Below, piece after piece: positions 1 to 64,000 of a stretch of 64,000 nucleotides of DNA; positions within the stretch are counted from its first letter, which is position 1, and every line of letters begins with the position of its first letter. The DNA comes from Acidaminococcus sp. (GTDB lineage: Bacteria; Bacillota; Negativicutes; Acidaminococcales; Acidaminococcaceae): contig JAKVOM010000001.1 in the NCBI GenBank assembly GCA_022482815.1, positions 372,001 through 436,000 on the forward strand, in the 5' to 3' direction. The notes under the pieces were generated by a model. It ran no database searches, had not been told where the DNA came from, and saw only the letters and a program-made list of their open reading frames with translations. The position numbers were made by a program, and so were the translations under genes.

Positions 1-1077
1 CTGAGTAATCGGAATGATTCTTTGATCCAGGTTTACATACTGCGCAGCAACTTCCGCCAATTGCCCTTCGTTCATCTCGCAGGTCATGACAGCTTTGGCA
101 TGAGCGCACACTTCTTCAAATCTCTTTCCGGGGAACGGCCACAGCGTGATAGGACGGAACAGTCCTGCTTTAATGCCCATGCTGCGTGCCTTGTCAATGG
201 CACTCTTTACAGAGCGGGACACGAGGCCGACGGACAAGATAACGATATCAGCATCTTCCATACGATATTCTTCGTAAGCTTCAATATCAGCAACATGGTC
301 ATTGATCTTTCCCACCAGGTGTTTAATCGCTGCATTAATCGCTTTGTGATCACTGGTGATAGGAAAACCGGTATCATCGTGCACAAGGCCGCTGGCAAAC
401 CAACGGTATCCGTCACCAAAGCTGGCCATGGGATGAACCTCATTGGTACTGTTATCAAAAGGCTGATATTCCTCAGGCGGGCAGGTAGGTTTCGTGCGAT
501 TGATAACCGTCAGCTCGCTCGGATCCGGAATGCGAACTTTTTCACTCATATGCGCCAGTGTTGCGTCTGACAGCATAATGACGGGAGTACGGTACTTTTC
601 TGCCAGATTAAAGGCCCGGACCGTTTGATAGTAAGTTTCAGCTACGGAACAGGGGGCCAGGGTAATAATCGGATGGTCACCATGGGTTCCCCAGCGCGCT
701 TCCATGAAATCGCCCTGCGCCGGGACGGTAGCAACGCCCTGGCAAGGTCCCTGCCGCATCACATCAACGACAACACAAGGAACCTCTGCCATCATGCCGT
801 AGGACAAATTTTCCTGCATCAAGGTGAAACCCGGGCCGCTCGTTGCCGTCATTGCTTTGGCACCGGCCGTCGAAGCACCGATGACGACAGCAATGGAACC
901 AAGTTCATCCTCCATCTGCATAAACTTGCCGCCATGCTGAGGGAGCAGCTCGGAAGATAATTCAGCGATTTCTGTGGCAGGCGTAATCGGGTAGCCGGCA
1001 AAAAAACTCATTCCCGCAGCTAAAGCCCCTCTGACGCAAGCTTCGTTACCAGTCATAATTTTGTACTGTTCGCTCAT
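1..1077 (-). CDS. 2-oxoacid:ferredoxin oxidoreductase alpha subunit (KorA/VorB type), 3' end cut by window edge
   Basis: The reading frame starts at an ATG at 1077 and stays open to the left edge, so the C-terminus is missing. The visible 359 residues match the alpha (pyrimidine/core) subunit of 2-oxoacid:ferredoxin oxidoreductases, which oxidatively decarboxylate 2-oxoglutarate or branched-chain 2-oxoacids to acyl-CoA and reduce ferredoxin. Family landmarks are the N-terminal GNEACVRGALAAG and FAGYPITPATEI, the EDELGSIAVVIGAS segment, TSGPGF, and a second domain around VGLVSRSVKSAID. It starts 1 nt after the stop of the small ferredoxin gene at 1079-1282, so the two form one operon. The beta and gamma subunits are presumably further left. 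2-Oxoglutarate is the likely substrate in a glutamate fermenter, but the sequence does not settle this. Confidence 0.9.
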   Translation of the reverse strand, partial: MSEQYKIMTGNEACVRGALAAGMSFFAGYPITPATEIAELSSELLPQHGGKFMQMEDELGSIAVVIGASTAGAKAMTATSGPGFTLMQENLSYGMMAEVPCVVVDVMRQGPCQGVATVPAQGDFMEARWGTHGDHPIITLAPCSVAETYYQTVRAFNLAEKYRTPVIMLSDATLAHMSEKVRIPDPSELTVINRTKPTCPPEEYQPFDNSTNEVHPMASFGDGYRWFASGLVHDDTGFPITSDHKAINAAIKHLVGKINDHVADIEAYEEYRMEDADIVILSVGLVSRSVKSAIDKARSMGIKAGLFRPITLWPFPGKRFEEVCAHAKAVMTCEMNEGQLAEVAAQYVNLDQRIIPITQ

Positions 1078-1078
1078 T

Positions 1079-1282
1079 TTAGATCCCCTCCACTCTGATG
1101 GCGAAATCCGGACAACGTAATTCGCATAGTCTGCATAAAATGCAGGCATCCGGGTTAACGACTTTCGGTCTGCCGTACTCGTCTGCTTTCAGCACCTCTC
1201 TGGGACATGTTCCGTAGCAAAGGCCACAGGATTTGCAGTAATTTGGATTCAATTCAAAGTGAAGTCTCTTCTTAACCGCCAT
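1079..1282 (-). CDS. 2 x 4Fe-4S ferredoxin subunit of the 2-oxoacid oxidoreductase (KorD/delta type)
   Basis: This 67-residue protein has two classical 4Fe-4S motifs, CKSCGLCYGTCP and CILCRLCELRCP. It is the small electron-transfer subunit that shuttles electrons from the thiamine/iron-sulfur core to ferredoxin in four-subunit KorABCD/VorABCD enzymes. The ATG at 1282 has an AAGGGGAG ribosome binding site. Its stop lies 1 nt before the start of the alpha subunit, so it is the first gene of the operon. Confidence 0.9.
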   Translation of the reverse strand: MAVKKRLHFELNPNYCKSCGLCYGTCPREVLKADEYGRPKVVNPDACILCRLCELRCPDFAIRVEGI

Positions 1283-2022
1283 TTCGATCTCCCCTTTACT
1301 GAATGACTGTCTGTAGTATGAAAATAGGTTTCATGTCTGTAGCCTACCACTACACAGGCAATAACAATAGCATCGAAATGCGAACTGTTTTATCATGTAA
1401 AGTGATAAATGTGTAAAATATTCTGTCAATTTATTTACGGTTTATCTGATTACTTTACTTTTCCCCTCTTTTTTATTTCTGAATACTGTATACTTTCTTT
1501 TTTTGCGATACAACCAATCGGGAAGTTCTATAAACGGCAGCGGCGGTAAAAGCTGTGGCGCTTCGCGCGAAAAGAAAGCTGTGACGCTGTGGCCGCCAAA
1601 GGCGGCAAGAAAGAGGATAGGCGCTGTGAAAAAATAAAAAGCGCTTTTAGCTTTTTGGCATATGGCATATAGCCCAGTAAAGTGGATAGTGGCTAGTGGA
1701 GAGTGGTTAGCACTGTAGTGCTGACAGCTACTTTGGCGGATTCTTGAGATAGAATGCAGCGAGCAGCTAGTAGAAAATAAAGGCGCTTTTGGATTATGGT
1801 ATTTAGCCTCGCTGCAGCAGTGTGGTGAAGGTTTTGATTCAAATAAATATGATGTAAAACCTGAAATTTAGCAGATAACCTAAATTTCAGGTTTTATTTT
1901 TTATAAGTTCAAAGAAAAATGCCTTGTCATTTTTCGTCCACAGGCGGAATGCGGGCTGCGGGCGGCGGAAAGCGTGAAAAAGGGCTGTGAAGAATGGGTT
2001 TTCATTCTCCACAGTCCCCTTT
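1283..2022. repeat. Intergenic block of dispersed repeats
   Basis: No gene is seen. The first 200 bases are AT-rich and should hold the oxidoreductase operon promoter. 1551-1612 is a copy of the GGCGCTTCGCGC repeat also found near 13990, 32762 and 39637. 1681-1770 is a copy of the AGTGGCTAGTGG family. 1783-1985 is an approximately 200-bp repeat whose second copy lies at 42042-42245. A hairpin at 1857-1902 (15-bp arms, then a T run) looks like a + strand terminator, and 1977-2024 forms the hairpin terminator of the LysR gene to the right. Confidence 0.65.
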
Positions 2023-2955
2023 TTACCGATTGGAACCAGTATCTTTTGCCTCTTCATTAAGATGGCATTTGCTGAAACAGATAAATTTTCTGGCTGCAGC
2101 CGATAATGTCCGGTCTTTCATAATCACAAACGAACGGGTCGTATTGAGTTTATTTGCCACGGTCGGATCATCAGAGACCAGAGGACGACAGAAAGATTCT
2201 GCATCGTCCAGCGTTTCCTTCTCGCCCGCACAAATAATGGCAACGGCTTCCTTTTCCCTGCCCCACATCATTGCATTGCTGCGTGACGTTGAAATGCTCA
2301 TGATGGTGGGATGGATATCGGCTCGTTCAAAGATAAACTGCAGCGTTCCCGAAAATCCGCGGGATATAGCAATAGGCACCTGCTCCAGCAGAGAAAGAGG
2401 CACTTCCTTTTCATAAGGCGAAATCCACGGGTTGTTGTACCCGCAGTAAGCACTCAGCCTTTCCCTGGCAGTGATGGCTTCTTCCAGGTCAACCGGCAGC
2501 AGATTCGCCGTGCGTATGACTCCTATTTCGATGACACCGGACCGCAGCAGTCCTACAATCTCATTGGAATTCATTTCATAAATTGCGAATCGGATGCGGG
2601 GGTGTTCCCTACGAAACTGCAAAAAAATCCGGGTCATAATCGTATCGGGGTACGCCTGCGTCATGCCCACGCGAACGGTACCCTGGATTCCTTCCTCGTA
2701 CGCTTGGATCTCTTTGTGAGCCGCGTCCTCCAGAAGAATCATATGCTTTGCTTTTTCATATAGAATCTTCCCGGCTTCCGTTGGCTCCATATGTCTGGCG
2801 TTACGGATAAAAAGTTGGGAATGATATTCTTCTTCAAACTGTTTGACCTGACTGCTTAATGCAGACTGGGCTACATGAAGATAACGAGCCGTAGCAGACA
2901 AGGTACCACATTCGACGATTTTTACGAAGTTTCGATAAAAATCCAGATTCATCAT
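2023..2955 (-). CDS. LysR-family transcriptional regulator
   Basis: The 310-residue protein has the typical LysR layout. An N-terminal winged helix-turn-helix (about residues 3-62, with TLSATARYLHVAQSALSSQV as the recognition region) is followed by a periplasmic-binding-protein-like effector domain (about 90-300). The ATG at 2955 has a GGAGGGATC site. It lies between the oxidoreductase operon and the first DAACS symporter, both on the same strand, so either could be a target; the effector is unknown. Its stop codon is embedded in a long hairpin terminator (1977-2024). Confidence 0.88.
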   Translation of the reverse strand: MMNLDFYRNFVKIVECGTLSATARYLHVAQSALSSQVKQFEEEYHSQLFIRNARHMEPTEAGKILYEKAKHMILLEDAAHKEIQAYEEGIQGTVRVGMTQAYPDTIMTRIFLQFRREHPRIRFAIYEMNSNEIVGLLRSGVIEIGVIRTANLLPVDLEEAITARERLSAYCGYNNPWISPYEKEVPLSLLEQVPIAISRGFSGTLQFIFERADIHPTIMSISTSRSNAMMWGREKEAVAIICAGEKETLDDAESFCRPLVSDDPTVANKLNTTRSFVIMKDRTLSAAARKFICFSKCHLNEEAKDTGSNR

Positions 2956-3238
2956 GATCCCTCCTTTACTTATCCAAGTTTTCGTTTTTGTGAAGGAAGA
3001 TGGCAGAAGAAGGGGATGTGAAAAACGTTTATTTTTTCACATTCCCTTCTCTGCAAACCGTCACCTTTTCCTGCTATAACGGTTTTACATCAATCCCTTG
3101 ATTTTTGCAGGCAGAGCTGCTTATTGGTATCTATCCCGACATAGAAGCAAGTGACCTGCTGCACAAGAGGTATGAACAGCTCCGGGCGGATTCGCTTAAT
3201 TCCAAGCTTTCGCAGTTTATATCCCGCCCTTTGCTGCC
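2956..3238. other. Spacer with hairpin; no convincing gene
   Basis: A 17-bp-arm hairpin at 3009-3049 (GGGGATGTG / CACATTCCC) belongs to the long-hairpin family seen throughout the window and probably ends the DAACS transcript. 3060-3235 has a short open minus frame without a recognisable family or start, so I do not call a gene there. Confidence 0.5.
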
Positions 3239-4459
3239 TCAGGAATTAAATACTTTTTCATCCAGCATATTCATAGATTTTGCAACGATAATCGTCCCGG
3301 CAAGGTCACCGCTGACGTTTGCCGTAGTATGCGGAATATCAATGATCGGCCAGATAGCAGCGAGAATAGGCACGAGTGTCAGCGGGAAGCCCAGCGTCTG
3401 AAGCAATACGGAGGACATCACAATACCGGCTCCTTTGACACCGGCAGCACCGATAGAAAGCACCAGGCCCAGGAACACAAACTGAACGCAGGAACCGAGC
3501 GTCACCGGCACATTAAACAGATTGGAAGCAAAAATGGAGATACAGCCGATACCCACTGCCATGCCGTTCATATTGCAGGTGTTGCCGAGCGGAAGGCAGA
3601 AGCCGTAGATTTTTTCCGGAACGCCAAGTTTATCATTGGCAATCTTAAGTTCCAGCGGAAGCGTAGCCGCAGAAGACGTGGTACTGGCTGCCACGACCAT
3701 ACAAGGCATGATGTTCTTCAGATATTTCATCATGCTCTGTTTTGCCAGGAAACGAACCATCAAAGGCTGCACAATGAAGATAATGACGAGGCAGGCAGCC
3801 CAGTCCGTGGCAATGAAGTTCAGGACCTGCGTCATCATTTCACCGCTGAGGCTCTTTACCATATCCGCAACCAGTGCCATGATGCCGATAGGAGAATACT
3901 TCATGACGTAGTCCGTCATCTTCAGCATGACACCGGCGGCCTTATCGATCATTTCGACTAAACCTTTGTACGGGTCCCCCAGGGCGAGCAGTACGATACC
4001 GGTGAAAATAGCGAAAATAATGATCTGCAGCGTATTGCCCTTTGCCAGAGATTCAAAGATATTCGTAGGAATCCATTGAATGGCATTGTCGACAAAGCTG
4101 TAAGAAACAGCCTTGGCCGCTTTACCGCTCGTCAGCAAATCAGTGACGCCCTGACCCGGCTGAGTAATCATGGCAAAGCCCATACCCAGCGCTGCGGCAA
4201 AAGCAGACGTCACAATATAAAAAGCTACAATCCGCACACCCACACGGCGGAGCTGTTTAATATCTCCCATTTTGCACACGCCGCTTATCAGCGTAAAGAG
4301 AACCAGCGGTGCAATCAGCATCTTTAAGAGCCGAAGGAAAATATCCCCGAAGGGTTTGATATAAGGTACGGCTGCCGGCAGGAATTTTCCGATCAGGCCG
4401 CCTACAATAATTGCAATGACAATTTGTTTCCAAAGGGCCATCTTAAAGAATTTACCCAT
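3239..4459 (-). CDS. DAACS-family Na+ (or H+)/dicarboxylate-amino acid symporter, copy 1
   Basis: The protein of about 406 residues belongs to the dicarboxylate/amino acid:cation symporter family (GltP/GltT/DctA/SstT relatives), which takes up glutamate, aspartate, serine/threonine or C4-dicarboxylates with cations. It shows the family's eight-helix pattern, the serine-rich re-entrant loop around AASTTSSAATLPLE, the NMNG motif in helix 7 and the second hairpin near the C-terminus. An upstream in-frame TTG lies inside the GAGGAGAG ribosome binding site, so the ATG at 4459 (MGKFFKM) is the start; this also matches the paralogue at 6816-8036. The two copies are about 90 percent identical by eye. 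The substrate cannot be read from sequence; neighbouring deaminase genes suggest an amino acid. Confidence 0.92.
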   Translation of the reverse strand: MGKFFKMALWKQIVIAIIVGGLIGKFLPAAVPYIKPFGDIFLRLLKMLIAPLVLFTLISGVCKMGDIKQLRRVGVRIVAFYIVTSAFAAALGMGFAMITQPGQGVTDLLTSGKAAKAVSYSFVDNAIQWIPTNIFESLAKGNTLQIIIFAIFTGIVLLALGDPYKGLVEMIDKAAGVMLKMTDYVMKYSPIGIMALVADMVKSLSGEMMTQVLNFIATDWAACLVIIFIVQPLMVRFLAKQSMMKYLKNIMPCMVVAASTTSSAATLPLELKIANDKLGVPEKIYGFCLPLGNTCNMNGMAVGIGCISIFASNLFNVPVTLGSCVQFVFLGLVLSIGAAGVKGAGIVMSSVLLQTLGFPLTLVPILAAIWPIIDIPHTTANVSGDLAGTIIVAKSMNMLDEKVFNS

Positions 4460-4490
4460 CAAAATCACTCTCCTCAAATATGGTTTGCCG

Positions 4491-4571
4491 TTAATTTATT
4501 TTGCTCAGCCGCGATGCTGCGGCGATTTTCAGGAACCGGTCAATATCTGCAAAACGATGACAATACAGCGG
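4491..4571 (-). pseudogene. 3' remnant of a class V aminotransferase gene
   Basis: Read on the minus strand, this stretch gives PLYCHRFADIDRFLKIAA followed by a shifted tail. It aligns base by base with the C-terminal codons of the intact aminotransferase at 8078-9358 (PLHCHSFADIDQFLKITA). It sits in the same place relative to its symporter as the intact gene does to symporter copy 2. The rest of the gene is absent, so this is a deletion scar in one arm of a tandem duplication. Confidence 0.8.
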
Positions 4572-5268
4572 CAAGTTCCGTTACTAACGCGTCCTTTTGC
4601 ATCAAAAAAATAAGCTGCTCACTTTCATGAAGACTTTTTACTCAGCAGCCTTAAAGCACGTAAATTCTACAGAATTTTCAAAAAATAACTATCATTTTTT
4701 CTGAAGGCCTTTATCTGCTTCGCGAATTCAACTTTCTTCGAATACGCTGTCCCATGAGATCCAATATGGCATTTTTATACAATAAACAATAAAATTCTGC
4801 CTGAACTTTTAGTAACAGAAAAAATGAACTTTGATTATGATTGCAGGGCCCATCAAGCTATAATCACATTTTTCTGATTTTTATTCGTCTTTTCCTTTAC
4901 ATCATAAATAATATCATTTCAAGAATGGCCGTTCTAATACCATTTCCAGTAACTTAATATACGGAATCACCTATAGTTACCCATCATTTTTCGCGATAGA
5001 TGCTTTCGCATTCATGATTTCAGAAATACGGTTAAAATAAGTCAGTTTGCTGCCTTTATAATTTTTATCGGTTTCAATTCGAATACTTTTATAGTTCTAC
5101 TTCCGAGAAAAAAAGAGCTGCCGCACACTAATGCAGCAGCTCTTCGAACCGATTTGCAGTATAGACAATTCTCGTACCACGATGACTCCCCGGAACCGAA
5201 TTATGGTTCTAAGGGAAATAAATTTTGTATGATTTTTTACCCAGATAAGATAAGACCCGTATGTTCCT
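4572..5268. other. AT-rich upstream region, diverged duplicate of 9407-9830
   Basis: No gene is seen. 4870-5145 aligns with 9490-9824: both share an ATATCATTT box, a TTCTAATACC stretch, CCTATAGTTA and a terminal GAGCTGC hairpin. It probably supplies promoter and regulatory sites for symporter copy 1. The AAATGATATCATTT palindrome that is perfect in the other copy is degenerate here. Confidence 0.6.
5107..5144 (-). terminator. Rho-independent terminator after the threonine dehydratase gene
   Basis: An AGAGCTGC / GCAGCTCT hairpin on the minus strand is followed by seven T residues. The same hairpin occurs at 9785-9824, supporting duplication of the whole block. Confidence 0.8.
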
Positions 5269-6225
5269 TTACATTTTTCCTTCGCAGATTCGATCAATCA
5301 GGGAAAAATCAACGTTGCCTCCGGAGAGGAAGAAGACGACTTTGTCCTCTTTCTTGAAACGAAGTTTCCCCTGTAGCACAGCTCCCAGCGTCATGCAGGA
5401 GCTCGGTTCGGCTACAATCTTTCCCTTGAGTACCAATGTTTTTACAGCTTCGGCGATATATTTTTCCTCTACCGGAATCACCTGGTCCACTTTTTCCTGA
5501 ACAATAGGGAATGTCTTATCTCCCGGTTTAGCACTTGTGGTTCCGTCAGCAATCGTATTTCCTGATTTAATTTCCGTAGGTTTCCCGGCAGCAAGACTGA
5601 CCGTGTACCGGCTGCACTGCGCCGGCTCGCATCCATAAACCTTGATTTCCGGTTTTACGCTCTTCACAGCAAAAGCGACGCCGCTGATCAGCCCGCCTCC
5701 GCCAATCGGAACGACGACAGCATCGGCTTCCGGCAGCTGCTTCATGATTTCCAGTCCGGCCGTACCCTGCCCGGCCATGACATCATAATCATCAAAAGGA
5801 TGGATGAAGCAGGCTTTCTTTTCCTCCGCAATTTGTCTGGCGATGATAAAGCGCTGCGATTTTTCGCACAGCACCATCTTGGCGCCCAATGCTTGTACTG
5901 CTTCCTTCTTCACGTCCGGAGCCCCTTCCGGCATGACAACCGTTACGGGAACGCCGAGTAATTTCCCGGCGAAAGCAACGCCGCGGCCATGATTTCCGCT
6001 GGAAGCCGTGACAATCCCATTTTTCAGCGTTCCCGGAGACAACTGCAGTGCCTTATTGAGAGCGCCGCGAATTTTAAACGCGTTGATTCGCTGCATATTT
6101 TCTGCTTTCACATATACCTGGCACCCAGCTATCTCATCGAGATTCTGCAGTCTGATGAGCGGGGTTTCGTACACATACGGACGAATCCTTTCCTGTGCTT
6201 CCTTGATTGCTTCCAGTGACAGCAT
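5269..6225 (-). CDS. Threonine/serine dehydratase, PLP-dependent (TdcB/IlvA catalytic type, no ACT domain)
   Basis: The 318-residue fold-type II PLP enzyme deaminates threonine to 2-oxobutyrate, or serine to pyruvate, plus ammonia. The Schiff-base lysine is K51 in NAFKIRG, the cofactor asparagine lies in SSGNHG (about 76-80) and the phosphate-binding loop is GGGG (about 174-177). There is no C-terminal ACT or regulatory domain, as in catabolic TdcB-like enzymes. The ATG at 6225 is chosen because GGAGGTGTG lies 6-8 nt upstream; a longer frame from 6264 has no such site. RidA is encoded just upstream on the same strand, which fits because RidA hydrolyses the enamine/imine released by this enzyme. 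Confidence 0.92.
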   Translation of the reverse strand: MLSLEAIKEAQERIRPYVYETPLIRLQNLDEIAGCQVYVKAENMQRINAFKIRGALNKALQLSPGTLKNGIVTASSGNHGRGVAFAGKLLGVPVTVVMPEGAPDVKKEAVQALGAKMVLCEKSQRFIIARQIAEEKKACFIHPFDDYDVMAGQGTAGLEIMKQLPEADAVVVPIGGGGLISGVAFAVKSVKPEIKVYGCEPAQCSRYTVSLAAGKPTEIKSGNTIADGTTSAKPGDKTFPIVQEKVDQVIPVEEKYIAEAVKTLVLKGKIVAEPSSCMTLGAVLQGKLRFKKEDKVVFFLSGGNVDFSLIDRICEGKM

Positions 6226-6347
6226 ACAAACACACCTCCATTTTTCAGGAACCTGAATATACAAGAGAGGGAAAGAGCCTTTTGGTACTCTTTCCCTTCC
6301 CCATTCAAAGCCAAATCTCCATTTTTCTCAGTATGATATTTTCCCTA

Positions 6348-6806
6348 TTATTTTTTGATTTTTACAATCAGTTCCACTTCGCAGGGAGCATCGTTGGGCA
6401 GATTGGCGCAGCCTACAGCGCTCCTTGCATGAGCACCTTTTTCCCCAAACACTTTATAAAGCAGTTCGGAGGCCCCATCAATGACTTTGGACTGCTGATT
6501 GAACTCCGGTGCGGAATTTACGAAGCCCGTCATTTTAACGATTTGTTCTACGTTATCCAGGCTGCCCGCATACTTTTTAATCAGAGCGAGACAGCTCAGA
6601 CAGCACCGTTCGGCACATGCCTTACCTTGTTCAAGAGTAATTTCCTTACCAAGTTTACCCCGCATGATCAGTTTGCCGTCTTTTTTCGGCGTTTGACCTG
6701 CCGTAAAAAGCAGGTCACCTGCTACCACACAAGGAGTATAAATAGCTCCGGGCGGATTAGGCGGGGGCAGTTCGATTCCAAGTTCATGCAGTTTATCTTC
6801 TATCAT
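6348..6806 (-). CDS. RidA/YjgF-YER057c-family enamine/imine deaminase
   Basis: The 152-residue protein is the longer YjgF-like subgroup. Landmarks include LPPPNPPGAIYTPCVVAGDLL, FTAGQTP and the C-terminal ARSAVGCANLPNDAPCEVEL, where the arginine of ARSAVG is the usual substrate-binding residue. RidA proteins trap or hydrolyse reactive 2-aminoacrylate-type intermediates made by PLP dehydratases, and the dehydratase follows downstream. It begins 9 nt after the stop of symporter copy 2, so symporter, RidA and dehydratase probably share a transcript. Confidence 0.9.
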   Translation of the reverse strand: MIEDKLHELGIELPPPNPPGAIYTPCVVAGDLLFTAGQTPKKDGKLIMRGKLGKEITLEQGKACAERCCLSCLALIKKYAGSLDNVEQIVKMTGFVNSAPEFNQQSKVIDGASELLYKVFGEKGAHARSAVGCANLPNDAPCEVELIVKIKK

Positions 6807-6815
6807 TTCTTCTCC

Positions 6816-8036
6816 TTAAGAATTAAACAGTTCTTCATCCAGCATATCCATAGATTTTGCAACTACAATCGTTCCGGCCAAGTCGCCGCTGACGTTTGCC
6901 GTGGTATGAGGAATATCAATAATCGGCCAGATAGCAGCGAGAATAGGCACGAGTGTCAGAGGGTACCCCAGAGTCTGAAGCAGTACGGAAGACATCACGA
7001 TACCGGCACCTTTCACACCGGCAGCACCGATGGAAAGCACCAGACCCAGGAACACGAACTGGACACAGGAGCCGAGCGTAATCGGCACATTAAACAGGTT
7101 GGAAGCAAAAATTGAAATGCAGCCGATAGCTACAGCCATGCCGTTCATATTGCAGGTATTGCCAAGCGGAAGGCAGAAACCATAAATCTTTTCAGGTACA
7201 CCCAGCTTGTCATGAGCAATTTTGAGTTCCAGCGGAAGCGTAGCCGCGGAAGAGGTCGTGCTGGCTGCCACGACCATACAGGGCATGATGTTCTTCAGAT
7301 ATTTCATCATGCTCTGTTTTGCCAGGAGACGAACCAGCAGAGGCTGCACGATAAAGATAATGACGAGGCAGGCAGCCCAGTCGGTAGCAATAAAGTTCAG
7401 CACTTGTGCCATCATCTTGCCGCTGAGGCTGTTCACCATATCTGCAACCAGTGCCAGAATACCGATGGGAGAATACTTCATGACGTAATCCGTCATCTTC
7501 AGCATGACGCCTGCTGCCTTATCGATGAGTTCCACAAAGCCCTTGTATGGTTCTCCCAAAGCCAGCAGCACTACGCCGCTGAAAATTGCGAAGACGATGA
7601 TCTGGAGCGTATTGCCTTTAGCCAGAGATTCAAAGATGTTCGTAGGAATCCATTGAATGGCATTATCAATGAAACTGTAAGAAACAGCTTTAGCTGCTTT
7701 GCCGGTCGTCAGCAGATCCGTAACACCCTGACCGGGCTGGGTAATCATAGCAAAGCCCATACCCAGCGCCGCAGCAAAAGTAGAGGTCAGCACATAGAAG
7801 GCTACAATCCGCACACCCACACGGCGAAGCTGATGAATATCGCCCATTTTGCAGACGCCGCTCGTCAACGTGAAGAGAACCAGCGGGGCAATCAGCATCT
7901 TTAACAGCCGGAGGAAAATGTCCCCAAAAGGTTTGAGGACAGGAACAGCCGCCGGGAAGAATTTCCCGATGAGTCCACCCAGGATAATGGCAATAACAAT
8001 TTGTTTCCATAGGGCCATCTTAAAAAATTTTCCCAT
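6816..8036 (-). CDS. DAACS-family symporter, copy 2
   Basis: The 406-residue paralogue of the 3239-4459 gene has the same membrane pattern and AASTTSSAATLPLE and NMNG motifs. Most differences are conservative. Its ATG has a GGAGTG site. It follows the class V aminotransferase by 41 nt and precedes ridA by 9 nt, suggesting an operon aminotransferase-symporter-ridA-dehydratase that imports and deaminates an amino acid. The substrate is inferred only as an amino acid or dicarboxylate. Confidence 0.92.
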   Translation of the reverse strand: MGKFFKMALWKQIVIAIILGGLIGKFFPAAVPVLKPFGDIFLRLLKMLIAPLVLFTLTSGVCKMGDIHQLRRVGVRIVAFYVLTSTFAAALGMGFAMITQPGQGVTDLLTTGKAAKAVSYSFIDNAIQWIPTNIFESLAKGNTLQIIVFAIFSGVVLLALGEPYKGFVELIDKAAGVMLKMTDYVMKYSPIGILALVADMVNSLSGKMMAQVLNFIATDWAACLVIIFIVQPLLVRLLAKQSMMKYLKNIMPCMVVAASTTSSAATLPLELKIAHDKLGVPEKIYGFCLPLGNTCNMNGMAVAIGCISIFASNLFNVPITLGSCVQFVFLGLVLSIGAAGVKGAGIVMSSVLLQTLGYPLTLVPILAAIWPIIDIPHTTANVSGDLAGTIVVAKSMDMLDEELFNS

Positions 8037-8077
8037 TCAAACCACACTCCTTTACCTTACTGTGCCCTGACGTTAAT

Positions 8078-9358
8078 TTATTTTTTCTCCGCCGCAATAT
8101 CTGCGGTAATTTTCAGGAACTGATCAATATCCGCAAAACTGTGGCAATGCAGCGGTGATACACGAATGCAGCCCGTGAGGCCCAGGGACTCCACAATCCG
8201 TTTGGAGTACAGACTGGTATTGATTCTTTCAAAAACGGTCACACCGCGGCGATAATATTCTTCCCGCAGAGCGGTATAGTCCCACTCTTTGATGCCGATA
8301 GCGGCAATCAAATCGCGGTCTACCGTATCCGGTGTATCGGTGTAGACTTCAACGCCCGGAATATGTCTGAGACCCTTGACGCTTTCGCTTCCTTCCAGCA
8401 TATGGTGCAGCAGCGACAGTTCCTGTTTATGGATAGCCGATATACCTGCATCATACTGAGTCTTTCTGTCTTTGGAATCCGTGTATTGAGTACCAATCCA
8501 CGCCACATAATCAACGACAGCACTCATAGCAGCATAATTAGGATGCGGGAACGTCCCCAGTTCCCATTCTTTTTCCGGTTTGGCAATCAGCTTATCGTGC
8601 GGCATCCTGGCAACCCGGTCAGATACGTAGCCGTACCCGCAGCCGCGAATACCGAATGCTTTGTAAGGAGCAAAATTCATACCGTCAAGCCCATACTCAG
8701 ACACGTGAAGAACGGCATGCGGCATGTGCTGCACCGCGTCAGAGATAATGTAGACATCCGGGTTGATAGTACGGGCACGCCTTACGATTTCCTTAATATC
8801 AATAATGCTGCCGGTGATATTGGAAGCGCTCATAACGCTGATCAGTGCCGTATCTTTATCTACATGGCGGATGACCTCATCCACATCAACATTACCCGTC
8901 TTGGGATTGGCTTTCGCTACTCGTACTTCACGCCCGGTGCGTCCGGCATAAACGGCAACAGCGTCGTAAGCAGAAGGGTGTTCAATGGAAGAAACAACGA
9001 CGTTGCTGCCCTTCGCATTTTCCAAAATGACCCGCACAATACGGAACATGACCTGCGAAGCAGTAAGTTCCGTCACGAGGGCACCCTGTCCTTCCTTCGC
9101 GCCAAAGATAATCTGCATAATATCATGAATACCTTTTTCCTTGACAGCCCTTAAATGCATAGAGATATCATGATATCTTTCCGGGCAGTCCGGAATCATT
9201 TCGTATTTTGCCTTGGCTTCCACGGCTGCCTTTAAGCGCAGCGACCCTCCAGAATTTTCAAAAAACAGTCTCTTTCTTCCTTTTGGATCTTCATCCACAT
9301 AGTAGAACTTACTTTTGATTTCCTTAATGAAATCATCGCTGAAATAACTTTGCTCCAT
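8078..9358 (-). CDS. Class V aminotransferase-fold PLP enzyme
   Basis: The 426-residue fold-type I enzyme belongs to the class V group (cysteine desulfurase/isopenicillin epimerase-like). Landmarks are SSIEHPSAYD (about 124-132), SASNITGSIIDI (about 177-188), the cofactor aspartate in ISDAVQHMPH (D207) and the Schiff-base lysine K233 in APYKAFG. No catalytic cysteine loop of the NifS/SufS kind is obvious near the C-terminus, so a lyase, aminotransferase or epimerase role on an amino acid is more likely than desulfuration. The ATG at 9358 is preceded by AGGAGGTGCGG; a longer frame from 9406 is not supported. The 3' end of a second copy survives at 4491-4571. Confidence 0.85.
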   Translation of the reverse strand: MEQSYFSDDFIKEIKSKFYYVDEDPKGRKRLFFENSGGSLRLKAAVEAKAKYEMIPDCPERYHDISMHLRAVKEKGIHDIMQIIFGAKEGQGALVTELTASQVMFRIVRVILENAKGSNVVVSSIEHPSAYDAVAVYAGRTGREVRVAKANPKTGNVDVDEVIRHVDKDTALISVMSASNITGSIIDIKEIVRRARTINPDVYIISDAVQHMPHAVLHVSEYGLDGMNFAPYKAFGIRGCGYGYVSDRVARMPHDKLIAKPEKEWELGTFPHPNYAAMSAVVDYVAWIGTQYTDSKDRKTQYDAGISAIHKQELSLLHHMLEGSESVKGLRHIPGVEVYTDTPDTVDRDLIAAIGIKEWDYTALREEYYRRGVTVFERINTSLYSKRIVESLGLTGCIRVSPLHCHSFADIDQFLKITADIAAEKK

Positions 9359-9526
9359 GTACCGCACCTCCTGTGATTTGACCTGCCATTGGAATATGAT
9401 AAGCAATAACTTTCTGCCAATACGTCCGTGGCAGAAAAAAATTAAACTTAATAATTGTTATAATAGTTTACAATTCTATAATTTCTCGCTTTATAATTTT
9501 TCGTTCGGTTTTATCCTTTATATAAT

Positions 9527-9540
9527 AAATGATATCATTT
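9527..9540. promoter_or_regulatory. Perfect palindrome AAATGATATCATTT, candidate operator
   Basis: On the minus strand a TTGTTA hexamer (9544-9539) and an ATATAA hexamer flank the palindrome at roughly promoter spacing. A repressor site inside the spacer of the aminotransferase operon promoter is a reasonable inference, but no regulator is assigned. Confidence 0.4.
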
Positions 9541-9784
9541 AACAATCTCTTCTTCTAATACCTTTTTCAGTATCTTAGTATATAAAATTTCCTATAGTTA
9601 TTTTTCATTTATTCGGCATAGGTACTTTGATTTTTCAATTTTATAAATTCAGGTAAAAATAACTTAATATATTATTCCAGTAGATTTATTTCGAACATTA
9701 TTTAATATTTTATTTTTATAATTCGATGTTTTATGTTTTAATTTTATGACCTGTCTCCATTTTCAGTACTATTTTTCAAGGAAC

Positions 9785-9824
9785 AAAAAAGGAGCTGCCG
9801 CATGAAAATGCAGCAGCTCTTTAA
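9785..9824 (-). terminator. Rho-independent terminator after the class I aminotransferase
   Basis: A GAGCTGC / GCAGCTC hairpin is followed by a T run on the minus strand, 11 nt beyond the aminotransferase stop. Confidence 0.8.
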
Positions 9825-9834
9825 AACAATGTTT

Positions 9835-11046
9835 TTACTTTCTATACCGTTCCATGACCTGCAGCACGCGGTCAATGGCATTGATGGCTTTATCATGATC
9901 CTGTGAGAAATTCACGCGGAAATTCCGTGTAAATTGAGGTCCGAATTCGGTACCCGGTGTAATGGCCACACCAGTCAGTTTCCGTACGATTTTCGCGAAA
10001 TCGCTGATGCTGACATCCAGTTCCGGCAGCTGCGGGAAGATGTAGCTGCCGCCTTCGGTCGTTCTGACGCGGCACCCTTCATGGGAGCGGACGAGCGCCA
10101 CCAAGTCGTCGCGGATGCGCTGATGTTCGGCCACGCGCTTTGCCATAAAGCCTTCCGGTTCATTGAACCAGCATTTCAGCACGTACTGGGAATAGCCCGG
10201 AGCCCGCAGCGTAACGATAGCCTGCAGTTTTTCCATACGGTCGATGATCCATTTCGTCCCGAAGGCCGTGCCCAGACGGAAGCCGCTGAGAGATTCGGTC
10301 TTGGATGGTCCCATGATGGTCAGCATATTTTCCGGACGGTTCTTCAGGGCACGCAGGTGCGTATACGGATGATTATCGAAAATCTGACGGGAATAAAGCT
10401 GATCCACGAGAAGCGTGACATTGTACTTCTTGGCCAGTGCCGCAATGCCTTCAATTTCTTCTGCCGAATAAATAACGCCCGTCGGGTTATTCGGATTGGA
10501 AAAGAGGAACAGCTTGACGCCATTCTTAAAGGATTCTTCCAGGGCATCCAGGTTCACACCGGCACAAGTATTCTGGCTCAGATAATCCAGCTTGACCGGG
10601 ACGAGTTCACCTTCAAAGAATTCCACCAGTTTGCGGTTATCAAAATAGTCCGGTTCGACAATGGCGACTTTATCCCCGCGGCCTACAAGGCAGCCCAGTG
10701 CCAGGAACAATGCGCCCTGCGTACCCGGTGTAATAATGATTTCGCGGTCCGGGTCAATGGGTGCGCCCGTAAAAGCAGCGAGCTTGGCAGCCACGTCATC
10801 GCGTTCTCCCTTACCGCCGCGATATTCCGTGTAGGCAACGCAGCCGCCCTTTTTAAACCCTTCTATGAAAAGGTCCAGAGATCCCGGCGTAGGGATATGG
10901 GCATCCACGTCACCGTGAGAGAAGTTCACAGCCGGCCCCGGCAGCGGATCCCCGCGAAGATCCAGAGGAACTTCTTTCTGCAGGACTTCCTGTCCCGGTG
11001 CGTTGTCAATGCCCAGACGTTTGAATTTTTCTGTTAAGATGTCCAT
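9835..11046 (-). CDS. Class I/II aminotransferase (PLP)
   Basis: The 403-residue fold-type I aminotransferase has NPNNPTG (184-190) in the substrate/cofactor region, an aspartate in LLVDQLYSR, the Schiff-base lysine K249 in GPSKTESLSGFRLG, and a C-terminal arginine in RNFRVNFS that would bind the substrate carboxylate. It probably transfers amino groups between an amino acid and a 2-oxoacid; the exact substrate is not recognisable. The ATG at 11046 has a GGAGGC site. A LysR gene is divergent 208 bp upstream, a common arrangement for a regulator and its target. Confidence 0.88.
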   Translation of the reverse strand: MDILTEKFKRLGIDNAPGQEVLQKEVPLDLRGDPLPGPAVNFSHGDVDAHIPTPGSLDLFIEGFKKGGCVAYTEYRGGKGERDDVAAKLAAFTGAPIDPDREIIITPGTQGALFLALGCLVGRGDKVAIVEPDYFDNRKLVEFFEGELVPVKLDYLSQNTCAGVNLDALEESFKNGVKLFLFSNPNNPTGVIYSAEEIEGIAALAKKYNVTLLVDQLYSRQIFDNHPYTHLRALKNRPENMLTIMGPSKTESLSGFRLGTAFGTKWIIDRMEKLQAIVTLRAPGYSQYVLKCWFNEPEGFMAKRVAEHQRIRDDLVALVRSHEGCRVRTTEGGSYIFPQLPELDVSISDFAKIVRKLTGVAITPGTEFGPQFTRNFRVNFSQDHDKAINAIDRVLQVMERYRK

Positions 11047-11176
11047 ATGAATGCCTCCTGAAATTCTGGTATTAAGATATTCTGACTTTTCTGATTTAAG
11101 CGTATCATATTTCGGCTTGTTTTCCCAATTTATTTAACTGACTCTTAGCATACGAAAAAACTTATAATTATATTTC

Positions 11177-11204
11177 TTGTGAATCCGCATAAATACAGTA
11201 TAAT
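11177..11204 (+). promoter_or_regulatory. Sigma-70-type promoter for the divergent LysR gene
   Basis: TTGTGA (11177-11182) and TATAAT (11199-11204) are separated by 16 nt in front of the LysR gene. The divergent aminotransferase promoter must lie in the same 208-bp space. Confidence 0.55.
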
Positions 11205-11254
11205 TAAAATATAACAAGCGACATTTTTACATAAGTTCAGAATGGAGAATGACA

Positions 11255-12178
11255 ATGCAGAGAGCCATGGAGTATATTCTTAAAATATATCAGAAGAAAA
11301 GCTTTTCAAAGGCAGCAGCGGAACTCTTTATCACTCAGCCCGCCCTGAGTGCTATTGTAAAAAAAGAGGAGCAGGCCTACGGCGTTACTTTCTTTAACCG
11401 GAGCGTCAAACCGATTGTGCCGACAGAAGCCGGTATGAAATATATCGAAGCGGCGCTGAAAATCGAAAAGATTGAACGCGCCCTGCGTCACAGTCTGCGG
11501 GACTTCAGCAATACACTGACCATCGGCAGTTCTGCTTTCTTTTGTTCCAACGTGCTGCCAGCCCTGGTTCAGCAGTTTCAAAAAGAAGCTCTTAATCAAT
11601 GCAAAATCCAGGTGCTCGAGGGCAGTGCGGTCGAACTGGTAACACTGCTCCATGAAGGAAACGCGGATTTTCTGCTCAGTGTTGACCACGGCTACGGAAA
11701 AGAATTCAAGCACGAATTTATGAAAAAGGAGAATATCGTACTGGCTGTCCCCAAATCAATGGCAGCAGATGACGCAATTGCGGAGAAAGCCTTACCCGTA
11801 ACCGCGGACGGTGACGACTACGCCAACGCTCAGAGCATCAGCCTTGCCGCCTTCAACCATGAGCCTTTCATCCTGCTTTCCAAGGGCAATGATCTCTACT
11901 CCCGGGCTCACAAGATGCTCCGCAAAGCGGGAGCACATCCATCCCGGATTATCTACATGGATCAGATGCAGTCTGCTTTTCTGGCTGCCAATACAGGGAC
12001 AGGCATTGCCTTTATCCGTCAGGATATGATGCAGATTTTTGAACAGTCTCCTCACCTGCTCTTTTTTAAAATCGATGATGCGCTGGCCCAGCGTGACGTC
12101 AATCTCTTTTACCGCCGCACCAAGACGCTGAGCCCGGCGGCACAGGAGTTTTTGGAGTTTTGTAAGAATTACTTTTAA
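11255..12178 (+). CDS. LysR-family transcriptional regulator
   Basis: The protein of about 307 residues has an N-terminal helix-turn-helix (KSFSKAAAELFITQPALSAI), the conserved PTEAG at the end of the DNA-binding domain, and an effector-binding domain (about 90-295). Two ATGs lie close together. A GGAGA directly abuts the one at 11249, while the one at 11255 has proper spacing and is preferred. It probably controls the divergent class I aminotransferase; the inducer is unknown. Confidence 0.88.
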   Translation: MQRAMEYILKIYQKKSFSKAAAELFITQPALSAIVKKEEQAYGVTFFNRSVKPIVPTEAGMKYIEAALKIEKIERALRHSLRDFSNTLTIGSSAFFCSNVLPALVQQFQKEALNQCKIQVLEGSAVELVTLLHEGNADFLLSVDHGYGKEFKHEFMKKENIVLAVPKSMAADDAIAEKALPVTADGDDYANAQSISLAAFNHEPFILLSKGNDLYSRAHKMLRKAGAHPSRIIYMDQMQSAFLAANTGTGIAFIRQDMMQIFEQSPHLLFFKIDDALAQRDVNLFYRRTKTLSPAAQEFLEFCKNYF

Positions 12179-12219
12179 AAGAGCTTTTGGCATATGGCAT
12201 TTGGCTTTTGGCCGTGTTT

Positions 12220-12281
12220 TCGAAGGAGTGGTTAGTGGCTAGTGGAAAGTGGATAGTACACCCGTGCGGGCATCTGCCTTG
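12220..12281 (+). repeat. AGTGGCTAGTGG-family intergenic repeat, interrupted by the IS3 element
   Basis: The stretch resembles 1681-1770, 46127-46215 and 57410-57500. Its continuation (TTGGCGGATTCTTGAG in intact copies) reappears as TTGGCTGATTCTCATG on the far side of the insertion sequence at 13970. Confidence 0.65.
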
Positions 12282-12439
12282 TAAAATGTACCCCGAAGTG
12301 TGGACAGGGCAAAACTAGAAAACCCCGGATTTTAGACAACTGTTTTACTGGAAACCCTCCTTTTTGGACAGTTCAATAACTTTTTATGGAATTTTCATTG
12401 ACTAATTTGATAGTATTGTCATGAAAGGAGACCTGTCCA

Positions 12440-12853
12440 ATGAAACGTAAGTACTTCACCGAAGAGGAAATCGAACTGCTAAGGAAAAATCCTTATACTT
12501 TCCAAGTTAACAGCAGACAAATCTTCTTCACTGCTGCATTCAAGAAGGCTTTCATGCAGCTGTACAATTCCGGGAGATCCGCTGTCGAGGCCGTCCGCGA
12601 GCTCGGATATGATCCTGCCATCCTTGGGAATGGCCGCATTAACAGCATTAGGAAAAATACAATCTCTCAGCTGACAACTACCGGAAATCTTCATGAAGGG
12701 CCTCATAATCTCAATAAAGAGACATCCTCTTTGAAATTGCCCGCTGGATCTTCCTCAGACGAAATTGCTCGTCTGAAACAGGAAGTTGCTTTTCTTCGAG
12801 CAGAGATTGAGTTCATAAAAAAAAGTCTGTCACTTGCCAGAAAAAGAAAGTGA
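12440..12853 (+). CDS. IS3-family OrfA (helix-turn-helix protein)
   Basis: The 137-residue protein has a helix-turn-helix region (about 25-55) and a C-terminal coiled coil (SSSDEIARLKQEVAFLRAEI) ending in a lysine/arginine-rich tail, as in IS3 OrfA proteins. It binds the element ends. A run of eight A followed by G at 12817-12825 lies in the overlap with a frame open in -1, so an OrfAB transposase could be made by programmed frameshifting. Confidence 0.85.
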   Translation: MKRKYFTEEEIELLRKNPYTFQVNSRQIFFTAAFKKAFMQLYNSGRSAVEAVRELGYDPAILGNGRINSIRKNTISQLTTTGNLHEGPHNLNKETSSLKLPAGSSSDEIARLKQEVAFLRAEIEFIKKSLSLARKRK

Positions 12854-13902
12854 GAGCTTTTCTTATGGGATTTCCTTTATTCCAATATGAACTCATTGAA
12901 GCTACTCTACAGCAGCATAAGATAGATATGTCTGTCTCAGAATTATGCAGAGTAGCCGGTGTTTCCCGTTCAGGATACTATGCGTGGCTCAAAGCCGCTC
13001 CTGTGAGGGCTGAACGGGAAACACGTGATAAAGCCGATTTTGCACAGATTGTTAAAGCTTATTTCCAGGGCGCTCATGAGACCCGAAGAAAAGGTGTGGG
13101 CGCCAAGGAAATTCACATGGTGATGATTCACTGGGATCCTCCATTGATTATGAACCTCAAAAAGATTCACAGGCTGATGAACAAGTTCGGTCTTAGATGT
13201 TCCATCCGCAAAGCCAATCCTCACCGCAGAGCGATGAAAGCACTCAAAACAGGCAATTACGCGGACAATGAATTGGAACGACGATTCAAGGAATTCGGCC
13301 CTCGAATGGTTCTTTTAACCGATATTACTTACCTTTTCTATGGAAGATATGAACAGAACAAGGCCTATCTTTCCACAGTGAAAGATGCTTACACAAATGA
13401 AATTCTGGCCCACAGCGTCGGCAGAGGGATGGAAGTAGATACGGTTCTGGAGATGATTGATTACCTGATCCGGGATTATGGAGGTACTCTCCACAAGGAA
13501 ACCATTCTTCACAGCGACCAGGGATCTCAGTACATTGCCATTAAATACATTGATTTATTGGAAGACATAGGGCTGCGCAGGTCGATGTCCAGAAGAGCTA
13601 ACTGCTGGGACAATGCACCGCAGGAGAGTTTTTTCGGGCATATGAAAGATGAAGTAGATCTCACTGTCTGCCACACTTTTGAGGAACTCAAAGCTGCCAT
13701 AGACGATTACATGGATTATTACAACAACAGGAGATACCAATGGAATTTAGCAAAATTAGCTCCATCTGAATACTACCAGTTCGTCACGACCGGTAAATAT
13801 CCGCTCGCGATTCCAAATCCACCGGCTGTGCCAAAGATACTTAGATCACCAGAAGAATTGGTAGCCACCAAAAAGGAGAAACAAAAAACAGCCACCTTTT
13901 AA
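12850..13902 (+). CDS. IS3-family OrfB, DDE integrase-type transposase
   Basis: The frame starts with GTG at 12850 and overlaps orfA by 4 nt in the -1 frame. It has the IS3 OrfB helix-turn-helix (SELCRVAGVSRSGYYAW) and an rve integrase core with catalytic residues in VLLTDITYLF (D), LHSDQGSQY (D) and the final E in NAPQESFFGHMKDE. No frameshift or stop interrupts it, so the element may be active. Confidence 0.9.
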   Translation: MRAFLMGFPLFQYELIEATLQQHKIDMSVSELCRVAGVSRSGYYAWLKAAPVRAERETRDKADFAQIVKAYFQGAHETRRKGVGAKEIHMVMIHWDPPLIMNLKKIHRLMNKFGLRCSIRKANPHRRAMKALKTGNYADNELERRFKEFGPRMVLLTDITYLFYGRYEQNKAYLSTVKDAYTNEILAHSVGRGMEVDTVLEMIDYLIRDYGGTLHKETILHSDQGSQYIAIKYIDLLEDIGLRRSMSRRANCWDNAPQESFFGHMKDEVDLTVCHTFEELKAAIDDYMDYYNNRRYQWNLAKLAPSEYYQFVTTGKYPLAIPNPPAVPKILRSPEELVATKKEKQKTATF

Positions 13903-13989
13903 AAAAGCATGTTTGTGTACAATCTAGTGGAATTAGTACTGCGCTGTCCTTGACACGGGGGACAATTCATTGGCTGATTCTCATGGAGC

Positions 13990-14456
13990 AAGCTGTGGCG
14001 CTTCGCGCAAAAAGAAAGCTGTGACGCTGTGGCCGCCCGAAGGCGGCGAAAGAAAAAGCTATCCCTCCACTGCAAGTAGTTTCCCTCAACTTACTTTCCT
14101 CCCCCGCAAAGCGGGCCCCCTCCTTCCGAACGGACGGAGGTTGTAGAGGAATTCCAAGCCTGACGTTTTGGCTTAATTAAGGCGGCGTGAAAGAAGATTT
14201 CGCGTAGCCAAACCTCCTGACGTCGGTTTGCCAAAGCAAATAATAAAAACAGCTGCGGTATTTTTTAGGGACCTTCTTCGACGTCGCTGTGCGACATTGA
14301 AGAAGGGGGCCCGCTTGCGGGGGATGATGACCATCTTATTATTTTTTCAGTATATTTTTAGTTTTTCTCTGGATGTAAAAGTACTAATGGATATTCCAGC
14401 AGCTACATTGCCCTCTTGGTCGCGTGCTTTTCGCGACTAAGAGGGAGGGACCACAG
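13990..14456. repeat. Repeat mosaic between the two insertion sequences
   Basis: No gene is seen. 13990-14055 is a GGCGCTTCGCGC repeat copy. 14209-14232 is a CAAACCTCC/GGTTTG hairpin motif. 14271-14333 is the palindrome CTTCTTCGACGTCGC...GCGACATTGAAGAAG followed by GCCCGCTTGCGGGGGATGATGACC. 14400-14456 is the left part of the composite repeat that continues at 16346, split by the IS1182-type element. Confidence 0.65.
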
Positions 14457-14509
14457 GGGGCTGTCGCATTTTGCGACGGCCCCTTTTGTATCAAAAACAA
14501 GGTAAAAGC

Positions 14510-14542
14510 AAGGCGCGGCCTCATTGAATGAGACCGCGCCTT
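14510..14542 (+). other. Strong hairpin in the transposase 5' leader
   Basis: AAGGCGCGG...CCGCGCCTT with a second CTCATT/AATGAG pair forms a near-perfect hairpin 17 nt before the transposase ATG. There is no clear ribosome binding site, so the hairpin may limit transposase expression; this is inference. Confidence 0.5.
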
Positions 14543-14558
14543 GGTGTAGAATTTAAAT

Positions 14559-16187
14559 ATGCCAAAAAACAAACCTACACAAAAGGATTATACAAAAATT
14601 GGCAGTTCTTATCAACTTTTTCTTCCTCTAAATTTTGAAGTACAAATCCCTAATGACGATCCTGTTCGCTTGGTGCGTGCCATGGTAGAAGGGATGGATG
14701 TAAAGGCATTGTATGACACGTATTCTCATGTCGAGAATAAATTAACGTCACCAATTCAGCTGCTGGAGATCGTCATTTATGCATGTATGGAAGGAATTCG
14801 TGGTTCGCGTAAGATAGAGCAATCCTGTAAAAGAGACACTCATTTCATGTTCCTCTTAGATGGGAAAAAAGCTCCGGATAATGCAACCATTGCAAGATTT
14901 TGTTCCCTCCATCTAAAACCATGTATCAAGGAGCTCATGATTCAGATGGATAAATGGCTGCTGGCTCGCGGTTTCATCACGCTGGATAGCCTGTTCATCG
15001 ATGGGACAAAAATTGAATCTGTGGCAAACAAATACAAATTTGTTTGGAAAAACAGAGTCTTAGGCAGCCAGAACAAACTCATAGAGAAACTGGAGCAACT
15101 GGTTCCCGAAATCGAGGAACGTTTCGGAATCAAGGTCTGTTACGGAAACACTTTCCACATCCGTCATTTAAAGAAGCTCCTAAAAAAACTGCTTGTCATA
15201 AAGCGGGCTGAAGGGATCGAGTTTGTTCACGGATGTGGGAAAAGAAAGACCATTCTACAGAAGTACTATGAGATTTTAGCTAACTATCTCAAACGGCTTA
15301 AGGTGTATACGAAGCAGCTTCACATCTGTGGGGAACGGAACAGCTTTGCCAAAACAGACCCGGATGCTACCTTTATGAGGATGAAAGAAGACGCCATGCT
15401 TAATGGCGCCTTAAAGCCGGGATACAATGTCCAATATGCCAACAATTCCGGTTTTACCTTGTTTGCAGATGTGAGTGCACATCCAACAGATATGCGGACA
15501 CTCATTCCTTTTCTTGAAGGATTTGAAGCCCACTTCGGTCAGAAATTTGCAAACATTGTAGCCGATGCAGGCTATGAAAGCGAAGAGAACTTGGTCTGGC
15601 TGAAGAAGAATCAGTATACTTCATATATCAAGCCTAACAATTATGAAAGAAGCAAGAGGAAAAAGTATAAGAACGACATCGGCAAAGCAGAAAACATGAC
15701 ATATTTGCCTGATCAAGACATGTATATCTGTAAAGGTAGGAGACTGCTGAAAGTCAGTAAAGTAACCCAGGTAAAGAACCGGTCAGGATATGTGTCAGAG
15801 AAAACATATTACGAATGTAAGGACTGCAGCGGTTGTCCCTACAAGGAACAGTGCATCCATGGGAACAATTGCAGGACACCCATGGAGAAAAGAAACAAGA
15901 AATTAGTGGTCTCGAAGAATTTTGCTGCATTGAGGGCAGAATCCCTGAAGAACATTACTTCCGAATATGGTAAGGAACTGAGGATGAACCGCAGTATACA
16001 GGCAGAAGGAGCCTTTGCGGATCTCAAGGATTCATTAAACGTCAGAAGACTAGAAACCCGAGGCAAAGGAAATGCCCTGGTAACAGTGGGAATATGTGCC
16101 ATGGCACGGAATGTCCTGAAGGTCCATCACAAAGTTCAAGACGGCAAAGAGGATTTGCACTTATATCCGCTGAAAAAAGAGGCCTAA
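14559..16187 (+). CDS. IS1182-family transposase
   Basis: The 542-residue DDE transposase has an N-terminal DUF772-type region (SHVENKLTSPIQLLEIVIYA), a first catalytic aspartate around LDSLFIDGTKIES, a second at VADAGYESEENL, and a C-terminal part with a zinc-knuckle-like CKDCSGCPYKEQC and the catalytic glutamate region RSIQAEGAFADLK. The frame is intact. Confidence 0.9.
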   Translation: MPKNKPTQKDYTKIGSSYQLFLPLNFEVQIPNDDPVRLVRAMVEGMDVKALYDTYSHVENKLTSPIQLLEIVIYACMEGIRGSRKIEQSCKRDTHFMFLLDGKKAPDNATIARFCSLHLKPCIKELMIQMDKWLLARGFITLDSLFIDGTKIESVANKYKFVWKNRVLGSQNKLIEKLEQLVPEIEERFGIKVCYGNTFHIRHLKKLLKKLLVIKRAEGIEFVHGCGKRKTILQKYYEILANYLKRLKVYTKQLHICGERNSFAKTDPDATFMRMKEDAMLNGALKPGYNVQYANNSGFTLFADVSAHPTDMRTLIPFLEGFEAHFGQKFANIVADAGYESEENLVWLKKNQYTSYIKPNNYERSKRKKYKNDIGKAENMTYLPDQDMYICKGRRLLKVSKVTQVKNRSGYVSEKTYYECKDCSGCPYKEQCIHGNNCRTPMEKRNKKLVVSKNFAALRAESLKNITSEYGKELRMNRSIQAEGAFADLKDSLNVRRLETRGKGNALVTVGICAMARNVLKVHHKVQDGKEDLHLYPLKKEA

Positions 16188-16201
16188 AAGATACAAAAAG
16201 A

Positions 16202-16252
16202 GCGCACGAAAAAAAGCAACTTAGAGTTGCTTAATTTCGTGCGCCCTTTTTT
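16202..16252 (+). terminator. Transposase terminator
   Basis: A two-part hairpin (GCGCACGAAA...TTTCGTGCGC enclosing AAGCAACT/AGTTGCTT) is followed by six T residues inside the element. Confidence 0.85.
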
Positions 16253-16351
16253 CATCTCAAAACATATTCAACTAAAAAGTAAGGCAATTTGGGGTCTTTA
16301 GCAAGTTATTTCAGGGATTAAAAATCGGTCACTTGCGACAGCCCCGTCCGT

Positions 16352-16502
16352 GGTGGGTATTCAGTCGGAACGCAGGAATTGGTAAGATCTCGGATCGTCC
16401 TCATTCAATTGAGTCAAATCTTTGATTTGACCACCTTCAGGAGTGCTGCTGTTTTAAGCCTTTTTAATTCACCCTTACCTGTTATCTAACTGAATATCCA
16501 CC
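16352..16502 (+). repeat. MITE-like element, copy A
   Basis: A 151-bp element bounded by GGTGGGTATTCAGT and ACTGAATATCCACC, which are inverted repeats of 14 bp with one mismatch. Related copies lie at 25759-25911 and, inverted, at 35022-35171. It has no coding capacity. Confidence 0.65.
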
Positions 16503-16552
16503 GCGGTCGTGTGCGCGATTACGGAGCAATCGACGCCCGATAATATATAAAA

Positions 16553-16836
16553 CCGCGGCCTTCGGCCGAATAGGAAGCTCACGCAGCTCCTTCTCGTCGC
16601 TGCTTCTGAGAAACTTCGCGGCGTGGGGAGCCGCTCGCTCAATGAAATATCTCCAGATTCACGCAGATATGTCCGTTCTCTCTAGGAGACAAGGCGCCGG
16701 TTTACCGGGCGTAAGCCCAGTCCTTGTCGACAACGAGAGAACGGCATAGATGAGTGAAGATGGGATGTTGAATGAGTCAGTGGCTCCCCTCACTCCCACT
16801 TCGCTACGCTTGTGGATCGTTGGCGCTCAGTTCCGT
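16553..16836 (+). repeat. 284-bp structured repeat cassette, copy A
   Basis: It is nearly identical to the reverse complement of 34691-34972. Outer arms GGGAGCCGCTCGCTCA and TGAGTCAGTGGCTCCC pair. Inside is an ATATCT/AGATAT hairpin, then a 10-bp stem CCGTTCTCTC/GAGAGAACGG (16673-16744) enclosing CCTTGTC/GACAAGG and two small GC hairpins. It has no open frame of note. The function is unknown. Confidence 0.7.
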
Positions 16837-16911
16837 TCCCCCTTTCTTCCTCGCTGCGCTCGAAGAAGGCACGGATATAGTCGCCAATGCTCCGCATTGC
16901 CTGAATGAAAT

Positions 16912-16947
16912 AAAAAAGGCTGTCGCAAAAAAGCGGCAGTCTTTTTT
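16912..16947 (+). terminator. Hairpin with T run before the tat operon
   Basis: GGCTGTCGC AAAAAA GCGGCAGTC is followed by six T residues, isolating the tat operon from upstream transcription. Confidence 0.65.
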
Positions 16948-16986
16948 CATGCTTTAAAAGCATAATTGCTGATTGAAAACAAGTAT

Positions 16987-17015
16987 TTGCGGGAATGCCC
17001 GGACAATTTTATGAT
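16987..17015 (+). promoter_or_regulatory. Candidate promoter of the tat operon
   Basis: TTGCGG (16987-16992) and TATGAT (17010-17015) are spaced by 17 nt, about 70 nt before tatA. Confidence 0.35.
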
Positions 17016-17087
17016 GATTACAAAGAAAAGATTTACAGAAATAATTTTACGAAAACACTCATAATTCGTGCAAAAGGAGGAATTATT

Positions 17088-17288
17088 ATGTCCGTTGGTT
17101 TTACTGAAATGATGCTCATTGTGCTGTTTGTGACGATTGTCTTCGGTGCAAAACGGATTCCCGAACTGGCACGCTCCCTGGGACGTGCCCAATATGAATT
17201 CAACAAGGCAAAGGCGGAAGCGTCTGAAACCAAGCAGGAAATCATGGACGCTGTGACGGATACAACGCAGGAAACGGCAAAAAAATGA
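17088..17288 (+). CDS. tatA: Twin-arginine translocase subunit TatA/TatE type
   Basis: The 66-residue protein has the typical TatA form: a short N-terminal membrane segment (MSVGFTEMMLIVLFVTIVFGA), the hinge AKRIPELARSLG and an amphipathic, charged tail. It polymerises to form the protein-conducting part of the Tat pathway. The ATG at 17088 has a strong AAAGGAGG site; a frame extending upstream to 16995 is not supported. It overlaps tatC by 4 nt (ATGA). Confidence 0.92.
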   Translation: MSVGFTEMMLIVLFVTIVFGAKRIPELARSLGRAQYEFNKAKAEASETKQEIMDAVTDTTQETAKK

Positions 17289-18025
17289 ACGGGTCTGAAG
17301 GATCATTCCTTGATCATCTGGAAGCCCTCCGCCGCACGCTCTTATCCTGCTTTGCGGCGCTTCTGGTGCTTTATCCTGCCGCCTACTTGCTGACGCCGCA
17401 TCTCATATCGGCCCTGATTCACCATGCCTTCGGTTCCGGTACGCAGATGCTGCACTATTTCGGTCCCATGGATATGTTCCGGATCAAGCTGGAAACAGCG
17501 CTGATTCTTGATCTGATGCTGAGTTTTCCCTGGATGCTGTGGCAGGGCTGGAAATTTCTGATGCCTGCACTGTATGCCAATGAGCGCCGCATCCTGGCAG
17601 GAGGAGTACTCACTTCCTCACTGCTCTTTGCCGGTGGTGCTGCTTTCAGCGCTATCTGCATCCTGCCGCTCGTCATGCAGTTTTCCTTTACCTTTGCTTC
17701 CGCCCAAGTTCAGCCCATGCTGGGGATTACCAATTTTCTGACCCTCGCGGGCTGGCTGATGCTGGCTTTCGGTGTCATGTTCCAGACGCCGCTGTGCGTA
17801 CTGTTTGCAGTGTCTATTGGTTTTATCACTACGGAGCAGCTGCGTCATCTGAGACCATATGTCATGACGGTCATTCTGATTCTCGCCGCCATCCTGACAC
17901 CGCCCGATGTCTTCAGCCAGCTCATGCTTGCCATTCCGACCTGGCTGCTCTATGAAGGCGCCCTCTGCGTAGCGGAACGCATTGAACGTGCGCAGGCAGT
18001 TCCTGCAGCCCTAAAGAAATCATGA
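17285..18025 (+). CDS. tatC: Twin-arginine translocase subunit TatC
   Basis: The 246-residue membrane protein has six predicted transmembrane segments, the N-terminal FLDHLEALRRTL motif of TatC (signal-peptide recognition site) and the conserved ANERRILAGG loop. TatC recognises twin-arginine signals of folded, cofactor-loaded proteins. The next gene, overlapping the same transcript, encodes a protein with a twin-arginine signal. No separate tatB is present, as is usual for two-component Tat systems of Gram-positive relatives. Confidence 0.93.
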   Translation: MNGSEGSFLDHLEALRRTLLSCFAALLVLYPAAYLLTPHLISALIHHAFGSGTQMLHYFGPMDMFRIKLETALILDLMLSFPWMLWQGWKFLMPALYANERRILAGGVLTSSLLFAGGAAFSAICILPLVMQFSFTFASAQVQPMLGITNFLTLAGWLMLAFGVMFQTPLCVLFAVSIGFITTEQLRHLRPYVMTVILILAAILTPPDVFSQLMLAIPTWLLYEGALCVAERIERAQAVPAALKKS

Positions 18026-18036
18026 GGAGGTTTATC

Positions 18037-18714
18037 ATGGATCGCCGTGAATTTATCAAGCTTGCCGGCACCGGTATGATGGCGCTTTTCTTCAGCGGCT
18101 GTCATCCTTTCTCTGCCGCAGGCAGTCAGACTTCATCCAAACCGGGTACGCCCGCTTCGTCTTCAGGAGGTAAGAAAATGAAAATCGTCGTCATTACGAG
18201 CAGTCCTCACCCAAAAAATGAATCGACTTCGTGCTATCTGGCCGACCGCTTCACGGCCGGCGCCCAAAAGGCTGGTCATGAGGTCTTTACCTTCGATGCA
18301 GCCAATTCCGAGACCCACCCCTGCCGCGGCTGTGACCGCTGCGGAATGGATGGTCCCTGCATTTTTAACGATGATATCGAAAAAACACTGATGCCCAAAA
18401 TGCTGGAAGCGGATATGCTGGTGCTCGTGACACCGCTCTATTACTACACCGTGTCCGCTCAGCTCAAGACCATCATCGACCGCTTCTATTCCCGCACAGA
18501 AAGACTGCATCATAAAAAGTCCATGCTGATTGCTACGGCCTATAACAGCGCCGATTGGACCTTCAACGCCCTTTCCACCTACTATGATACGCTGGTCGGC
18601 TATATGGAATGGCAGGATATGGGAACGGTACTGGGCTACGGCTGCGGTTCACGTTCCCTCGTAGAAAAATCGAAATTCGGGGATGAAGCCTACAAGATTG
18701 GTGCTTCGCTGTAA
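18037..18714 (+). CDS. Tat-signal, lipoprotein-like FMN reductase/flavodoxin-fold protein
   Basis: This protein of about 225 residues begins MDRREFIKLAG, a twin-arginine motif, and continues into a hydrophobic stretch ending FFSGC, a possible lipobox. A Ser/Thr/Pro linker follows, then an NADPH-dependent FMN reductase fold (VVITSSPHPKNESTS for FMN phosphate; TPLYYYTVSAQLKTIIDRFY). CRGCDRCGMDGPC adds four cysteines, possibly for a metal or cluster. The ATG at 18037 has GAGGAGG 6 nt upstream, that site overlapping the tatC stop. The operon therefore encodes the export machine together with its likely cargo. Confidence 0.82.
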   Translation: MDRREFIKLAGTGMMALFFSGCHPFSAAGSQTSSKPGTPASSSGGKKMKIVVITSSPHPKNESTSCYLADRFTAGAQKAGHEVFTFDAANSETHPCRGCDRCGMDGPCIFNDDIEKTLMPKMLEADMLVLVTPLYYYTVSAQLKTIIDRFYSRTERLHHKKSMLIATAYNSADWTFNALSTYYDTLVGYMEWQDMGTVLGYGCGSRSLVEKSKFGDEAYKIGASL

Positions 18715-18838
18715 AAGGCTGCTGCCGTTACATTATCTGCCTTTTCCCATTCATTATCATTTCATTTAATTTTGTTAAGGTAACCATGATAAAATAGTAT
18801 TGTGTAGGAAACAAAACCATACAAGGGAGGGACCGGCT

Positions 18839-19639
18839 ATGATTAAACGACGGATTGCTCAGGTTGTTTCTACAATTTTATATAATGCGGGGCTCATCAG
18901 TGATCTGCCGCGGCGCTACATGCCGAGCCGTTTCTGCGTGCCCGGGCTCAACTGCCAGTTCTGCCCGGCTTCCGTAGCCGGCTGCCCGCTGAACTATCTT
19001 CAGGGCATATTCGCCGGACGCTGGCGCAGGCTGCCCATCAGCTCGATTGCCTGGTTCCTGCTCTTTACGATTGCGCTGGGACGCGTCATCTGCGGCTGGC
19101 TCTGCCCGTTTGGCCTGTTCCAGGACCTGCTCGACAAAGTACCTCTGCCCAAAATTCACAAAAACAAGGTCACAAGAGGTCTCAGTTATGTGAAGTATTT
19201 CTTCCTTTTTGGCGTCGTCTGTGCCATTCCGGCTTATATGGCCATTGCCGAAAACCGGACAGTGCTGGCCTTCTGCCGCTACGTCTGCCCGAACCTTTAT
19301 TTCGATCAGACCCTTTATGCGCTGATCAAAGGGCAGGAACCCGGAATGAACCTCTTTGCGGAACCAGCTTTTCTCTTCTTAATTGCTATTATCATCGCTT
19401 CCCTCTTTATCTTCCGCCCCTTCTGCCGCTTTATCTGTCCGCTCGGTGCGTTTTATGGATTCTTTAACAAGACGTCTCTCTTTTCCATCAAAGTAGACAA
19501 GACGAAGTGCATCAACTGCCACGCTTGCGAAAAAGTCTGCCCTATGGATATCAAAAAAGTCGGCGACCGTGAGTGCATCAGCTGCGGCAAGTGCAAGAGC
19601 ATATGCCACTTCGGAGCGATTCATTACGGAAGAAAATAA
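18839..19639 (+). CDS. NapH/MauN-type membrane polyferredoxin (4Fe-4S)
   Basis: The protein of about 266 residues has several transmembrane segments, two CxxxCP motifs at membrane borders (CGWLCPFGLFQDLLDK, CRFICPLGAFYGF) and a C-terminal two-cluster ferredoxin domain (CINCHACEKVCP and CISCGKCKSICH). Relatives pass electrons from the quinone pool or cytoplasm across the membrane. An AGGGAGG site supports the ATG at 18839. It lies 124 bp after the Tat-exported flavoprotein gene, so it may be the electron donor to that protein; this is inference. Confidence 0.85.
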   Translation: MIKRRIAQVVSTILYNAGLISDLPRRYMPSRFCVPGLNCQFCPASVAGCPLNYLQGIFAGRWRRLPISSIAWFLLFTIALGRVICGWLCPFGLFQDLLDKVPLPKIHKNKVTRGLSYVKYFFLFGVVCAIPAYMAIAENRTVLAFCRYVCPNLYFDQTLYALIKGQEPGMNLFAEPAFLFLIAIIIASLFIFRPFCRFICPLGAFYGFFNKTSLFSIKVDKTKCINCHACEKVCPMDIKKVGDRECISCGKCKSICHFGAIHYGRK

Positions 19640-19688
19640 AAAATGGGATGTGAAACAATGATTCTACATTGTTCCGCATCCCATTTTT
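19640..19688 (+). terminator. Long-hairpin terminator after the polyferredoxin gene
   Basis: AAAATGGGATG(T)GAAACAATG and CATTGTTCCGCATCCCATTTTT form a long stem-loop with a T run. Confidence 0.8.
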
Positions 19689-19910
19689 CGCGGGTCGCAG
19701 GTCGCTGGCCGCAGGTCGCCCGTGGAAACAAAATTGCCATTCATTAAACCAAACCGTCAGGTTTGGTATTCCTTTGGGACCTCCTTCCACGCAGTCGGAA
19801 GGAGGAGGCCACGAAGTGGCGGAAGATAGTACCAATCCATGGCTAAATGCTATATGCCAAATGCGCCTTTTTATTTTTTCGCTATCGGCAATCTACTAAC
19901 GGCTATCTGC
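19689..19910. repeat. Dispersed repeats between convergent genes
   Basis: 19691-19722 is a GTCGC-type near-tandem repeat. 19779-19830 is a GGACCTCCTTCC...GGAAGGAGG palindrome with a second copy at 57893-57943. 19840-19905 resembles the reverse of the AGTGGCTAGTGG-associated repeat. Confidence 0.55.
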
Positions 19911-20366
19911 CTACAAGGCTTTATGAGGAAATGCTGATATATCCAGATCAGCTATGTCGACGACCTTGAAACCGTGCGAAATCAGCAGCTCCGCCGTCAC
20001 GCCTGACTTTGGCACTTTGGTCCGCGTGAACGTGCCATCATAACGCATCCCGACGCCGCAGCTCGGACTGCGGGACTGCAGGATAATCAGGTCAGGCTGC
20101 TCCTTCTGAGCAAGTGCCAGTGCGATTGCTGCTCCTTTTTCGTATTCCTGCGTCACGTCCTTTCCCGCCTTTGTCCGTACCTTGCCGTCCGAACCGACTT
20201 CCGCCGGCGGACGGGGCGTGGCAAGACCACCCATCACTTCCGGACAGATGGGAATAATCTCGTTTTCCATTGTGTCAGACAGAGCTCTTACTTTTGCGTT
20301 CCGATTATTGCCGCCGTCATATTTGCAGTTCTCCCCCAAGAGGCACGCAATGATCATAAATTTCAT
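19911..20366 (-). CDS. DUF523/TudS-family protein (putative thiouracil desulfurase)
   Basis: The 151-residue protein shows DUF523 landmarks: CLLGENCKYDGGNN near the N-terminus and LQSRSPSCGVG. The three conserved cysteines are the ligands proposed for a 4Fe-4S cluster in the characterised TudS desulfurase, which removes sulfur from 2-thiouracil. The ATG at 20366 has a GGAGG site 8 nt away; a longer frame from 20393 is less likely. It stands alone. Confidence 0.82.
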   Translation of the reverse strand: MKFMIIACLLGENCKYDGGNNRNAKVRALSDTMENEIIPICPEVMGGLATPRPPAEVGSDGKVRTKAGKDVTQEYEKGAAIALALAQKEQPDLIILQSRSPSCGVGMRYDGTFTRTKVPKSGVTAELLISHGFKVVDIADLDISAFPHKAL

Positions 20367-20422
20367 GGCATTTTCCTCCAAAATGTGTGACAATCATGTG
20401 TATTAAAATTTTACCACGAAAC

Positions 20423-20457
20423 AAGCCCTTCCGGTTCAAAAGAATCGGAAGGGCTTA
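20423..20457. terminator. Palindromic hairpin AAGCCCTTCCG/CGGAAGGGCTT
   Basis: An 11-bp perfect stem lies just upstream of the DUF523 gene and beyond the carboxylesterase end. The tail is weakly T-rich on the minus strand. It may end the carboxylesterase transcript. Confidence 0.4.
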
Positions 20458-20717
20458 ATCACAGTCTTCTGTCGCTTTCCGCCGTCCGCAGCCCGCACTC
20501 CGCCTGTGTAAGAAAAATCGCCAAGGCATTTTTCTTTGAAATTATAAAAATAAAACCTAAAATCCGGACTAGATGCTGAATTTTAGGTTTTATTTTTTAT
20601 TTAGTTCGAATACCTTATCATGCCGTCGCATAGGAAACTAAAGGCTACCATCCACCGCAAGCGGTCCCCCTTCCTCCGACTTCACAAAGTGAAGTGGAAG
20701 AAGGTCTCTGCAAAATC
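20458..20717. repeat. Repeat-derived spacer downstream of the carboxylesterase
   Basis: 20471-20615 carries in reverse the CCGCCTGTG...GCATTTTTCTTTG...AAACCTAAAAT hairpin unit also present at 1857-1980 and 42120-42245. No gene is seen. Confidence 0.5.
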
Positions 20718-22445
20718 TCAAAAGTACTTATACTCTGGGTCGAGCAGCTGGAGCAGTTTGGCGTCATGGTCCTTGACGAGGCGAATCTTATTGTCAAAGA
20801 TCATCGTAGCCCCACCGTCTTTTCCGTACGATGTCCATTTCGGAGCACCTTGTACTGCCGGCACACCGGTTCTGGCAAAGCTGATCCAGGCGTCACTCAT
20901 ACGGTCAGACAGGGTCTCTGCTTCCTTGCTGCCGCCGATACGGCTTTCCATCTTGTCAATATTATGGAAAACAAAAGGAATTTCCGCCGTATGGTAGGAC
21001 TTATAGACGCCATTCATGACCGGTGAAGCCCATGAAAAGAGATAGGCATACACCGGAGCTCCGCCCTGTGCTGCTTTGTGGCGCATAATTTTGAGAATCG
21101 GCTGGCGAATCATGGTATCGATGTACAAGGCATCTTTCTTTTGCTTATCAGGGTATGCCTTGAGGAATTCACTGACAACAGCGTCCGCTTTGTCCCCATA
21201 TTTTTCCTTCAGTTTGGCGTCAATTTCGGCATCAGTCCAGGTATTTTCATTATCATACTGAGCCTTTTCCAAATTAACGATATCCTGGAAGCCCGTCCAT
21301 TCCGTGAGGTTGGTTCCGATAAGAAGCGGCACATCGCGTCCCGCTGCAGCAAAGGAATCTTCCGTCACAGGATGCGTCGGCAGGAAGGAACCATCGACCA
21401 CCGGTTCCCAACTCATGCCGTAGCCGGTACCCAGTGCCTGCGGCACCTTGAATTCGGCACCGGCCTGTTTCAGCGCTTTATTGCCTGCTGCCATCAGGGT
21501 TTCATAAGGCAGTGTCTGGAGTTTATCGAGGTTGGACTTCGTAATGCCAAGGTTCTGCAACATCAGTTCCGTGACGCGCTCGCTCTGCGCCTTCGTCATC
21601 ACATACGGACCCATCGTCTCCACGGCACCACTTTCCACGATACCGCGGTTAAAGAGTCCCTTTGCTTCCGGTGCGGACATGAGCGTCAGCACTTTGGCAC
21701 CGCCGCCGGACTCCCCAAAAATCGTCACGTTATCGGGATCGCCGCCAAAAGAAGCGATATTGTCTTTGACCCATTTGAGCGCATCCACAAGGTCCGTAAT
21801 GCCCACGTTAGCAGAATCCTTGTATTCGTCTCCATAGGCTTCCAGATTGAGGTGTCCCAGGAGGTTCAGCCGGTGATTGACAGAAACTACGACCACATCA
21901 CCGCGGCGACTCAGGTTCTCTCCGTCATAGGCCGGAGATTCCAGGGAGGAGCCGGCTTCAAACCCGCCGCCGTGCAGCCAGACCATAACGGGGCGTTTTG
22001 CCCCGCTTCCAAGACCCGGTGTCCAGATGTTGAGGTTCTGGCAATTATTGTCCATTGTAAAAGAACGGCCCGGTTCACCCCAGTCTCCGTTCGGGAAATT
22101 ACCCGATGCCTGCGGTGAAATGGTGCCATACTTGACGGCCATCCGGATGCCCTGCCATGATTTTACCGGTTTGGCACGCTGGAACCGTTTATCAGCTTCG
22201 GCGTACGGAATTCCGTAGTAATGGTAAATCCCGTCACGGATAAATCCCTGAACCTGACCGGACTGGGTCTTTGCGACCGCGATGCCGGGGCCTGCCAGGA
22301 ACCGCTGCCCCTGCTGGAGCATCTGCTTCTGGGCCGCGGCGGCTTTCTGCATATCGGCACCGCTTTGCTTCGGTGCGGCAAGCGCAAAGGAAGGAACGGC
22401 AAGCAGGGCGGCCAGCACCCATGCGGCCAGTTTTTTCTGTTTCAT
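20718..22445 (-). CDS. Secreted type B carboxylesterase
   Basis: The 575-residue alpha/beta hydrolase has an N-terminal signal peptide (MKQKKLAAWVLAALLAVPSF ending ALAA). The oxyanion-hole motif HGGGF lies at 158-162, the nucleophile is S246 in FGESGGGA, and a C-terminal histidine is in YHTAEIPFVF. The family hydrolyses esters or carbamates; its substrate here is unknown. It starts 21 nt after the alcohol dehydrogenase stop and is probably co-transcribed. Export places it with the other secreted hydrolases of this cluster. Confidence 0.9.
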   Translation of the reverse strand: MKQKKLAAWVLAALLAVPSFALAAPKQSGADMQKAAAAQKQMLQQGQRFLAGPGIAVAKTQSGQVQGFIRDGIYHYYGIPYAEADKRFQRAKPVKSWQGIRMAVKYGTISPQASGNFPNGDWGEPGRSFTMDNNCQNLNIWTPGLGSGAKRPVMVWLHGGGFEAGSSLESPAYDGENLSRRGDVVVVSVNHRLNLLGHLNLEAYGDEYKDSANVGITDLVDALKWVKDNIASFGGDPDNVTIFGESGGGAKVLTLMSAPEAKGLFNRGIVESGAVETMGPYVMTKAQSERVTELMLQNLGITKSNLDKLQTLPYETLMAAGNKALKQAGAEFKVPQALGTGYGMSWEPVVDGSFLPTHPVTEDSFAAAGRDVPLLIGTNLTEWTGFQDIVNLEKAQYDNENTWTDAEIDAKLKEKYGDKADAVVSEFLKAYPDKQKKDALYIDTMIRQPILKIMRHKAAQGGAPVYAYLFSWASPVMNGVYKSYHTAEIPFVFHNIDKMESRIGGSKEAETLSDRMSDAWISFARTGVPAVQGAPKWTSYGKDGGATMIFDNKIRLVKDHDAKLLQLLDPEYKYF

Positions 22446-22466
22446 ATCGCCGTCATCCTTTCACAA

Positions 22467-23633
22467 TTAGTAAGCTTCCTCAAAAATCTGCAGCATTTCT
22501 TCCTTGCTGAGCTTTCTGTAGCTGCCGGGAGAAGCTACACAGCTTTCCGCAATCGGCTTCAGGAGAGCCTTATCCGTACCCAGCTCACGCAGGCTCGTCG
22601 GCATACCGATTTCCTTGATGAAAGCAGCCAGCGCTTCCACGCCTTCTTTGGCCAGGGTTTCTGTATCCTTGCCTTCTGCAGGAATATCAAATACCTTGAC
22701 AGCGAAGCGAGCGAACTTTTCAGCGCCGTCCTTGTAGATGTAACGGTAATATACAGGATGCAGCACCGCAAGTCCGGCGCCATGGTTGCAGCTCGTATAA
22801 GCGCCCAGGGCATGTTCAAAAATGTGGCACTGGAAGTCCGTATCCTTACCGAGCTTCAGGATGCGGTTTTCAGCCATCGTGGACAGCCATACCAGATTGC
22901 TGCGGGTGTTGTAGTCCTTCGGATCGGCAATAATCTTGCGGATGTTGGCCACGACACTCTTCATCAGGGCTTCGTTCATGACGTCGGAGACGTTGTCATC
23001 ATCGGGTTTGCTGAAATAGATTTCCATCATATGGGACAGGGAATCAAAAGCGCCGGAAATTTCCTGCTTCATCGGCACGGATTCGGTATAACGCGGATTC
23101 AAAATGGCGAAACGTGCGTTAAGCTGCGGATAATCACGGCCGGTCTTGATTTTCAGGGCTTCGTTCGTAATAACGCTGCCGCCGTTCGTTTCGCTGCCCG
23201 TACCGGATACGGTTTGAATGATACCGAGCGGGAGGGTTGGAAAATCAATCTTGCCGGCCTTTGCCCAGAAATCAGCCCATACGTCCCCATCATACACAGC
23301 AGCCAAGGAGATTGCTTTGCAGCAGTCCATAACGCTGCCGCCGCCCACGGCAAGGATCAAGTCTACCTTTTCTTCGCGGGCAAGCTTAGCGCCTTCCAGC
23401 ACCTTGGCATAGGTCGGGTTGGACATAATACCGGAAAATTCGACAACGTCCTTGCCGGCGGCTTTCAAATAGCCCATCAGTTCGTCATAGACACCATTGC
23501 GTTTTACACTGCCGCCGCCATAGGCCAGCATAACTTTTTTACCATACTGCTGCAGCAGACCGGGCAGATAATTCTTTACACTGTTTTCACCAAAGTATAC
23601 TTTCGTTGCATTTTCAAATACAAAATCTCTCAT
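22467..23633 (-). CDS. Iron-containing (butanol-type) NAD(P)H alcohol dehydrogenase
   Basis: The 388-residue group III alcohol dehydrogenase matches the BDH/YqhD group. Landmarks are a nucleotide-binding GGGSVMDCCKAI segment and metal-ligand histidines in SLSHMMEIYF, CHIFEHALGAYTSCNHGAGL and HPVYYRY. It reduces aldehydes to alcohols, so it may detoxify aldehydes. An AAAGGAGG site precedes the ATG. A hairpin terminator at 23666-23703 separates it from the flavodoxin gene upstream, so expression depends on readthrough or on an unseen promoter. Confidence 0.92.
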   Translation of the reverse strand: MRDFVFENATKVYFGENSVKNYLPGLLQQYGKKVMLAYGGGSVKRNGVYDELMGYLKAAGKDVVEFSGIMSNPTYAKVLEGAKLAREEKVDLILAVGGGSVMDCCKAISLAAVYDGDVWADFWAKAGKIDFPTLPLGIIQTVSGTGSETNGGSVITNEALKIKTGRDYPQLNARFAILNPRYTESVPMKQEISGAFDSLSHMMEIYFSKPDDDNVSDVMNEALMKSVVANIRKIIADPKDYNTRSNLVWLSTMAENRILKLGKDTDFQCHIFEHALGAYTSCNHGAGLAVLHPVYYRYIYKDGAEKFARFAVKVFDIPAEGKDTETLAKEGVEALAAFIKEIGMPTSLRELGTDKALLKPIAESCVASPGSYRKLSKEEMLQIFEEAY

Positions 23634-23665
23634 GATTGTTATCCTCCTTTAACTTTTCAAGGCAT

Positions 23666-23703
23666 AAAAATCCCGGACTCTCACGGGCTCGCGAAAGTCC
23701 GGG
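23666..23703 (-). terminator. Intercistronic terminator/attenuator hairpin
   Basis: CCCGGACT...AGTCCGGG with an ATTTTTAT tail on the minus strand lies in the 160-nt gap between the flavodoxin and alcohol dehydrogenase genes. Confidence 0.7.
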
Positions 23704-23793
23704 GAGAATCGACTACAGCCGGTTTTCTCTGCCGACAATCTATCCCTTACATTTGTATATTTCCGGCCGATTATAATAATCAGCTTTCAAGCC

Positions 23794-24420
23794 TTATTTC
23801 ACGTTCTTTACCCAGTTCAGGACTTCCTGTTCCAGGACGCCGCTTTCAAAGCGGGCACCTTCCAGCCAGTTGCCGGTCTTGGCAGCTTTGGCCAGGTTCT
23901 TGCCGCTGTCACCCAGCGGAGTCTGCAGGGAAGTGCAGAACGGAATCACTTTCTTGCCGCTGAAGTCGTGGTTTTCTACAAAGGTATAGACGACATGCGG
24001 TGCCTGGCGCCACCAGTGCGGGAAACCAACATAAACGGTATCGTACTTAGCCCAGTCTTTGACGTCGCCCTTAATCGCAGGACGCAGTTTCGGATTGGCG
24101 TGCTCTTTGACAACCCGGCTTTCCTTGTTGTTATAGTTCAGATCTTCCTTGGTATACGGCTGCTGCGGTTCAATCTTGAACACATCGGCATTCGTCGCCT
24201 TGGCGATAATATTCGCAACTCGTTCAGTGTTCCCGGTAGCAGAGAAGTAAACTACCAGTGTCTTGCCGCCTTTGCTGTCACTATTCTGAGTACTCTGGGC
24301 AGCAGGCTGTGCTTTTGGTGCTTCCTTCTGGGCACTGGAATTGCCGCAGCCCACCACGGTCAGGATCAGCGTGACCATCATGACGGCACTCAGCATCTTC
24401 TTTATCACTTGTTTCATCAT
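23794..24420 (-). CDS. Exported flavodoxin-like lipoprotein
   Basis: The 208-residue protein has a lipoprotein signal (hydrophobic segment then VVGCGN), an Ala/Gln/Ser-rich linker and a flavodoxin fold beginning KTLVVYFSATGNTERVANII, the FMN-phosphate loop. VGFPHWWRQAPHVVYTFVE is the second FMN-contact region. An extracytoplasmic flavodoxin is unusual and suggests electron transfer at the cell surface. It follows the esterase gene by 22 nt and is presumably co-regulated from the MerR-type promoter at 25577-25607. Confidence 0.85.
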   Translation of the reverse strand: MMKQVIKKMLSAVMMVTLILTVVGCGNSSAQKEAPKAQPAAQSTQNSDSKGGKTLVVYFSATGNTERVANIIAKATNADVFKIEPQQPYTKEDLNYNNKESRVVKEHANPKLRPAIKGDVKDWAKYDTVYVGFPHWWRQAPHVVYTFVENHDFSGKKVIPFCTSLQTPLGDSGKNLAKAAKTGNWLEGARFESGVLEQEVLNWVKNVK

Positions 24421-24442
24421 AGGCCTCCTTTGCAGTCACCTG

Positions 24443-25510
24443 TTATCTGTCCAGGTGCTTTTCCTGCATCCATTTTTCAATCATATCGGCAATCTGTTCA
24501 TTATTGGCGTCACTCATCAGGAAATGCGTGTTGCCATAGACGCCCGCTTCCGGGAGATGGAGCAGTGTCGCGTCCCCGCCGTGGCGATTGACAGCCTCTA
24601 CCCATAACTTTGCCATGGCAAGGCGCACGCGCCAGTTATCGAGATTCCATTCCGCCGTCTTTTCCGTCGGGATATTGTCTCCATAAACCACAAGAATCGG
24701 CATCTTGGTCAGTTTTTCAAAATCTGAAAGCTTGACTGCTGTACCCTTGAGGGCTCCGAAGGGACTCGTCGTATCCATCGGTGCCGGCACTTCCCCTTCC
24801 GGGAAAATGAACCCGCTGCCCGGTTCAAGAGCAATTACACCCTTGACATGAGGACTCTTGATGGCCGTCCACCAACCCGGGCCGCCGCCCTGGGAATGGG
24901 TCATGAGCACGACGTCACCGCTCTTTTCAAATACAGCTGCCATGGCATCACTGATGACGCCTTCATCAAACGCGCCCGTATTCGGGGTCATGGAATGGAA
25001 GAATTCATCTCTCGCCTTTTCATCCCATTTGACCTGCACACCGGGGTAGTAGTCCGGATACAGACCAATGCGGAAGTTGTCGTACCAGAGCTGTTCCATC
25101 GGTTTGTTCGAAATGGTTCCGCCCGTCGTGGACTGACCGGCACGGCCTCTCCGCGGCTGATCAACTACGTAGGTCGCATACCCTTTTTCGAGGAAAATGT
25201 TTTGGAAACCATCCCGGCCGTCCGGCGTCGTTTCCCATGTCTTGCCGGACTGACCGGCACCATGCAGAAAAACAATGCCCAGCTTTTTAGCTTTTGCCGG
25301 TTTTTGGTAGAACACGTAAGCGTGATCGCCGTGAAGTGTCTGCCCGGCCGAATCAAGGGGCTTGGAATTATCCAGCTTACCCGGGGCTGTGACCACCGTG
25401 CCGCCGGCTGTGAAGCTCCCCTGGTCAGCCAGCGTTACCGGTTTGTGAAAAGCCTCCGCTGAAGCCGTCAGCATGGATAAGCAGAGCGCCGCCAAAATCA
25501 TTTTCTTCAT
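24443..25510 (-). CDS. Secreted alpha/beta hydrolase (Esterase-713-like)
   Basis: The 355-residue hydrolase has a signal peptide (MKKMILAALCLSMLTASAEA). Landmarks are HAYVFYQKP, the oxyanion-type FLHGAGQSGKTWETTPDGRDG and the nucleophile S206 in MTHSQGGG. Near its C-terminus NTHFLMSDANNEQIADMIEKW carries the likely catalytic histidine. It is about half identical by eye to the protein at 27251-28300, which lacks a signal. It is the first gene after a MerR-type promoter, with the flavodoxin gene downstream. Confidence 0.88.
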   Translation of the reverse strand: MKKMILAALCLSMLTASAEAFHKPVTLADQGSFTAGGTVVTAPGKLDNSKPLDSAGQTLHGDHAYVFYQKPAKAKKLGIVFLHGAGQSGKTWETTPDGRDGFQNIFLEKGYATYVVDQPRRGRAGQSTTGGTISNKPMEQLWYDNFRIGLYPDYYPGVQVKWDEKARDEFFHSMTPNTGAFDEGVISDAMAAVFEKSGDVVLMTHSQGGGPGWWTAIKSPHVKGVIALEPGSGFIFPEGEVPAPMDTTSPFGALKGTAVKLSDFEKLTKMPILVVYGDNIPTEKTAEWNLDNWRVRLAMAKLWVEAVNRHGGDATLLHLPEAGVYGNTHFLMSDANNEQIADMIEKWMQEKHLDR

Positions 25511-25576
25511 AGGTCAATCCTCCATTTCTCATCTTTCATACACCAAAGAACACCCTAACTCTCATTTCTTACTTGC

Positions 25577-25607
25577 ATCTTAATATCCGGTAGTAACTAC
25601 CTGTCAA
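25577..25607 (-). promoter_or_regulatory. MerR-type promoter 1 (19-bp spacer, inverted repeat)
   Basis: On the minus strand TTGACA (25607-25602) and TAAGAT (25582-25577) are separated by 19 nt holding the perfect inverted repeat GGTAGTTACTACC. Overlong spacers with a dyad are the hallmark of MerR-activated promoters. It drives the esterase-flavodoxin operon. Confidence 0.8.
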
Positions 25608-25610
25608 GGA

Positions 25611-26316
25611 TTTTTTTAGAAAAAAATCCCGCTGGTCGCTGGTCGCGTGTCGCCCCCGGGAGAAAAATTGAAGCACCAGCCCTCAGCCCTCTTATTCGCG
25701 TGGTTTTCGCGAATAGGAGGGAAGGCCCACAGGAATGATTGATGCAATCATTCCGTCCGTGGTGGGTATTCAGTCGTAACGCAGGAATTGATAAGATCAC
25801 GTGTCGTCCTCATTGAATTGAGTCAAATCTTTGATTTGACCACCTTCAGGAGTGCTGCTGTTTTAAATCTTTTTAATTAACCCTTACTTGTTATCTAACT
25901 GAATATCCCCCGCGGTCGTGTGCGCGATTGCAAGGCAATCGACGCCCACTGCGGTCCCTCCTTCTTCCTCGCTGCGCTCGAAGAAGGCACGGATATAGTC
26001 GCCAAGGCTCCGCCTTGGCAAATAAATAAAAAAGCTACGCAACATTCTTACAGGGACCCTCTTCGACGTCGCTCCGCGACATTGAAGAGGGAGGACCGCA
26101 GGAAGGGCCGATGTCATCGGGCCTTCCGGAAAGCGGTGGGTGATGACCCTCTCTGCCGAAGGCTCCGCTATCTGCAAACTGCTATCGGCTATCTGCCTGG
26201 AGCTTTGCCAATAATCTGCCCGCACGAGTGTACTAACCACCACGCACTAGCCACTCCAGCTAAATGCTATATGCCAAAAGCTAAATGCGCTTTTTGTCTT
26301 TTCACTGCCTTATCCT
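25611..26316. repeat. Repeat mosaic upstream of the esterase operon
   Basis: No gene is seen. 25632-25660 is a GTCGC-type repeat. 25735-25990 holds the uninterrupted form of the composite repeat split by the IS1182 element elsewhere. 26053-26152 has the two palindromes CCCTCTTCGACGTCGC... and GGCCGATGTCATCGGGCC. 26171-26290 is an inverted copy of the AGTGGCTAGTGG family. Confidence 0.65.
25759..25911 (+). repeat. MITE-like element, copy B
   Basis: A 153-bp copy with ends GGTGGGTATTCAGT and ACTGAATATCCCCC. It is flanked on the right by the GTCGTGTGCGCGATT...AATCGACGCCC hairpin that also follows copy A. Confidence 0.65.
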
Positions 26317-27234
26317 TTACCCCAGTCCAGTTACCAGTGCTACAACCGGCATCGTCACCACCGCCGCCCCCGTCGTCACGGCTACGCCCTGTACCGAAAC
26401 AGGATACCCTTCTTTGTTATAGAGCGCTGCCAGAAGCGGAATGACGTTGCCGGACGGCGTTGCAAGAGCTGCCATGCAGACTGCCAGGAGATAGGTATTG
26501 TCAACGAACTGTTTTAAGAGCAGTGTCACGGCAATCGGCAGGATCAGCATTTTAATAATCGTAAAAACCACAATCCGCCGGTTAATGATTTGCTTCCAGT
26601 CCGAATCCAGCAGGAAGGAACCAAGCAGCATCATGGCAAGCGGTCCTGTCATGCTGCCGATCATACGGACAGCTGCCGCGATGATATAAGGTACTTTCAG
26701 ATTGGACAGATACAGAATGATGGCCAGAAAGCACGAAATCATGCCAGGATTCACAAGACTTTTCCACTGAAACGGCGTGCGTTCCCCGCCGCCCTTAATC
26801 GTCTGAATCACATAAGAGAAAAAGAGCAGATTAAACGGGATCAGCAGCACCGTCATATAAATCAGTGCATCCTTGCCGTAGATGCCGTCAATCATAGGTA
26901 CACCCATGAATCCTACGTTGGTAAAGACAAACATTACATTGACAATCCCCTGTTCTGCCTTCTTGAATCCCATGACTTTCGGCAGGATGCGTGCACAGAT
27001 AAGCAAAATAGCCAGCATGGCTACAATGACACCAAAGGCACGGGCCAGTTCCATACCCTCCATATGAGGCCCATCCCCGGTCACGCCGGAAAGGATGATG
27101 GCAGGGTAGGCAATATTAAGTACCAGCTTTGTAATCTGCGGCTGGTTCTCAGGCGTCAGGATCTGATGCTTTCTCGCCACGGCCCCGACGACCATGATAA
27201 TGACAAAAATGATCATTTGTTGAAGTACAAGCAT
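26317..27234 (-). CDS. AEC-family transporter (auxin efflux carrier/malate permease type)
   Basis: The 305-residue membrane protein has ten predicted helices in two five-helix halves with a central hydrophilic loop, as in AEC permeases for organic acids. Landmarks are KLVLNIAYPAIILSGV and the C-terminal ALATPSGNVIPLLAALYN. It follows an alpha/beta hydrolase by 16 nt, so the pair probably hydrolyses a substrate and moves the released acid across the membrane. The substrate is unknown. Confidence 0.88.
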   Translation of the reverse strand: MLVLQQMIIFVIIMVVGAVARKHQILTPENQPQITKLVLNIAYPAIILSGVTGDGPHMEGMELARAFGVIVAMLAILLICARILPKVMGFKKAEQGIVNVMFVFTNVGFMGVPMIDGIYGKDALIYMTVLLIPFNLLFFSYVIQTIKGGGERTPFQWKSLVNPGMISCFLAIILYLSNLKVPYIIAAAVRMIGSMTGPLAMMLLGSFLLDSDWKQIINRRIVVFTIIKMLILPIAVTLLLKQFVDNTYLLAVCMAALATPSGNVIPLLAALYNKEGYPVSVQGVAVTTGAAVVTMPVVALVTGLG

Positions 27235-27250
27235 ATTTCCTCCAAAGCGA

Positions 27251-28300
27251 TTATGCGAGGCCCTGCTTCTTCAGCCATTCCTGGGCAATGTCTGCGATCT
27301 GAACATTGTTCTTGTCTCCCATAATGAAATGGGTATTGCCGTAAATTCCGATATCAGGCAAATGCACAATTTCTGCTTTGCCGCCATGCCAATTGACGCA
27401 CGCCACAAACGCCTTTGCCATAGCAAATTCACTGCGCCACTTGTCCGGCCCGATTTCTTTAGAAGGGCCTTCGGCAATATTGTCACCGTAATACAGAATC
27501 ATAGGAATCCGGGTCAATTTCAGGAATTCTTTCATCGGTACGGCTTGTGCCTGCGCCTTCACAGGAGCATAGGTCGTCGGCACCGGTTCCGGCACTTCTC
27601 CTTCCGGAAAAACGAAGGGAGACCCACCCGGTTCATAAGCAATGATAGCCTTGATGTTATCGGTGCGGAAAGGTGTTCTCCAGCCTACGCTGCCGCCCAT
27701 CGAATGGGTCACGAGGATGGAAGGACCGATTTTTTCCGCAAGCGCTGCCAGCGCATTAGCACTCACTTCATCATTCAGTTCTCCTTCATAAGGTGTCCAG
27801 GAACGCTGGAACTGATTGTACGTTTCTGCGTCGCCGGCCATGGCCGAATTAGGAAAAGGCACGGGCTTGTCCCCATCAAAAGTACCGCAGCGGCACAGCA
27901 TATACATAGTCTTATCGGCATAAAGCGGATTTTTAGCATAAGGATTAGACGGGCCTGCCGCTTCGAGAGAAAGACCAGCTTCCCCGATGCGGGGCTGATC
28001 CACCAGATATACACTGAAACCGCGGCGCAGGAAAAGATTCTGGAAACCTTCCCGGCCGTCCGGCGTCGTTTCCCATGTCCGCTTGCACTGTGCACCGCCG
28101 TGCTGGAATATGACAGGATATTTCCGGGCATCTACCGGTTTTTGGTAAAACACATAGGCATGATCCCCATAGGCAATTTGCCCTTCCGGATCCAGAAAAT
28201 GCGTATCGGAAAAAGTACCGGGGTGTTTCAGTGTGGCACCGCCTACTGCAAAACTGCCCTGTTCTTCTATCAGCAACGGTTTCTTTTTTGAAGTCATCAT
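27251..28300 (-). CDS. Cytoplasmic alpha/beta hydrolase (Esterase-713-like)
   Basis: The protein of about 349 residues is a paralogue of the secreted hydrolase at 24443-25510. It has the same HAYVFYQKP and TWETTPDGREGFQNLF landmarks, a nucleophile at about S200 in VTHSMGGS and a C-terminal GNTHFIMGDKNN. It has no signal peptide. The start at 28300 (MMTSKKK) has an AGAAAGGAG site; a longer frame from 28318 lacks one. It is the first gene of an operon with the AEC transporter, driven by MerR-type promoter 2. Confidence 0.87.
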   Translation of the reverse strand: MMTSKKKPLLIEEQGSFAVGGATLKHPGTFSDTHFLDPEGQIAYGDHAYVFYQKPVDARKYPVIFQHGGAQCKRTWETTPDGREGFQNLFLRRGFSVYLVDQPRIGEAGLSLEAAGPSNPYAKNPLYADKTMYMLCRCGTFDGDKPVPFPNSAMAGDAETYNQFQRSWTPYEGELNDEVSANALAALAEKIGPSILVTHSMGGSVGWRTPFRTDNIKAIIAYEPGGSPFVFPEGEVPEPVPTTYAPVKAQAQAVPMKEFLKLTRIPMILYYGDNIAEGPSKEIGPDKWRSEFAMAKAFVACVNWHGGKAEIVHLPDIGIYGNTHFIMGDKNNVQIADIAQEWLKKQGLA

Positions 28301-28360
28301 GATTACTCCTTTCTCCATAACTAAAAACCATAAAATTAATTTGTATCTCCTTTTGGAAGT

Positions 28361-28391
28361 ATCGTATTATCCGGTAGTAACTACCTGTCAA
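28361..28391 (-). promoter_or_regulatory. MerR-type promoter 2
   Basis: TTGACA (28391-28386), a 19-nt spacer with the perfect dyad GGTAGTTACTACC, and TACGAT (28366-28361) precede the hydrolase-transporter operon. The dyad is identical to that of promoter 1. Confidence 0.8.
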
Positions 28392-28404
28392 GGAATTTTT
28401 GAGA

Positions 28405-28784
28405 AAAATTCCGCAGGTCGCTGAACGCGTGTCGCCGGTCGCTCTGTAGGAAGCCAAGATGCCGAAGGCACTTGGCGAAAATAAAAAACGCCGACCGCAT
28501 TCCGTTGCCCGCCGTCGGCCTTCTGAAGCAAAATTACAATAGCGATTTTGCTCTGAATATGCAAAACCGATTTTCTGAATTCGAGTAAAACTGCCTTACC
28601 AAGTGGCCGCCAAAGGCGGTCTTATTTGTTTCTGATGGACTCTGATGCAAGACAGCCGCAGGGACGCGAAGAACCGGGCTGAGGCCAGGAAGTCGTACAA
28701 AAAACGTACGTCAAGTGGTCGCAGACCGGTTCGACAAAGTCCATGCGGTTGGATTCTTCAGAGGACAACAGAAACGTCCTTATA
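28405..28784. repeat. Repeat block between the hydrolase and cupin operons
   Basis: 28412-28445 is a GTCGC-type repeat followed by AGCCAAGATGCCGAAGGCACTTGGC. 28500-28665 matches the reverse complement of 37020-37215, including GGCCGCCAAAGGCGG and GTTTCTGATGGACTCTG. No gene is seen. Confidence 0.6.
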
Positions 28785-28838
28785 AAAAGCTCTGGCCAAA
28801 TAGACGTCCGAGACAAGTCGAAGACTCTATTTGGCCAG
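28785..28838 (-). terminator. Terminator of the cupin operon
   Basis: A perfect 13-bp stem CTGGCCAAATAGA/TCTATTTGGCCAG is followed by AGCTTTTTAT on the minus strand. Confidence 0.8.
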
Positions 28839-28880
28839 GTGCCTTTAAACATAACCGATTCTTGATTCCGTGACGTAAAA

Positions 28881-29372
28881 CTAAAGTTTCACTTCTTCCA
28901 GCCACTCCGTCGACACGCCCGGCTTATTTTCCATTACAGCCACATGCTGGAACGTGTGTCCCTGGGCCGCTCCATGCCAGTGCTTGACCCCTTCGGGAAT
29001 CGTTACATGCTCGCCGGGGCGCAGTTTATGAGCCGGCTGTCCCCAGATCTGGTACCAGCCTTCACCGGCCGTGGCAAGAAGAATCTGGCAGCTGCCATGA
29101 TGTTTGTGCCAGTACGTATGGGCCCCATCATAAAAAGTTACGGCCGCCGTTCTCGGGCCTTCACTCGTAAGATTGGCCACGTAGCTGTCACCGGTAAAGT
29201 GATTTACATTCTTTGCATTATACGTACCGACATCAAAAGCGGCGCCGGGTTCTTTGGCAATTGCGGCGGCCACTGTTTCCGGAGCCGGCGGCGTCTTGGC
29301 AAAAGCCAGGCCGCTCTGCAAAAGAGCGAGGCCAAGCATAAACGGAACTGCTTTTTTAAATATCTGCATCAT
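28881..29372 (-). CDS. Secreted cupin, similar to manganese cupin hydroxynitrile-lyase-type proteins
   Basis: The 163-residue protein has a signal peptide (MMQIFKKAVPFMLGLALLQS) and one cupin domain. Metal ligands are visible in HTYWHKHHG, with a downstream Q, and in the second motif EGVKHWHGAA. The layout resembles the small manganese cupins annotated as (R)-mandelonitrile lyase-like. Such cupins often neighbour carboxymuconolactone-decarboxylase-like genes, as here. The physiological reaction is unknown. It starts 12 nt after the neighbour's stop. Confidence 0.85.
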   Translation of the reverse strand: MMQIFKKAVPFMLGLALLQSGLAFAKTPPAPETVAAAIAKEPGAAFDVGTYNAKNVNHFTGDSYVANLTSEGPRTAAVTFYDGAHTYWHKHHGSCQILLATAGEGWYQIWGQPAHKLRPGEHVTIPEGVKHWHGAAQGHTFQHVAVMENKPGVSTEWLEEVKL

Positions 29373-29384
29373 ATGCTTATCTCC

Positions 29385-30236
29385 TTACTTCCCATTGAAA
29401 ATTTCGTTGACCATGCGCAGGCAGTTCAGCGTACGCGGGAAACCCATATAGGGATTCATGACAGTAATCGTACCGATGACTTCTTCCCGGGACGCGCCGG
29501 CGGCCATATAGCCGCGTACATGGGACTTAAACTGCGGTTCCGCCGTGCCAAGTGCCCCCAGGGCTGCTACAGTAATCATTTCGCGGGTCTTCATATCAAG
29601 GGTGCCGCGAGTATAAATATCCCCGAAGCAGAACGCAGACAAATCATCCTGCAGGTGTTTTTGCTCACTCGGGGTTGCTGCCCGCATCTTGTTGATACGG
29701 TCGCCATAGGCATTCACCTGAAAGGCAAGTCCCTTAGCAAAGCGGTCGCTGTCAGTCGTTGTGCCCTGTTTTTGCAGCGGAAGAGAAATACCTTCATCTT
29801 CAAACACGTCATTTGCTTTATCAATAGCCTCCAGCACACGGGCAAAACCCACGTAAGGAGCTACATGATAAATAGTTTCCCGGATTTCAAGCGGCGTTAC
29901 ATGATCCTGGAGTGCCCCTTTCACGTTCTTTTCCAGAAGATCCTCGTTTTGGAACGTCGTCAGCACAGCAATCGTGGCGAGGTGCTGATTCTTGCGGGAC
30001 AGCACAGACTGATGGGCAATATCTCCGTAAATATATTTTTTCATCATATCCGCCAATTCCGGATCCGTCTTTTCGATACCGAGGGATTGATTGCCCATCA
30101 TTTCCCGGTAAGTCGTTTCAGCCCTTTCAGCCCGGCCAGTGCCGTCCATACTGGGAGCCGCCGCAAAACCGGTACCCATTACAGCAAGACTCATCACAAT
30201 CACTCCCGTCACAAGTTTCTTAGAAATTCTCATCAT
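29385..30236 (-). CDS. Secreted two-domain carboxymuconolactone decarboxylase-like protein
   Basis: The 283-residue protein has a signal peptide (MMRISKKLVTGVIVMSLAVM) and two tandem CMD-fold units. The first is about residues 50-140 (LATIAVLTTFQNEDLLEKNV, HVAPYVGFARVLEAI) and the second about 180-280 (MKTREMITVAALGALG, MNPYMGFPRTLNCL). The AhpD-type CxxC is absent, so peroxidase chemistry is unlikely by that route. It is first in an operon with the cupin gene, downstream of MerR-type promoter 3. Confidence 0.85.
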   Translation of the reverse strand: MMRISKKLVTGVIVMSLAVMGTGFAAAPSMDGTGRAERAETTYREMMGNQSLGIEKTDPELADMMKKYIYGDIAHQSVLSRKNQHLATIAVLTTFQNEDLLEKNVKGALQDHVTPLEIRETIYHVAPYVGFARVLEAIDKANDVFEDEGISLPLQKQGTTTDSDRFAKGLAFQVNAYGDRINKMRAATPSEQKHLQDDLSAFCFGDIYTRGTLDMKTREMITVAALGALGTAEPQFKSHVRGYMAAGASREEVIGTITVMNPYMGFPRTLNCLRMVNEIFNGK

Positions 30237-30289
30237 TCCGCCTCCTCAACACATGACTTAAGTGCCTTTGACTTTATCTCGATAAAGTC

Positions 30290-30320
30290 ACTCTAACATC
30301 CGGTAGCGACTACCTGTCAA
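30290..30320 (-). promoter_or_regulatory. MerR-type promoter 3
   Basis: TTGACA (30320-30315), a 19-nt spacer containing GGTAGTCGCTACC, and TAGAGT (30295-30290) precede the CMD-cupin operon. Two central bases differ from promoters 1 and 2 while the arms stay complementary. Confidence 0.78.
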
Positions 30321-30328
30321 GGAAAATT

Positions 30329-30677
30329 TTCGCTGGTCGCCGTTCGCGGGTCGCAGGTTGCTCTGTAGGAGGCCAAGATGCCGCAAGCACTTGGCGGAAA
30401 TAAAAAAACGCCAACCGCATTCCGACCGCCGTCCGCCATGGGTGATGACCCATTCTGCCGAAGGTCCCAAAATTGCCATAGAAATTAAAATAAAACAGGA
30501 GCTTTGAAGAACTATTATCTTCTTCAAAGCTCCTGTTTTTTATTATTTTATTCCATGCTGCCGCAGACCAGGCTATCTGCTATCGGCTAGCTGCCAGCTG
30601 CCTCAAGTTTCTGCCAAATGAACTGCCCGCACAGCAGTACTAACCACTACATCACTAAACACTAGCCACTTGACCCT
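30329..30677. repeat. Repeats and hairpin between the CMD operon and merR
   Basis: 30329-30363 is a GTCGC-type repeat. 30489-30545 forms a long hairpin (AACAGGAGCTTTGAAGA/TCTTCAAAGCTCCTGTTTTTT), a strong + strand terminator shape that could also serve merR. 30571-30670 is an inverted AGTGGCTAGTGG-family copy. No gene is seen. Confidence 0.6.
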
Positions 30678-31097
30678 TTAGGGTAACAAATTACTTACGT
30701 ATTCCACCTTCCCCTCTTCCACGTCCCGATAAAACTGCTGTTTCCAGTCGATATAATCGATGGCGCCCTGGACATCAGCCAGCTTCTTGACGAGAAGTTC
30801 CCGCTTTTTATCCAGCATGACTCTGCGCTGAGGAATGCTGGAAGGGCCCTGCAGACAAAGATCGAGGTATTCCTTCATCTCGGTCAGCGTCATATCACAG
30901 TTCTTGAGGCAGACCAGGCTCTTGATCCAGCCGATATCTTTATCGTCAAAAACACGGCGGTTAATGGCGTCCCGTTTCACATTGGGAACAAGGCCCTTAT
31001 TGCAGTAAAACTTCAGTGTCTCGTAAGGCAGGCCCGTCTCCTCACAGGCTTCTTTCATCGTATGAAGCTTGCCATGTATCTGTTCCTTTTCCGTCAT
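30678..31097 (-). CDS. MerR-family transcriptional regulator (AdhR/NmlR-like)
   Basis: The 139-residue regulator has a MerR winged helix at residues 11-80 (KEACEETGLPYETLKFYCNKGLVPN, then a NRRVFDDKDIGWIKSL wing) and a C-terminal dimerisation helix. C63 in VCLKNCDM falls where AdhR/NmlR-type regulators carry the cysteine that senses aldehydes or other electrophiles. C67 and C32 are extra. The ATG at 31097 has a GGGGAG site 8 nt upstream. Four promoters with MerR-type dyads lie within 6 kb, so this is very probably their activator; the inducer is inferred to be a reactive carbonyl. Confidence 0.85.
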   Translation of the reverse strand: MTEKEQIHGKLHTMKEACEETGLPYETLKFYCNKGLVPNVKRDAINRRVFDDKDIGWIKSLVCLKNCDMTLTEMKEYLDLCLQGPSSIPQRRVMLDKKRELLVKKLADVQGAIDYIDWKQQFYRDVEEGKVEYVSNLLP

Positions 31098-31305
31098 TGT
31101 TCTCACTCCCCTCATAACGGATTCTTAAATTACGGCCATTATAACAAAAAAATTTTAAATCGCAAATTTCCCATAGCATTAAAAAAGGGGCAACTAATTG
31201 AGAGAAATCGATAAGTGAAATCCTTGAAAAATTCTTTTCAAAGCAAGTCAGCATGCGGAATTTCAGACTTTCAAAAATTTTTTCAAAAAAATTTTAAAAA
31301 AGCTA

Positions 31306-31336
31306 TTGACAGGGAGCTGCTACCGGAAAGTAAAGT
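31306..31336 (+). promoter_or_regulatory. MerR-type promoter 4
   Basis: TTGACA (31306-31311), a 19-nt spacer with the imperfect dyad GGGAGCTGCTACC, and TAAAGT (31331-31336) lie in the merR/hydrolase divergent region and read towards the dienelactone-hydrolase-like gene. Confidence 0.75.
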
Positions 31337-31454
31337 AAAGTCATCCGAAGGGGGTTCGGAAGATAAAGCGCGCAGCTTCCCTCCCTTCCCTAAAGACAAA
31401 CGCAGCGAATCAAAATCATAAAGTTCTGTGAATAATGATGAGGAGGTTATTCAA

Positions 31455-32612
31455 ATGAAAATGAGCAAAAAAGTAATGGCAGCTCTTCTGGCTGGTTCCC
31501 TGATGACGTTTGGTGCCGGTGCCGTTGGTACCGCTTTTGCAGCAGAAGGCCCCGCAGATGCTGCTTCCGGAATCGCCTTTTACGGAGCTAAGGATCTGAG
31601 AGAAGTCGCCCCTGGCAAGAGCCCGAATGCCAATCCTTTCGGTCTGGTTTACCGCGGTGCTATCACCAAGAACGAACCAGGCAAAGTCAACATTCATCCG
31701 GTTCGCTATAATCTGAATGGCAACACGATTGCCGCTAACGTCTATACCCCTGCTGGTTACGATAAGAACGGCACGAAGAAATATCCTGCTATTATTGTGG
31801 CCCATCCGAACGGCGGCATTAAGGAACAGGTAGCCGGTCTCTATGCCCAGCGTCTTGCCGAAGCAGGCTACATCACCCTGGCAGCTGACGCTTCCTTCCA
31901 GGGTGCCAGCGGCGGTCTGCCGAGACATTTGGATAATCCCGCCTTCCGTGTCGAAGATGTTCATGGTATGGCCGATATCATTACTTCCGTCCCCGGTGTA
32001 GACCCTGATCGTATCGGTGCCCTCGGTATCTGCGGCGGCGGTGGCTATACCCTCAAGGCTTCCCAGACCGATAAGAGAATCAAGGCCGTGGCTACCCTGT
32101 CCATGTTTAACTCTGGTATCGTTCGCCGCGACGGTTTCCTGAGCAGTGCAAAAGATACGACTATCCAGCGTCTGCAGGAATCCTCTGCCCAGAGAGCAGC
32201 CGAAGTCAAAGGAGCCCCGATCAAACTGAGCCCCGCAACGGAAAAAGCTCACCTGACCGATGAGCAGCTGAAGAAGATGACTTCTCTGTACAGCGAAGGG
32301 TATATCTACTATGGCAAGACCCATGCTCATCCGAATTCCACGTTCCAATACACGGTTCGCAGCAACCTCGATCTCTTTACCTTCGATGCTGCTAACAATA
32401 TGCAGCTCATCAACCAGCCGCTTCTGATGATGGCCGGCGAAAAGGCTGATACCCTGTATATGACGCAGGATGCCTTCAATAAGGCAACGGGCACGCAGAA
32501 TAAGGAATTGTTCCTGATTCCTGGTGCTACCCATATCCAGACCTATTATGTGCCTGAATATGTCAACAAGGCCGTGGATAAACTGACGAGCTTCTACGGT
32601 GCAAATCTGTAA
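31455..32612 (+). CDS. Secreted dienelactone hydrolase-like alpha/beta hydrolase
   Basis: The 385-residue protein has a signal peptide (MKMSKKVMAALLAGSLMTFG up to TAFA). Its hydrolase core has YPAIIVAHPNGGIKEQ for the oxyanion region and ALGICGGGGYTL, where a cysteine takes the nucleophile position as in dienelactone hydrolases, and a C-terminal GATHIQTYY with the catalytic histidine. The ATG at 31455 has a GAGGAGG site. It is divergent from merR and preceded by promoter 4. Confidence 0.88.
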   Translation: MKMSKKVMAALLAGSLMTFGAGAVGTAFAAEGPADAASGIAFYGAKDLREVAPGKSPNANPFGLVYRGAITKNEPGKVNIHPVRYNLNGNTIAANVYTPAGYDKNGTKKYPAIIVAHPNGGIKEQVAGLYAQRLAEAGYITLAADASFQGASGGLPRHLDNPAFRVEDVHGMADIITSVPGVDPDRIGALGICGGGGYTLKASQTDKRIKAVATLSMFNSGIVRRDGFLSSAKDTTIQRLQESSAQRAAEVKGAPIKLSPATEKAHLTDEQLKKMTSLYSEGYIYYGKTHAHPNSTFQYTVRSNLDLFTFDAANNMQLINQPLLMMAGEKADTLYMTQDAFNKATGTQNKELFLIPGATHIQTYYVPEYVNKAVDKLTSFYGANL

Positions 32613-32654
32613 TTTAGCGTATACATTATTACATTTCCCTTTCTATACACCAAG

Positions 32655-32697
32655 CCAAAAGGACTGCCGCATTGTGCGGCAGTCCTTTTGGTGTTTA
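32655..32697 (+). terminator. Terminator of the dienelactone hydrolase-like gene
   Basis: CCAAAAGGACTGCCGCA and its exact complement form a 17-bp stem with a 3-nt loop. Confidence 0.85.
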
Positions 32698-33044
32698 AGG
32701 GAGAAAGTTGTGAGTTTTGAGTACGGTAGTGCGGGCAGAAAGTTAGTAGGTAAAATATAAAGCCTTGGCGCTTCGCGCGAAAAAAGCTGTAGCCGCCTCG
32801 GCGGCAGGCCTGCGGCAGCGTAGACCCGGCCTCATAGCGGCCGGGAATTAAATAATTTGCCAAAGCGAAGCTTTGGCGACTACATCCGGCCTTCTTCGAG
32901 CGCAGCGAGGAAGAAGCTATCTGGTAATAAGTCAAGTACCTAAAGTGGGTAGTTTTCTTATTCTTTTTCTAAAAAAGGGTATACTTAATAAGACTTTCCT
33001 TAATCGTTGAAAAAAAATAAGGAAAATCTGGATAATATTACTTC
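32698..33044. repeat. Repeat block left of the IS110 element
   Basis: 32761-32860 is a variant of the GGCGCTTCGCGC repeat (with GCCGCCTCGGCGGCAGGCC and CCGGCCTCATAGCGGCCGGG hairpins). 32862-32930 carries TTTGCCAAAGCGAAGCTTTGGCG and CTTCTTCGAGCGCAGCGAGGAAGAAG palindromes. 32940-33044 is AT-rich and probably the element's right end. No gene is seen. Confidence 0.55.
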
Positions 33045-34337
33045 TTATCTATTTTTTTGTACTACTCCTCTTTGCGGGGAGTAGAGCTGATCATTTGCCA
33101 GTAATCTATAGATCAGCCTGGTCAATTTACGACCGGTCAAAGCGAGTGCACGTTTATGCTGATGTGTCTTCACTTCAGCTAATTTTTTGTGGAAGTATTC
33201 GGAATAAACTTCATCCTTGTCCTTCACATGGCTGGCGCCTTCGAGTATGTAATATCTCAAGAATGGATTCCCTGCCTTGCTTAATGGAGTTTCTTCCGAT
33301 TTAAAAGAACCTGACTGGTTCTCGCGCCAAACAAGCCCTGCTTGTTTGGCCAGCGCTTCTTCCGAGTAAAATGCAGTAATGTCCCCAATTTCTGCAATGA
33401 GTCCACCGGCGGTGACTGGCCCAATCCCTGGGATTGACATCAAAGCCTCAAAGGCATTGGGATTCAGCCCCCGGATAGTCTTCTTGATAGCATTTTCTAT
33501 GACCCTGATCTGCTGCTGATAGGTATTGACCAATACGTATGAGGAAGCAATTGCTAACGTAATTGGTTCATCAAACTGCCTGTCCAGGTGATAGGAATTC
33601 TCGGCAGCTTTCTTCAAAAGTTCAGCTGCAGCCTTGGGGTCCGGACAAGTATGCTTACTTTCTTTGCAGATGAAATGAATGAGCTCTTCCGTGGGAGTCT
33701 CAATAATTTCCTGCGTACTTAGAAAATTAGTGAGTACGGCCGAACTCGTCACTCCGTACATATCGGAGAAGGGACGTTCTCCCTTGGCGAGTAAAGGCAG
33801 CTCACTGAATTTGAGAAAAATATTGCTGAGCATATAGTTTTTCTCACGTGCCAGCTCTCTGGTGAAATGGAGACGCTGCCGGGTCAATCTTTGTAAAGCA
33901 AGGTATTGACTTCCCCTCCAGGGAGAGGTCGTGATCCGGTTGGCCCTGGCAAAGTCGGCAATGACGAAAGCGTCAATTTTGTCGTTTTTACCCAGGTCGA
34001 TGAAAGATTTCTTGTAGTTACGGATTGTTTTGGGATTGAGACAAAATACAAGCGTTCCAAAAGGAAGCAACTCCTTACACGTAGAGAGATAGTTGGCAAG
34101 ATGAATGCCGTACAAGGCTGTGGATTCGAAAGCAATTCGAATCCTGGTAAGATTTCTATGTCCTTTCATGAAGATTAACAACTTCTGGACTAATTCCTTA
34201 GTACCGGGTGTGTTGTTTGCTACTGTGAATTTTTCAAGCGGCTTATTGGACTCAAAGTCTAAAAGGGCAACGACGTTATTTCGAGAACCAACGTCGATGC
34301 CGACAAAGAGAGTAGTGAGAAAGTCTTTAGTCTTCAC
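33045..34337 (-). CDS. IS110-family transposase (DEDD recombinase)
   Basis: The protein of about 430 residues has an N-terminal RuvC-like DEDD domain (FVGIDVGSRNNVVALLD, RIAFESTALYG, KNDKIDAFVIADFAR) and the C-terminal Tnp20 domain (MSIPGIGPVTAGGLIAEIGD and SKAGNPFLRYYILEGASH). The start is taken as the GTG at 34337, which has GGAAAGGTGG upstream and gives MKTKDFLTTLFVGID, matching IS110 N-termini. The open frame continuing to 34592 overlaps the element's non-coding end and is not called coding. Confidence 0.88.
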   Translation of the reverse strand: MKTKDFLTTLFVGIDVGSRNNVVALLDFESNKPLEKFTVANNTPGTKELVQKLLIFMKGHRNLTRIRIAFESTALYGIHLANYLSTCKELLPFGTLVFCLNPKTIRNYKKSFIDLGKNDKIDAFVIADFARANRITTSPWRGSQYLALQRLTRQRLHFTRELAREKNYMLSNIFLKFSELPLLAKGERPFSDMYGVTSSAVLTNFLSTQEIIETPTEELIHFICKESKHTCPDPKAAAELLKKAAENSYHLDRQFDEPITLAIASSYVLVNTYQQQIRVIENAIKKTIRGLNPNAFEALMSIPGIGPVTAGGLIAEIGDITAFYSEEALAKQAGLVWRENQSGSFKSEETPLSKAGNPFLRYYILEGASHVKDKDEVYSEYFHKKLAEVKTHQHKRALALTGRKLTRLIYRLLANDQLYSPQRGVVQKNR

Positions 34338-34610
34338 TTGAATCACCACCTTTCCGGCTAAGGATGAGAGAAGATAGTCAGGGGTATCCTGATCTCGGCT
34401 GCTGACCGCACCCTCGCTAACGAGCGTACACCTGTGAGAATAAAAACGGTACTGGCACCACTCTCGCCCAAGGACGCAATATCTGTGTTCGCGGAATATG
34501 GCAACCGAGGCAGGCGTCAAGCTTCTTGAGCGATCACCGATAGAATCGGGTCGCAGGGGGGACCAAAGACGTTGCCTGGCCATAATCTCCATACAGAGAT
34601 TGTAGCATCA
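34338..34610 (-). ncRNA. IS110 left non-coding end, candidate bridge RNA region
   Basis: IS110-group elements encode their bridge RNA in the non-coding end upstream of the recombinase gene. This 270-bp GC-rich segment precedes the recombinase and contains small hairpins such as GCTCGTTAGCGAG and CGATTCTATCGG. The assignment rests on position and known family biology; I cannot define the RNA ends. Confidence 0.45.
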
Positions 34611-34690
34611 GGATAGTTGACTATGAAGGGAAATGTTTATTTTATGCAAATAAAAAATTCCCCCTCATACGCTATTGTACGAGGAGGGAC

Positions 34691-34972
34691 CGGAACTGAG
34701 CGCCAACGATCCGCAAGCGCAGCGCCGCGGGAGTGAGGGGAGCCACTGACTCATTCAACATCCCATCTTCGCACATCTATGCCGTTCTCTCGTTGTCGAC
34801 AAGGACTGGGCTTACGCCCGGTAAACCGGCGCCTTGTCTCCTAGAGAGAACGGACATATCTGCGTGAATCTGGAGATATTCCATTGAGCCAGCGGCTCCC
34901 CACGCCGCGAAGTTTCTCAGAAGCAGCGACGAGAAGGAGCTGCGTGAGCTTCCTATTCGGCCGAAGGCCGCG
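34691..34972 (-). repeat. Structured repeat cassette, copy C (inverted)
   Basis: A 282-bp inverted copy of 16553-16836. The central 10-bp stem CCGTTCTCTC/GAGAGAACGG is at 34782-34853 and is fully conserved, as are the inner GACAAGG/CCTTGTC stem and the outer GGGAGCC arms. Confidence 0.7.
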
Positions 34973-35021
34973 TTTTTTTATTATTGGTGTCGATTGCCTT
35001 GGCAATCGCGCACACGACCGC

Positions 35022-35171
35022 GGGGGATATTCAGTTAGATAACAAGGAAGGGTTAATTAAAAAGATTTAAACAGCAGCACTCCTTAATGAGGCCAAATCA
35101 GAGATTTGGCTCAATGAAATTAGGACGTTGCTTCATCTTTCCCATTCCTGCGCTCAAACTGAATACCCGCC
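35022..35171 (-). repeat. MITE-like element, copy C (inverted)
   Basis: A 150-bp copy whose ends on this strand read GGGGGATATTCAGT and ACTGAATACCCGCC. Interior sequence has diverged more than the ends. Confidence 0.65.
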
Positions 35172-35587
35172 GCAGGAATGTCTATTAGTACTTTTATAAC
35201 CAGAGAAAGACTAAAAATTTAGTAAAAAATAATAAGATGGTCATCATCCCCCGCAAGCGGGCCCCCTTCCTCAATGTCGCGCAGCGACGTCGAGGAAGGT
35301 CCCTAAAGAATATACTGCAGCGATCTTTTTATATTTTTAAGGCAAACCGACGCAGGAGGTTTGCTTCTTTGTGACCTTCTTTCAAGCCGCTCCGCGGCTT
35401 CGAAAGAAGGAAGGACCGCAGTCAGCGCTGACGAGAGGAAGCGGTGACGGGTGCGGGGGAAGATAGCTTCTTTTTCTTAACCCAATATCGCTTCCCTTTT
35501 CGCAAAGTGCCTTCAATTCTTGCTTTTTCGCTTCTCTGTAGATTAGAATAAAGGCAAGATTTAACCTGCGAAAAGAAGGGATTAACG

Positions 35588-36757
35588 ATGAAAAAGATGG
35601 ATCCCCACGTCTATCTGTTTAGTCTGGGTCACTTTGCAACAGACTGGGCACAAGGCGGCATCCCGGCGCTGCTGCCTTATTTCATTGCAGCCTGCCATCT
35701 ATCATATCAGGAAGCGGCCGGCATCATTTTTGCCAACATCCTGCTGGCTTCCGTCACGCAGCCCATCACGGGCTACTACTCCGACCGGATGTCTTTTCCC
35801 TGGATTGCACCGTTTGGCGTACTGCTCAGCGGGCTCTGCATTTCTGCCATGGCCTTTACGGATTCCTACTGGGTAATTTTCATTCTTTCCATGCTGTGCG
35901 GCCTGGGCAGCAGCTTGTACCACCCGGAAGCAGCCCGCATGATCAATGGCATTGCCGGAGATTTCAAGGGCAAGGCCATGGGAGCGTTTTCCGTCGGCGG
36001 CAATGCCGGTTTTGCACTTGGCCCGATTGTCTGCGGACTCAGTGCTTATACCTACGGCATCAAAGGTCTGCTGGTTTTTGGTGTTGTAAACGTACTGACC
36101 GCCATCTTCTTACATAAACAAATGCCGGCAATCCAGGCGCTCATTGTGAGTGCCAAAAAGGAAGAAGCTGCCAAGCACACGCAGGCACCGGCCGAAAACG
36201 ACTGGAAAGCTTTCGGAAAACTGACTTTCGTCATTTTTGCCCGTTCCATCGGTTTTACGCTGTGCAACACCTTCATCCCGCTCTATTGGATCAATGTGCT
36301 GCACCAGACGGCAGCTTCCGGAAGCATGGCCTTATCTGTCCTTTTCTCGATGGGTGTCGTAATTACTTTCATAGGAGGAATCCTGGCTGACCGGTTCGGG
36401 TTCATCCGCATCCTGCGTGTTTCCTTCTTCGTGATGGTACCTGCCACGTTCTTTCTCGTAAACAGCGCCAACGTCTGGCTTTCTTACGCCCTCCTTGTCC
36501 CGACAGCGCTGTCTTTATTTGCGCCGTACAGTGCTATCGTCATCCTGGGGCAGACCTACCTCGGTAAAAATATCGGCTTTGCCTCCGGCGTCACTCTGGG
36601 ACTCAGCGGTACGGTGGGCGGTCTGGTTTCTCCTCTCGTCGGCTGGGGTGCTGATAAATGGGGCATCCAGCCGGCACTGCAGGTTCTTTGGGTTGTCGCC
36701 TTGATTGGCTGCATTTTTGCATTCTTTGTGCCTGCTCCTAAAGCTTGGAAGGAGTAA
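35588..36757 (+). CDS. MFS transporter, fosmidomycin-resistance (Fsr)-like
   Basis: The 389-residue major facilitator has 12 predicted helices. Fsr-subfamily landmarks include LFSLGHFATDWAQGGIPALL in helix 1, GYYSDRMSFPW in the loop 2-3 A-motif, and GLGSSLYHPEAARMI. Relatives export fosmidomycin and other small compounds. The ATG follows a GAAGGG sequence. It stands alone with a terminator behind it, so its substrate cannot be inferred. Confidence 0.87.
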   Translation: MKKMDPHVYLFSLGHFATDWAQGGIPALLPYFIAACHLSYQEAAGIIFANILLASVTQPITGYYSDRMSFPWIAPFGVLLSGLCISAMAFTDSYWVIFILSMLCGLGSSLYHPEAARMINGIAGDFKGKAMGAFSVGGNAGFALGPIVCGLSAYTYGIKGLLVFGVVNVLTAIFLHKQMPAIQALIVSAKKEEAAKHTQAPAENDWKAFGKLTFVIFARSIGFTLCNTFIPLYWINVLHQTAASGSMALSVLFSMGVVITFIGGILADRFGFIRILRVSFFVMVPATFFLVNSANVWLSYALLVPTALSLFAPYSAIVILGQTYLGKNIGFASGVTLGLSGTVGGLVSPLVGWGADKWGIQPALQVLWVVALIGCIFAFFVPAPKAWKE

Positions 36758-36763
36758 TTAAAA

Positions 36764-36822
36764 GCACCTCAGACAATCTGGTACTCGGCTGGCCTCGCAC
36801 GCATCTTGTCTGAGAGCTTTTT
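36764..36822 (+). terminator. Terminator of the MFS gene
   Basis: CTCAGACAA/TTGTCTGAG with a long loop is followed by AGCTTTTTCT. Confidence 0.65.
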
Positions 36823-37210
36823 CTAAGGAAACTTTTTCTGTCCAGCGCAGAAATATGGACGCATCTACTGTGTCAGGCGGACTTAGGAACCACTCGATAT
36901 ACTATTTTTGTATTATCTCGGGTTCCTAAGCCCGCCTTCCTTGTATCTGCGCCCATCTTCTGTGCCGTCCATAAAAAGAAAAGGAAATATTTAGTGTGAA
37001 ATGGAGTAAGGTGTGACGAAAGCTGCTTATTACGCATCTGCGACTGTCTTGCAGCAGAGTCCATCAGAAACAAATAAGGCCGCCTTTGGCGGCCAGCAGA
37101 AAAGTAGTTTTGGTCTGAATTTAAAAGACTGCTTTTATATTTTCAGAGCAAAATTGCCGCAGCAATTTTGCTTCCGCGGGCGGAATACGGACGGCGGATT
37201 GCGGGCGGCG
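36823..37210. other. Structured intergenic region
   Basis: No gene is seen. TATGGACG (36854-36861) pairs with CGTCCATA near 36966-36973 and encloses a 16-bp stem GGCGGACTTAGGAACC/GGTTCCTAAGCCCGCC (36876-36936), so the segment can fold into a nested RNA-like structure. 37020-37210 is the inverted partner of the repeat at 28500-28665. Confidence 0.5.
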
Positions 37211-37268
37211 AAAAAAAGGACTGCGAAACAATGGGTAACCAGTGTTTCACAGTCCCTTTTTATTTTTA
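37211..37268 (-). terminator. Long-hairpin terminator of the DUF805 gene
   Basis: AAAAGGGACTGTGAAACA and TGTTTCGCAGTCCTTTTTTT pair around a short loop just beyond the stop codon. Confidence 0.75.
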
Positions 37269-37270
37269 AA

Positions 37271-38149
37271 TTACCACAAGCCTTCCCTCAGCAGCGGATC
37301 CGGCCCATACTGATTCGGTCCCCGCTCTCCTTCAAAGAAGAGAATCTTGATACCCACATAAATGTTGTAAAAAGGCACAAACAGGAACAGGATGTAAGTG
37401 CCTGGTTTACCGAGGTCATGGCAGCGGCGGATGTCTATCATCACACCATAAACGCCGGCCGCAACGGTAACAATCAGACCAATCAATATCAAAAGCGTAC
37501 TATCGGATGCACAGAGAGTCGAAAATACAGAAGAAACGAATCCGGCAATCAGACTTCTCACCCAGAAGCGTTTTCTGTTCAGCCGGCCCACGGTCGTAAA
37601 ATCGGCCTTGACTTTATCGATAAAGGATCCTTCCACCGGTTGGTAAGGAGGTACTCCAAACCCGCCGTTCTGTCCCTGCTGATACGGCGGAACCTGTCCG
37701 GGCCCCGCCTGTCCGTAAGGCGGAGGCGTTTGCTGATATCCGGCTTGCTGATACGGAGGCTGCTGCGGATTCGGAGCCTGCTGACGCGGTGCCGTTTGTC
37801 CCGCTGCGCCGGCTTGATGCAGTGCTTCAGGCCGATATAAAGGTACCTGCTTTTGCGGTGTCACTTTCGCCTGCTGCGGCTGCGGATTGTCTGTCTTCTG
37901 TGCTGCAGCGGGTGACGCCTTCTGTTCTGCAGTAGATGCCGGCTGCGGATTGTCCGCTTCCTGCCCTGCAGCTGGTGCCGGCTGTGGTTTTGCCGTTTGC
38001 TGCTCGGCGGCTGGTGCCGGCTGCGGATTTACTGCAGGCGCCGGCTGTGGGTTCACCGGCTGCGAATTTGCGATGGGCGCACCACAGAAACCACAAAATT
38101 TATCGGTCGGTTTGACGGGATGTCCGCAATGGGAACAAAAATTGGCCAT
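37271..38149 (-). CDS. Zinc-ribbon and DUF805 membrane protein with low-complexity linker
   Basis: The 292-residue protein has an N-terminal zinc ribbon with four cysteines (FCSHCGHPVKPTDKFCGFCG). A linker of about 130 residues rich in Pro, Ala and Gln with imperfect repeats (NPQPAPAA type, then PPYQQAGYQQ type) follows. The C-terminal DUF805 domain has three or four membrane segments (about 185-285; IDIRRCHDLGKPG, NIYVGIKILFFEGERG). DUF805 proteins have no established function. The linker repeats probably vary between strains. Confidence 0.85.
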   Translation of the reverse strand: MANFCSHCGHPVKPTDKFCGFCGAPIANSQPVNPQPAPAVNPQPAPAAEQQTAKPQPAPAAGQEADNPQPASTAEQKASPAAAQKTDNPQPQQAKVTPQKQVPLYRPEALHQAGAAGQTAPRQQAPNPQQPPYQQAGYQQTPPPYGQAGPGQVPPYQQGQNGGFGVPPYQPVEGSFIDKVKADFTTVGRLNRKRFWVRSLIAGFVSSVFSTLCASDSTLLILIGLIVTVAAGVYGVMIDIRRCHDLGKPGTYILFLFVPFYNIYVGIKILFFEGERGPNQYGPDPLLREGLW

Positions 38150-38234
38150 GAATGCAACTTCCTCTCTGCTGTTATCAATTCAGAATACGTAAACTACGGC
38201 ACTATCATTATACTCGTTTTCTGCTCTTACTTCA

Positions 38235-38498
38235 TCATGGTCTTACAGAACTTGTCATCAGAACAACCACGGCAGTCCCCAGCCAGGCCGGCTGTACGGC
38301 GTACTGACGAAAAGACTTTTCAATCTTGGCAGCAAATGTCTCATCCGGGGTTCTTTCGTAACCGGCAAAGCTCCCCTGCTGCTTTCCCGTGACAATGCCG
38401 TCAAGAGGCATCGCCGACACCGGCTGCAAAGTCCCAAAAAACACCATCATAGCAGCGGCAAGTACAATACCGCAGCGCTTCACTTTGTTTGTTCTCAT
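38235..38498 (-). CDS. Small predicted secreted protein of unknown function
   Basis: The 87-residue protein starts at the ATG at 38498 with a GGAGGAG site. MRTNKVKRCGIVLAAAMMVF and the next residues to PVSA form a signal peptide. The mature part (about 58 residues) has no recognised motif and ends in a hydrophobic LGTAVVVLM segment. I do not recognise a family. Confidence 0.6.
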   Translation of the reverse strand: MRTNKVKRCGIVLAAAMMVFFGTLQPVSAMPLDGIVTGKQQGSFAGYERTPDETFAAKIEKSFRQYAVQPAWLGTAVVVLMTSSVRP

Positions 38499-38619
38499 AC
38501 TGCTCTCCTCCACTCCTACAAACAAGCAACCTACTTTTCTGCAATAATGATGAACCGTGTTTTACAATATATTAAATTTTTATTGATTATTTGTAGCTTT
38601 ATGTTAGCAAATTATAGGA

Positions 38620-38700
38620 ATGGAGTCAAGAAAAATCAGGTACATGTCTTTGACTTCAGCATATGTACCCGACAAAAGATTTCTTTAATGACTCCGAGGA
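38620..38700 (-). terminator. Nested hairpin downstream of the HAD gene
   Basis: GGAGTCA/TGACTCC encloses GGTACAT/ATGTACC. On the minus strand the inner stem is followed by TTTTTCTT, so it may end the HAD gene transcript. A leader element of the small secreted protein is an alternative. Confidence 0.45.
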
Positions 38701-38732
38701 AATAACGCGCAGCACCCCGCCGCAGCCTTTAT

Positions 38733-39536
38733 TTACTTACCTTGGATTTTCCTTATCACATCCACAAGCTCTGTCACATTGCGGATAGCAAAATCAGCCC
38801 CGACTTCCGCATAAACTTCCAACGCGCGCTGGCGGTATTTGCTGAGTTCACTCTTCGACAGGGCGTTATAGTGCGCCTCATCCAGCCCCATGACGGCGCT
38901 GCCGTCGAGTATGCCGACGGTCCAGGCTCCGGCAGCCTGTCCTTCCTTGATGTCCTCCACCGTGTCGCCCACTTTAATAATCTGGTGCACATTCATGAGT
39001 CCCAGTTTTATCATATTCAGGAAAATCATATACGGATACGGACGCCCCTTCCCCATGGCCGCATCCGATGTAAGTGAGCAGTCCGCTGTAAATCCCTGCT
39101 GCTCGGCAATCGGCAAAAGGATATGCAGCATTTGATTATTGTATTCCGTCGTTGTTCCGACTTTAATACCGGCTTCCCGCAATTGTCTGGTGATATACAG
39201 GATGCCAGGTTTAATCTGGGCCGTTTCCTTCAGGCTCGCTTCAAAATTTTTATCGAGAGACATATAAATCTTTTCGACATCGTCCTGATTCCAGGCTTTT
39301 CCCCAGGTACGTTCCCATTCCCGGCTGATCCGCCTCGTTCCCAGCATATTACGGATATGGTCATATCGGGTAAGTTCCAGCGAATTACGGGCTTCATCTT
39401 CCGTAACGGGAACGCCGCACTCTTCAAAACTTTTCATATAGGCACGAATCGGTGCCATCGCTCCAAAGTCCAGAATCGTCCCCGACCAGTCAAAAATAAC
39501 GCCTGTAATCTTTGTGGTTTCATCCCAATTGTGCAT
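38733..39536 (-). CDS. PhnX-like HAD hydrolase lacking the Schiff-base lysine
   Basis: The 267-residue haloacid dehalogenase-fold protein aligns along its length with phosphonoacetaldehyde hydrolase. It has the nucleophile D16 in IFDWSGT, the cap segment EEC..EDEARNSLELTRYDHIR, GTTTEYN, GRPYPYMIF and IKVGDTVEDIKEG. In PhnX a lysine in the LLKIDHVRAL motif forms a Schiff base with the substrate aldehyde. Here the equivalent residue is R57 in LTRYDHIR. The enzyme may act on another phosphorylated or phosphonate substrate. No phosphonate genes are near. Confidence 0.82.
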   Translation of the reverse strand: MHNWDETTKITGVIFDWSGTILDFGAMAPIRAYMKSFEECGVPVTEDEARNSLELTRYDHIRNMLGTRRISREWERTWGKAWNQDDVEKIYMSLDKNFEASLKETAQIKPGILYITRQLREAGIKVGTTTEYNNQMLHILLPIAEQQGFTADCSLTSDAAMGKGRPYPYMIFLNMIKLGLMNVHQIIKVGDTVEDIKEGQAAGAWTVGILDGSAVMGLDEAHYNALSKSELSKYRQRALEVYAEVGADFAIRNVTELVDVIRKIQGK

Positions 39537-39599
39537 ACCCGGATCCTCCTTAACTTGGCTTTAAGCATACCGCCTCTCTGTAAGAAGGAGATATATGGA

Positions 39600-39971
39600 A
39601 TGTAATGTTTTGGTAAAAGGAAGGGAGGAAGAAAAAAGCTGTGGCGCTTCGCGCGGAAAGAAAGCTGAGGAGCTGTGGCTGCCGAAGGCAGCGGGCCTGC
39701 GGCAGCGTGGAATAAAATAATTTGAGCGCAGCGAGGAAAAAGGACGAAAGAACAGCGGGCATTCCCCGAAGCAATTCATATATTGGGACAAAACGAGGAA
39801 AATAGTTTAAAGAATTTTAAGGGCCATCACCCACCGCTTTCCGGAAGGCCCGATGGCATCGGTCCTTCCTGCGGTCCTCCCTCTTCAATGCCGCGCAGCG
39901 GCGTCGAAGAGGGTCCCTAAAGAATTTACAGTGAATGATAGCTTCTTTTATCCCCTTCGCCTCATCTGGAT
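39600..39971. repeat. Repeat block
   Basis: No gene is seen. 39637-39710 is a GGCGCTTCGCGC repeat copy. 39822-39918 is a copy of the paired palindromes GGCCCGATGGCATCGG and CCTCTTCAATGCCGC...GCGGCGTCGAAGAGG, whose base changes keep pairing compared with 44038 and 57770. Confidence 0.6.
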
Positions 39972-40021
39972 AAAATAAAACCACCTACAGTCAATCTACC
40001 ATAGGTGGTTTTATTTTTTAT
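39972..40021 (-). terminator. Bidirectional terminator of the LUD gene
   Basis: AAATAAAACCACCTA and TAGGTGGTTTTATTT form a 15-bp stem with T runs on both sides. Confidence 0.8.
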
Positions 40022-40091
40022 TTGGCAAACTGCCTCGCAGTTTGCTTCCTACACAGCGACACGCGACCGGCGACCAGCGACCCGCATTTTT

Positions 40092-40733
40092 TTAGAATCC
40101 CAAATCCTCATTCACCAGAATAATCTTCATTCTTCCCGGATGATTGGAAAAACGGGTAATCAGGAAGTTGCAGCAGAGGCTTTCCGGTGATTTGCAGTTG
40201 GCGCAGGATCCGTTCATATTGCAGGGCGTCTTTGCCGTCGTGAAGCGCTGGGCGTTAATCGGTGCCGCCACATTGCGCACGCGGTAGAGCGCATGATCCA
40301 CGTCTTTGGTGACCTTATTCATCCCCACAATCATAATGACATGTTCCGGTCCATAAGCCAGGCTGGATACCCGGTTGGAATTCCGGTCCACATTGACCAG
40401 TACGCCGTCTTCGGTAATGGCATTCGTACTCGCCAGATAGTACTGGCACGTGTACGACTTCAGCATGACGGCACGCTTTGCCTCCGGCGTCTTTTCCACG
40501 TCACGGTTATAGACCGTATAATTGCCGTCGATTACAGCCTGTTTCAATCCGATTTCCGAAATGGACATCGAACCGCCCCAGGTGACACTGGATCCTTCCG
40601 GAATCAATTCCAGCGCCTTTTTCAGTGCTTCTGCTTTCGTCTCGACAAAATAGCCTTCCATCTGACGGGAAGCAAGGCCGGCAATGACCTTTTTGGCAAG
40701 CTTGCGGTTTCTCTCACGTTCGAACTCGACCAT
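40092..40733 (-). CDS. LUD-domain (LutC/YkgG-like) protein
   Basis: The 213-residue protein is a stand-alone LUD domain (DUF162). Landmarks are IPEGSSVTWGGSMSISEIGL, ASTNAITEDGVLVNVDRNSNRV and YGPEHVIMIVGMNKV. LUD proteins form part of lactate-oxidising LutABC complexes; lone forms are of uncertain role. A C-terminal cysteine set (CNMNGSCANCKSPESLCC) suggests a metal or cluster site. The ATG at 40733 has an AAAGGAGAG site; a longer frame from 40850 is unsupported. Confidence 0.85.
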   Translation of the reverse strand: MVEFERERNRKLAKKVIAGLASRQMEGYFVETKAEALKKALELIPEGSSVTWGGSMSISEIGLKQAVIDGNYTVYNRDVEKTPEAKRAVMLKSYTCQYYLASTNAITEDGVLVNVDRNSNRVSSLAYGPEHVIMIVGMNKVTKDVDHALYRVRNVAAPINAQRFTTAKTPCNMNGSCANCKSPESLCCNFLITRFSNHPGRMKIILVNEDLGF

Positions 40734-40992
40734 AATGCTCTCTCCTTTCAAGGCAGAAAACAGTTCCCTCTTATCATTTTCTATTATATCAACTCGGACA
40801 GATTCCCGATAGCCAGAAAAATAGAGAAAATAGTCTACAGTGCCCGCCAATTTTTCTCTTCATTCTCTGTCTGGCAGGATTTTCTTTGTATGCCTTTAAA
40901 GCATAATTCTATATAAAAGGTAAGTATTAGACATCATTCCTGCTTCCTACTATACTCAAAGCAGTGAGAATTATAGAGGAGGATTTGCAATA

Positions 40993-41670
40993 ATGAACAG
41001 ACCCCATATCATTTGCCATATGATGATGTCGCTCGATGGCCGCATCGACTGCGGCATGACCGTAAAGATTCCCGGCAACAAAGAATATTATAAAACGCTG
41101 AGTGCCCTTAATGCGCCTTCGCTCCTGAATGGCCGCGTTACGGCTGAAATGGAGATTTCCGAAAAGGGTCATTTCACGCCGAGTCACCCGGAAGCAAAAG
41201 CACAGCCCGGCTTTTCCAAAAAGCGTGACGCTGAGGGCTATCAAATTATTTTGGACAGCAAAGGCACACTTTTGTGGAAAGACAACACTGCTTCCGAATC
41301 GCCGCTTATCGTCGTTGTCACTGAACGGGCCTCTCAGGAATACCTGACATATCTGGACGGCCGCCACATCTCCTGGATTGTCAGCGGTAAAAATCACGTC
41401 GACCTGAAGAACACCGTTGAAATTCTCTACAAAGAATTTGGCGTCAAGCGCCTCATGATTGGAGGCGGCGGTACTATTAACGGAGCCTTCCTGGATGCCG
41501 GCCTTCTTGATGAAATCAGCATCCTGCTGAGTCCGGCCATCGACGGCCGCAAAGGCATGGTTTCCGTCTTTGACGGCATCGCCATGGACCGCGAACCTGT
41601 GACTTTAAAATTAAAAGATGTCACCCGTTACCAAAATGGTGCTCTGTGGCTGCGGTACGATGTGGAGTAA
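40993..41670 (+). CDS. RibD C-terminal/dihydrofolate reductase-like protein
   Basis: The 225-residue protein has the RibD reductase-domain pattern: MMMSLDGRIDCG near the N-terminus, an NADPH-binding LMIGGGGTINGAFLDAGLLDEI segment and LSPAIDGR. Stand-alone members reduce pyrimidine, pterin or unknown substrates with NADPH; no riboflavin genes are near. A GAGGAGG site precedes the ATG. Divergent from the LUD gene with a 259-bp gap. Confidence 0.85.
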   Translation: MNRPHIICHMMMSLDGRIDCGMTVKIPGNKEYYKTLSALNAPSLLNGRVTAEMEISEKGHFTPSHPEAKAQPGFSKKRDAEGYQIILDSKGTLLWKDNTASESPLIVVVTERASQEYLTYLDGRHISWIVSGKNHVDLKNTVEILYKEFGVKRLMIGGGGTINGAFLDAGLLDEISILLSPAIDGRKGMVSVFDGIAMDREPVTLKLKDVTRYQNGALWLRYDVE

Positions 41671-41675
41671 ACACG

Positions 41676-42248
41676 CTGGCCGCGGGTCGCTTGTCACCGG
41701 TCGCTCTGTAGGAAGCCAAGATGCCGGAGGCACTTGGCGGAAGTAAATCCCACCTTCTGCCGCCTGCAGTTCTGTTGACAGCAAACTGCCGAAGGCAAAA
41801 AAAGACTGGCTGCAGGATTCCTATGAGGCTGCTTAACTTTGGTTATCCGGGCAGCGCCAGAGTAACTTTTACGATGGCAGTACTGCCCTGGTAATAAAAT
41901 CATCTTTTTTCCCTAAAAAGAGGCTGTGAAATAATGCACACCATTATTTCACAGCCTCTTTTACGCAGGTCGCCGGTCGCTAGCCGCGGGTCGCTCTGTA
42001 GGAAGCAAAACAACAAGTGGTTTGCAGATAACAAAAATGAAAAAAGGGCGCTTTTGGCTTTCAGCTCATGGCATTTAGCCTCGTCTGCAGCAGTGTGGTA
42101 AGGCTTTTGATTCAAAGAAAAATAAAACCTAAAATTTAGGTTTTCTGCTAAATTTTAGGTTCTTATTTTTATAAGTTTGTAGAAAAATGCCTTGGCAATT
42201 TTTCTTCCACGGGCGACCCGCGACCAGCGGCCAGCGACCAGCGTGTCT
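41676..42248. repeat. Repeat block with terminator
   Basis: No gene is seen. GTCGC-type repeats lie at 41676-41708, 41963-42000 and 42208-42245. A long-hairpin terminator (AAAGAGGCTGTGAAATAATG/CATTATTTCACAGCCTCTTTT) lies at 41915-41963 and ends the RibD-like gene transcript. 42042-42245 is the second copy of the 200-bp repeat at 1783-1985, with its AACCTAAAATT hairpin. Confidence 0.65.
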
Positions 42249-42554
42249 TTATTTTCCAAACACGTCGTCGCCGCTCTTAAATTCGAGTCCGGGATGAAAA
42301 TCAAAGCGAACGGCACCCACAGCAACGCCGGGGCCTACGGCTTTCTTGATTCTTGCCAGACCTTCGACGCCAAAGCCCGCGCACAGTTCAATAGCCGTGC
42401 AGCCTTTGGCTACGAGGTCTTTGGCTGCCTTTTCAGCCGCGGCATAATTAGGTACGCCGACAACGTTCATATTCATATTTGTCGAAGGGATTTCGGCATG
42501 CTGCCGCATGGGATCAAGTCCAGGAAATAGATAAATAAAACCTGCTTCAAACAT
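42249..42554 (-). CDS. Small conserved protein, DUF6506-like
   Basis: The 101-residue protein begins MFEAGFIYLFPGLDP and includes VVGVPNYAAAEKAAKDLVAKGCTAIELCAGFG and VAVGAVRFDFHPG. The length and pattern match a small uncharacterised family I recall as DUF6506, with no known function. An AGGGAGGAATG ribosome binding site precedes the ATG. It lies 63 bp before the ClC gene's end on the same strand. Confidence 0.6.
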   Translation of the reverse strand: MFEAGFIYLFPGLDPMRQHAEIPSTNMNMNVVGVPNYAAAEKAAKDLVAKGCTAIELCAGFGVEGLARIKKAVGPGVAVGAVRFDFHPGLEFKSGDDVFGK

Positions 42555-42617
42555 AGGTCATTCCTCCCTTACCTATAACAATCTTTCCGTCTCTATTATA
42601 ACGCAAATTGTCCATTT

Positions 42618-43859
42618 CTACCGACCGATTCTTGCTCCGACGATAGCCGCCAGCGCCATGGGAACAATAATGCGGACCGGAAAGCACAGCAGCAGGACAG
42701 CCACCACGAGAACCGGCTTTTTAAAGATAGTCCCGCACGTGGCGGCACTCACAGTGGTAATCGCAAAAAGCGGTATCACTCCGGTAAGCGCGGTAAGTCC
42801 ATACCCCAGGGAAATGGCACTGTACACGATGGGAAAAATGCTGCCGCCCTTCCAGCCAAAAGCAAGACAAAGCGTCGTGCCCAGTATTTTGGTAACAGCC
42901 GTCGCAAAAAGCAGCGTCACCGGCAGCGCCGTCCACATATGAGAAAGCGGCAGAAGCTGAGGGCCGCCGCTGAAAAGATTATGCGGATTCATAAGCCCCA
43001 GCGCAGCCATGATAGCTCCGGCAATCAGGCAGGAAAGAATCCGGCGGTCTTTCACAGGTGCCGCAATTCGCTCGGCAGCCCGTCCGAAAAACTGAAACAG
43101 ATGACCCAAGCAAATTCCGCCCACTACAAAGAGCGGAAAATACTTCCATTCGTTAAGCCCGTTCCAGCGTTCCCAGCGGAGCTGCGGCAGTCCCGCCCCG
43201 CCGCCGGTCAGCCGCGTCAGCAGAACGGCCGCGATGACGCCCGCTAAAATACCGAACCCATAGAGAAACCTTTTGATGAGTTTTCGTTCCTTCACGGAAA
43301 AAAGATACGGTTCTTCCATGAGGGCTGCCGTTTCTTCTGTAACATGCCGGTAAGGCAGAGAAGCCAGTACGCCAAAAGTCGGCATGCGGCCTATGAGTAC
43401 GCTGTGACGCAGTGCTGACACTGTATACCGCAGTCTGTCCCCAATGCGGCAGCAGGCCGTCGTGATAATGCCCGTGAGACCCGCTTCGGGTCCAAGGGAA
43501 CCGCCGCTGTAGAGCGGCAGCAGGACGGCCGTAATAAGAAGAGGCACTCCATGTGATTCGTAGATACCCTCTTTTTTAAGATGCGCCATGACCTCTTTCA
43601 TAGTATCGGGCAGGATGCCAAAGTGACGCTGAAAAATTCCGATAAGCAGCCCGCCTCCGAGACAAACCGTAACAAGATGGAGTGCGCGGTGGTCGAAAAA
43701 AGTGGGAAGTACTTTCCAGAAAAAGAGCATGCCAATGTGCAGCAGTTTCAAAAAGGCCCAGACAATCGCCCCGGCCGCACTGCCTAAGAGAAAAATATAA
43801 ACGGCCAGGATCGCAGTCAGCCGAATTTTTTCTTTAGTCGATAAAGTAGGTGCAGACAT
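42618..43859 (-). CDS. ClC-family chloride channel/transporter
   Basis: The 413-residue membrane protein has about ten predicted helices and the ClC filter motif GSLGPEAGLTGI (the GREGP region). The GSGIP motif is replaced by VLIGRMPTFG. FLYGFGILAGVIAAVLLTRL and GWKGGSIFPIVYSAISLGYG correspond to later ClC segments. It may move chloride or fluoride; the fluoride-type signature is not evident. It is a single gene between repeats. Confidence 0.82.
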   Translation of the reverse strand: MSAPTLSTKEKIRLTAILAVYIFLLGSAAGAIVWAFLKLLHIGMLFFWKVLPTFFDHRALHLVTVCLGGGLLIGIFQRHFGILPDTMKEVMAHLKKEGIYESHGVPLLITAVLLPLYSGGSLGPEAGLTGIITTACCRIGDRLRYTVSALRHSVLIGRMPTFGVLASLPYRHVTEETAALMEEPYLFSVKERKLIKRFLYGFGILAGVIAAVLLTRLTGGGAGLPQLRWERWNGLNEWKYFPLFVVGGICLGHLFQFFGRAAERIAAPVKDRRILSCLIAGAIMAALGLMNPHNLFSGGPQLLPLSHMWTALPVTLLFATAVTKILGTTLCLAFGWKGGSIFPIVYSAISLGYGLTALTGVIPLFAITTVSAATCGTIFKKPVLVVAVLLLCFPVRIIVPMALAAIVGARIGR

Positions 43860-43869
43860 GGTAGCGTCT

Positions 43870-44222
43870 CCTTTGGTGGATATTGAATGATACTATATAT
43901 TATATAGGAGAAGCATAGAATTAGACAATGTGTCGCGGCTGAAACGCTGAAAAAAGCGGGAGTAAAAGAAGCTATCCCTCCATCGAAACCAAACCTCCTG
44001 CGTCGGTTTGCCCAAAAGAAAAATAAAAGAAAAATAGAGGGTCATCACCCACCGCTAATCGGAAGGTCCGATACCATCGGGCCTTCCTGCGGTTCCCCCT
44101 CTTCAATGTCGCGGAGCGACGTCGAAGAGGGTCTCTGCGGAAAATTTTTGGTAGCTCTTTTAAATTAATTTGGCAACGCGAAGCATTGCACCCACAAGCG
44201 ACACGCGACCAGCGACCGGCGT
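43870..44222. repeat. Repeat block
   Basis: No gene is seen. 43984-44011 is a CAAACCTCC...GGTTTG motif. 44038-44140 is a copy of the paired covarying palindromes. 44188-44221 is a GTCGC-type repeat in reverse. Confidence 0.6.
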
Positions 44223-44272
44223 AAAAGGGGCTGTGAAAAAATGCGTATGCATATTTCACAGCCCCTTTTTAT
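44223..44272 (-). terminator. Long-hairpin terminator of the PhzF gene
   Basis: AAAAGGGGCTGTGAAAAA(A)TG and CATATTTCACAGCCCCTTTTT form a near-perfect stem abutting the stop codon. Confidence 0.8.
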
Positions 44273-45135
44273 CATTTATCCACTATTTCCGCGCTGCCGC
44301 GCACGCGCGTTTCCGTGATTTTTCCGTTCTCTACAAGAATATCCGACCCGATATGACTGGGGCGGCCCATGGCAAATCCCTGATAGATTTCGAAGGTATG
44401 CCAGCCATCTGCCGGATTCTTCTGATTGAGCACCAGATAGGCACCCAGGGCGGAAGCCGCCACGCCCGTTGCCGGATCTTCATCGTAGCCGGCATGCTTC
44501 GGGAACTGCCGGTCATAATAAACATTTTCTCCTTCTTCCGGTGCCGGTGCAAAAGGACAAAAGCCCGTAGTTTCGTACTTCTCGCAGAGCTCCCTGAGAT
44601 AAGGGAAGTCCGGCTGCAGTGCATTCAGGATTTCCTTGCTGCGCAGCGGCACCATCAGTTTGAAGCGCGAGGTAGAAACTGACTCAACAGGCCCTTCGCC
44701 CAGGTCACTTTCCTTGATGCCAAGAGCGCGGCAGAGTTCTTCCTTCGTAGGAGCGAGTTTTTTGACTTCCGGCAGAAACTGTTTCACAGCGACAGCAATG
44801 TCATCGCCGTTTTTCGTCCAGTCGATGCGAATCGGCCCCAGCATGGTTTCCGCATAAAAGGGCGACCGTTTCACCCGGCCTTCTTGAATCAGCACCGTCG
44901 AGGTTCCAATTGTATCGTGCAGGCACATCTCCGTTTCCTGAAGCGGCATGAAGTACCGATACCGTACATCACAATCCGGCCGTGTCGGTTTCAATACGAA
45001 GGAAGATTCATAGCCAAACTTTTTGGCCATAGCAAGCATTTCTTCCGTTGTCAGTTCATCCGCATCGAGCGTCACGGGATCCGGGTTGCCGCCGCCCTCT
45101 GCGGCCTTAAATACCACCGTATAAATCGTCTTCAT
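44272..45135 (-). CDS. PhzF-family isomerase/epimerase
   Basis: The 287-residue protein has the PhzF two-domain diaminopimelate-epimerase-like fold. The catalytic glutamate is probably E43 in GYESSFVL, followed by the MPLQETEMCLHDTIGT segment and the second-domain EDPATGVAASALGAYL, which binds the substrate carboxylate. The family performs isomerisations in varied pathways; no phenazine genes are present. The substrate is unknown. Confidence 0.87.
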   Translation of the reverse strand: MKTIYTVVFKAAEGGGNPDPVTLDADELTTEEMLAMAKKFGYESSFVLKPTRPDCDVRYRYFMPLQETEMCLHDTIGTSTVLIQEGRVKRSPFYAETMLGPIRIDWTKNGDDIAVAVKQFLPEVKKLAPTKEELCRALGIKESDLGEGPVESVSTSRFKLMVPLRSKEILNALQPDFPYLRELCEKYETTGFCPFAPAPEEGENVYYDRQFPKHAGYDEDPATGVAASALGAYLVLNQKNPADGWHTFEIYQGFAMGRPSHIGSDILVENGKITETRVRGSAEIVDK

Positions 45136-45350
45136 AGGCCCACTCCTCTCATCACATCTTAGTGAATCTTCCCCTATTATACCGCGCCGCCGTGAAGAAC
45201 TGTCAATGACAATATCTGCCGCTTAACAGTGTGCATGCCGCGCATTTCCCTGCTATAATCTAGCTAAAGAAATACCGCGCCGGGCCTCAGTGCTGCGCGC
45301 GGTTCCATCCTGTTTTGCCAATAAGTACAAGTCAGAAATGAGGCAAGCCT

Positions 45351-46082
45351 ATGAAAATCACCATACTCAACGGTTCCCCGCGCAAAGGAAAAAGTATCAC
45401 AAGAATGCTGTCCGGCCTTTTACTAGACGGCCTGCAGGAATCATCTGCCAAAGAGGCAGAGATTCAGGAGATTGCCCTCTATGAGAAAAATGTCGAACCC
45501 TGCAAGGCAGACTTTTCCTGCTGGTTCCGCAAACCAGGCGTCTGTATCATCAAAGACGACGCCAAAGAAATTTATGAAACGATGCAGCAGTCCGACCTCT
45601 GTATCTGGTCTTTTCCGCTCTACTGTTTCGGAATCCCGGCAAAGGTCGTGACCCTCTTCGAGCGCATCCTGCCCTGGATCAGCCCCGAAATCACGAGAGA
45701 TGCTGACGGCCGGATTTCCCATCCCGGTCTGGGCGGCGGCTGCCGCCACATTCTCGTCATGAGCGGTGCCCTCCCCAATGTGGATGACAATTTCACGGCA
45801 GCCGTATTGCGTTTTCGCCGGATGTTCGGAAACAGCGTACCCTGCATCTGCTGCGGCGAATCTTCCCTGTTCCTCTATCACAAATCAGAAGCCATCACAA
45901 AGCTCACCGATGACTACCGCCAGCTGATGCAAAAGGCAGGACACCTATTAGGAGAGACAGGACAGATTCCCGAAGAAATACAAAAAGAACTTAATAAGCC
46001 CATCATGCCGGTCGAAGAGTATATTAAATTTACGAATGACCGGTGCCGGCCGTTTGTGGAAAGAAGAAAAAAGCGCGAGTAA
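45351..46082 (+). CDS. NAD(P)H-dependent FMN reductase-like flavoprotein
   Basis: The 243-residue flavodoxin-fold protein starts MKITILNGSPRKGKSITRML, the FMN-phosphate loop, and continues with WSFPLYCFGIPAKVVTLFERIL for FMN contact. No signal peptide is present. Cysteines (PCKADFSCWFRKPGVC) resemble those in iron-sulfur flavoproteins of anaerobes. Its reaction is unknown. Confidence 0.87.
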   Translation: MKITILNGSPRKGKSITRMLSGLLLDGLQESSAKEAEIQEIALYEKNVEPCKADFSCWFRKPGVCIIKDDAKEIYETMQQSDLCIWSFPLYCFGIPAKVVTLFERILPWISPEITRDADGRISHPGLGGGCRHILVMSGALPNVDDNFTAAVLRFRRMFGNSVPCICCGESSLFLYHKSEAITKLTDDYRQLMQKAGHLLGETGQIPEEIQKELNKPIMPVEEYIKFTNDRCRPFVERRKKRE

Positions 46083-46487
46083 AGTAAAAAAGCGCATTTG
46101 GCATTTTGCCGCGTTCGCGGCAAGAAGTGGTTAGTGGCTAGTGTCTAGTGGCTAGTACAATCGTGCGGGCATCTTCCTTGGCGGATTCTTGAGATAAAAT
46201 GCAATCGACAGCTAGTTAGAGACAGGCAGCAATTTAGATATATGTCTGTTTTATAAAAATAGGACTGTAAAGGAATAATTACCATTTCTTCACAGTCCTA
46301 GTCCTATTTTTGATTGATACGTAAAGAGTCTTGCGACACTATCACGCTTATTAAATAATCGTAATTCAGGATTTTCAGTTAACAAATAAACAATCTCCCC
46401 TTAGAATCATTGGGTACCCCAAATATTCCAAGAGGAGAAAAGGCAAACAAAATAGACACAACAGTTTCAAAAGATTACCGAGTCTCT
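46083..46487. repeat. Repeat and terminator left of the PLD-ATPase island
   Basis: No gene is seen. 46127-46215 is a full AGTGGCTAGTGG-family copy with CGTGCGGGCATCTTCCTTGG. 46256-46311 is a hairpin AGGACTGTAAAGGAA/TTCTTCACAGTCCT with a T run. The last 170 bases show nothing recognisable. Confidence 0.6.
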
Positions 46488-47072
46488 CTATACAATCTTG
46501 CGAACGATAACGGGCTGCGCATTGACTACTTCGTAATCTTTGACCAGGTGATAAAACGTACCTTTTTTCAATTTCGTTTTCTTCATAAATTCCACAGCCG
46601 AAATTTTCTTATCTTTCCACTGCCAGTACAATTCATCCCAGCCTTCCGGATAAGGAATCTTTTTACGCCCGCGGCCCGGTACTTTCAGCCGGATATCACT
46701 AAGGTTTGAAGCTCGTTCCTTGGCATAGCACTCAAGCAACACCCGAACCACAGCATGATTCACTTCAGTGAAAGAAAATACGAAAGTAGATGGGTAGTCA
46801 AGTACGCCCACCATGATGCCTCTTTCCAGAAAGCCATTGATTTCCTTCGTGACCGTACGACAATCGTCGCTGATATCCGTCAGCGAGAGGAAAACCAAGA
46901 TTCCCTTATTGGCTTCTGTATCTTTTTTTAGTTTCTGATAGTTGATTAAATCGCGCTCCGAATCCATATAGATATAGCATTTTCCTTCTTTTTCATGCGG
47001 CAGCAAAGAAATTGCCTGCGTTACGAGGTCATCGGACTCTGCTATTTTCTTGTAAATCCAAATTTTATTCAT
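46488..47072 (-). CDS. Resolvase-fold protein lacking serine recombinase catalytic residues
   Basis: The 194-residue protein has the size and layout of a small resolvase: an N-terminal Rossmann-like domain (1-120) and a C-terminal helix-turn-helix after GRGRKKIPYPEGWDELYWQW (TAVEFMKK-type recognition helix, here SAVEFMKKTKLKKGTFYHLV). The YARVS motif of active enzymes reads YKKIA, so the nucleophilic serine and its partner arginine are gone. The DRLGRS segment reads TDISDD. It is probably a DNA-binding partner or regulator and not a recombinase. It overlaps the upstream PLD-ATPase gene by 8 bp. Confidence 0.78.
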   Translation of the reverse strand: MNKIWIYKKIAESDDLVTQAISLLPHEKEGKCYIYMDSERDLINYQKLKKDTEANKGILVFLSLTDISDDCRTVTKEINGFLERGIMVGVLDYPSTFVFSFTEVNHAVVRVLLECYAKERASNLSDIRLKVPGRGRKKIPYPEGWDELYWQWKDKKISAVEFMKKTKLKKGTFYHLVKDYEVVNAQPVIVRKIV

Positions 47073-49113
47073 TCGTAATAGCCTTTCTTATACGAGAAAG
47101 CAATCCAGGTCGTTCAAACCGGATTTCCGTATAAAGTTCTGTTTTCTCCAAATTCAAGCGAATCTTGTTACCGATAACCGCGCGTTCCATTCCAGCGGGC
47201 AATTCACGAAACCGTTTAATCAATTTCTCTCTGTCTTGGGGCGTAGTTAAATCAATAATCAATTCATTTTTATTTTCATTGACAGTAAAGATTTCAGGCG
47301 AAATATAATAAAGGTCTTTTAATAACTTAATGGCTTGTTCTGAAACAATACTATCTCCCATATAGTCATTCCAGGTAAAAATACGGAATTCTTCGGGTAT
47401 TTCGATACCACATTCTGTCATTAAATCGCTAATGATCGTAGATGAAATCTTGTAGATATCCGGCTTAAACACTTCATCAGGATCCGGGTTCTTAAATTTG
47501 CGGATGATTTCCTGCACGGCTGGAAGCATTTTGGCCCAATATGCTCGGCAAAAAGCATTGGTCATCTTTTTACGGAGGGCAACGATTTCTCCCTCCAGCG
47601 CCGAAGCCATAGTCTTGGACAGTTGGTTATTGACGTGAATGACGATAAGCCGTTTGGAAACCTCCGGCCTGATACTTTCAATATTGTTGGCACTAAATAG
47701 GAAAGTAGGATGATTCAAATATCCCTGGGTAATCAGCCATCTGTCACCTTTCGTAATATCAGAAGCGTACCGCCAGCGGGAATTATTGATATCATCAATA
47801 AGAATCGGGCAGCCTTTCACCTGAGTGCACAGCGCAGGCATGGCCGTATCTTTAGTCGAGAAGAATTTAGCATCCAGCGCTGTCGGAAGGATACCGAGAA
47901 CCAGTTTCTGAACCGTCTTTAACAGCTGCGTCTTTCCGTTGTCACTGGGGCCGTATAGCAACAGATAAATAGGGAAGAACCGCGTAGAAACTTCAGCCAG
48001 GCTGCCATAGTACCGGAGTGCGGCAAAAAACGGAGAGACAAAAGCATGCACAAGGATGCGCCAGGCTTTTTCTTTTACGCTTTTGGGATCCCCCGTGAAC
48101 TTGTCAAATCCATCAATGTACTGCAGCCAGCAATGAATATCCGACCTCACTTCATCAAGTGAAGGTGCCAAATCCTGTACGGTATCATTGATAATGATTT
48201 TATCATGTTCATAATCGATTTCAAGTTGCGGACAGGTTCTTTGCTTCGCTTTTCTTTCGATACATTGCTTTCGAGAAAACTGAATCATATTCGTTACCTT
48301 TTCAAGAGTAAATAAAGTACCATCCGCTTTTATTGAAGGCCGTAGGCTGGCTGCTTTTAAAAGCTCACTCATTGTCTTACTTATTGTACCCACCGTAAAA
48401 GCATATTTTGTTTCTTCTGTCGGTACGTCGTGAATGACAATCGCTTCTTTGACTTGCTGCAACTTTTTAATCATGGGAATATCTTCTATATTGGAGCCAT
48501 CTTCTTTGATTTTTTTCGCTTTATAGGAAATTTCGTCAGTAGAAAGATCCTTCACACTTTCAAAAGCATCACACTGCAGCCTGTAGTATTCCGGATCATC
48601 ACAGACGCTGTAATTTTCAATCTGTGAACCGTCCCAGGCTCGCGTGGAAGCATTGGCCGAAGCAAAAATGACCCGGGTTTTGCCGTCATTTGCTTTAAGA
48701 AGATAGAGCTTCGCATGGGCAATGATGTCTCTGGCTACATACATATGAAACGTATGTTCCGCCATTCGCGCCTGTAGATAAGATTCCTGGCATACGAAAT
48801 TGGTCACAACCGTCTGCGTTGCCAATAATTCAGCAGAATCGGCACGAATAGATACTGGATTTACGATGACTTCCCCTGTATCAAAAAGCCGCATTAACTG
48901 TGAAATATAAGGCAAGCCAAACGAATAGGTAATGATCTTGATATCATTAAATCCACTGAAGGCCTCCTGCCAGGTCATCTTTTCAGAACTCAGAAAGTGC
49001 ATAAACTCAAATCCGAGCAGGCCATTTGCCCGTGGATTGTCGTCATCCTTTTCCCAATTCTTCACGTCATTAGTAAACAAGCTCAATTCCGGATTTTTCT
49101 TTTCTTCCATCAT
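47065..49113 (-). CDS. PLD-type nuclease/P-loop ATPase fusion protein
   Basis: The protein of about 682 residues has an N-terminal phospholipase-D-superfamily domain (about 30-190) with one HxK motif in IIAHAKLYLL (H137, K139 counted from the 49125 frame) and a downstream FASANAS. A linker follows, then a P-loop NTPase (about 340-510) with Walker A YGPSDNGKT, Walker B CPILIDDIN, a FLFSANN sensor and RPEVSKR arginines. The compact P-loop with a preceding helical region resembles SF3/AAA-type helicases. The single HxK half suggests a dimeric nuclease. The start at 49113 has GGAGGTG upstream. I know of no named family with this architecture. Confidence 0.75.
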   Translation of the reverse strand: MMEEKKNPELSLFTNDVKNWEKDDDNPRANGLLGFEFMHFLSSEKMTWQEAFSGFNDIKIITYSFGLPYISQLMRLFDTGEVIVNPVSIRADSAELLATQTVVTNFVCQESYLQARMAEHTFHMYVARDIIAHAKLYLLKANDGKTRVIFASANASTRAWDGSQIENYSVCDDPEYYRLQCDAFESVKDLSTDEISYKAKKIKEDGSNIEDIPMIKKLQQVKEAIVIHDVPTEETKYAFTVGTISKTMSELLKAASLRPSIKADGTLFTLEKVTNMIQFSRKQCIERKAKQRTCPQLEIDYEHDKIIINDTVQDLAPSLDEVRSDIHCWLQYIDGFDKFTGDPKSVKEKAWRILVHAFVSPFFAALRYYGSLAEVSTRFFPIYLLLYGPSDNGKTQLLKTVQKLVLGILPTALDAKFFSTKDTAMPALCTQVKGCPILIDDINNSRWRYASDITKGDRWLITQGYLNHPTFLFSANNIESIRPEVSKRLIVIHVNNQLSKTMASALEGEIVALRKKMTNAFCRAYWAKMLPAVQEIIRKFKNPDPDEVFKPDIYKISSTIISDLMTECGIEIPEEFRIFTWNDYMGDSIVSEQAIKLLKDLYYISPEIFTVNENKNELIIDLTTPQDREKLIKRFRELPAGMERAVIGNKIRLNLEKTELYTEIRFERPGLLSRIRKAITNE

Positions 49114-49163
49114 AAACACCTCCATGTATGTCCAAAAAATATGATTTATAAATGGATACTTTT

Positions 49164-49192
49164 AGTATAATAAGTGTTTAAAAATTAATCAA
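49164..49192 (-). promoter_or_regulatory. Promoter of the PLD-ATPase operon
   Basis: TTGATT (49192-49187) and TATACT (49169-49164) are separated by 17 nt. TATGTCCA/TGGATAC/TGGACACATA repeats surround it and could be operators for the resolvase-fold partner; the latter is inference. Confidence 0.55.
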
Positions 49193-49339
49193 TAAAAATG
49201 GACACATAGAGCAAAAAAAATCTAGAATCATGTTTGGAAACTGAAACTACTTTAAACAGCAGCTTTGACCTATATAACCCCATTGTCTCCTTCACCACCG
49301 CAAAAGGTCCATTCACCACAGGGACCCCTTACGTTTTGT

Positions 49340-49393
49340 CTCGTTTCTGGTAAGATAACCCTATATGTAATAGCAATCTTATACAGAAACGAG
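49340..49393. promoter_or_regulatory. 10-bp inverted repeat before the Rpn-type gene
   Basis: CTCGTTTCTG (49340-49349) and CAGAAACGAG (49384-49393) flank the presumed promoter and end 8 nt before the ATG. As RNA it could hide the ribosome binding site; as DNA it could be an operator. Confidence 0.5.
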
Positions 49394-49401
49394 GTTTTTC
49401 A

Positions 49402-50193
49402 ATGAAACTAATCAAACCTTTTGACGAACTCACAATCCAGGATAATTTCATGTTCAAACGTGTCATGCAGAACAAAGAGCTCTGCAAAACCTTGATTGAG
49501 AAGCTCCTGCATATCAAGGTGAAGGACATCACCTACCCCACAGAGAATAAAGCAATCAATATGCTCCTGCCATCAAGAGGTGTCCGGGTGAAAGTCCACG
49601 TGGGAGATGATACCGACAAAATCTATGATGTTGAAATGCAGTGTACTTACGACAGCACAAATCTTCTGGTAAAATATATGCGCCACGAGGAAGACCTCAT
49701 GACCGACGAGCAAATCAGAAATGGCACGCCCTGCGAAGAGCTGAACGACACTTATATTATTTTTATCTGTACCTATGATCCTTTCAGCAACGGGCTGGCA
49801 AAATACGAATTTGGTTTCCGTTGCAAAGAAAATCCCAAATTAGATTTAGATGATGGGCAAACAGAAATCTTCCTGAATGCAAAGGGTGCCGATGCAGCCC
49901 AGGACCCGTTTCTTGCTGCCTTTCTCAGGTACGTAGACGGAAAAGATATGGCCATCACAGATCCTTTCATCGAAAAACTTGATGAAGAGGTTGCCTTTGT
50001 TAAAAAGCTTGGCCAGGTGAGAAGAGAGTATAGGCTCCTTGCTGATGAATTCGACCGATGGGCATTAGAATGGCAGGAGCGTGAAAGACTGAGAATCACT
50101 AAAAATATGTTCAAAGCTGGGTTCTCGGACGAACAAGTCATGCAGGCGACATTCGATAAGATTGACCTCGATGCCAAGCATCCCGAAGACTAA
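49402..50193 (+). CDS. Rpn-family PD-(D/E)XK nuclease (putative transposase family)
   Basis: The 263-residue protein belongs to the recombination-promoting nuclease/TIGR01784-like family. It has the N-terminal DELTIQDNFMFKRVM, the PD-(D/E)XK core YDVEMQ (D76, E78, Q80), KYMRHEEDLMTDEQ, and the C-terminal EWQERERLRITKNMFKAGFS motif. Rpn proteins are DNA endonucleases and some act in phage defence. It is divergent from the PLD-ATPase operon and shares its intergenic region. Confidence 0.88.
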   Translation: MKLIKPFDELTIQDNFMFKRVMQNKELCKTLIEKLLHIKVKDITYPTENKAINMLLPSRGVRVKVHVGDDTDKIYDVEMQCTYDSTNLLVKYMRHEEDLMTDEQIRNGTPCEELNDTYIIFICTYDPFSNGLAKYEFGFRCKENPKLDLDDGQTEIFLNAKGADAAQDPFLAAFLRYVDGKDMAITDPFIEKLDEEVAFVKKLGQVRREYRLLADEFDRWALEWQERERLRITKNMFKAGFSDEQVMQATFDKIDLDAKHPED

Positions 50194-50194
50194 A

Positions 50195-50250
50195 TAAAAA
50201 ACGGAGTATACGCTTCCACTACGAAACGTATACTCCGTTTTATTTTTTTA
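50195..50250 (+). terminator. Terminator of the Rpn-type gene
   Basis: AAAACGGAGTATACG and CGTATACTCCGTTTT form a 15-bp stem followed by a T run; it also faces the convergent flavoprotein gene. Confidence 0.85.
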
Positions 50251-50257
50251 GTCCCTA

Positions 50258-51346
50258 TCAGCCCAAAATTCTCCCTGCCATTTCTTTCGCTCTTTCTTCA
50301 ATCCCTTCGCACTGCAGGATGCTGCCGGGGTCGTTGGCAGTTTCCATGAGGGCAAAGTGAGGCGGCAGGATGAAGTGTTTGTTGCAGTTCATGGCGTCGA
50401 TGACTTGCTCTGCCACGATGTCGCCGCCGCTGTAGCCGGAGACGACGAGGGCAAAGACGCGCTTTTTAGCGAATTCCTTGAAGTCCGACCGGAAGAGCGC
50501 GGTCATGCGGTTAAAGAAAGCCATGATGTTGGCGCTGACGGAATCGTTATAGTTAGGGCAGCAGAAGATCAGGGTGTCGCTTTCGCGGATAGCGGGATAG
50601 CCTTCTTCCACCATGACGCCGCCGTAAAAGCAGTCACCTTTTTCACCGAAGTGGAGGCAGGCTTCATAGCTGCAGCCCCGGCAGTCCACGACGGAACCGT
50701 TGCGCAGGCTGACTTCCCGGATGTCGGCCCTACCTTCCATATGCTTGCGAATCATGCTCCAGAGGAGCAGCGTATTGGACGTCTTGCGGCTGCTGGCATG
50801 GAAGAAAGCAAGCTTGTGCTTTCCGCCTTCCGGCGCCGGCGCGCCTTCAAAGCTGAGGAGCTGCTCCACCAGTTTCTTTACGGCGTTTTCGTAGGCGCGC
50901 AGGTTGACGATGCCCTGCAGCTTGGCCCGGATATTGAAGTTATACAGGGACCCGGTCGCTTCCACAAGCGGTGACCCGGGGAACCCGCAGCCCGACCGGT
51001 TGGCGATGAAGATCATCTCCCGGCCGGCTTTTTTGGTAAAGAGTTCTTCCGCGCCGTCGACAACGACACTGCCGATGCAGTTTTCCAGGCAGTGATGGTG
51101 CTGGGAAATATACGCGATGATACGGGCGAAATCGACGCTGATGCCGCCGCGTGCCAGATTCACAACAAAAAGTACGCGGCGCGGCTCACCCGCCTTCCTT
51201 TCCTCCTCATCCGGAAAGTGAAGTTCAAAATCTGCAAGGCTGGACACGGTGGCACAGTCAATACCAGCGAGTGCCTTGGCAAGGACGCCGTCGACGCGCC
51301 GGGTATCCCTGCCCTCTTCCCAGCCCATTTTAACGACATAAAGCAT
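50258..51346 (-). CDS. NAD(P)H-dependent oxidoreductase with FMN-reductase-like domain
   Basis: The protein of about 362 residues has an N-terminal region (1-165) of unclear family and a C-terminal NADPH-dependent FMN reductase fold (about 170-360): HKLAFFHASSRKTSNTLLLW for FMN, then DCRGCSYEACLHFGEKGDC with four cysteines and FCCPNYNDSVSANIMAFFNRM. The start at 51346 has a GAAAGAAGG site and lies 14 nt after the previous stop. It is third in an operon with the multidomain protein and the dehydrogenase-like gene. Confidence 0.8.
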   Translation of the reverse strand: MLYVVKMGWEEGRDTRRVDGVLAKALAGIDCATVSSLADFELHFPDEEERKAGEPRRVLFVVNLARGGISVDFARIIAYISQHHHCLENCIGSVVVDGAEELFTKKAGREMIFIANRSGCGFPGSPLVEATGSLYNFNIRAKLQGIVNLRAYENAVKKLVEQLLSFEGAPAPEGGKHKLAFFHASSRKTSNTLLLWSMIRKHMEGRADIREVSLRNGSVVDCRGCSYEACLHFGEKGDCFYGGVMVEEGYPAIRESDTLIFCCPNYNDSVSANIMAFFNRMTALFRSDFKEFAKKRVFALVVSGYSGGDIVAEQVIDAMNCNKHFILPPHFALMETANDPGSILQCEGIEERAKEMAGRILG

Positions 51347-51360
51347 GGTAAAGCCTTCTT

Positions 51361-52344
51361 TCACGCGTTGCACAAGTTCAGATAGGCGTTCTTAATCCGC
51401 GCGTAGAGTTCAGGACACAAGTCGGCGTCTTCATATTCAAAGCCTTCTTCGGTCAGGCGGTTCTTGACGCCCAGGAAAGCACCGCGCTTCCCGTCGCCCA
51501 GATAGAGGGAGCCGTAGTGCCATTCGCCCCGCAGGGTCAGAAGAATGGAAATGGCTGCACTCGAAAGGGCCGGTGCAATGTAGGGTTTATATCCAAGGTC
51601 ACGCACGGCAAGGTTGCAGGTTACGACTTTTTGGGTCAGTTCCCGCGACAGTTCATCGTTGTAATGGGTCAGGCTGTCGGCGATGACAAGGTCCTGGCCA
51701 TGCGGTCCGAAAGCCCGTCCTTCTGTCAGGTAGTGCGTCATGCGCGGATCTTTTTCGGCATAGTAGCACGCCCGGGCATTCATGACGCCGAGGCCGAAGC
51801 CCGATACCTGATAGGGTTTAAGACCGGAGCTTTCCAGAAAGGCACGGCACAGGTTGTCCACGGGGTCGGAAACAATGCAGGCAAGGCCTTTGAAGTCCGC
51901 TGCTTTGGCAAGGGCTCCGAAGTGCCGCACGAGCTCACTGTTGGCCGCCAGCTGGGCCATCCGCACGTCTCCTTTGACGCCGATGGGAGGGATGCCTTTC
52001 GACGCGCAGAAGATAAAGACGTCGCAGTCAAAAAGGTTTTTCTCCTCCACAATATCGACTTTCGGCAGTACCCGCTCGCCCGTAGCAAAAGGATAACGAA
52101 TCTGGTTCATTTCGATTTCAAGACGCTGCAGGTTCTTCGTATTGAGGTCGCAGATGCCGATAGAAGCAATCTTGTCAGACCCCAAGAGGCGCAGCCCGAT
52201 GAGCATCGTCCTGCCCACGTCCCCCAGGGCCAGGATATGGACGCGGTTCTTCTCCTTGAGCGCCGGCCGTCCCGTAAGCGGCAGGGTTTCCTTTACGCCT
52301 GCTTCCGCCGGCAGGTCACTGATATGATAAAGTCTCTTTTCCAT
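51361..52344 (-). CDS. Lactate/malate dehydrogenase-like NAD-binding protein
   Basis: The 327-residue protein has a Rossmann domain (RVHILALGDVGRTMLIGLRLLG, then CDLN), a VSDPVDNLCRAFL segment equivalent to the TNPVD region of lactate/malate dehydrogenases, and GRAFGPHGQDLVIADS, where the histidine is in the place of the catalytic GxHG motif. The canonical GxGxxG is reduced to GDVG. The substrate is unknown. It lies 23 nt downstream of the large multidomain gene. Confidence 0.72.
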   Translation of the reverse strand: MEKRLYHISDLPAEAGVKETLPLTGRPALKEKNRVHILALGDVGRTMLIGLRLLGSDKIASIGICDLNTKNLQRLEIEMNQIRYPFATGERVLPKVDIVEEKNLFDCDVFIFCASKGIPPIGVKGDVRMAQLAANSELVRHFGALAKAADFKGLACIVSDPVDNLCRAFLESSGLKPYQVSGFGLGVMNARACYYAEKDPRMTHYLTEGRAFGPHGQDLVIADSLTHYNDELSRELTQKVVTCNLAVRDLGYKPYIAPALSSAAISILLTLRGEWHYGSLYLGDGKRGAFLGVKNRLTEEGFEYEDADLCPELYARIKNAYLNLCNA

Positions 52345-52367
52345 GAGTCTATGCTCCTTTCAGCAGG

Positions 52368-55300
52368 TTATTCGCCGCCCCGGTTCCGCTCGCTTTCGCT
52401 TTGCAGATTGAGGCCAAGTTCTCCCCAGCGCAGGCGCACCAGCCGTTCGATATCATTTTCGATAAAGCGCGTGGGATCCATGTTGGTATCAAATTTTACC
52501 CCGATGTCGATATCGGGAATGCGCGGTACGGTAATCACTTCGCCCAACCGTTTCAGCGTCAGACGTTTTTCATAAAGCGCCTGGTATTCGGCCTGGAGCG
52601 TTTCCATGATGAGTTTCGCGTTCTGCAGGCAGGTCAGGGAATAGATAAAGGCCGCGTCCTCGTCGCCGTGCCGGATAAATTCCGGTTTTACGTAGGGCAG
52701 GATCAGGTTGACGGACGGGTTCCGGTCGTAGCCGCTGTAGTTATTGGCATTGTCGATACTGTCGCCGCCGATGAACGGGTAGCAGTCTCTTTCATTCAGC
52801 CACATTTCGAGCGATGGCAGGAAATACGCGCATTCGCAGTGATATCCCTGCTGCGCCATGAGGTCCATGGCAAAACCGCTCATGACGCCGGCCAGTACCG
52901 CCTTGACCTCGACGTCGTTCTTTTTGAGGTACGGCGTCAGCATGCGCATGCGGTGTCCTTTTTCCAAAAGGTCGTCAATAAGGATGACGGGCCGATGGAA
53001 GGATTTGATGGTCTTTACCTGGTTATCTACCTTGGCATAGTGGTGAGCTTCCGCCAAGATAAATCCTTTCACGGCGCGGTTGAAGTACTTCTCGATATGA
53101 AGGGCTTTCGTCACCGTGTTCGGTACCAGGACGTCGCTCAGGGCCTTGCCGAACGGCACGGACATATACGGTCCCCGCCGCTTCTGCGGGTCTTCCGCCG
53201 TGGATACGCCGTTCAGGCGCGCCACCTTCTGGATGATCCGATAGTGCATGGCACTGGTATTAAAGGACAGGATCAGCTTGCCCGGATAGATTCGGCGCAT
53301 GACGCCAAGCAGATTGTTGTGAGCTTTATCGAGGGCCCGCAGCACCCGTGGATTTTTGTTAAAAGGATTTTTGATGGTTGTTTCCACATCCCGGAAAAGT
53401 ACGACCGGTGACTTGATGTGCACCGCGTAGAGAGGATGAGGCGAGCCTTCCGGAGCAATATCCACAAAGCCCTGACGCGTCAGCGCTTCCACCGTCCGTT
53501 CATTGTAGCCGGACGGATCAATCGGGTGATACACGACGTACGTAAAGTCGCGGTTAATCAGCTCGGTCATCATCTCCGCGAGAAGAATCTGTCCCGGATA
53601 GGAAATGCTGCTGTCGTCGCTGACGTAAAAATAACCGATGGCGGCAATGCGTCCGGAAGCTTCTTCCCTCACGTGTTCCGCCACCCGGGCGTCGCGGAAT
53701 TCCACAAGAAGATTCTGCATAGGCACCTGGTGCACCGCGCCGAAAGCAATCACATGCTCGCCGCGGCCGCCCGTATTCACATACTGTGTGTAAACCCGCC
53801 GCGCGCCGTGACCGTCCCATTCCAGATAACGCTGGAGAAGCAAAGGATTCGCGCCGACACTGCTTATCATGGACTGCAAATGTGGCAGTTCTTCCCACGT
53901 GCGGGGTCGGAATTCTCCGATACCGATTTCCTGCGCTTCCAGCACATGCTTATAGGCCGGTTCACGCAGATACAGGTTATTGGCATAGATAAAGTTCTGG
54001 GCCACCGTGTCGATCAGGGCGGAAATGTCCCGGTTCTGGTCGATATTTTCACGGATACGTGTCGAACTGATATCTTCGTAGAATTTATCCAGTTTCAGAT
54101 GAATGACGTCGCCCTTGATCAGTTTTTCCGTTGCTTTTTCCCTTGCCTTGGCCGGCGTAGTATCAGAATACCAGTTGGCCTGCTCACGGGTTTCCCGTTC
54201 AAAGATGATGTGATTGACGGAATGAATCGTATGGGGGCCGGGATCCTGACGGTAGGCGGAAGCATTTTCCACAACGTCGGACCCGACGGCAATATAGAGG
54301 TCCTTATCCGCAAAAATCTCTTTCAGCTTTTTGATATCGTCCGGGTTCGCAATGTTCACCGACAGGTTTTCGGAAAACGGGTAAATATTTTCCGTATCTG
54401 CCACGGACATATTCATGATTTTCCGCCGCATCAGGCGGGGCTGTGTATGCTTGGACCAGGAAAATTCATCAAGTGCCAGGTAAACGACAAAGCCCATATC
54501 CCTGATTCGCTTGGCCACGGCCTTGTGACCGCTGCTGAACGGGTCGAAGGTGCCGGGATAGAAGCAGACTTTCTGCTCCGGCGGGAAAACAAAATGACCA
54601 TGGGCAAATTCAGACCAGCTGATAAAGCGGTAAATATGGTTCAGCACGGCCGCGTTGCTGTAAAAGTCCAGCATGTTTTCCGTATTTTCGTTGAGCAGTA
54701 CCCAGATTTTCTTATAACTGTGCAGGAAGAAGAAATCCTTCCGGATTTCCGGCATCACAGGACTATGGAAAATATACGTACCGATATCGCGGAACGCGTC
54801 GCGGCTCAGCTCCTTGTCATAGTGGGCATAGGCCCGCAGCATGGCGTAAAGGAGCCGCAGCTGCCGCTTTTCGTTCTGTCCGTCGTCCTGGGGCATCTGT
54901 GCGGAAAAATCCTGGAAGTTTTCCAGCATCACGCCCATTGTGTTGACGGCTGACGTGGCGAGCTGGAAGTTTGTGGATTCGATTTCGTCCTGAAGGGTAC
55001 TGATAAATTCATCAAGTTCTCCCGGACGCAGCTTCAGCGCCATCTTGCCGAGGTATTCCGGAACGTATTTGGCAATTTGCAGGTCCCCGATTTCGAGACC
55101 GTTAAAAAGTTCGACTGCCATTTCGTTGCGCTGGGAATAGGTCATGGAGTCGGCAATCGCCAGCAGCGCCTCACCCGCGGCCTGGCGCACGGCAAGATGT
55201 TCACTGACTTTCACGAGGTTGCAGAGGTGCATTCCGAGATGCATCCCGCTCTGCTGCTCTTTCTGCTGCAGCAGGGCATGGCACATGAGGTGGATATTGG

Positions 55301-57314
55301 CAATCTTGACCAGCCAGTGGGTACCGGTTTTGAGGTCTTCGAGAAAGAGGCTGCTTTCCCTTCCCTGGAACTGCTCCAGACCTTCCGGAAGGTTCATCGT
55401 CCTGAGCAGCTGCCGGATAAATTCCGTTTCGTCCAGCTCTTTTTTGAAGAGATGATGCATGCCGTAAAGGGCCGCAAGGCGCACAATCGTATTCTCCTCC
55501 TGTTGTGCTGCCTTGGCAAGGTATGCGCGCACGACCTGACAGAAACCCTCTGTCAGATCTTCCGGCCGCAGGGCAAGCAGTGCCTGCAGCAGCGTCATGC
55601 GTTCTTCCGGATCCGGCGACACAGCTTCATAGTACTTTTGCAGCACCTCAAGATAAGGCGCCGTCGGATTTTTGTCCTCGGCAATATTCGCGGCTGCTGT
55701 ACCAATCCGTTCGTAACGCGTTGCCAGGACGGACCGGACAAAAGGCCCCAGGCAGGAACCGATCCAGTTCTTATGCTGCTGCGTATAGCGCCGGCCCGGG
55801 TTGATGATCTGCGCGACGAACTGGCTGAAGAGCGTCTGATTCGTCACTTTTTTGCGCGGCAGATTGACGCCTTTCGGCAGTTCCTTGGTGTAACGCTCGT
55901 TGAACCTCGCCACAATGCGTCCCATCAGCTCGGCTGCCTGCACCCGGATGTCTTCTTCGCGATGGCTCAAAAGTTCAAAGAGGAACTGCAGCGTCATCAG
56001 TTTCTGCTGTTCCGTCATGTACGTGGAATATTCCTCAAAGATGGTGATATACGTACGCAGGTTTTTCCAGTTCTGTTCACTGCGGGCCGCTTCGATGAGG
56101 TTGCCGAAGTCGCTCTCACTGCGGAAGATAGCCATGAGCTCGATGTTGTGGGCAATGGCGGTAAATTTCAGCTGCCGCACGACTTCTTCGCCTTCCATGA
56201 GGACTTTTTCCTTCCGCTTCACGATGCGTTCTCTCGCGGGAGCCTGGGCAAAATTATCGGGAAGCTCAGTCGTGACACCGAGTTCCAGCATGTAGTCCTC
56301 AAAGTCCGCGAGTTTGGCATAAACCCTCTGGTAACGCTGCCGTTTGGCATCGTCCACATTGTCGAGTTTGCTCAGGATGACATCAAAAGCTTCCTTCAGT
56401 GTGTAAAAATGGATGACTTCCTGATGCTTTTCATTGCGGGAACTCTTCACGCGGAAATCTGCATAAATGAGCAGCAGGGATTCTACGGACAGGTTCTCAA
56501 GCTCCAGATCCCACACGGAGTGGTTGGCGGCAATATGGCCCATCTGGGGCAGTCCCTCGCGTTCACAAAAGATATCCGTATAGTAATAGTGAAGGTAAGG
56601 AACGCGCCGTTCCTCCCCTTTTTTAACGCCATATTTACCCATGTCATGGACAGCCGCCGCACCGGCAATGAGTGCCACATCGACAGGAACACCCCGTTTG
56701 TGCAGCTGGCGCGCCATAAATGTCGCTACGTAGGTCACGCCGCCGATATGCCCCAGGGCGTTAAAGGGCGTCACCTCTGCAGCAAGGCGCATGTATTCGT
56801 AGATATAGTCATCCCGGACAAGCGTCCGTAAACGCAGATATTCCCGGGTGAAATGCTCTTTTTTGATTTCCTTGGCAGGGAGCATCTCAAAGTTGTACCG
56901 CGGATCGAAGGGAAGGTGCATCTTTTCGTAATGGTACAGCCCCCGCAGGATCTGCAGAAAAACGCGGCGTCCCGCTTCGTACCGGACAGCCGTATCCGCA
57001 TTCTCCGGTTCCGTCGTTTCCGGGAAAATCTTCCGGAGTACATAGTTATAGCAGTCGACGAGCCACCCTTCCCGTGGCTCATCCGCGAGCACCGGCAGGT
57101 AATCCTGCAGAATCGGCAGCACGGCGCCCGCGGCAAACCGTCCGTTTGCGTCCGCAGCGGCTTTAAGACGGCGGCAAGCCGCCTTCAGGTGGTATTCCTG
57201 AAACTGTTCCTTTACCCCTTCCGGCGTCAGATTCATGGCTTTGCAAAACGCGGGAGCACTCAATGCGCCCAGCAGTGTCTCCCATAATGTACTTCTTTTT
57301 TTCGTATCTCTCAT
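52368..57314 (-). CDS. Giant multidomain protein: HD domain, helical repeats, NMNAT-like, GNAT-like and PRTase-like domains
   Basis: This protein of about 1648 residues has, in order (numbers from the 57329 frame, 5 higher than from the chosen start): a helical N-terminus (1-170); an HD phosphohydrolase domain (about 190-300, H194, H228-D229, D291); HEAT-like helical repeats (about 380-880); a nucleotidyltransferase with GTFDPFSSGH (about 926-935) and ISSTRIREN (1087-1095), the signature of nicotinamide/nicotinate mononucleotide adenylyltransferases; a GNAT-like region (about 1135-1300); and a phosphoribosyltransferase-type domain with RPVILIDDLLEKGHR (1446-1460). The ATG at 57314 has GAGGAG upstream. 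It looks like a one-chain NAD- or nucleotide-processing factory; the overall reaction is unknown. Confidence 0.8.
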   Translation of the reverse strand: MRDTKKRSTLWETLLGALSAPAFCKAMNLTPEGVKEQFQEYHLKAACRRLKAAADANGRFAAGAVLPILQDYLPVLADEPREGWLVDCYNYVLRKIFPETTEPENADTAVRYEAGRRVFLQILRGLYHYEKMHLPFDPRYNFEMLPAKEIKKEHFTREYLRLRTLVRDDYIYEYMRLAAEVTPFNALGHIGGVTYVATFMARQLHKRGVPVDVALIAGAAAVHDMGKYGVKKGEERRVPYLHYYYTDIFCEREGLPQMGHIAANHSVWDLELENLSVESLLLIYADFRVKSSRNEKHQEVIHFYTLKEAFDVILSKLDNVDDAKRQRYQRVYAKLADFEDYMLELGVTTELPDNFAQAPARERIVKRKEKVLMEGEEVVRQLKFTAIAHNIELMAIFRSESDFGNLIEAARSEQNWKNLRTYITIFEEYSTYMTEQQKLMTLQFLFELLSHREEDIRVQAAELMGRIVARFNERYTKELPKGVNLPRKKVTNQTLFSQFVAQIINPGRRYTQQHKNWIGSCLGPFVRSVLATRYERIGTAAANIAEDKNPTAPYLEVLQKYYEAVSPDPEERMTLLQALLALRPEDLTEGFCQVVRAYLAKAAQQEENTIVRLAALYGMHHLFKKELDETEFIRQLLRTMNLPEGLEQFQGRESSLFLEDLKTGTHWLVKIANIHLMCHALLQQKEQQSGMHLGMHLCNLVKVSEHLAVRQAAGEALLAIADSMTYSQRNEMAVELFNGLEIGDLQIAKYVPEYLGKMALKLRPGELDEFISTLQDEIESTNFQLATSAVNTMGVMLENFQDFSAQMPQDDGQNEKRQLRLLYAMLRAYAHYDKELSRDAFRDIGTYIFHSPVMPEIRKDFFFLHSYKKIWVLLNENTENMLDFYSNAAVLNHIYRFISWSEFAHGHFVFPPEQKVCFYPGTFDPFSSGHKAVAKRIRDMGFVVYLALDEFSWSKHTQPRLMRRKIMNMSVADTENIYPFSENLSVNIANPDDIKKLKEIFADKDLYIAVGSDVVENASAYRQDPGPHTIHSVNHIIFERETREQANWYSDTTPAKAREKATEKLIKGDVIHLKLDKFYEDISSTRIRENIDQNRDISALIDTVAQNFIYANNLYLREPAYKHVLEAQEIGIGEFRPRTWEELPHLQSMISSVGANPLLLQRYLEWDGHGARRVYTQYVNTGGRGEHVIAFGAVHQVPMQNLLVEFRDARVAEHVREEASGRIAAIGYFYVSDDSSISYPGQILLAEMMTELINRDFTYVVYHPIDPSGYNERTVEALTRQGFVDIAPEGSPHPLYAVHIKSPVVLFRDVETTIKNPFNKNPRVLRALDKAHNNLLGVMRRIYPGKLILSFNTSAMHYRIIQKVARLNGVSTAEDPQKRRGPYMSVPFGKALSDVLVPNTVTKALHIEKYFNRAVKGFILAEAHHYAKVDNQVKTIKSFHRPVILIDDLLEKGHRMRMLTPYLKKNDVEVKAVLAGVMSGFAMDLMAQQGYHCECAYFLPSLEMWLNERDCYPFIGGDSIDNANNYSGYDRNPSVNLILPYVKPEFIRHGDEDAAFIYSLTCLQNAKLIMETLQAEYQALYEKRLTLKRLGEVITVPRIPDIDIGVKFDTNMDPTRFIENDIERLVRLRWGELGLNLQSESERNRGGE

Positions 57315-57360
57315 AAAAATTCTCCTCAAAACATTGAGAAAGGATTGATTTCATGGCTTT

Positions 57361-57369
57361 ATTATAGCA
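57361..57369 (-). promoter_or_regulatory. Extended -10 promoter of the multidomain operon
   Basis: TGCTATAAT on the minus strand gives an extended -10 element 47 nt before the start codon; no good -35 is seen. Confidence 0.5.
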
Positions 57370-57409
57370 CCCGGAAGGAAGGCAGTGGATGGGAAATCGT
57401 GAGCAGATG

Positions 57410-57965
57410 GCAGTGGAAAGTGGATAGTGTGCAGGGGTTAGCGCACACGTGCGGGCAGCTGCCTTGGGGGATTCTTGAGAAAGATTACTGCGACAGTGAG
57501 TACAGCCTTCGGCAGAAAGGGACATCATCCGCCACAGAGACCTTCTTTCAAGCCGCTTGACGCGGCTTCGAAAGAAGGAGGGACCGCAGTCAGCGCTGAC
57601 AATAGGAAGCGCTGACGAGTGCGGGGGATGATAGCTTTTTTTCTCACCTTAAAGATTCTATCCTCCATCGCAAGCGATTCTCCTCCTTTCGACGCCGCAT
57701 TGCGGCGTGAAAGGTACTGCCGAAGCCAAACCTCCTGACGTCGGTTTGCCAAAAGAAAAAAGAAAAATAGAGGGTCATCAACCACCGCTGTTTCGGAAGG
57801 CCTGATGCCATCAGGCCTTCCTGCGGTCCTCCCCTCTTCAATGTCGCGGAGCGACGTCGAAGAGGGTCTCCATGAAGGTGCTTCTTTGGGACCTCCTTCC
57901 ATGTAGTCGGAAGGAGGGGCCGCGAAGCGGCGGAAGATAGCATTTTTCCCCCACCTTGCGTATTT
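57410..57965. repeat. Repeat mosaic between the multidomain operon and the ABC exporter
   Basis: No gene is seen. 57410-57500 is an AGTGGCTAGTGG-family copy. 57540-57630 is the CTTCTTTCAAGCCGC palindrome plus GTCAGCGCTGAC (second copy at 35380). 57724-57751 is a CAAACCTCC...GGTTTG motif. 57770-57872 is the paired covarying palindromes. 57893-57943 is the GGACCTCCTTCC palindrome (second copy at 19779). Confidence 0.65.
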
Positions 57966-57973
57966 TACACACA

Positions 57974-58022
57974 CAAAAGAGGCTGAGCCAGAATGCTCAC
58001 GCATTCTTTCTCAGCCTCTTTC
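57974..58022 (-). terminator. Long-hairpin terminator of the ABC exporter operon
   Basis: AAGAGGCTGAG(C)CAGAATG and CATTCTTTCTCAGCCTCTT pair around a short loop, 85 nt beyond the permease stop on the minus strand. Confidence 0.7.
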
Positions 58023-58106
58023 GCACCGCATCTGCGGCATTGGCACAGAAAAGTCATTGGAAGACTATAAAAAGGGAGTATGTAAATGATAGGTGAATTA
58101 GCAGTG

Positions 58107-58895
58107 TTAGCGGTTCACGCACATATGGTGGAAACGCTTGAATCCGAAGTAACCCATGATGAGGCTGCTGATGATAAGACCGGCGATGCTGCAGACAATC
58201 GGCATGCTGTCGATCTGCGGAGTCAAGGCGTACCGCAGTGCTTCGTTTGCATAAACGAGCGGGTTAATCAGAATAATCTTTTGGAAGATAGGAACGGCAC
58301 CCAGGCTGTTCCAGGTGAAGAAGATGGCTCCGGAGAATACCATAGGCATCAGGAAGCCAGGGAACATAGCGGCAATCTGCATCGGTTTTACGATTGTACC
58401 TACGAGGAGGCCCATCGTAGCAGAAGCGATAGCGATCAAAATCAAGACCGGAACAAGCCACTCGATGCGGCCGCTTTGGATGACCAGGTTGACCTTATCG
58501 CCCATGAAGAAAGCAGAAAATGGCAGTACCAGGAGGCCGCCGATGAAGGCTTCAATGATGCCGACCAGCATCTTGGCATAAGCGACCAGGTTGGACGGAA
58601 CAGGTGCCTGCAGACGATCCTCAATTTCATGCATATTGTTGAAATCCATCGTGAACGGAATAGCCGTACCGTGGATACCCGTAATCAGGATACTCATGCC
58701 GATCATACCGGCAAACATGTGCGTCGGGAAGGTCTCAGGAACCAGACCAATTTCAGGAAGTACATAACCATACGTAATAATCAGGATCAGCGGCAGCATA
58801 ACCACGCGGAAAATGAATTCGCCTTTGTCGCGCCACTGTGCAAGCAAATCTCTATGAACCATGGCCCAGAAGGCACCGGAATAATGATTGTTCAT
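58107..58895 (-). CDS. ABC-2-type transporter permease (DrrB-like)
   Basis: The 262-residue permease has six predicted membrane segments and the ABC-2 domain. Landmarks are ALRYALTPQID near the C-terminus and NPLVYANEALRYAL, a DrrB-type motif. It pairs with the ATPase encoded 21 nt upstream to form a multidrug or lipid exporter. The substrate is unknown. Confidence 0.88.
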   Translation of the reverse strand: MNNHYSGAFWAMVHRDLLAQWRDKGEFIFRVVMLPLILIITYGYVLPEIGLVPETFPTHMFAGMIGMSILITGIHGTAIPFTMDFNNMHEIEDRLQAPVPSNLVAYAKMLVGIIEAFIGGLLVLPFSAFFMGDKVNLVIQSGRIEWLVPVLILIAIASATMGLLVGTIVKPMQIAAMFPGFLMPMVFSGAIFFTWNSLGAVPIFQKIILINPLVYANEALRYALTPQIDSMPIVCSIAGLIISSLIMGYFGFKRFHHMCVNR

Positions 58896-58916
58896 AATAG
58901 TTTATCCTCTCTTTCC

Positions 58917-59891
58917 TTATTTCTCAGGGGCGTTCATTGCACTGCCCGTCAGGTATAAGAATACGTCATCGAGCGTACTGGTACTCAGGCTGATGTTCTG
59001 CAGCACCTTGTTACGGCCTTCCGTCCAGCGGATAATAGCATCGAAATCAGGCTGCTTGGTATCCATATAGAGCTGCAGCGTTCCGTTCTGGATTTTGGCC
59101 TGCTGTACGCCGTGAAGCGCGGCAGCAGCTTTGGCGTCATCGTCCGTAATCGAATCCAGTTTCAACGTGATGATGTTCTTGGAAGGAATCAGTGCCTTGA
59201 GCTGCTCGGAAGTGCCCAATGCTTTGAGTTCGCCGTGGTTCACAATGGCGATGTTCTCACAGAAACGTTCCGGTTCTTCCATGTAGTGGGTCGTCAGGAA
59301 AATCGTCGTACCTTGCTTATTGAGTTCCAGCATCTGTTCCCACAGGATTTCACGGTAGTTAGGATCAAGGCCGGTCGTCGGTTCATCCAGGAACAGAATG
59401 GAAGGCGTGTGCATCATAGCGCGGGCGATTTTGAGGCGCTGCGCCATACCGCCGGAGAATGAGGAAACGTAATCGTTCTGCCATTCGGCCAGTCCGAATT
59501 TTTCGAGGTATTCATCGGCCTTCTTTTCTGCCACCTTGTCATCCATGCCAAAGTATTTAGCATGGAACAACAGGTTTTCACGAGCCGTCAGGCTGCGGTC
59601 CATATTGTTGTGCTGAGCAACAACACCGATCTTGGCGCGGGCTGCGACTGGATTGCGGCGGGCATCGATCCCGTCGATCATGATTTCGCCGCCGTTAGCA
59701 GCAAGCTGCGTCGTCAGCATGGAAATCGTCGTGCTCTTGCCGGCACCGTTAGGTCCGAGGAAGCCGAAGATTTCGCCTCTTCTTACATTGAAGGAAATCC
59801 CTTTGACGGCTTCTACCGTATGGCCGCTCTTCATTTTGAACGTCTTTTTTAAATTCCTGACTTCCAGGATGTTATCGCTTTGCGCTGTCAT
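58917..59891 (-). CDS. ABC transporter ATP-binding protein (DrrA-like)
   Basis: The 324-residue ATPase has Walker A GPNGAGKST, the Q-loop in VVAQHNNMDR, the signature SSFSGGMAQRLKIARA and Walker B ILFLDEPTTGLDP. A C-terminal extension (about 230-324) is typical of DrrA/daunorubicin-type exporter ATPases. It is the first gene of the operon. Confidence 0.92.
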   Translation of the reverse strand: MTAQSDNILEVRNLKKTFKMKSGHTVEAVKGISFNVRRGEIFGFLGPNGAGKSTTISMLTTQLAANGGEIMIDGIDARRNPVAARAKIGVVAQHNNMDRSLTARENLLFHAKYFGMDDKVAEKKADEYLEKFGLAEWQNDYVSSFSGGMAQRLKIARAMMHTPSILFLDEPTTGLDPNYREILWEQMLELNKQGTTIFLTTHYMEEPERFCENIAIVNHGELKALGTSEQLKALIPSKNIITLKLDSITDDDAKAAAALHGVQQAKIQNGTLQLYMDTKQPDFDAIIRWTEGRNKVLQNISLSTSTLDDVFLYLTGSAMNAPEK

Positions 59892-59965
59892 TTTTTACTC
59901 CGCCTTTCTTATACATATCATAGGTATTTAAGTCTTGTTTTGTGTGTCTTTGCTTTACGGTCATT

Positions 59966-59994
59966 ATAATATACCCTGTATAGGTATATGTCAA
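59966..59994 (-). promoter_or_regulatory. Promoter with embedded operator for the ABC exporter
   Basis: TTGACA (59994-59989) and TATTAT (59971-59966) are separated by 17 nt. The perfect inverted repeat ATATACC-N7-GGTATAT (59969-59989) covers the spacer and overlaps both hexamers, a typical repressor site. No repressor gene is adjacent. Confidence 0.7.
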
Positions 59995-59999
59995 GAGAT

Positions 60000-60357
60000 T
60001 TTTGAAAAATTTTCCTAGAATTTTTATAGGGATTTAAAATGGTGATATTTCCTTGCCATTGGCTTTCTTTATATCGCATATTTTCCGACCTTTATGAGAA
60101 TTCGTAATGTACCCCTATAAGGTACGGGGTATGAAAATTTGATTAGAGGTTAGCGGCGAGTGGTTAGTACAATCGTGCGGGCAGATTGTTGGGAAAAACT
60201 TGAGGCAGCCAGCAGATAGCAGATGCAGGCAGCTGCAGTTAGCCGAAAAGCGCTTTTGGCAATAGATTGGTACTATCTTCCGTGGGCGACCCACGCAGCG
60301 AAAAAAGAGGCTGTTAAGAAATGCGTCCGCATTCTTAACAGCCTCTTTTAATTTTTT
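60000..60357. repeat. Repeat and long hairpin before the tRNA fragment
   Basis: No gene is seen. 60147-60240 is a diverged AGTGGCTAGTGG-family copy. 60301-60357 is a long-hairpin terminator (AAAGAGGCTGTTAAGAATG-type arms with a T run) ending 4 nt before the tRNA fragment. Confidence 0.6.
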
Positions 60358-60360
60358 AAT

Positions 60361-60408
60361 TGGTGGAGACAAGGAGGATCGAACTCCTGACCTCTTGCAT
60401 GCCATGCA
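60361..60408 (-). tRNA. 3' fragment of tRNA-Ala(GGC), probable attachment site
   Basis: On the minus strand this reads TGCATGGCATGCAAG, a T-arm containing GTTCGATCC, then an acceptor strand and CCA. It matches the 3' 48 nt of tRNA-Ala(GGC), including the anticodon loop. The 5' half (acceptor GGAGACA, D-arm) is absent upstream, so it is not a functional gene. Such fragments are left at the far end of elements that integrate into tRNA genes. The geometry places the element at higher coordinates. Confidence 0.75.
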
Positions 60409-60861
60409 TAGAGCGTATTATACGGCTTGTCCATCTACAACAAATAGTCTAATTTACCGTCTCAAACCACAAAATATTGAAGCAAGTAAGTCAAACAGGG
60501 TAATCAGGACAAGTAAAATATTTTGATAAGCTATCTAATTAGCTATCTGCCTATCAAAAAAATCGTCATTTATTACTATACTTTTAAATGTATATTTACT
60601 ATTTCATGCTTTTAACACTCATCTAGCTTCTTTCTATGGTTTTCACTTTTAATACTTTTACTTTGTCATTATTTTATTAATCTTCTCTTTTTCTCTCCAA
60701 TGCCCTATACGGAACAACCTATATTAGAAAAAAGCCTCTCAGATCGCATTCTAGAAAGCGTTCTAAGAGGCTTTTTTCAGCCGTTTAGGATTTAGGATTT
60801 CTCAAAGGAAGCAGATTCTCCTTTTCAGTGCCATCTCTGTGCATTAGAAGATATGTTTCCA
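60409..60861. other. AT-rich spacer with terminator
   Basis: No gene is seen. The stretch is clearly more AT-rich than most spacers in the window. A strong bidirectional hairpin with 12-bp arms AAAAAAGCCTCT/AGAGGCTTTTTT lies at 60728-60778 and should end the hsdR transcript. Confidence 0.65.
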
Positions 60862-63800
60862 CTATCCAATCAACTGTTGTAATTTCTCCGTATAGAGTTT
60901 TCGTACTGCTTCAAGCAACAAGCGCCAATATTTCAAACCTATATCCGGATGTGTCTTACGATATTCTTTTACATTGCTTGCTTTTTTCAGTGCATCTTGG
61001 TTGACCTGTTTATCTTGCGGATCTTTGTTTACATCATACGTCCCAATAAAGAAAGCTAACGTATCCGGATCTACACACCATTCTTTTGCGAATGCATCAA
61101 CTATGCCTTTTACTTTTGCCTGTACCCTGTCATTCATGATATCGGCAAAGTTTTGGTTCACGAATAGAGCTGGGTTATCTTGGTATTCTTTCCAAATTTC
61201 TTCCAAGATTTCTGCTCGAGCTGGATTGGTCTTGCGGAACCGTGCAATTTCTTCGTTAATCTCCTTAATAATCTTTTGAATTCTCGCACTTTGTCCAACG
61301 ACAAGGGCAGACGCGTCCGCACGTGCAGCTTCCATGAGCTTTAAAATATAGTCTTCATCGATCTGATCTTTGTGATAGCAAAGAAGGTCGTAGTTAATTG
61401 CGGTATTAATGTCGGGATCATTAGAATCATTACCTTTAAATTTTTCTTTTATGTTAACGAATTTCCCGCCATAAGCCTCAATCAGATCATTATTGATATG
61501 ATAATCCCTGACTAAATTCTTACTTTCAAATTCCGAGTAAACCTGCAAATCCGAATAGGCATTATCGAAATCTCTATATACCTTCAAAAATTCAATCTGT
61601 TGTTTCTTTGTCAGCGAATCGACTGCATCCGGTGTCGGTGCAACTTTCCGTAGTGCCTGAATTGCCTCACGAAACTTCTTTTCTGCTTCCCCCCAAGAAG
61701 GAGCCTGAACAAAGTTACCGCCTCCGGCAGAATAAAGAGTCATTGCGTGATCCACGGCTCGTTTGAAGTGTGCCGGTACTTGGAAAATAACAATCTGCCC
61801 AAATCTTTTCTGATTATCATACAGACGGTTTGTACGAGAGAACGCCTGAAGGATACTGTAAGAACGCATCGGCTTGCGGTCAACAAATAGCGTTGACAAA
61901 GACGGTGCATCAAATCCGGTTAGTAGTCGATCTACAACAATGACAATATCAAGCTGATTTTCCCGCACTTGATAATCGTCTTGCTTTCGAGCCAAACGGT
62001 CATTAACATTTACATTATAGGTATCAAGCTGTTCCATCGTATATGGTTTGCCAAACATCTCACTGTAATCCTGCAGTGCCTCTTTCATCTGATCCTGATT
62101 AAAAGAGCTATCATCATTATTTTCACTGACGGAGTACGTGATGGCAACCTTTGGAAAGTCGGATAACTTTCTTTTAATCTCATCACGAATGGTTACAGAG
62201 GGCTCTTTTCCCGCCTTTACCCGCTTAAACAGCTGATAATAGCGTTGTGCCTGTTTAATGGAACTCGTAGTAAGAATAGCCGTAAAAGTGTTCCCTTTGC
62301 CCCGATCCAAGCCCAGTTTCCCACTGGACTTATTGATGATAAAATCAACCACTTTCAGCATATGGTTTTCATCTTCATAGGCAGCATCGATGATTTTATT
62401 CTTCATCAGCACCGATTCCAAATCATACCCGTCTTCATCCTGCTCCCACGAAGTAATACCATTCTTTTTTGCCAGTTCTTCCATATCAAAGGTATTACGA
62501 TATTCCACCTGAAAACCAAGAACGGAGCCATCGTGCAGGGCTTCTTTGATGGTATACCGATTCAGGCATTTACCATACTGTTCTTCCGTAGTTTTGGGGA
62601 GATCCCCGGGACTATCTTTTGCATCTTCACTGAAAATCGGTGTTCCCGTGAATCCAAACCACAAAGGGTTTGCAAAATATTTATTAAGCAAATCCTGAGC
62701 AACCGGCGACACAGCACGATGGCATTCATCTACGATAAACACCAGACGAAGATTATGGAGCTTCTCATATTTCTTTGAACCCTCCGGATACCGTTTCATG
62801 ACAATCTGTAACTTTTGGATGGTTGTGACAATCACATCCCCATTCTTTGACTGCAGCTTTTTCACTAGATCACTGGTATTATCCGTTTTATTCACAGCGA
62901 TTCTATCGCACTCGGCATATGCCTTAAATGCACCCGTTGTCTGGTTATCCAGATCCCTGCGGTCAACCACAAAGATCACTTTGTCAACACTGGGAATTTG
63001 AGTCAGGTAATGAGCAGCTTTATAAGCTGTGAGTGTCTTTCCTGATCCGGTTGTATGCCATATGTAGCCGGAATGTCTACCACCATCGGAATACGGATTG
63101 ACTGCATCCTTTATGGCTTCAATGGCATGAATCTGATAGGGGCGAAGCATGATAAGCGCTTTACGCTCGTCATCTAGCACCGTATATTGAGAAACCATCT
63201 TGTGGGCAGCAGGAATCGAAAGTACCTCTTTTGCAAATGACAAATAATCATTAATCGGCTGATTGTTATCATCCAGCCAGACAGAAAGGAATTTTTCGTT
63301 AAGCCTTTTTTCAGAAGCGGCTGCAATGTACCGTGTATCTGCCCCATTGGAAACCACGAACATCTGAAGTGTGGAAAAGATATCAGTGAAAACCCCTTCC
63401 TTCAGATATTTTTTAATTTGATTGAAAGCTTCCTTATAGGGGTGACTGCGGTTTTTAAGTTCCACATGAATCATGGGAAGACCGTTGATAAACAGTGTCA
63501 CATCGCCGCGGCGATTACAGCTCATCTTATCTTTTCGTTCAAATTCGATTTGATGCACCACTTCATATACCGAAGATCCGCCGGCAATATCAACTCTTTT
63601 GAAAACAATGGGACGTATGGTTCCCAAGCTTGCATCTTCCCGCTGTATACGTACTCGTGCAATACCATTTTCTCCCATCAGCCATTTCGCTGCATCATAA
63701 AACGTAGTAAATCGCAGTTGGTTCTGTACCTGGAGAAATTCTTTATCCGTCAAGGGGTGCTCATCAAACTTTTCTTTGTTATTGCGGACAAGAATATGAC

Positions 63801-63924
63801 GGAAATTATCCCAAAGATCTTGAACGGTATGGATATCATCCCTAAATGTCCATTGGGACTCTTTTTCTGTGAGTTGCTCAATCAGATGTTTTCCAATACT
63901 TAGCTCAGATTCATATGTTGCCAT
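60862..63924 (-). CDS. hsdR: Type I restriction enzyme R subunit
   Basis: The 1020-residue subunit has an N-terminal PD-(D/E)XK nuclease (D141, then E155 and K157 in IHVELKNR), SF2 helicase motif I WHTTGSGKT (about 289-297), motif II DECHR (399-403), a TGTP motif and the later DRLLTGFDAPSLSTLFVD. It cuts foreign DNA after translocation as part of an R2M2S complex. The ATG is at 63924; the S subunit ends 18 nt upstream. The M subunit is presumably beyond the right edge. Confidence 0.95.
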   Translation of the reverse strand: MATYESELSIGKHLIEQLTEKESQWTFRDDIHTVQDLWDNFRHILVRNNKEKFDEHPLTDKEFLQVQNQLRFTTFYDAAKWLMGENGIARVRIQREDASLGTIRPIVFKRVDIAGGSSVYEVVHQIEFERKDKMSCNRRGDVTLFINGLPMIHVELKNRSHPYKEAFNQIKKYLKEGVFTDIFSTLQMFVVSNGADTRYIAAASEKRLNEKFLSVWLDDNNQPINDYLSFAKEVLSIPAAHKMVSQYTVLDDERKALIMLRPYQIHAIEAIKDAVNPYSDGGRHSGYIWHTTGSGKTLTAYKAAHYLTQIPSVDKVIFVVDRRDLDNQTTGAFKAYAECDRIAVNKTDNTSDLVKKLQSKNGDVIVTTIQKLQIVMKRYPEGSKKYEKLHNLRLVFIVDECHRAVSPVAQDLLNKYFANPLWFGFTGTPIFSEDAKDSPGDLPKTTEEQYGKCLNRYTIKEALHDGSVLGFQVEYRNTFDMEELAKKNGITSWEQDEDGYDLESVLMKNKIIDAAYEDENHMLKVVDFIINKSSGKLGLDRGKGNTFTAILTTSSIKQAQRYYQLFKRVKAGKEPSVTIRDEIKRKLSDFPKVAITYSVSENNDDSSFNQDQMKEALQDYSEMFGKPYTMEQLDTYNVNVNDRLARKQDDYQVRENQLDIVIVVDRLLTGFDAPSLSTLFVDRKPMRSYSILQAFSRTNRLYDNQKRFGQIVIFQVPAHFKRAVDHAMTLYSAGGGNFVQAPSWGEAEKKFREAIQALRKVAPTPDAVDSLTKKQQIEFLKVYRDFDNAYSDLQVYSEFESKNLVRDYHINNDLIEAYGGKFVNIKEKFKGNDSNDPDINTAINYDLLCYHKDQIDEDYILKLMEAARADASALVVGQSARIQKIIKEINEEIARFRKTNPARAEILEEIWKEYQDNPALFVNQNFADIMNDRVQAKVKGIVDAFAKEWCVDPDTLAFFIGTYDVNKDPQDKQVNQDALKKASNVKEYRKTHPDIGLKYWRLLLEAVRKLYTEKLQQLIG

Positions 63925-63942
63925 TCAGAGTGCGCCTCCCAC

Positions 63943-64000
63943 TTAACAAAACATGTTCTGGAGCAAGAATTTTTTCAGAGATTGCAGTTGTTCAATTTTT
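63943..64000 (-). CDS. hsdS: Type I restriction specificity subunit, C-terminal end only
   Basis: Only the last 18 codons are in the window. They read KIEQLQSLKKFLLQNMFC and stop, a typical C-terminal helix of HsdS specificity subunits. Its position 18 nt before hsdR supports the call. Confidence 0.75.
   Translation of the reverse strand, partial: KIEQLQSLKKFLLQNMFC

Follow-up and report, generated by a model that had tools for sequence, protein, structure and literature searches.

In Rel/SpoT and GlnD a transferase and an HD hydrolase are combined in one regulated chain. A fusion of NadD to an HD hydrolase is also known (model PRK07152), and its YqeK domain hydrolyses wrong NaAD analogues (PMC9426524). 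The locus of Acidaminococcus sp. discussed here, which lies in a window of 64,000 nucleotides (the whole stretch of DNA that was analysed), encodes a giant protein in which a nucleotidylyltransferase of the NadD lineage is likewise joined to an HD hydrolase within a single chain; its arrangement is also that of Rel/SpoT and GlnD, with an unrelated transferase domain. Unlike the NadD-YqeK fusion, the giant has its HD domain at the N-terminus, with approximately 470 residues of helical repeats before the NadD-like domain. It differs further in possessing additional GNAT and PRTase-like domains, changed base-recognition residues, a DVU_1551-like HD domain and two fixed partner genes, and in sharing its genome with a canonical NadD.

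The three genes are found on the minus strand, from 57314 to 50258, in the order giant, LDH/MDH-like protein and flavodoxin-fold protein. Gene 1 (52368..57314), present as a single copy in the genome, is an open frame beginning with the ATG at 57314, and codes for a multidomain protein of 1,648 residues that also has relatives. Gene 2 (51361..52344) encodes 327 residues, and gene 3 (50258..51346) starts with ATG or, alternatively, with a GTG at 51373. The original prediction was accurate as to these three frames, and GTFDPFSSGH, ISSTRIREN and VILIDDLLEKGHR all occur in a single translation of about 1648 residues. These motifs are more than chance, being accompanied by Pfam matches and kept in relatives down to approximately 33% identity. 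Gene 3 is followed by a terminator-like hairpin (50198..50241, minus strand) with 19 pairs and a T-rich tail; terminator-like sites across the whole region number nine, against 9.6 in shuffled sequences, which is no excess.

What ties the genes together is their distribution. When 341 genomes of a related class were drawn once, the giant was found in 28, gene 2 in 27 and gene 3 in 26, using thresholds that we set ourselves and profiles built in part from three sequences of that class (G197); within the same draw genes 2 and 3 are confined to giant-positive genomes. Of nine Acidaminococcus genomes, two lack any match. The association of the LDH/MDH-like and flavoprotein genes with the giant is accordingly borne out by near-complete co-occurrence. 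Of 58 loci belonging to four classes, 46 show the order 1-2-3; the remaining neighbours vary, the commonest neighbour clusters among those listed coming from at most nine loci, mostly near relatives. Gene order, suggested earlier as something to compare within Negativicutes, is thus conserved there and extends past that class; Acetoanaerobium noterae, for instance, also has the order 1-2-3. Three genomes of genus g310 carry the giant alone, with genes 2 and 3 together at another site. All of the genome draws lie inside the phylum Bacillota, and the contig pattern scan, which uses short patterns from the window giant, finds close relatives. New here is the finding that the three genes go together as a unit; the operon order and obligate co-occurrence are directly observed, as are the domain content and the conservation of motifs. 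Such co-occurrence shows shared function, and is not in itself a pathway. Among the papers listed in searches of open full-text journal articles, none describes the three-gene module.

Three extra copies of the giant (L131, L140 and L142) are not accompanied by genes 2 and 3, and these are the same three that do not contain the ISSTxIR motif, while their HD and PRTase-like motifs are retained. Loss of this motif only in copies without the partner genes ties these partners to nucleotidyl transfer. The three copies form one clade, so motif loss and missing partners may represent a single event. They provide natural controls for telling apart what the HD site and the NadD-like site each do.

The HD domain occupies residues ~181-290 of the giant (56445..56774). 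The HD residues noted earlier are real: H189, H223, D224, H265 and D286, with the H...HD...D pattern of metal ligands, are present in 53/53 full-length relatives. The Pfam model PF01966 scores 21.5 bits against the window protein, where the gathering cut-off is 22, and is matched by 35 of 39 relatives at E values up to 0.1 (best 1.9e-6). In all 39 there is a match between this domain and the HD portion of NTP transferases of the DVU_1551 type; the best NCBIfam matches are DVU_1551 and TIGR00295, and no YqeK model is among those at E up to 0.1 in these 39 relatives. The region from residues ~400 to 868 (54711..56117) consists of HEAT-like helical repeats. Of 13 relatives, 10 match PF02985 at E up to 0.05, the lowest value being 1.1e-4; in the window giant the model scores 21.4 bits, below the Pfam cut-off of 23.5.

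The NadD-lineage domain (residues ~914-1120; 53955..54575) matches PF01467 (CTP_transf_like) at E 4.1e-10, as do 13/13 relatives. PRK07152, the model of the NadD-YqeK fusion, is matched across its NadD part at E 3.4e-9, and Foldseek gives NadD at E 2.0e-6. Like bacterial NadD/NMNAT it possesses the fold, the SSTxIR motif and the second His of HxGH. The pattern SS[TS]x[IL]R is found in 50 of 53 full-length giants, the exceptions being the three copies named above, and H930 is conserved in all 53. Unlike these enzymes, the giants have lost the first His, HxGH occurring in 0/53 and [ST]x[GS]H in 51/53. The residues SYT and a Trp, by which NadD recognizes the base, are present in 11/11 canonical NadDs and replaced in the 19/19 giants aligned with them, and Tyr occupies the Trp position in 52 of the 53 giants. 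The giant also falls well under the TIGR00482 (NadD) equivalog cut-off of 112.45 bits, scoring 41.6 (37.6 in a second run). Hence the pyridine nucleotide adenylyltransferase signature of the original prediction holds as to a NadD-lineage domain with transfer motifs, but not as to the first His of HxGH or the base-recognition residues. In view of the loss of the first His, SYT and Trp it is doubtful that NaMN would be the substrate of this domain and, since the base pocket is altered, the product need not resemble NAD. A canonical NadD, scoring 166.3 bits with TIGR00482, is located elsewhere in the genome, and the giant was therefore rejected as the housekeeping enzyme. With its changed base pocket, the domain may offer rare evidence of a natural substrate shift in the NadD family.

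Residues ~1130-1300 (53415..53927) form a GNAT-fold domain, which is the well-predicted portion of the structure model. This part of the original prediction agrees with Foldseek (E 3.0e-5 to 5k9n) and with VIA-align (Z 13.7, 135 aligned residues, rmsd 2.7 to RimI 2cnm); GNAT chains fill the VIA-align list, which is uninformative on the other domains of the giant. The acyl-CoA motif [RQ]xxGx[GA] is missing from the expected GNAT loop, the pattern occurring somewhere in the domain in 7 of 53 giants, at four or more places, and an active acetyltransferase is therefore unsupported.

The PRTase-like domain (residues ~1305-1560; 52635..53402) weakly matches Type I PRTase (adenine, hypoxanthine) profiles around a motif that contains DD. 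In the window protein PF00156 scores 14.6 bits, under the gathering score of 26.3; among 45 relatives it finds weak matches in 21 (E up to 0.1, lowest 2.6e-4), and the NCBIfam adenine PRTase model matches 31 of the 45 (best 3e-4). When a profile of the domain was searched against the PDB, the PRTases among the matches were all non-significant, the best at E 0.2. Unlike Type I PRTases, the domain has no PRPP loop TGxT (0/53 relatives), KGxR-type residues being found instead, and it has invariant motifs of its own, VPFG, NTVTK and YPFIGGD. Of the phosphoribosyltransferase signature proposed for VILIDDLLEKGHR, then, the acidic pair stands (DD in 48/53) but the PRPP loop does not. A working PRPP transferase is unsupported, and with TGxT missing from all 53 the synthesis of a mononucleotide from PRPP is without sequence backing. 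Mean pLDDT is 50.8 for residues 868-1648 and 43.2 for residues 1296-1648, with the PRTase-like part mostly below 50, because the alignment comprised only 12 fairly close sequences. Neither of these two models gives a confident structure for the PRTase-like part.

Gene 2 resembles L-lactate/malate dehydrogenases in its NAD-binding half and in the aligned catalytic His and substrate Arg. It matches PF00056 (Ldh_1_N) at E 3.7e-6 with 27.5 bits, just above the cut-off of 27, and its best LDH/MDH chain in the PDB is at E 1.3e-11; the L-lactate dehydrogenase equivalog TIGR01771 (cut-off 303.55) is missed at 29.3 bits. H215 and R191 are kept in 47/47 relatives and D66, the Asp at the end of strand 2, in 43/47; the roles of these residues are ones that we assume from LDH biochemistry. 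The reduced glycine motif is confirmed, Ala39 standing at the first Gly of GxGxxG, so that the motif of gene 2 starts as AxGxxG, in contrast to LDH/MDH. The catalytic His of LDH/MDH is paired with an Asp. In gene 2 this Asp is replaced by Met in 47/47 while the His is kept in 47/47, from which we surmise that the protein may not be a hydroxy-acid dehydrogenase. Most gene 2 relatives outside Negativicutes differ additionally by an extra N-terminal stretch of approximately 80-120 residues.

Gene 3 was predicted to be an FMN-reductase-like protein with cysteines, and both parts of the description are correct. PF03358 (FMN_red) is matched at E 5.7e-19 (68.6 bits; gathering score 24) and in 12/12 relatives, and four cysteines are invariant (42/42). 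In having an FMN_red domain and four cysteines at the cluster position the protein is similar to iron-sulfur flavoproteins of the Isf type; their cysteine spacing differs from the C-x2-C-x4-C-x8-C seen in 40 of 42 gene 3 proteins. The N-terminal half, unlike these flavoproteins, has no family assignment, and a search of the PDB with a gene 3 profile gave no match at E up to 0.1.

The reading that we tentatively prefer is an undescribed pathway of anaerobic Bacillota by which a compound, NAD-like or nucleotide-activated, would be made, activated or recycled, with the two oxidoreductases handling it. The giant would act as a scaffold for the NadD-lineage nucleotidylyltransferase and the HD phosphohydrolase, the former putting a nucleoside monophosphate on a phosphorylated acceptor, probably not NaMN, and the latter cleaving or proofreading phosphate or nucleotide bonds. 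Of the other domains, the GNAT-like and PRTase-like ones might serve in ligand binding or in shaping the complex; the latter would not use PRPP but perhaps holds a nucleotide or sugar-phosphate. Redox steps in the formation, use or recycling of the product would fall to the LDH-like protein and the Fe-S-type flavoprotein. The chemistry of each step, the acceptor and the pathway's direction are what we infer. The original proposal of a pathway for a pyridine-nucleotide-like cofactor accords with the gene order, co-occurrence and domains but not as regards PRPP transferase activity, and the nature of such a product is likewise something we infer. It is possible, but doubtful, that the three proteins make and use an unrecognised dinucleotide-type cofactor or nucleotide-activated carrier of anaerobic Bacillota, distinct from NAD, whose redox enzymes would be a dehydrogenase and an Fe-S flavoprotein, each dedicated to it. 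If the module does make or handle a nucleotide compound, this would be a pathway of rumen, gut and digester anaerobes unnamed by the family models scanned, and the near-complete co-occurrence of a 1,600-residue protein and two oxidoreductases defines a closed, testable set of three proteins.

The nearest competitor is damage control, or proofreading, of pyridine nucleotides, in which the NadD-like and HD domains would work as in NadD-YqeK and the oxidoreductases would repair or dispose of nucleotides that are damaged or misreduced. The PRK07152 match over the NadD part and the precedent of a fusion whose YqeK domain hydrolyses wrong NaAD analogues (PMC9426524) speak for it; yet a canonical NadD is already present, the HD domain is nearer to the DVU_1551 type (39/39) with no YqeK model among the matches, and a module as patchy as this (28/341) is unlike a general repair need, and we regard it as unlikely. 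Still less probable is a Rel-like synthetase/hydrolase, whose NadD-like domain would make a nucleotide signal and whose HD domain would destroy it, while the HEAT, GNAT and PRTase-like domains sense and genes 2 and 3 are controlled. Sites for synthesis and hydrolysis do share one chain, the GNAT and PRTase-like domains without catalytic ligand motifs would fit sensing, and the three paralogues retain HD and PRTase-like motifs without the transfer motif; however, no signal is known, and the near-constant pairing with the same two oxidoreductases is left unexplained.

An extra route of NAD synthesis or salvage, with the giant as an NMN or NaMN adenylyltransferase isozyme beside an ordinary dehydrogenase and flavin reductase, could draw on the sequence and fold kinship to NadD, but it is very unlikely given the score of 41.6 against 112.45 bits, the lack of HxGH (0/53), the replacement in 19/19 giants compared of the SYT and Trp present in 11/11 canonical NadDs, and the canonical NadD in the genome. 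That unrelated genes were grouped by chance around an inert relic is extremely improbable: nothing but the weak Pfam scores of some domains favours it, and it is contradicted by the active-site residues kept in 53 giants and by the near-complete co-occurrence.

Carriage of the genes by phages or plasmids was also considered and rejected, as there are 0 matches in 50,697 phage records and a single one among 72,556 records of plasmids. This one is an Acetoanaerobium noterae replicon of 2.63 Mb, more likely a chromosome than a plasmid. Anti-phage defence was rejected too, as none of the three proteins has a PADLOC match at E up to 0.01. General control by a riboswitch or T-box was likewise rejected: none for the operon is found in the 64,000-nt window, and 16 other loci contain a single FMN riboswitch (L122), located upstream of the giant and of a gene that resembles riboflavin transporters.

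The three genes lie on the minus strand between 57314 and 50258 of the window, where the original prediction had placed them. The first (57314-52368) encodes the giant, a multidomain protein whose predicted length of about 1648 residues also proved correct; it is followed, after gaps of 23 and 14 bases respectively, by an LDH/MDH-like gene (gene 2, 52344-51361) and an FMN_red-type gene (gene 3, 51346-50258). A hairpin of 19 pairs with a T-rich tail comes after gene 3, and the region shows no excess of such sites over its shuffled versions. The host, a single-contig genome of 3.06 Mb, carries one copy of the giant, to which the giants of Acidaminococcus are closest. A dispersed intergenic repeat is located upstream at 57480-58060, with matches in the window at about 14.2, 19.8, 26.1, 35.3-35.5, 39.8 and 44.0 kb (pieces of 46-155 bases, 83-92% identity). 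Near the operon are two frames which we take to resemble a type I restriction R-subunit (60862-63924) and to contain a P-loop NTPase-like stretch (a large frame, 47065-49125).

The suggested cohesion of the three genes is borne out by their relatives. Homologues in the order giant-gene 2-gene 3 occur in all 12 named loci examined, from Acidaminococcus, Megasphaera, Anaeroglobus, Colibacter, other Negativicutes and Eubacterium pyruvativorans, and 46 of 58 collected giant-bearing loci (L071 and L079 being two contigs of one genome) have this order on the same strand. Of the other 12, L121 and L122 have an insert of 5.4-5.6 kb ahead of gene 2, with gene 3 after it; in L071, L108, L125 and L144 the locus sequence stops within 500 bases downstream; in L145, L147 and L148 (genus g310) genes 2 and 3 are adjacent on a different contig; and L131, L140 and L142 are extra giant copies. 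Among 341 genomes from the class of genome G197, the giant was found in 28 (E ≤ 1e-30; some partial), gene 2 in 27 (E ≤ 1e-20) and gene 3 in 26, the latter two always within the giant-positive set; the search profiles included one genome of this class. The exceptions, G735 (neither partner gene) and G797 (no gene 3), are drafts 82-84% complete, with a partial giant in G735 and gene 2 truncated at a contig end in G797. In a further set of 16 giant-positive genomes from three classes, two of the genomes recurring from the preceding set, gene 2 was present in 14 and missing in G555 (79% complete) and G735.

The domain guesses made for the giant proved right. Its HD domain (residues about 181-290) has ligands H189, H223, D224, H265 and D286 conserved in 53/53 full-length relatives; PF01966 matches 35 of 39 relatives tested (E ≤ 0.1), the window giant falling slightly below the Pfam cut-off, and the HD-containing DVU_1551 NTP transferase model matches 39/39. 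HEAT-like repeats follow at about 400-868 (PF02985, 10/13 relatives, E ≤ 0.05), then a NadD-lineage domain at 914-1120 (PF01467, E 4.1e-10, 13/13 relatives; top Foldseek match NadD 8aih, E 2.0e-6). The GNAT-fold domain (about 1130-1300; Z 13.7 to RimI, VIA-align) lacks the acyl-CoA loop and has the lowest mean conservation of the C-terminal domains (0.39, against 0.64 for the NadD-like and 0.60 for the PRTase-like domain). The last, PRTase-like domain (about 1305-1560) matches PRTase models for adenine and hypoxanthine weakly but consistently, and reaches none of the curated cut-offs. Its motif has the consensus VILVDDLLHKGYR, with the DD pair in 48/53 giants and the first Asp alone in 52/53; the PRPP loop TGxT occurs in 0/53, and reading the motif as a working phosphoribosyltransferase went too far.

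Compared with 11 canonical NadDs, the giants retain ISSTxIR and, within HxGH, the second His; the first His is replaced by Ser or Thr, SYT by a different motif with an invariant N987, and Trp by Tyr. This residue pattern fits a working nucleotidylyltransferase with an acceptor other than that of canonical NadD. The extra copies L131, L140 and L142, which form one clade of the giant tree, keep the HD and PRTase-like motifs and lack both ISSTxIR and neighbouring genes 2 and 3; [ST]x[GS]H is lost in L140 and L142 and retained in L131. Each of their genomes also holds a first giant copy with both partner genes. The transfer motif and the partner genes therefore go together, possibly through one evolutionary event. 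Opposite each extra copy is a divergent APH-family gene, also above the fructosamine-kinase cut-off.

In gene 2, H215 and R191 are kept in 47/47 relatives and D66 in 43/47, and M188 occupies the LDH Asp position. Gene 3 has four cysteines (C231, C234, C239 and C248) conserved in 42/42 relatives, spaced x2, x4, x8 in 40/42.

The best account is a pathway in which the giant would nucleotidylate a phosphorylated acceptor, its HD site would carry out removal or proofreading, and genes 2 and 3 would perform redox steps on the nucleotidylated product or its precursor; the pyridine-nucleotide-like cofactor originally proposed is a possible outcome. The main rival is a damage-control role, since the closest described combination, NadD-YqeK, proofreads NAD synthesis (PMC9426524). 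A Rel-like signalling role ranks third. The parts of the module are known enzyme folds, and we found no counterpart of the whole: the family models scanned include none specific to the giant, to gene 2 or to the N-terminal half of gene 3, and no description was found in full-text open-access papers.

Near full-length giants were found in 4/249 genomes phylum-wide, 18/250 within the window's class (6/9 in its own genus), and 7/43 (two of the seven split) and 8/46 genomes of other draws. In the giant tree, Eubacterium pyruvativorans falls among Negativicutes, which together with this patchy spread suggests horizontal transfer. The named carriers ferment amino acids or organic acids, which is a lead only. 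Some branches of the tree are very long (L031, 2.21; L150, 1.37; L141, 1.2).

Several loci show individual features. The insert of about 5.5 kb between giant and gene 2 includes a glutamine amidotransferase class II gene (L121), with neighbours presumably resembling archaeal-type glutamate synthase and an ammonium transporter; a riboflavin-transporter-like gene is directly upstream in L121 and L122, with an FMN riboswitch in L122. The Anaeroglobus geminatus giant is broken into two frames (L024, 7836-12693). In L148 (genome G559, about 480-6301), and in this locus only, the giant adjoins a Ter-type stress cluster with C-C_Bond_Lyase (PF15617), YceG_bac (PF14266) and, we assume, TerD and TelA. 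The sole match in Acidaminococcus genome G323 is 48 residues of the giant N-terminus, which may be a relic.
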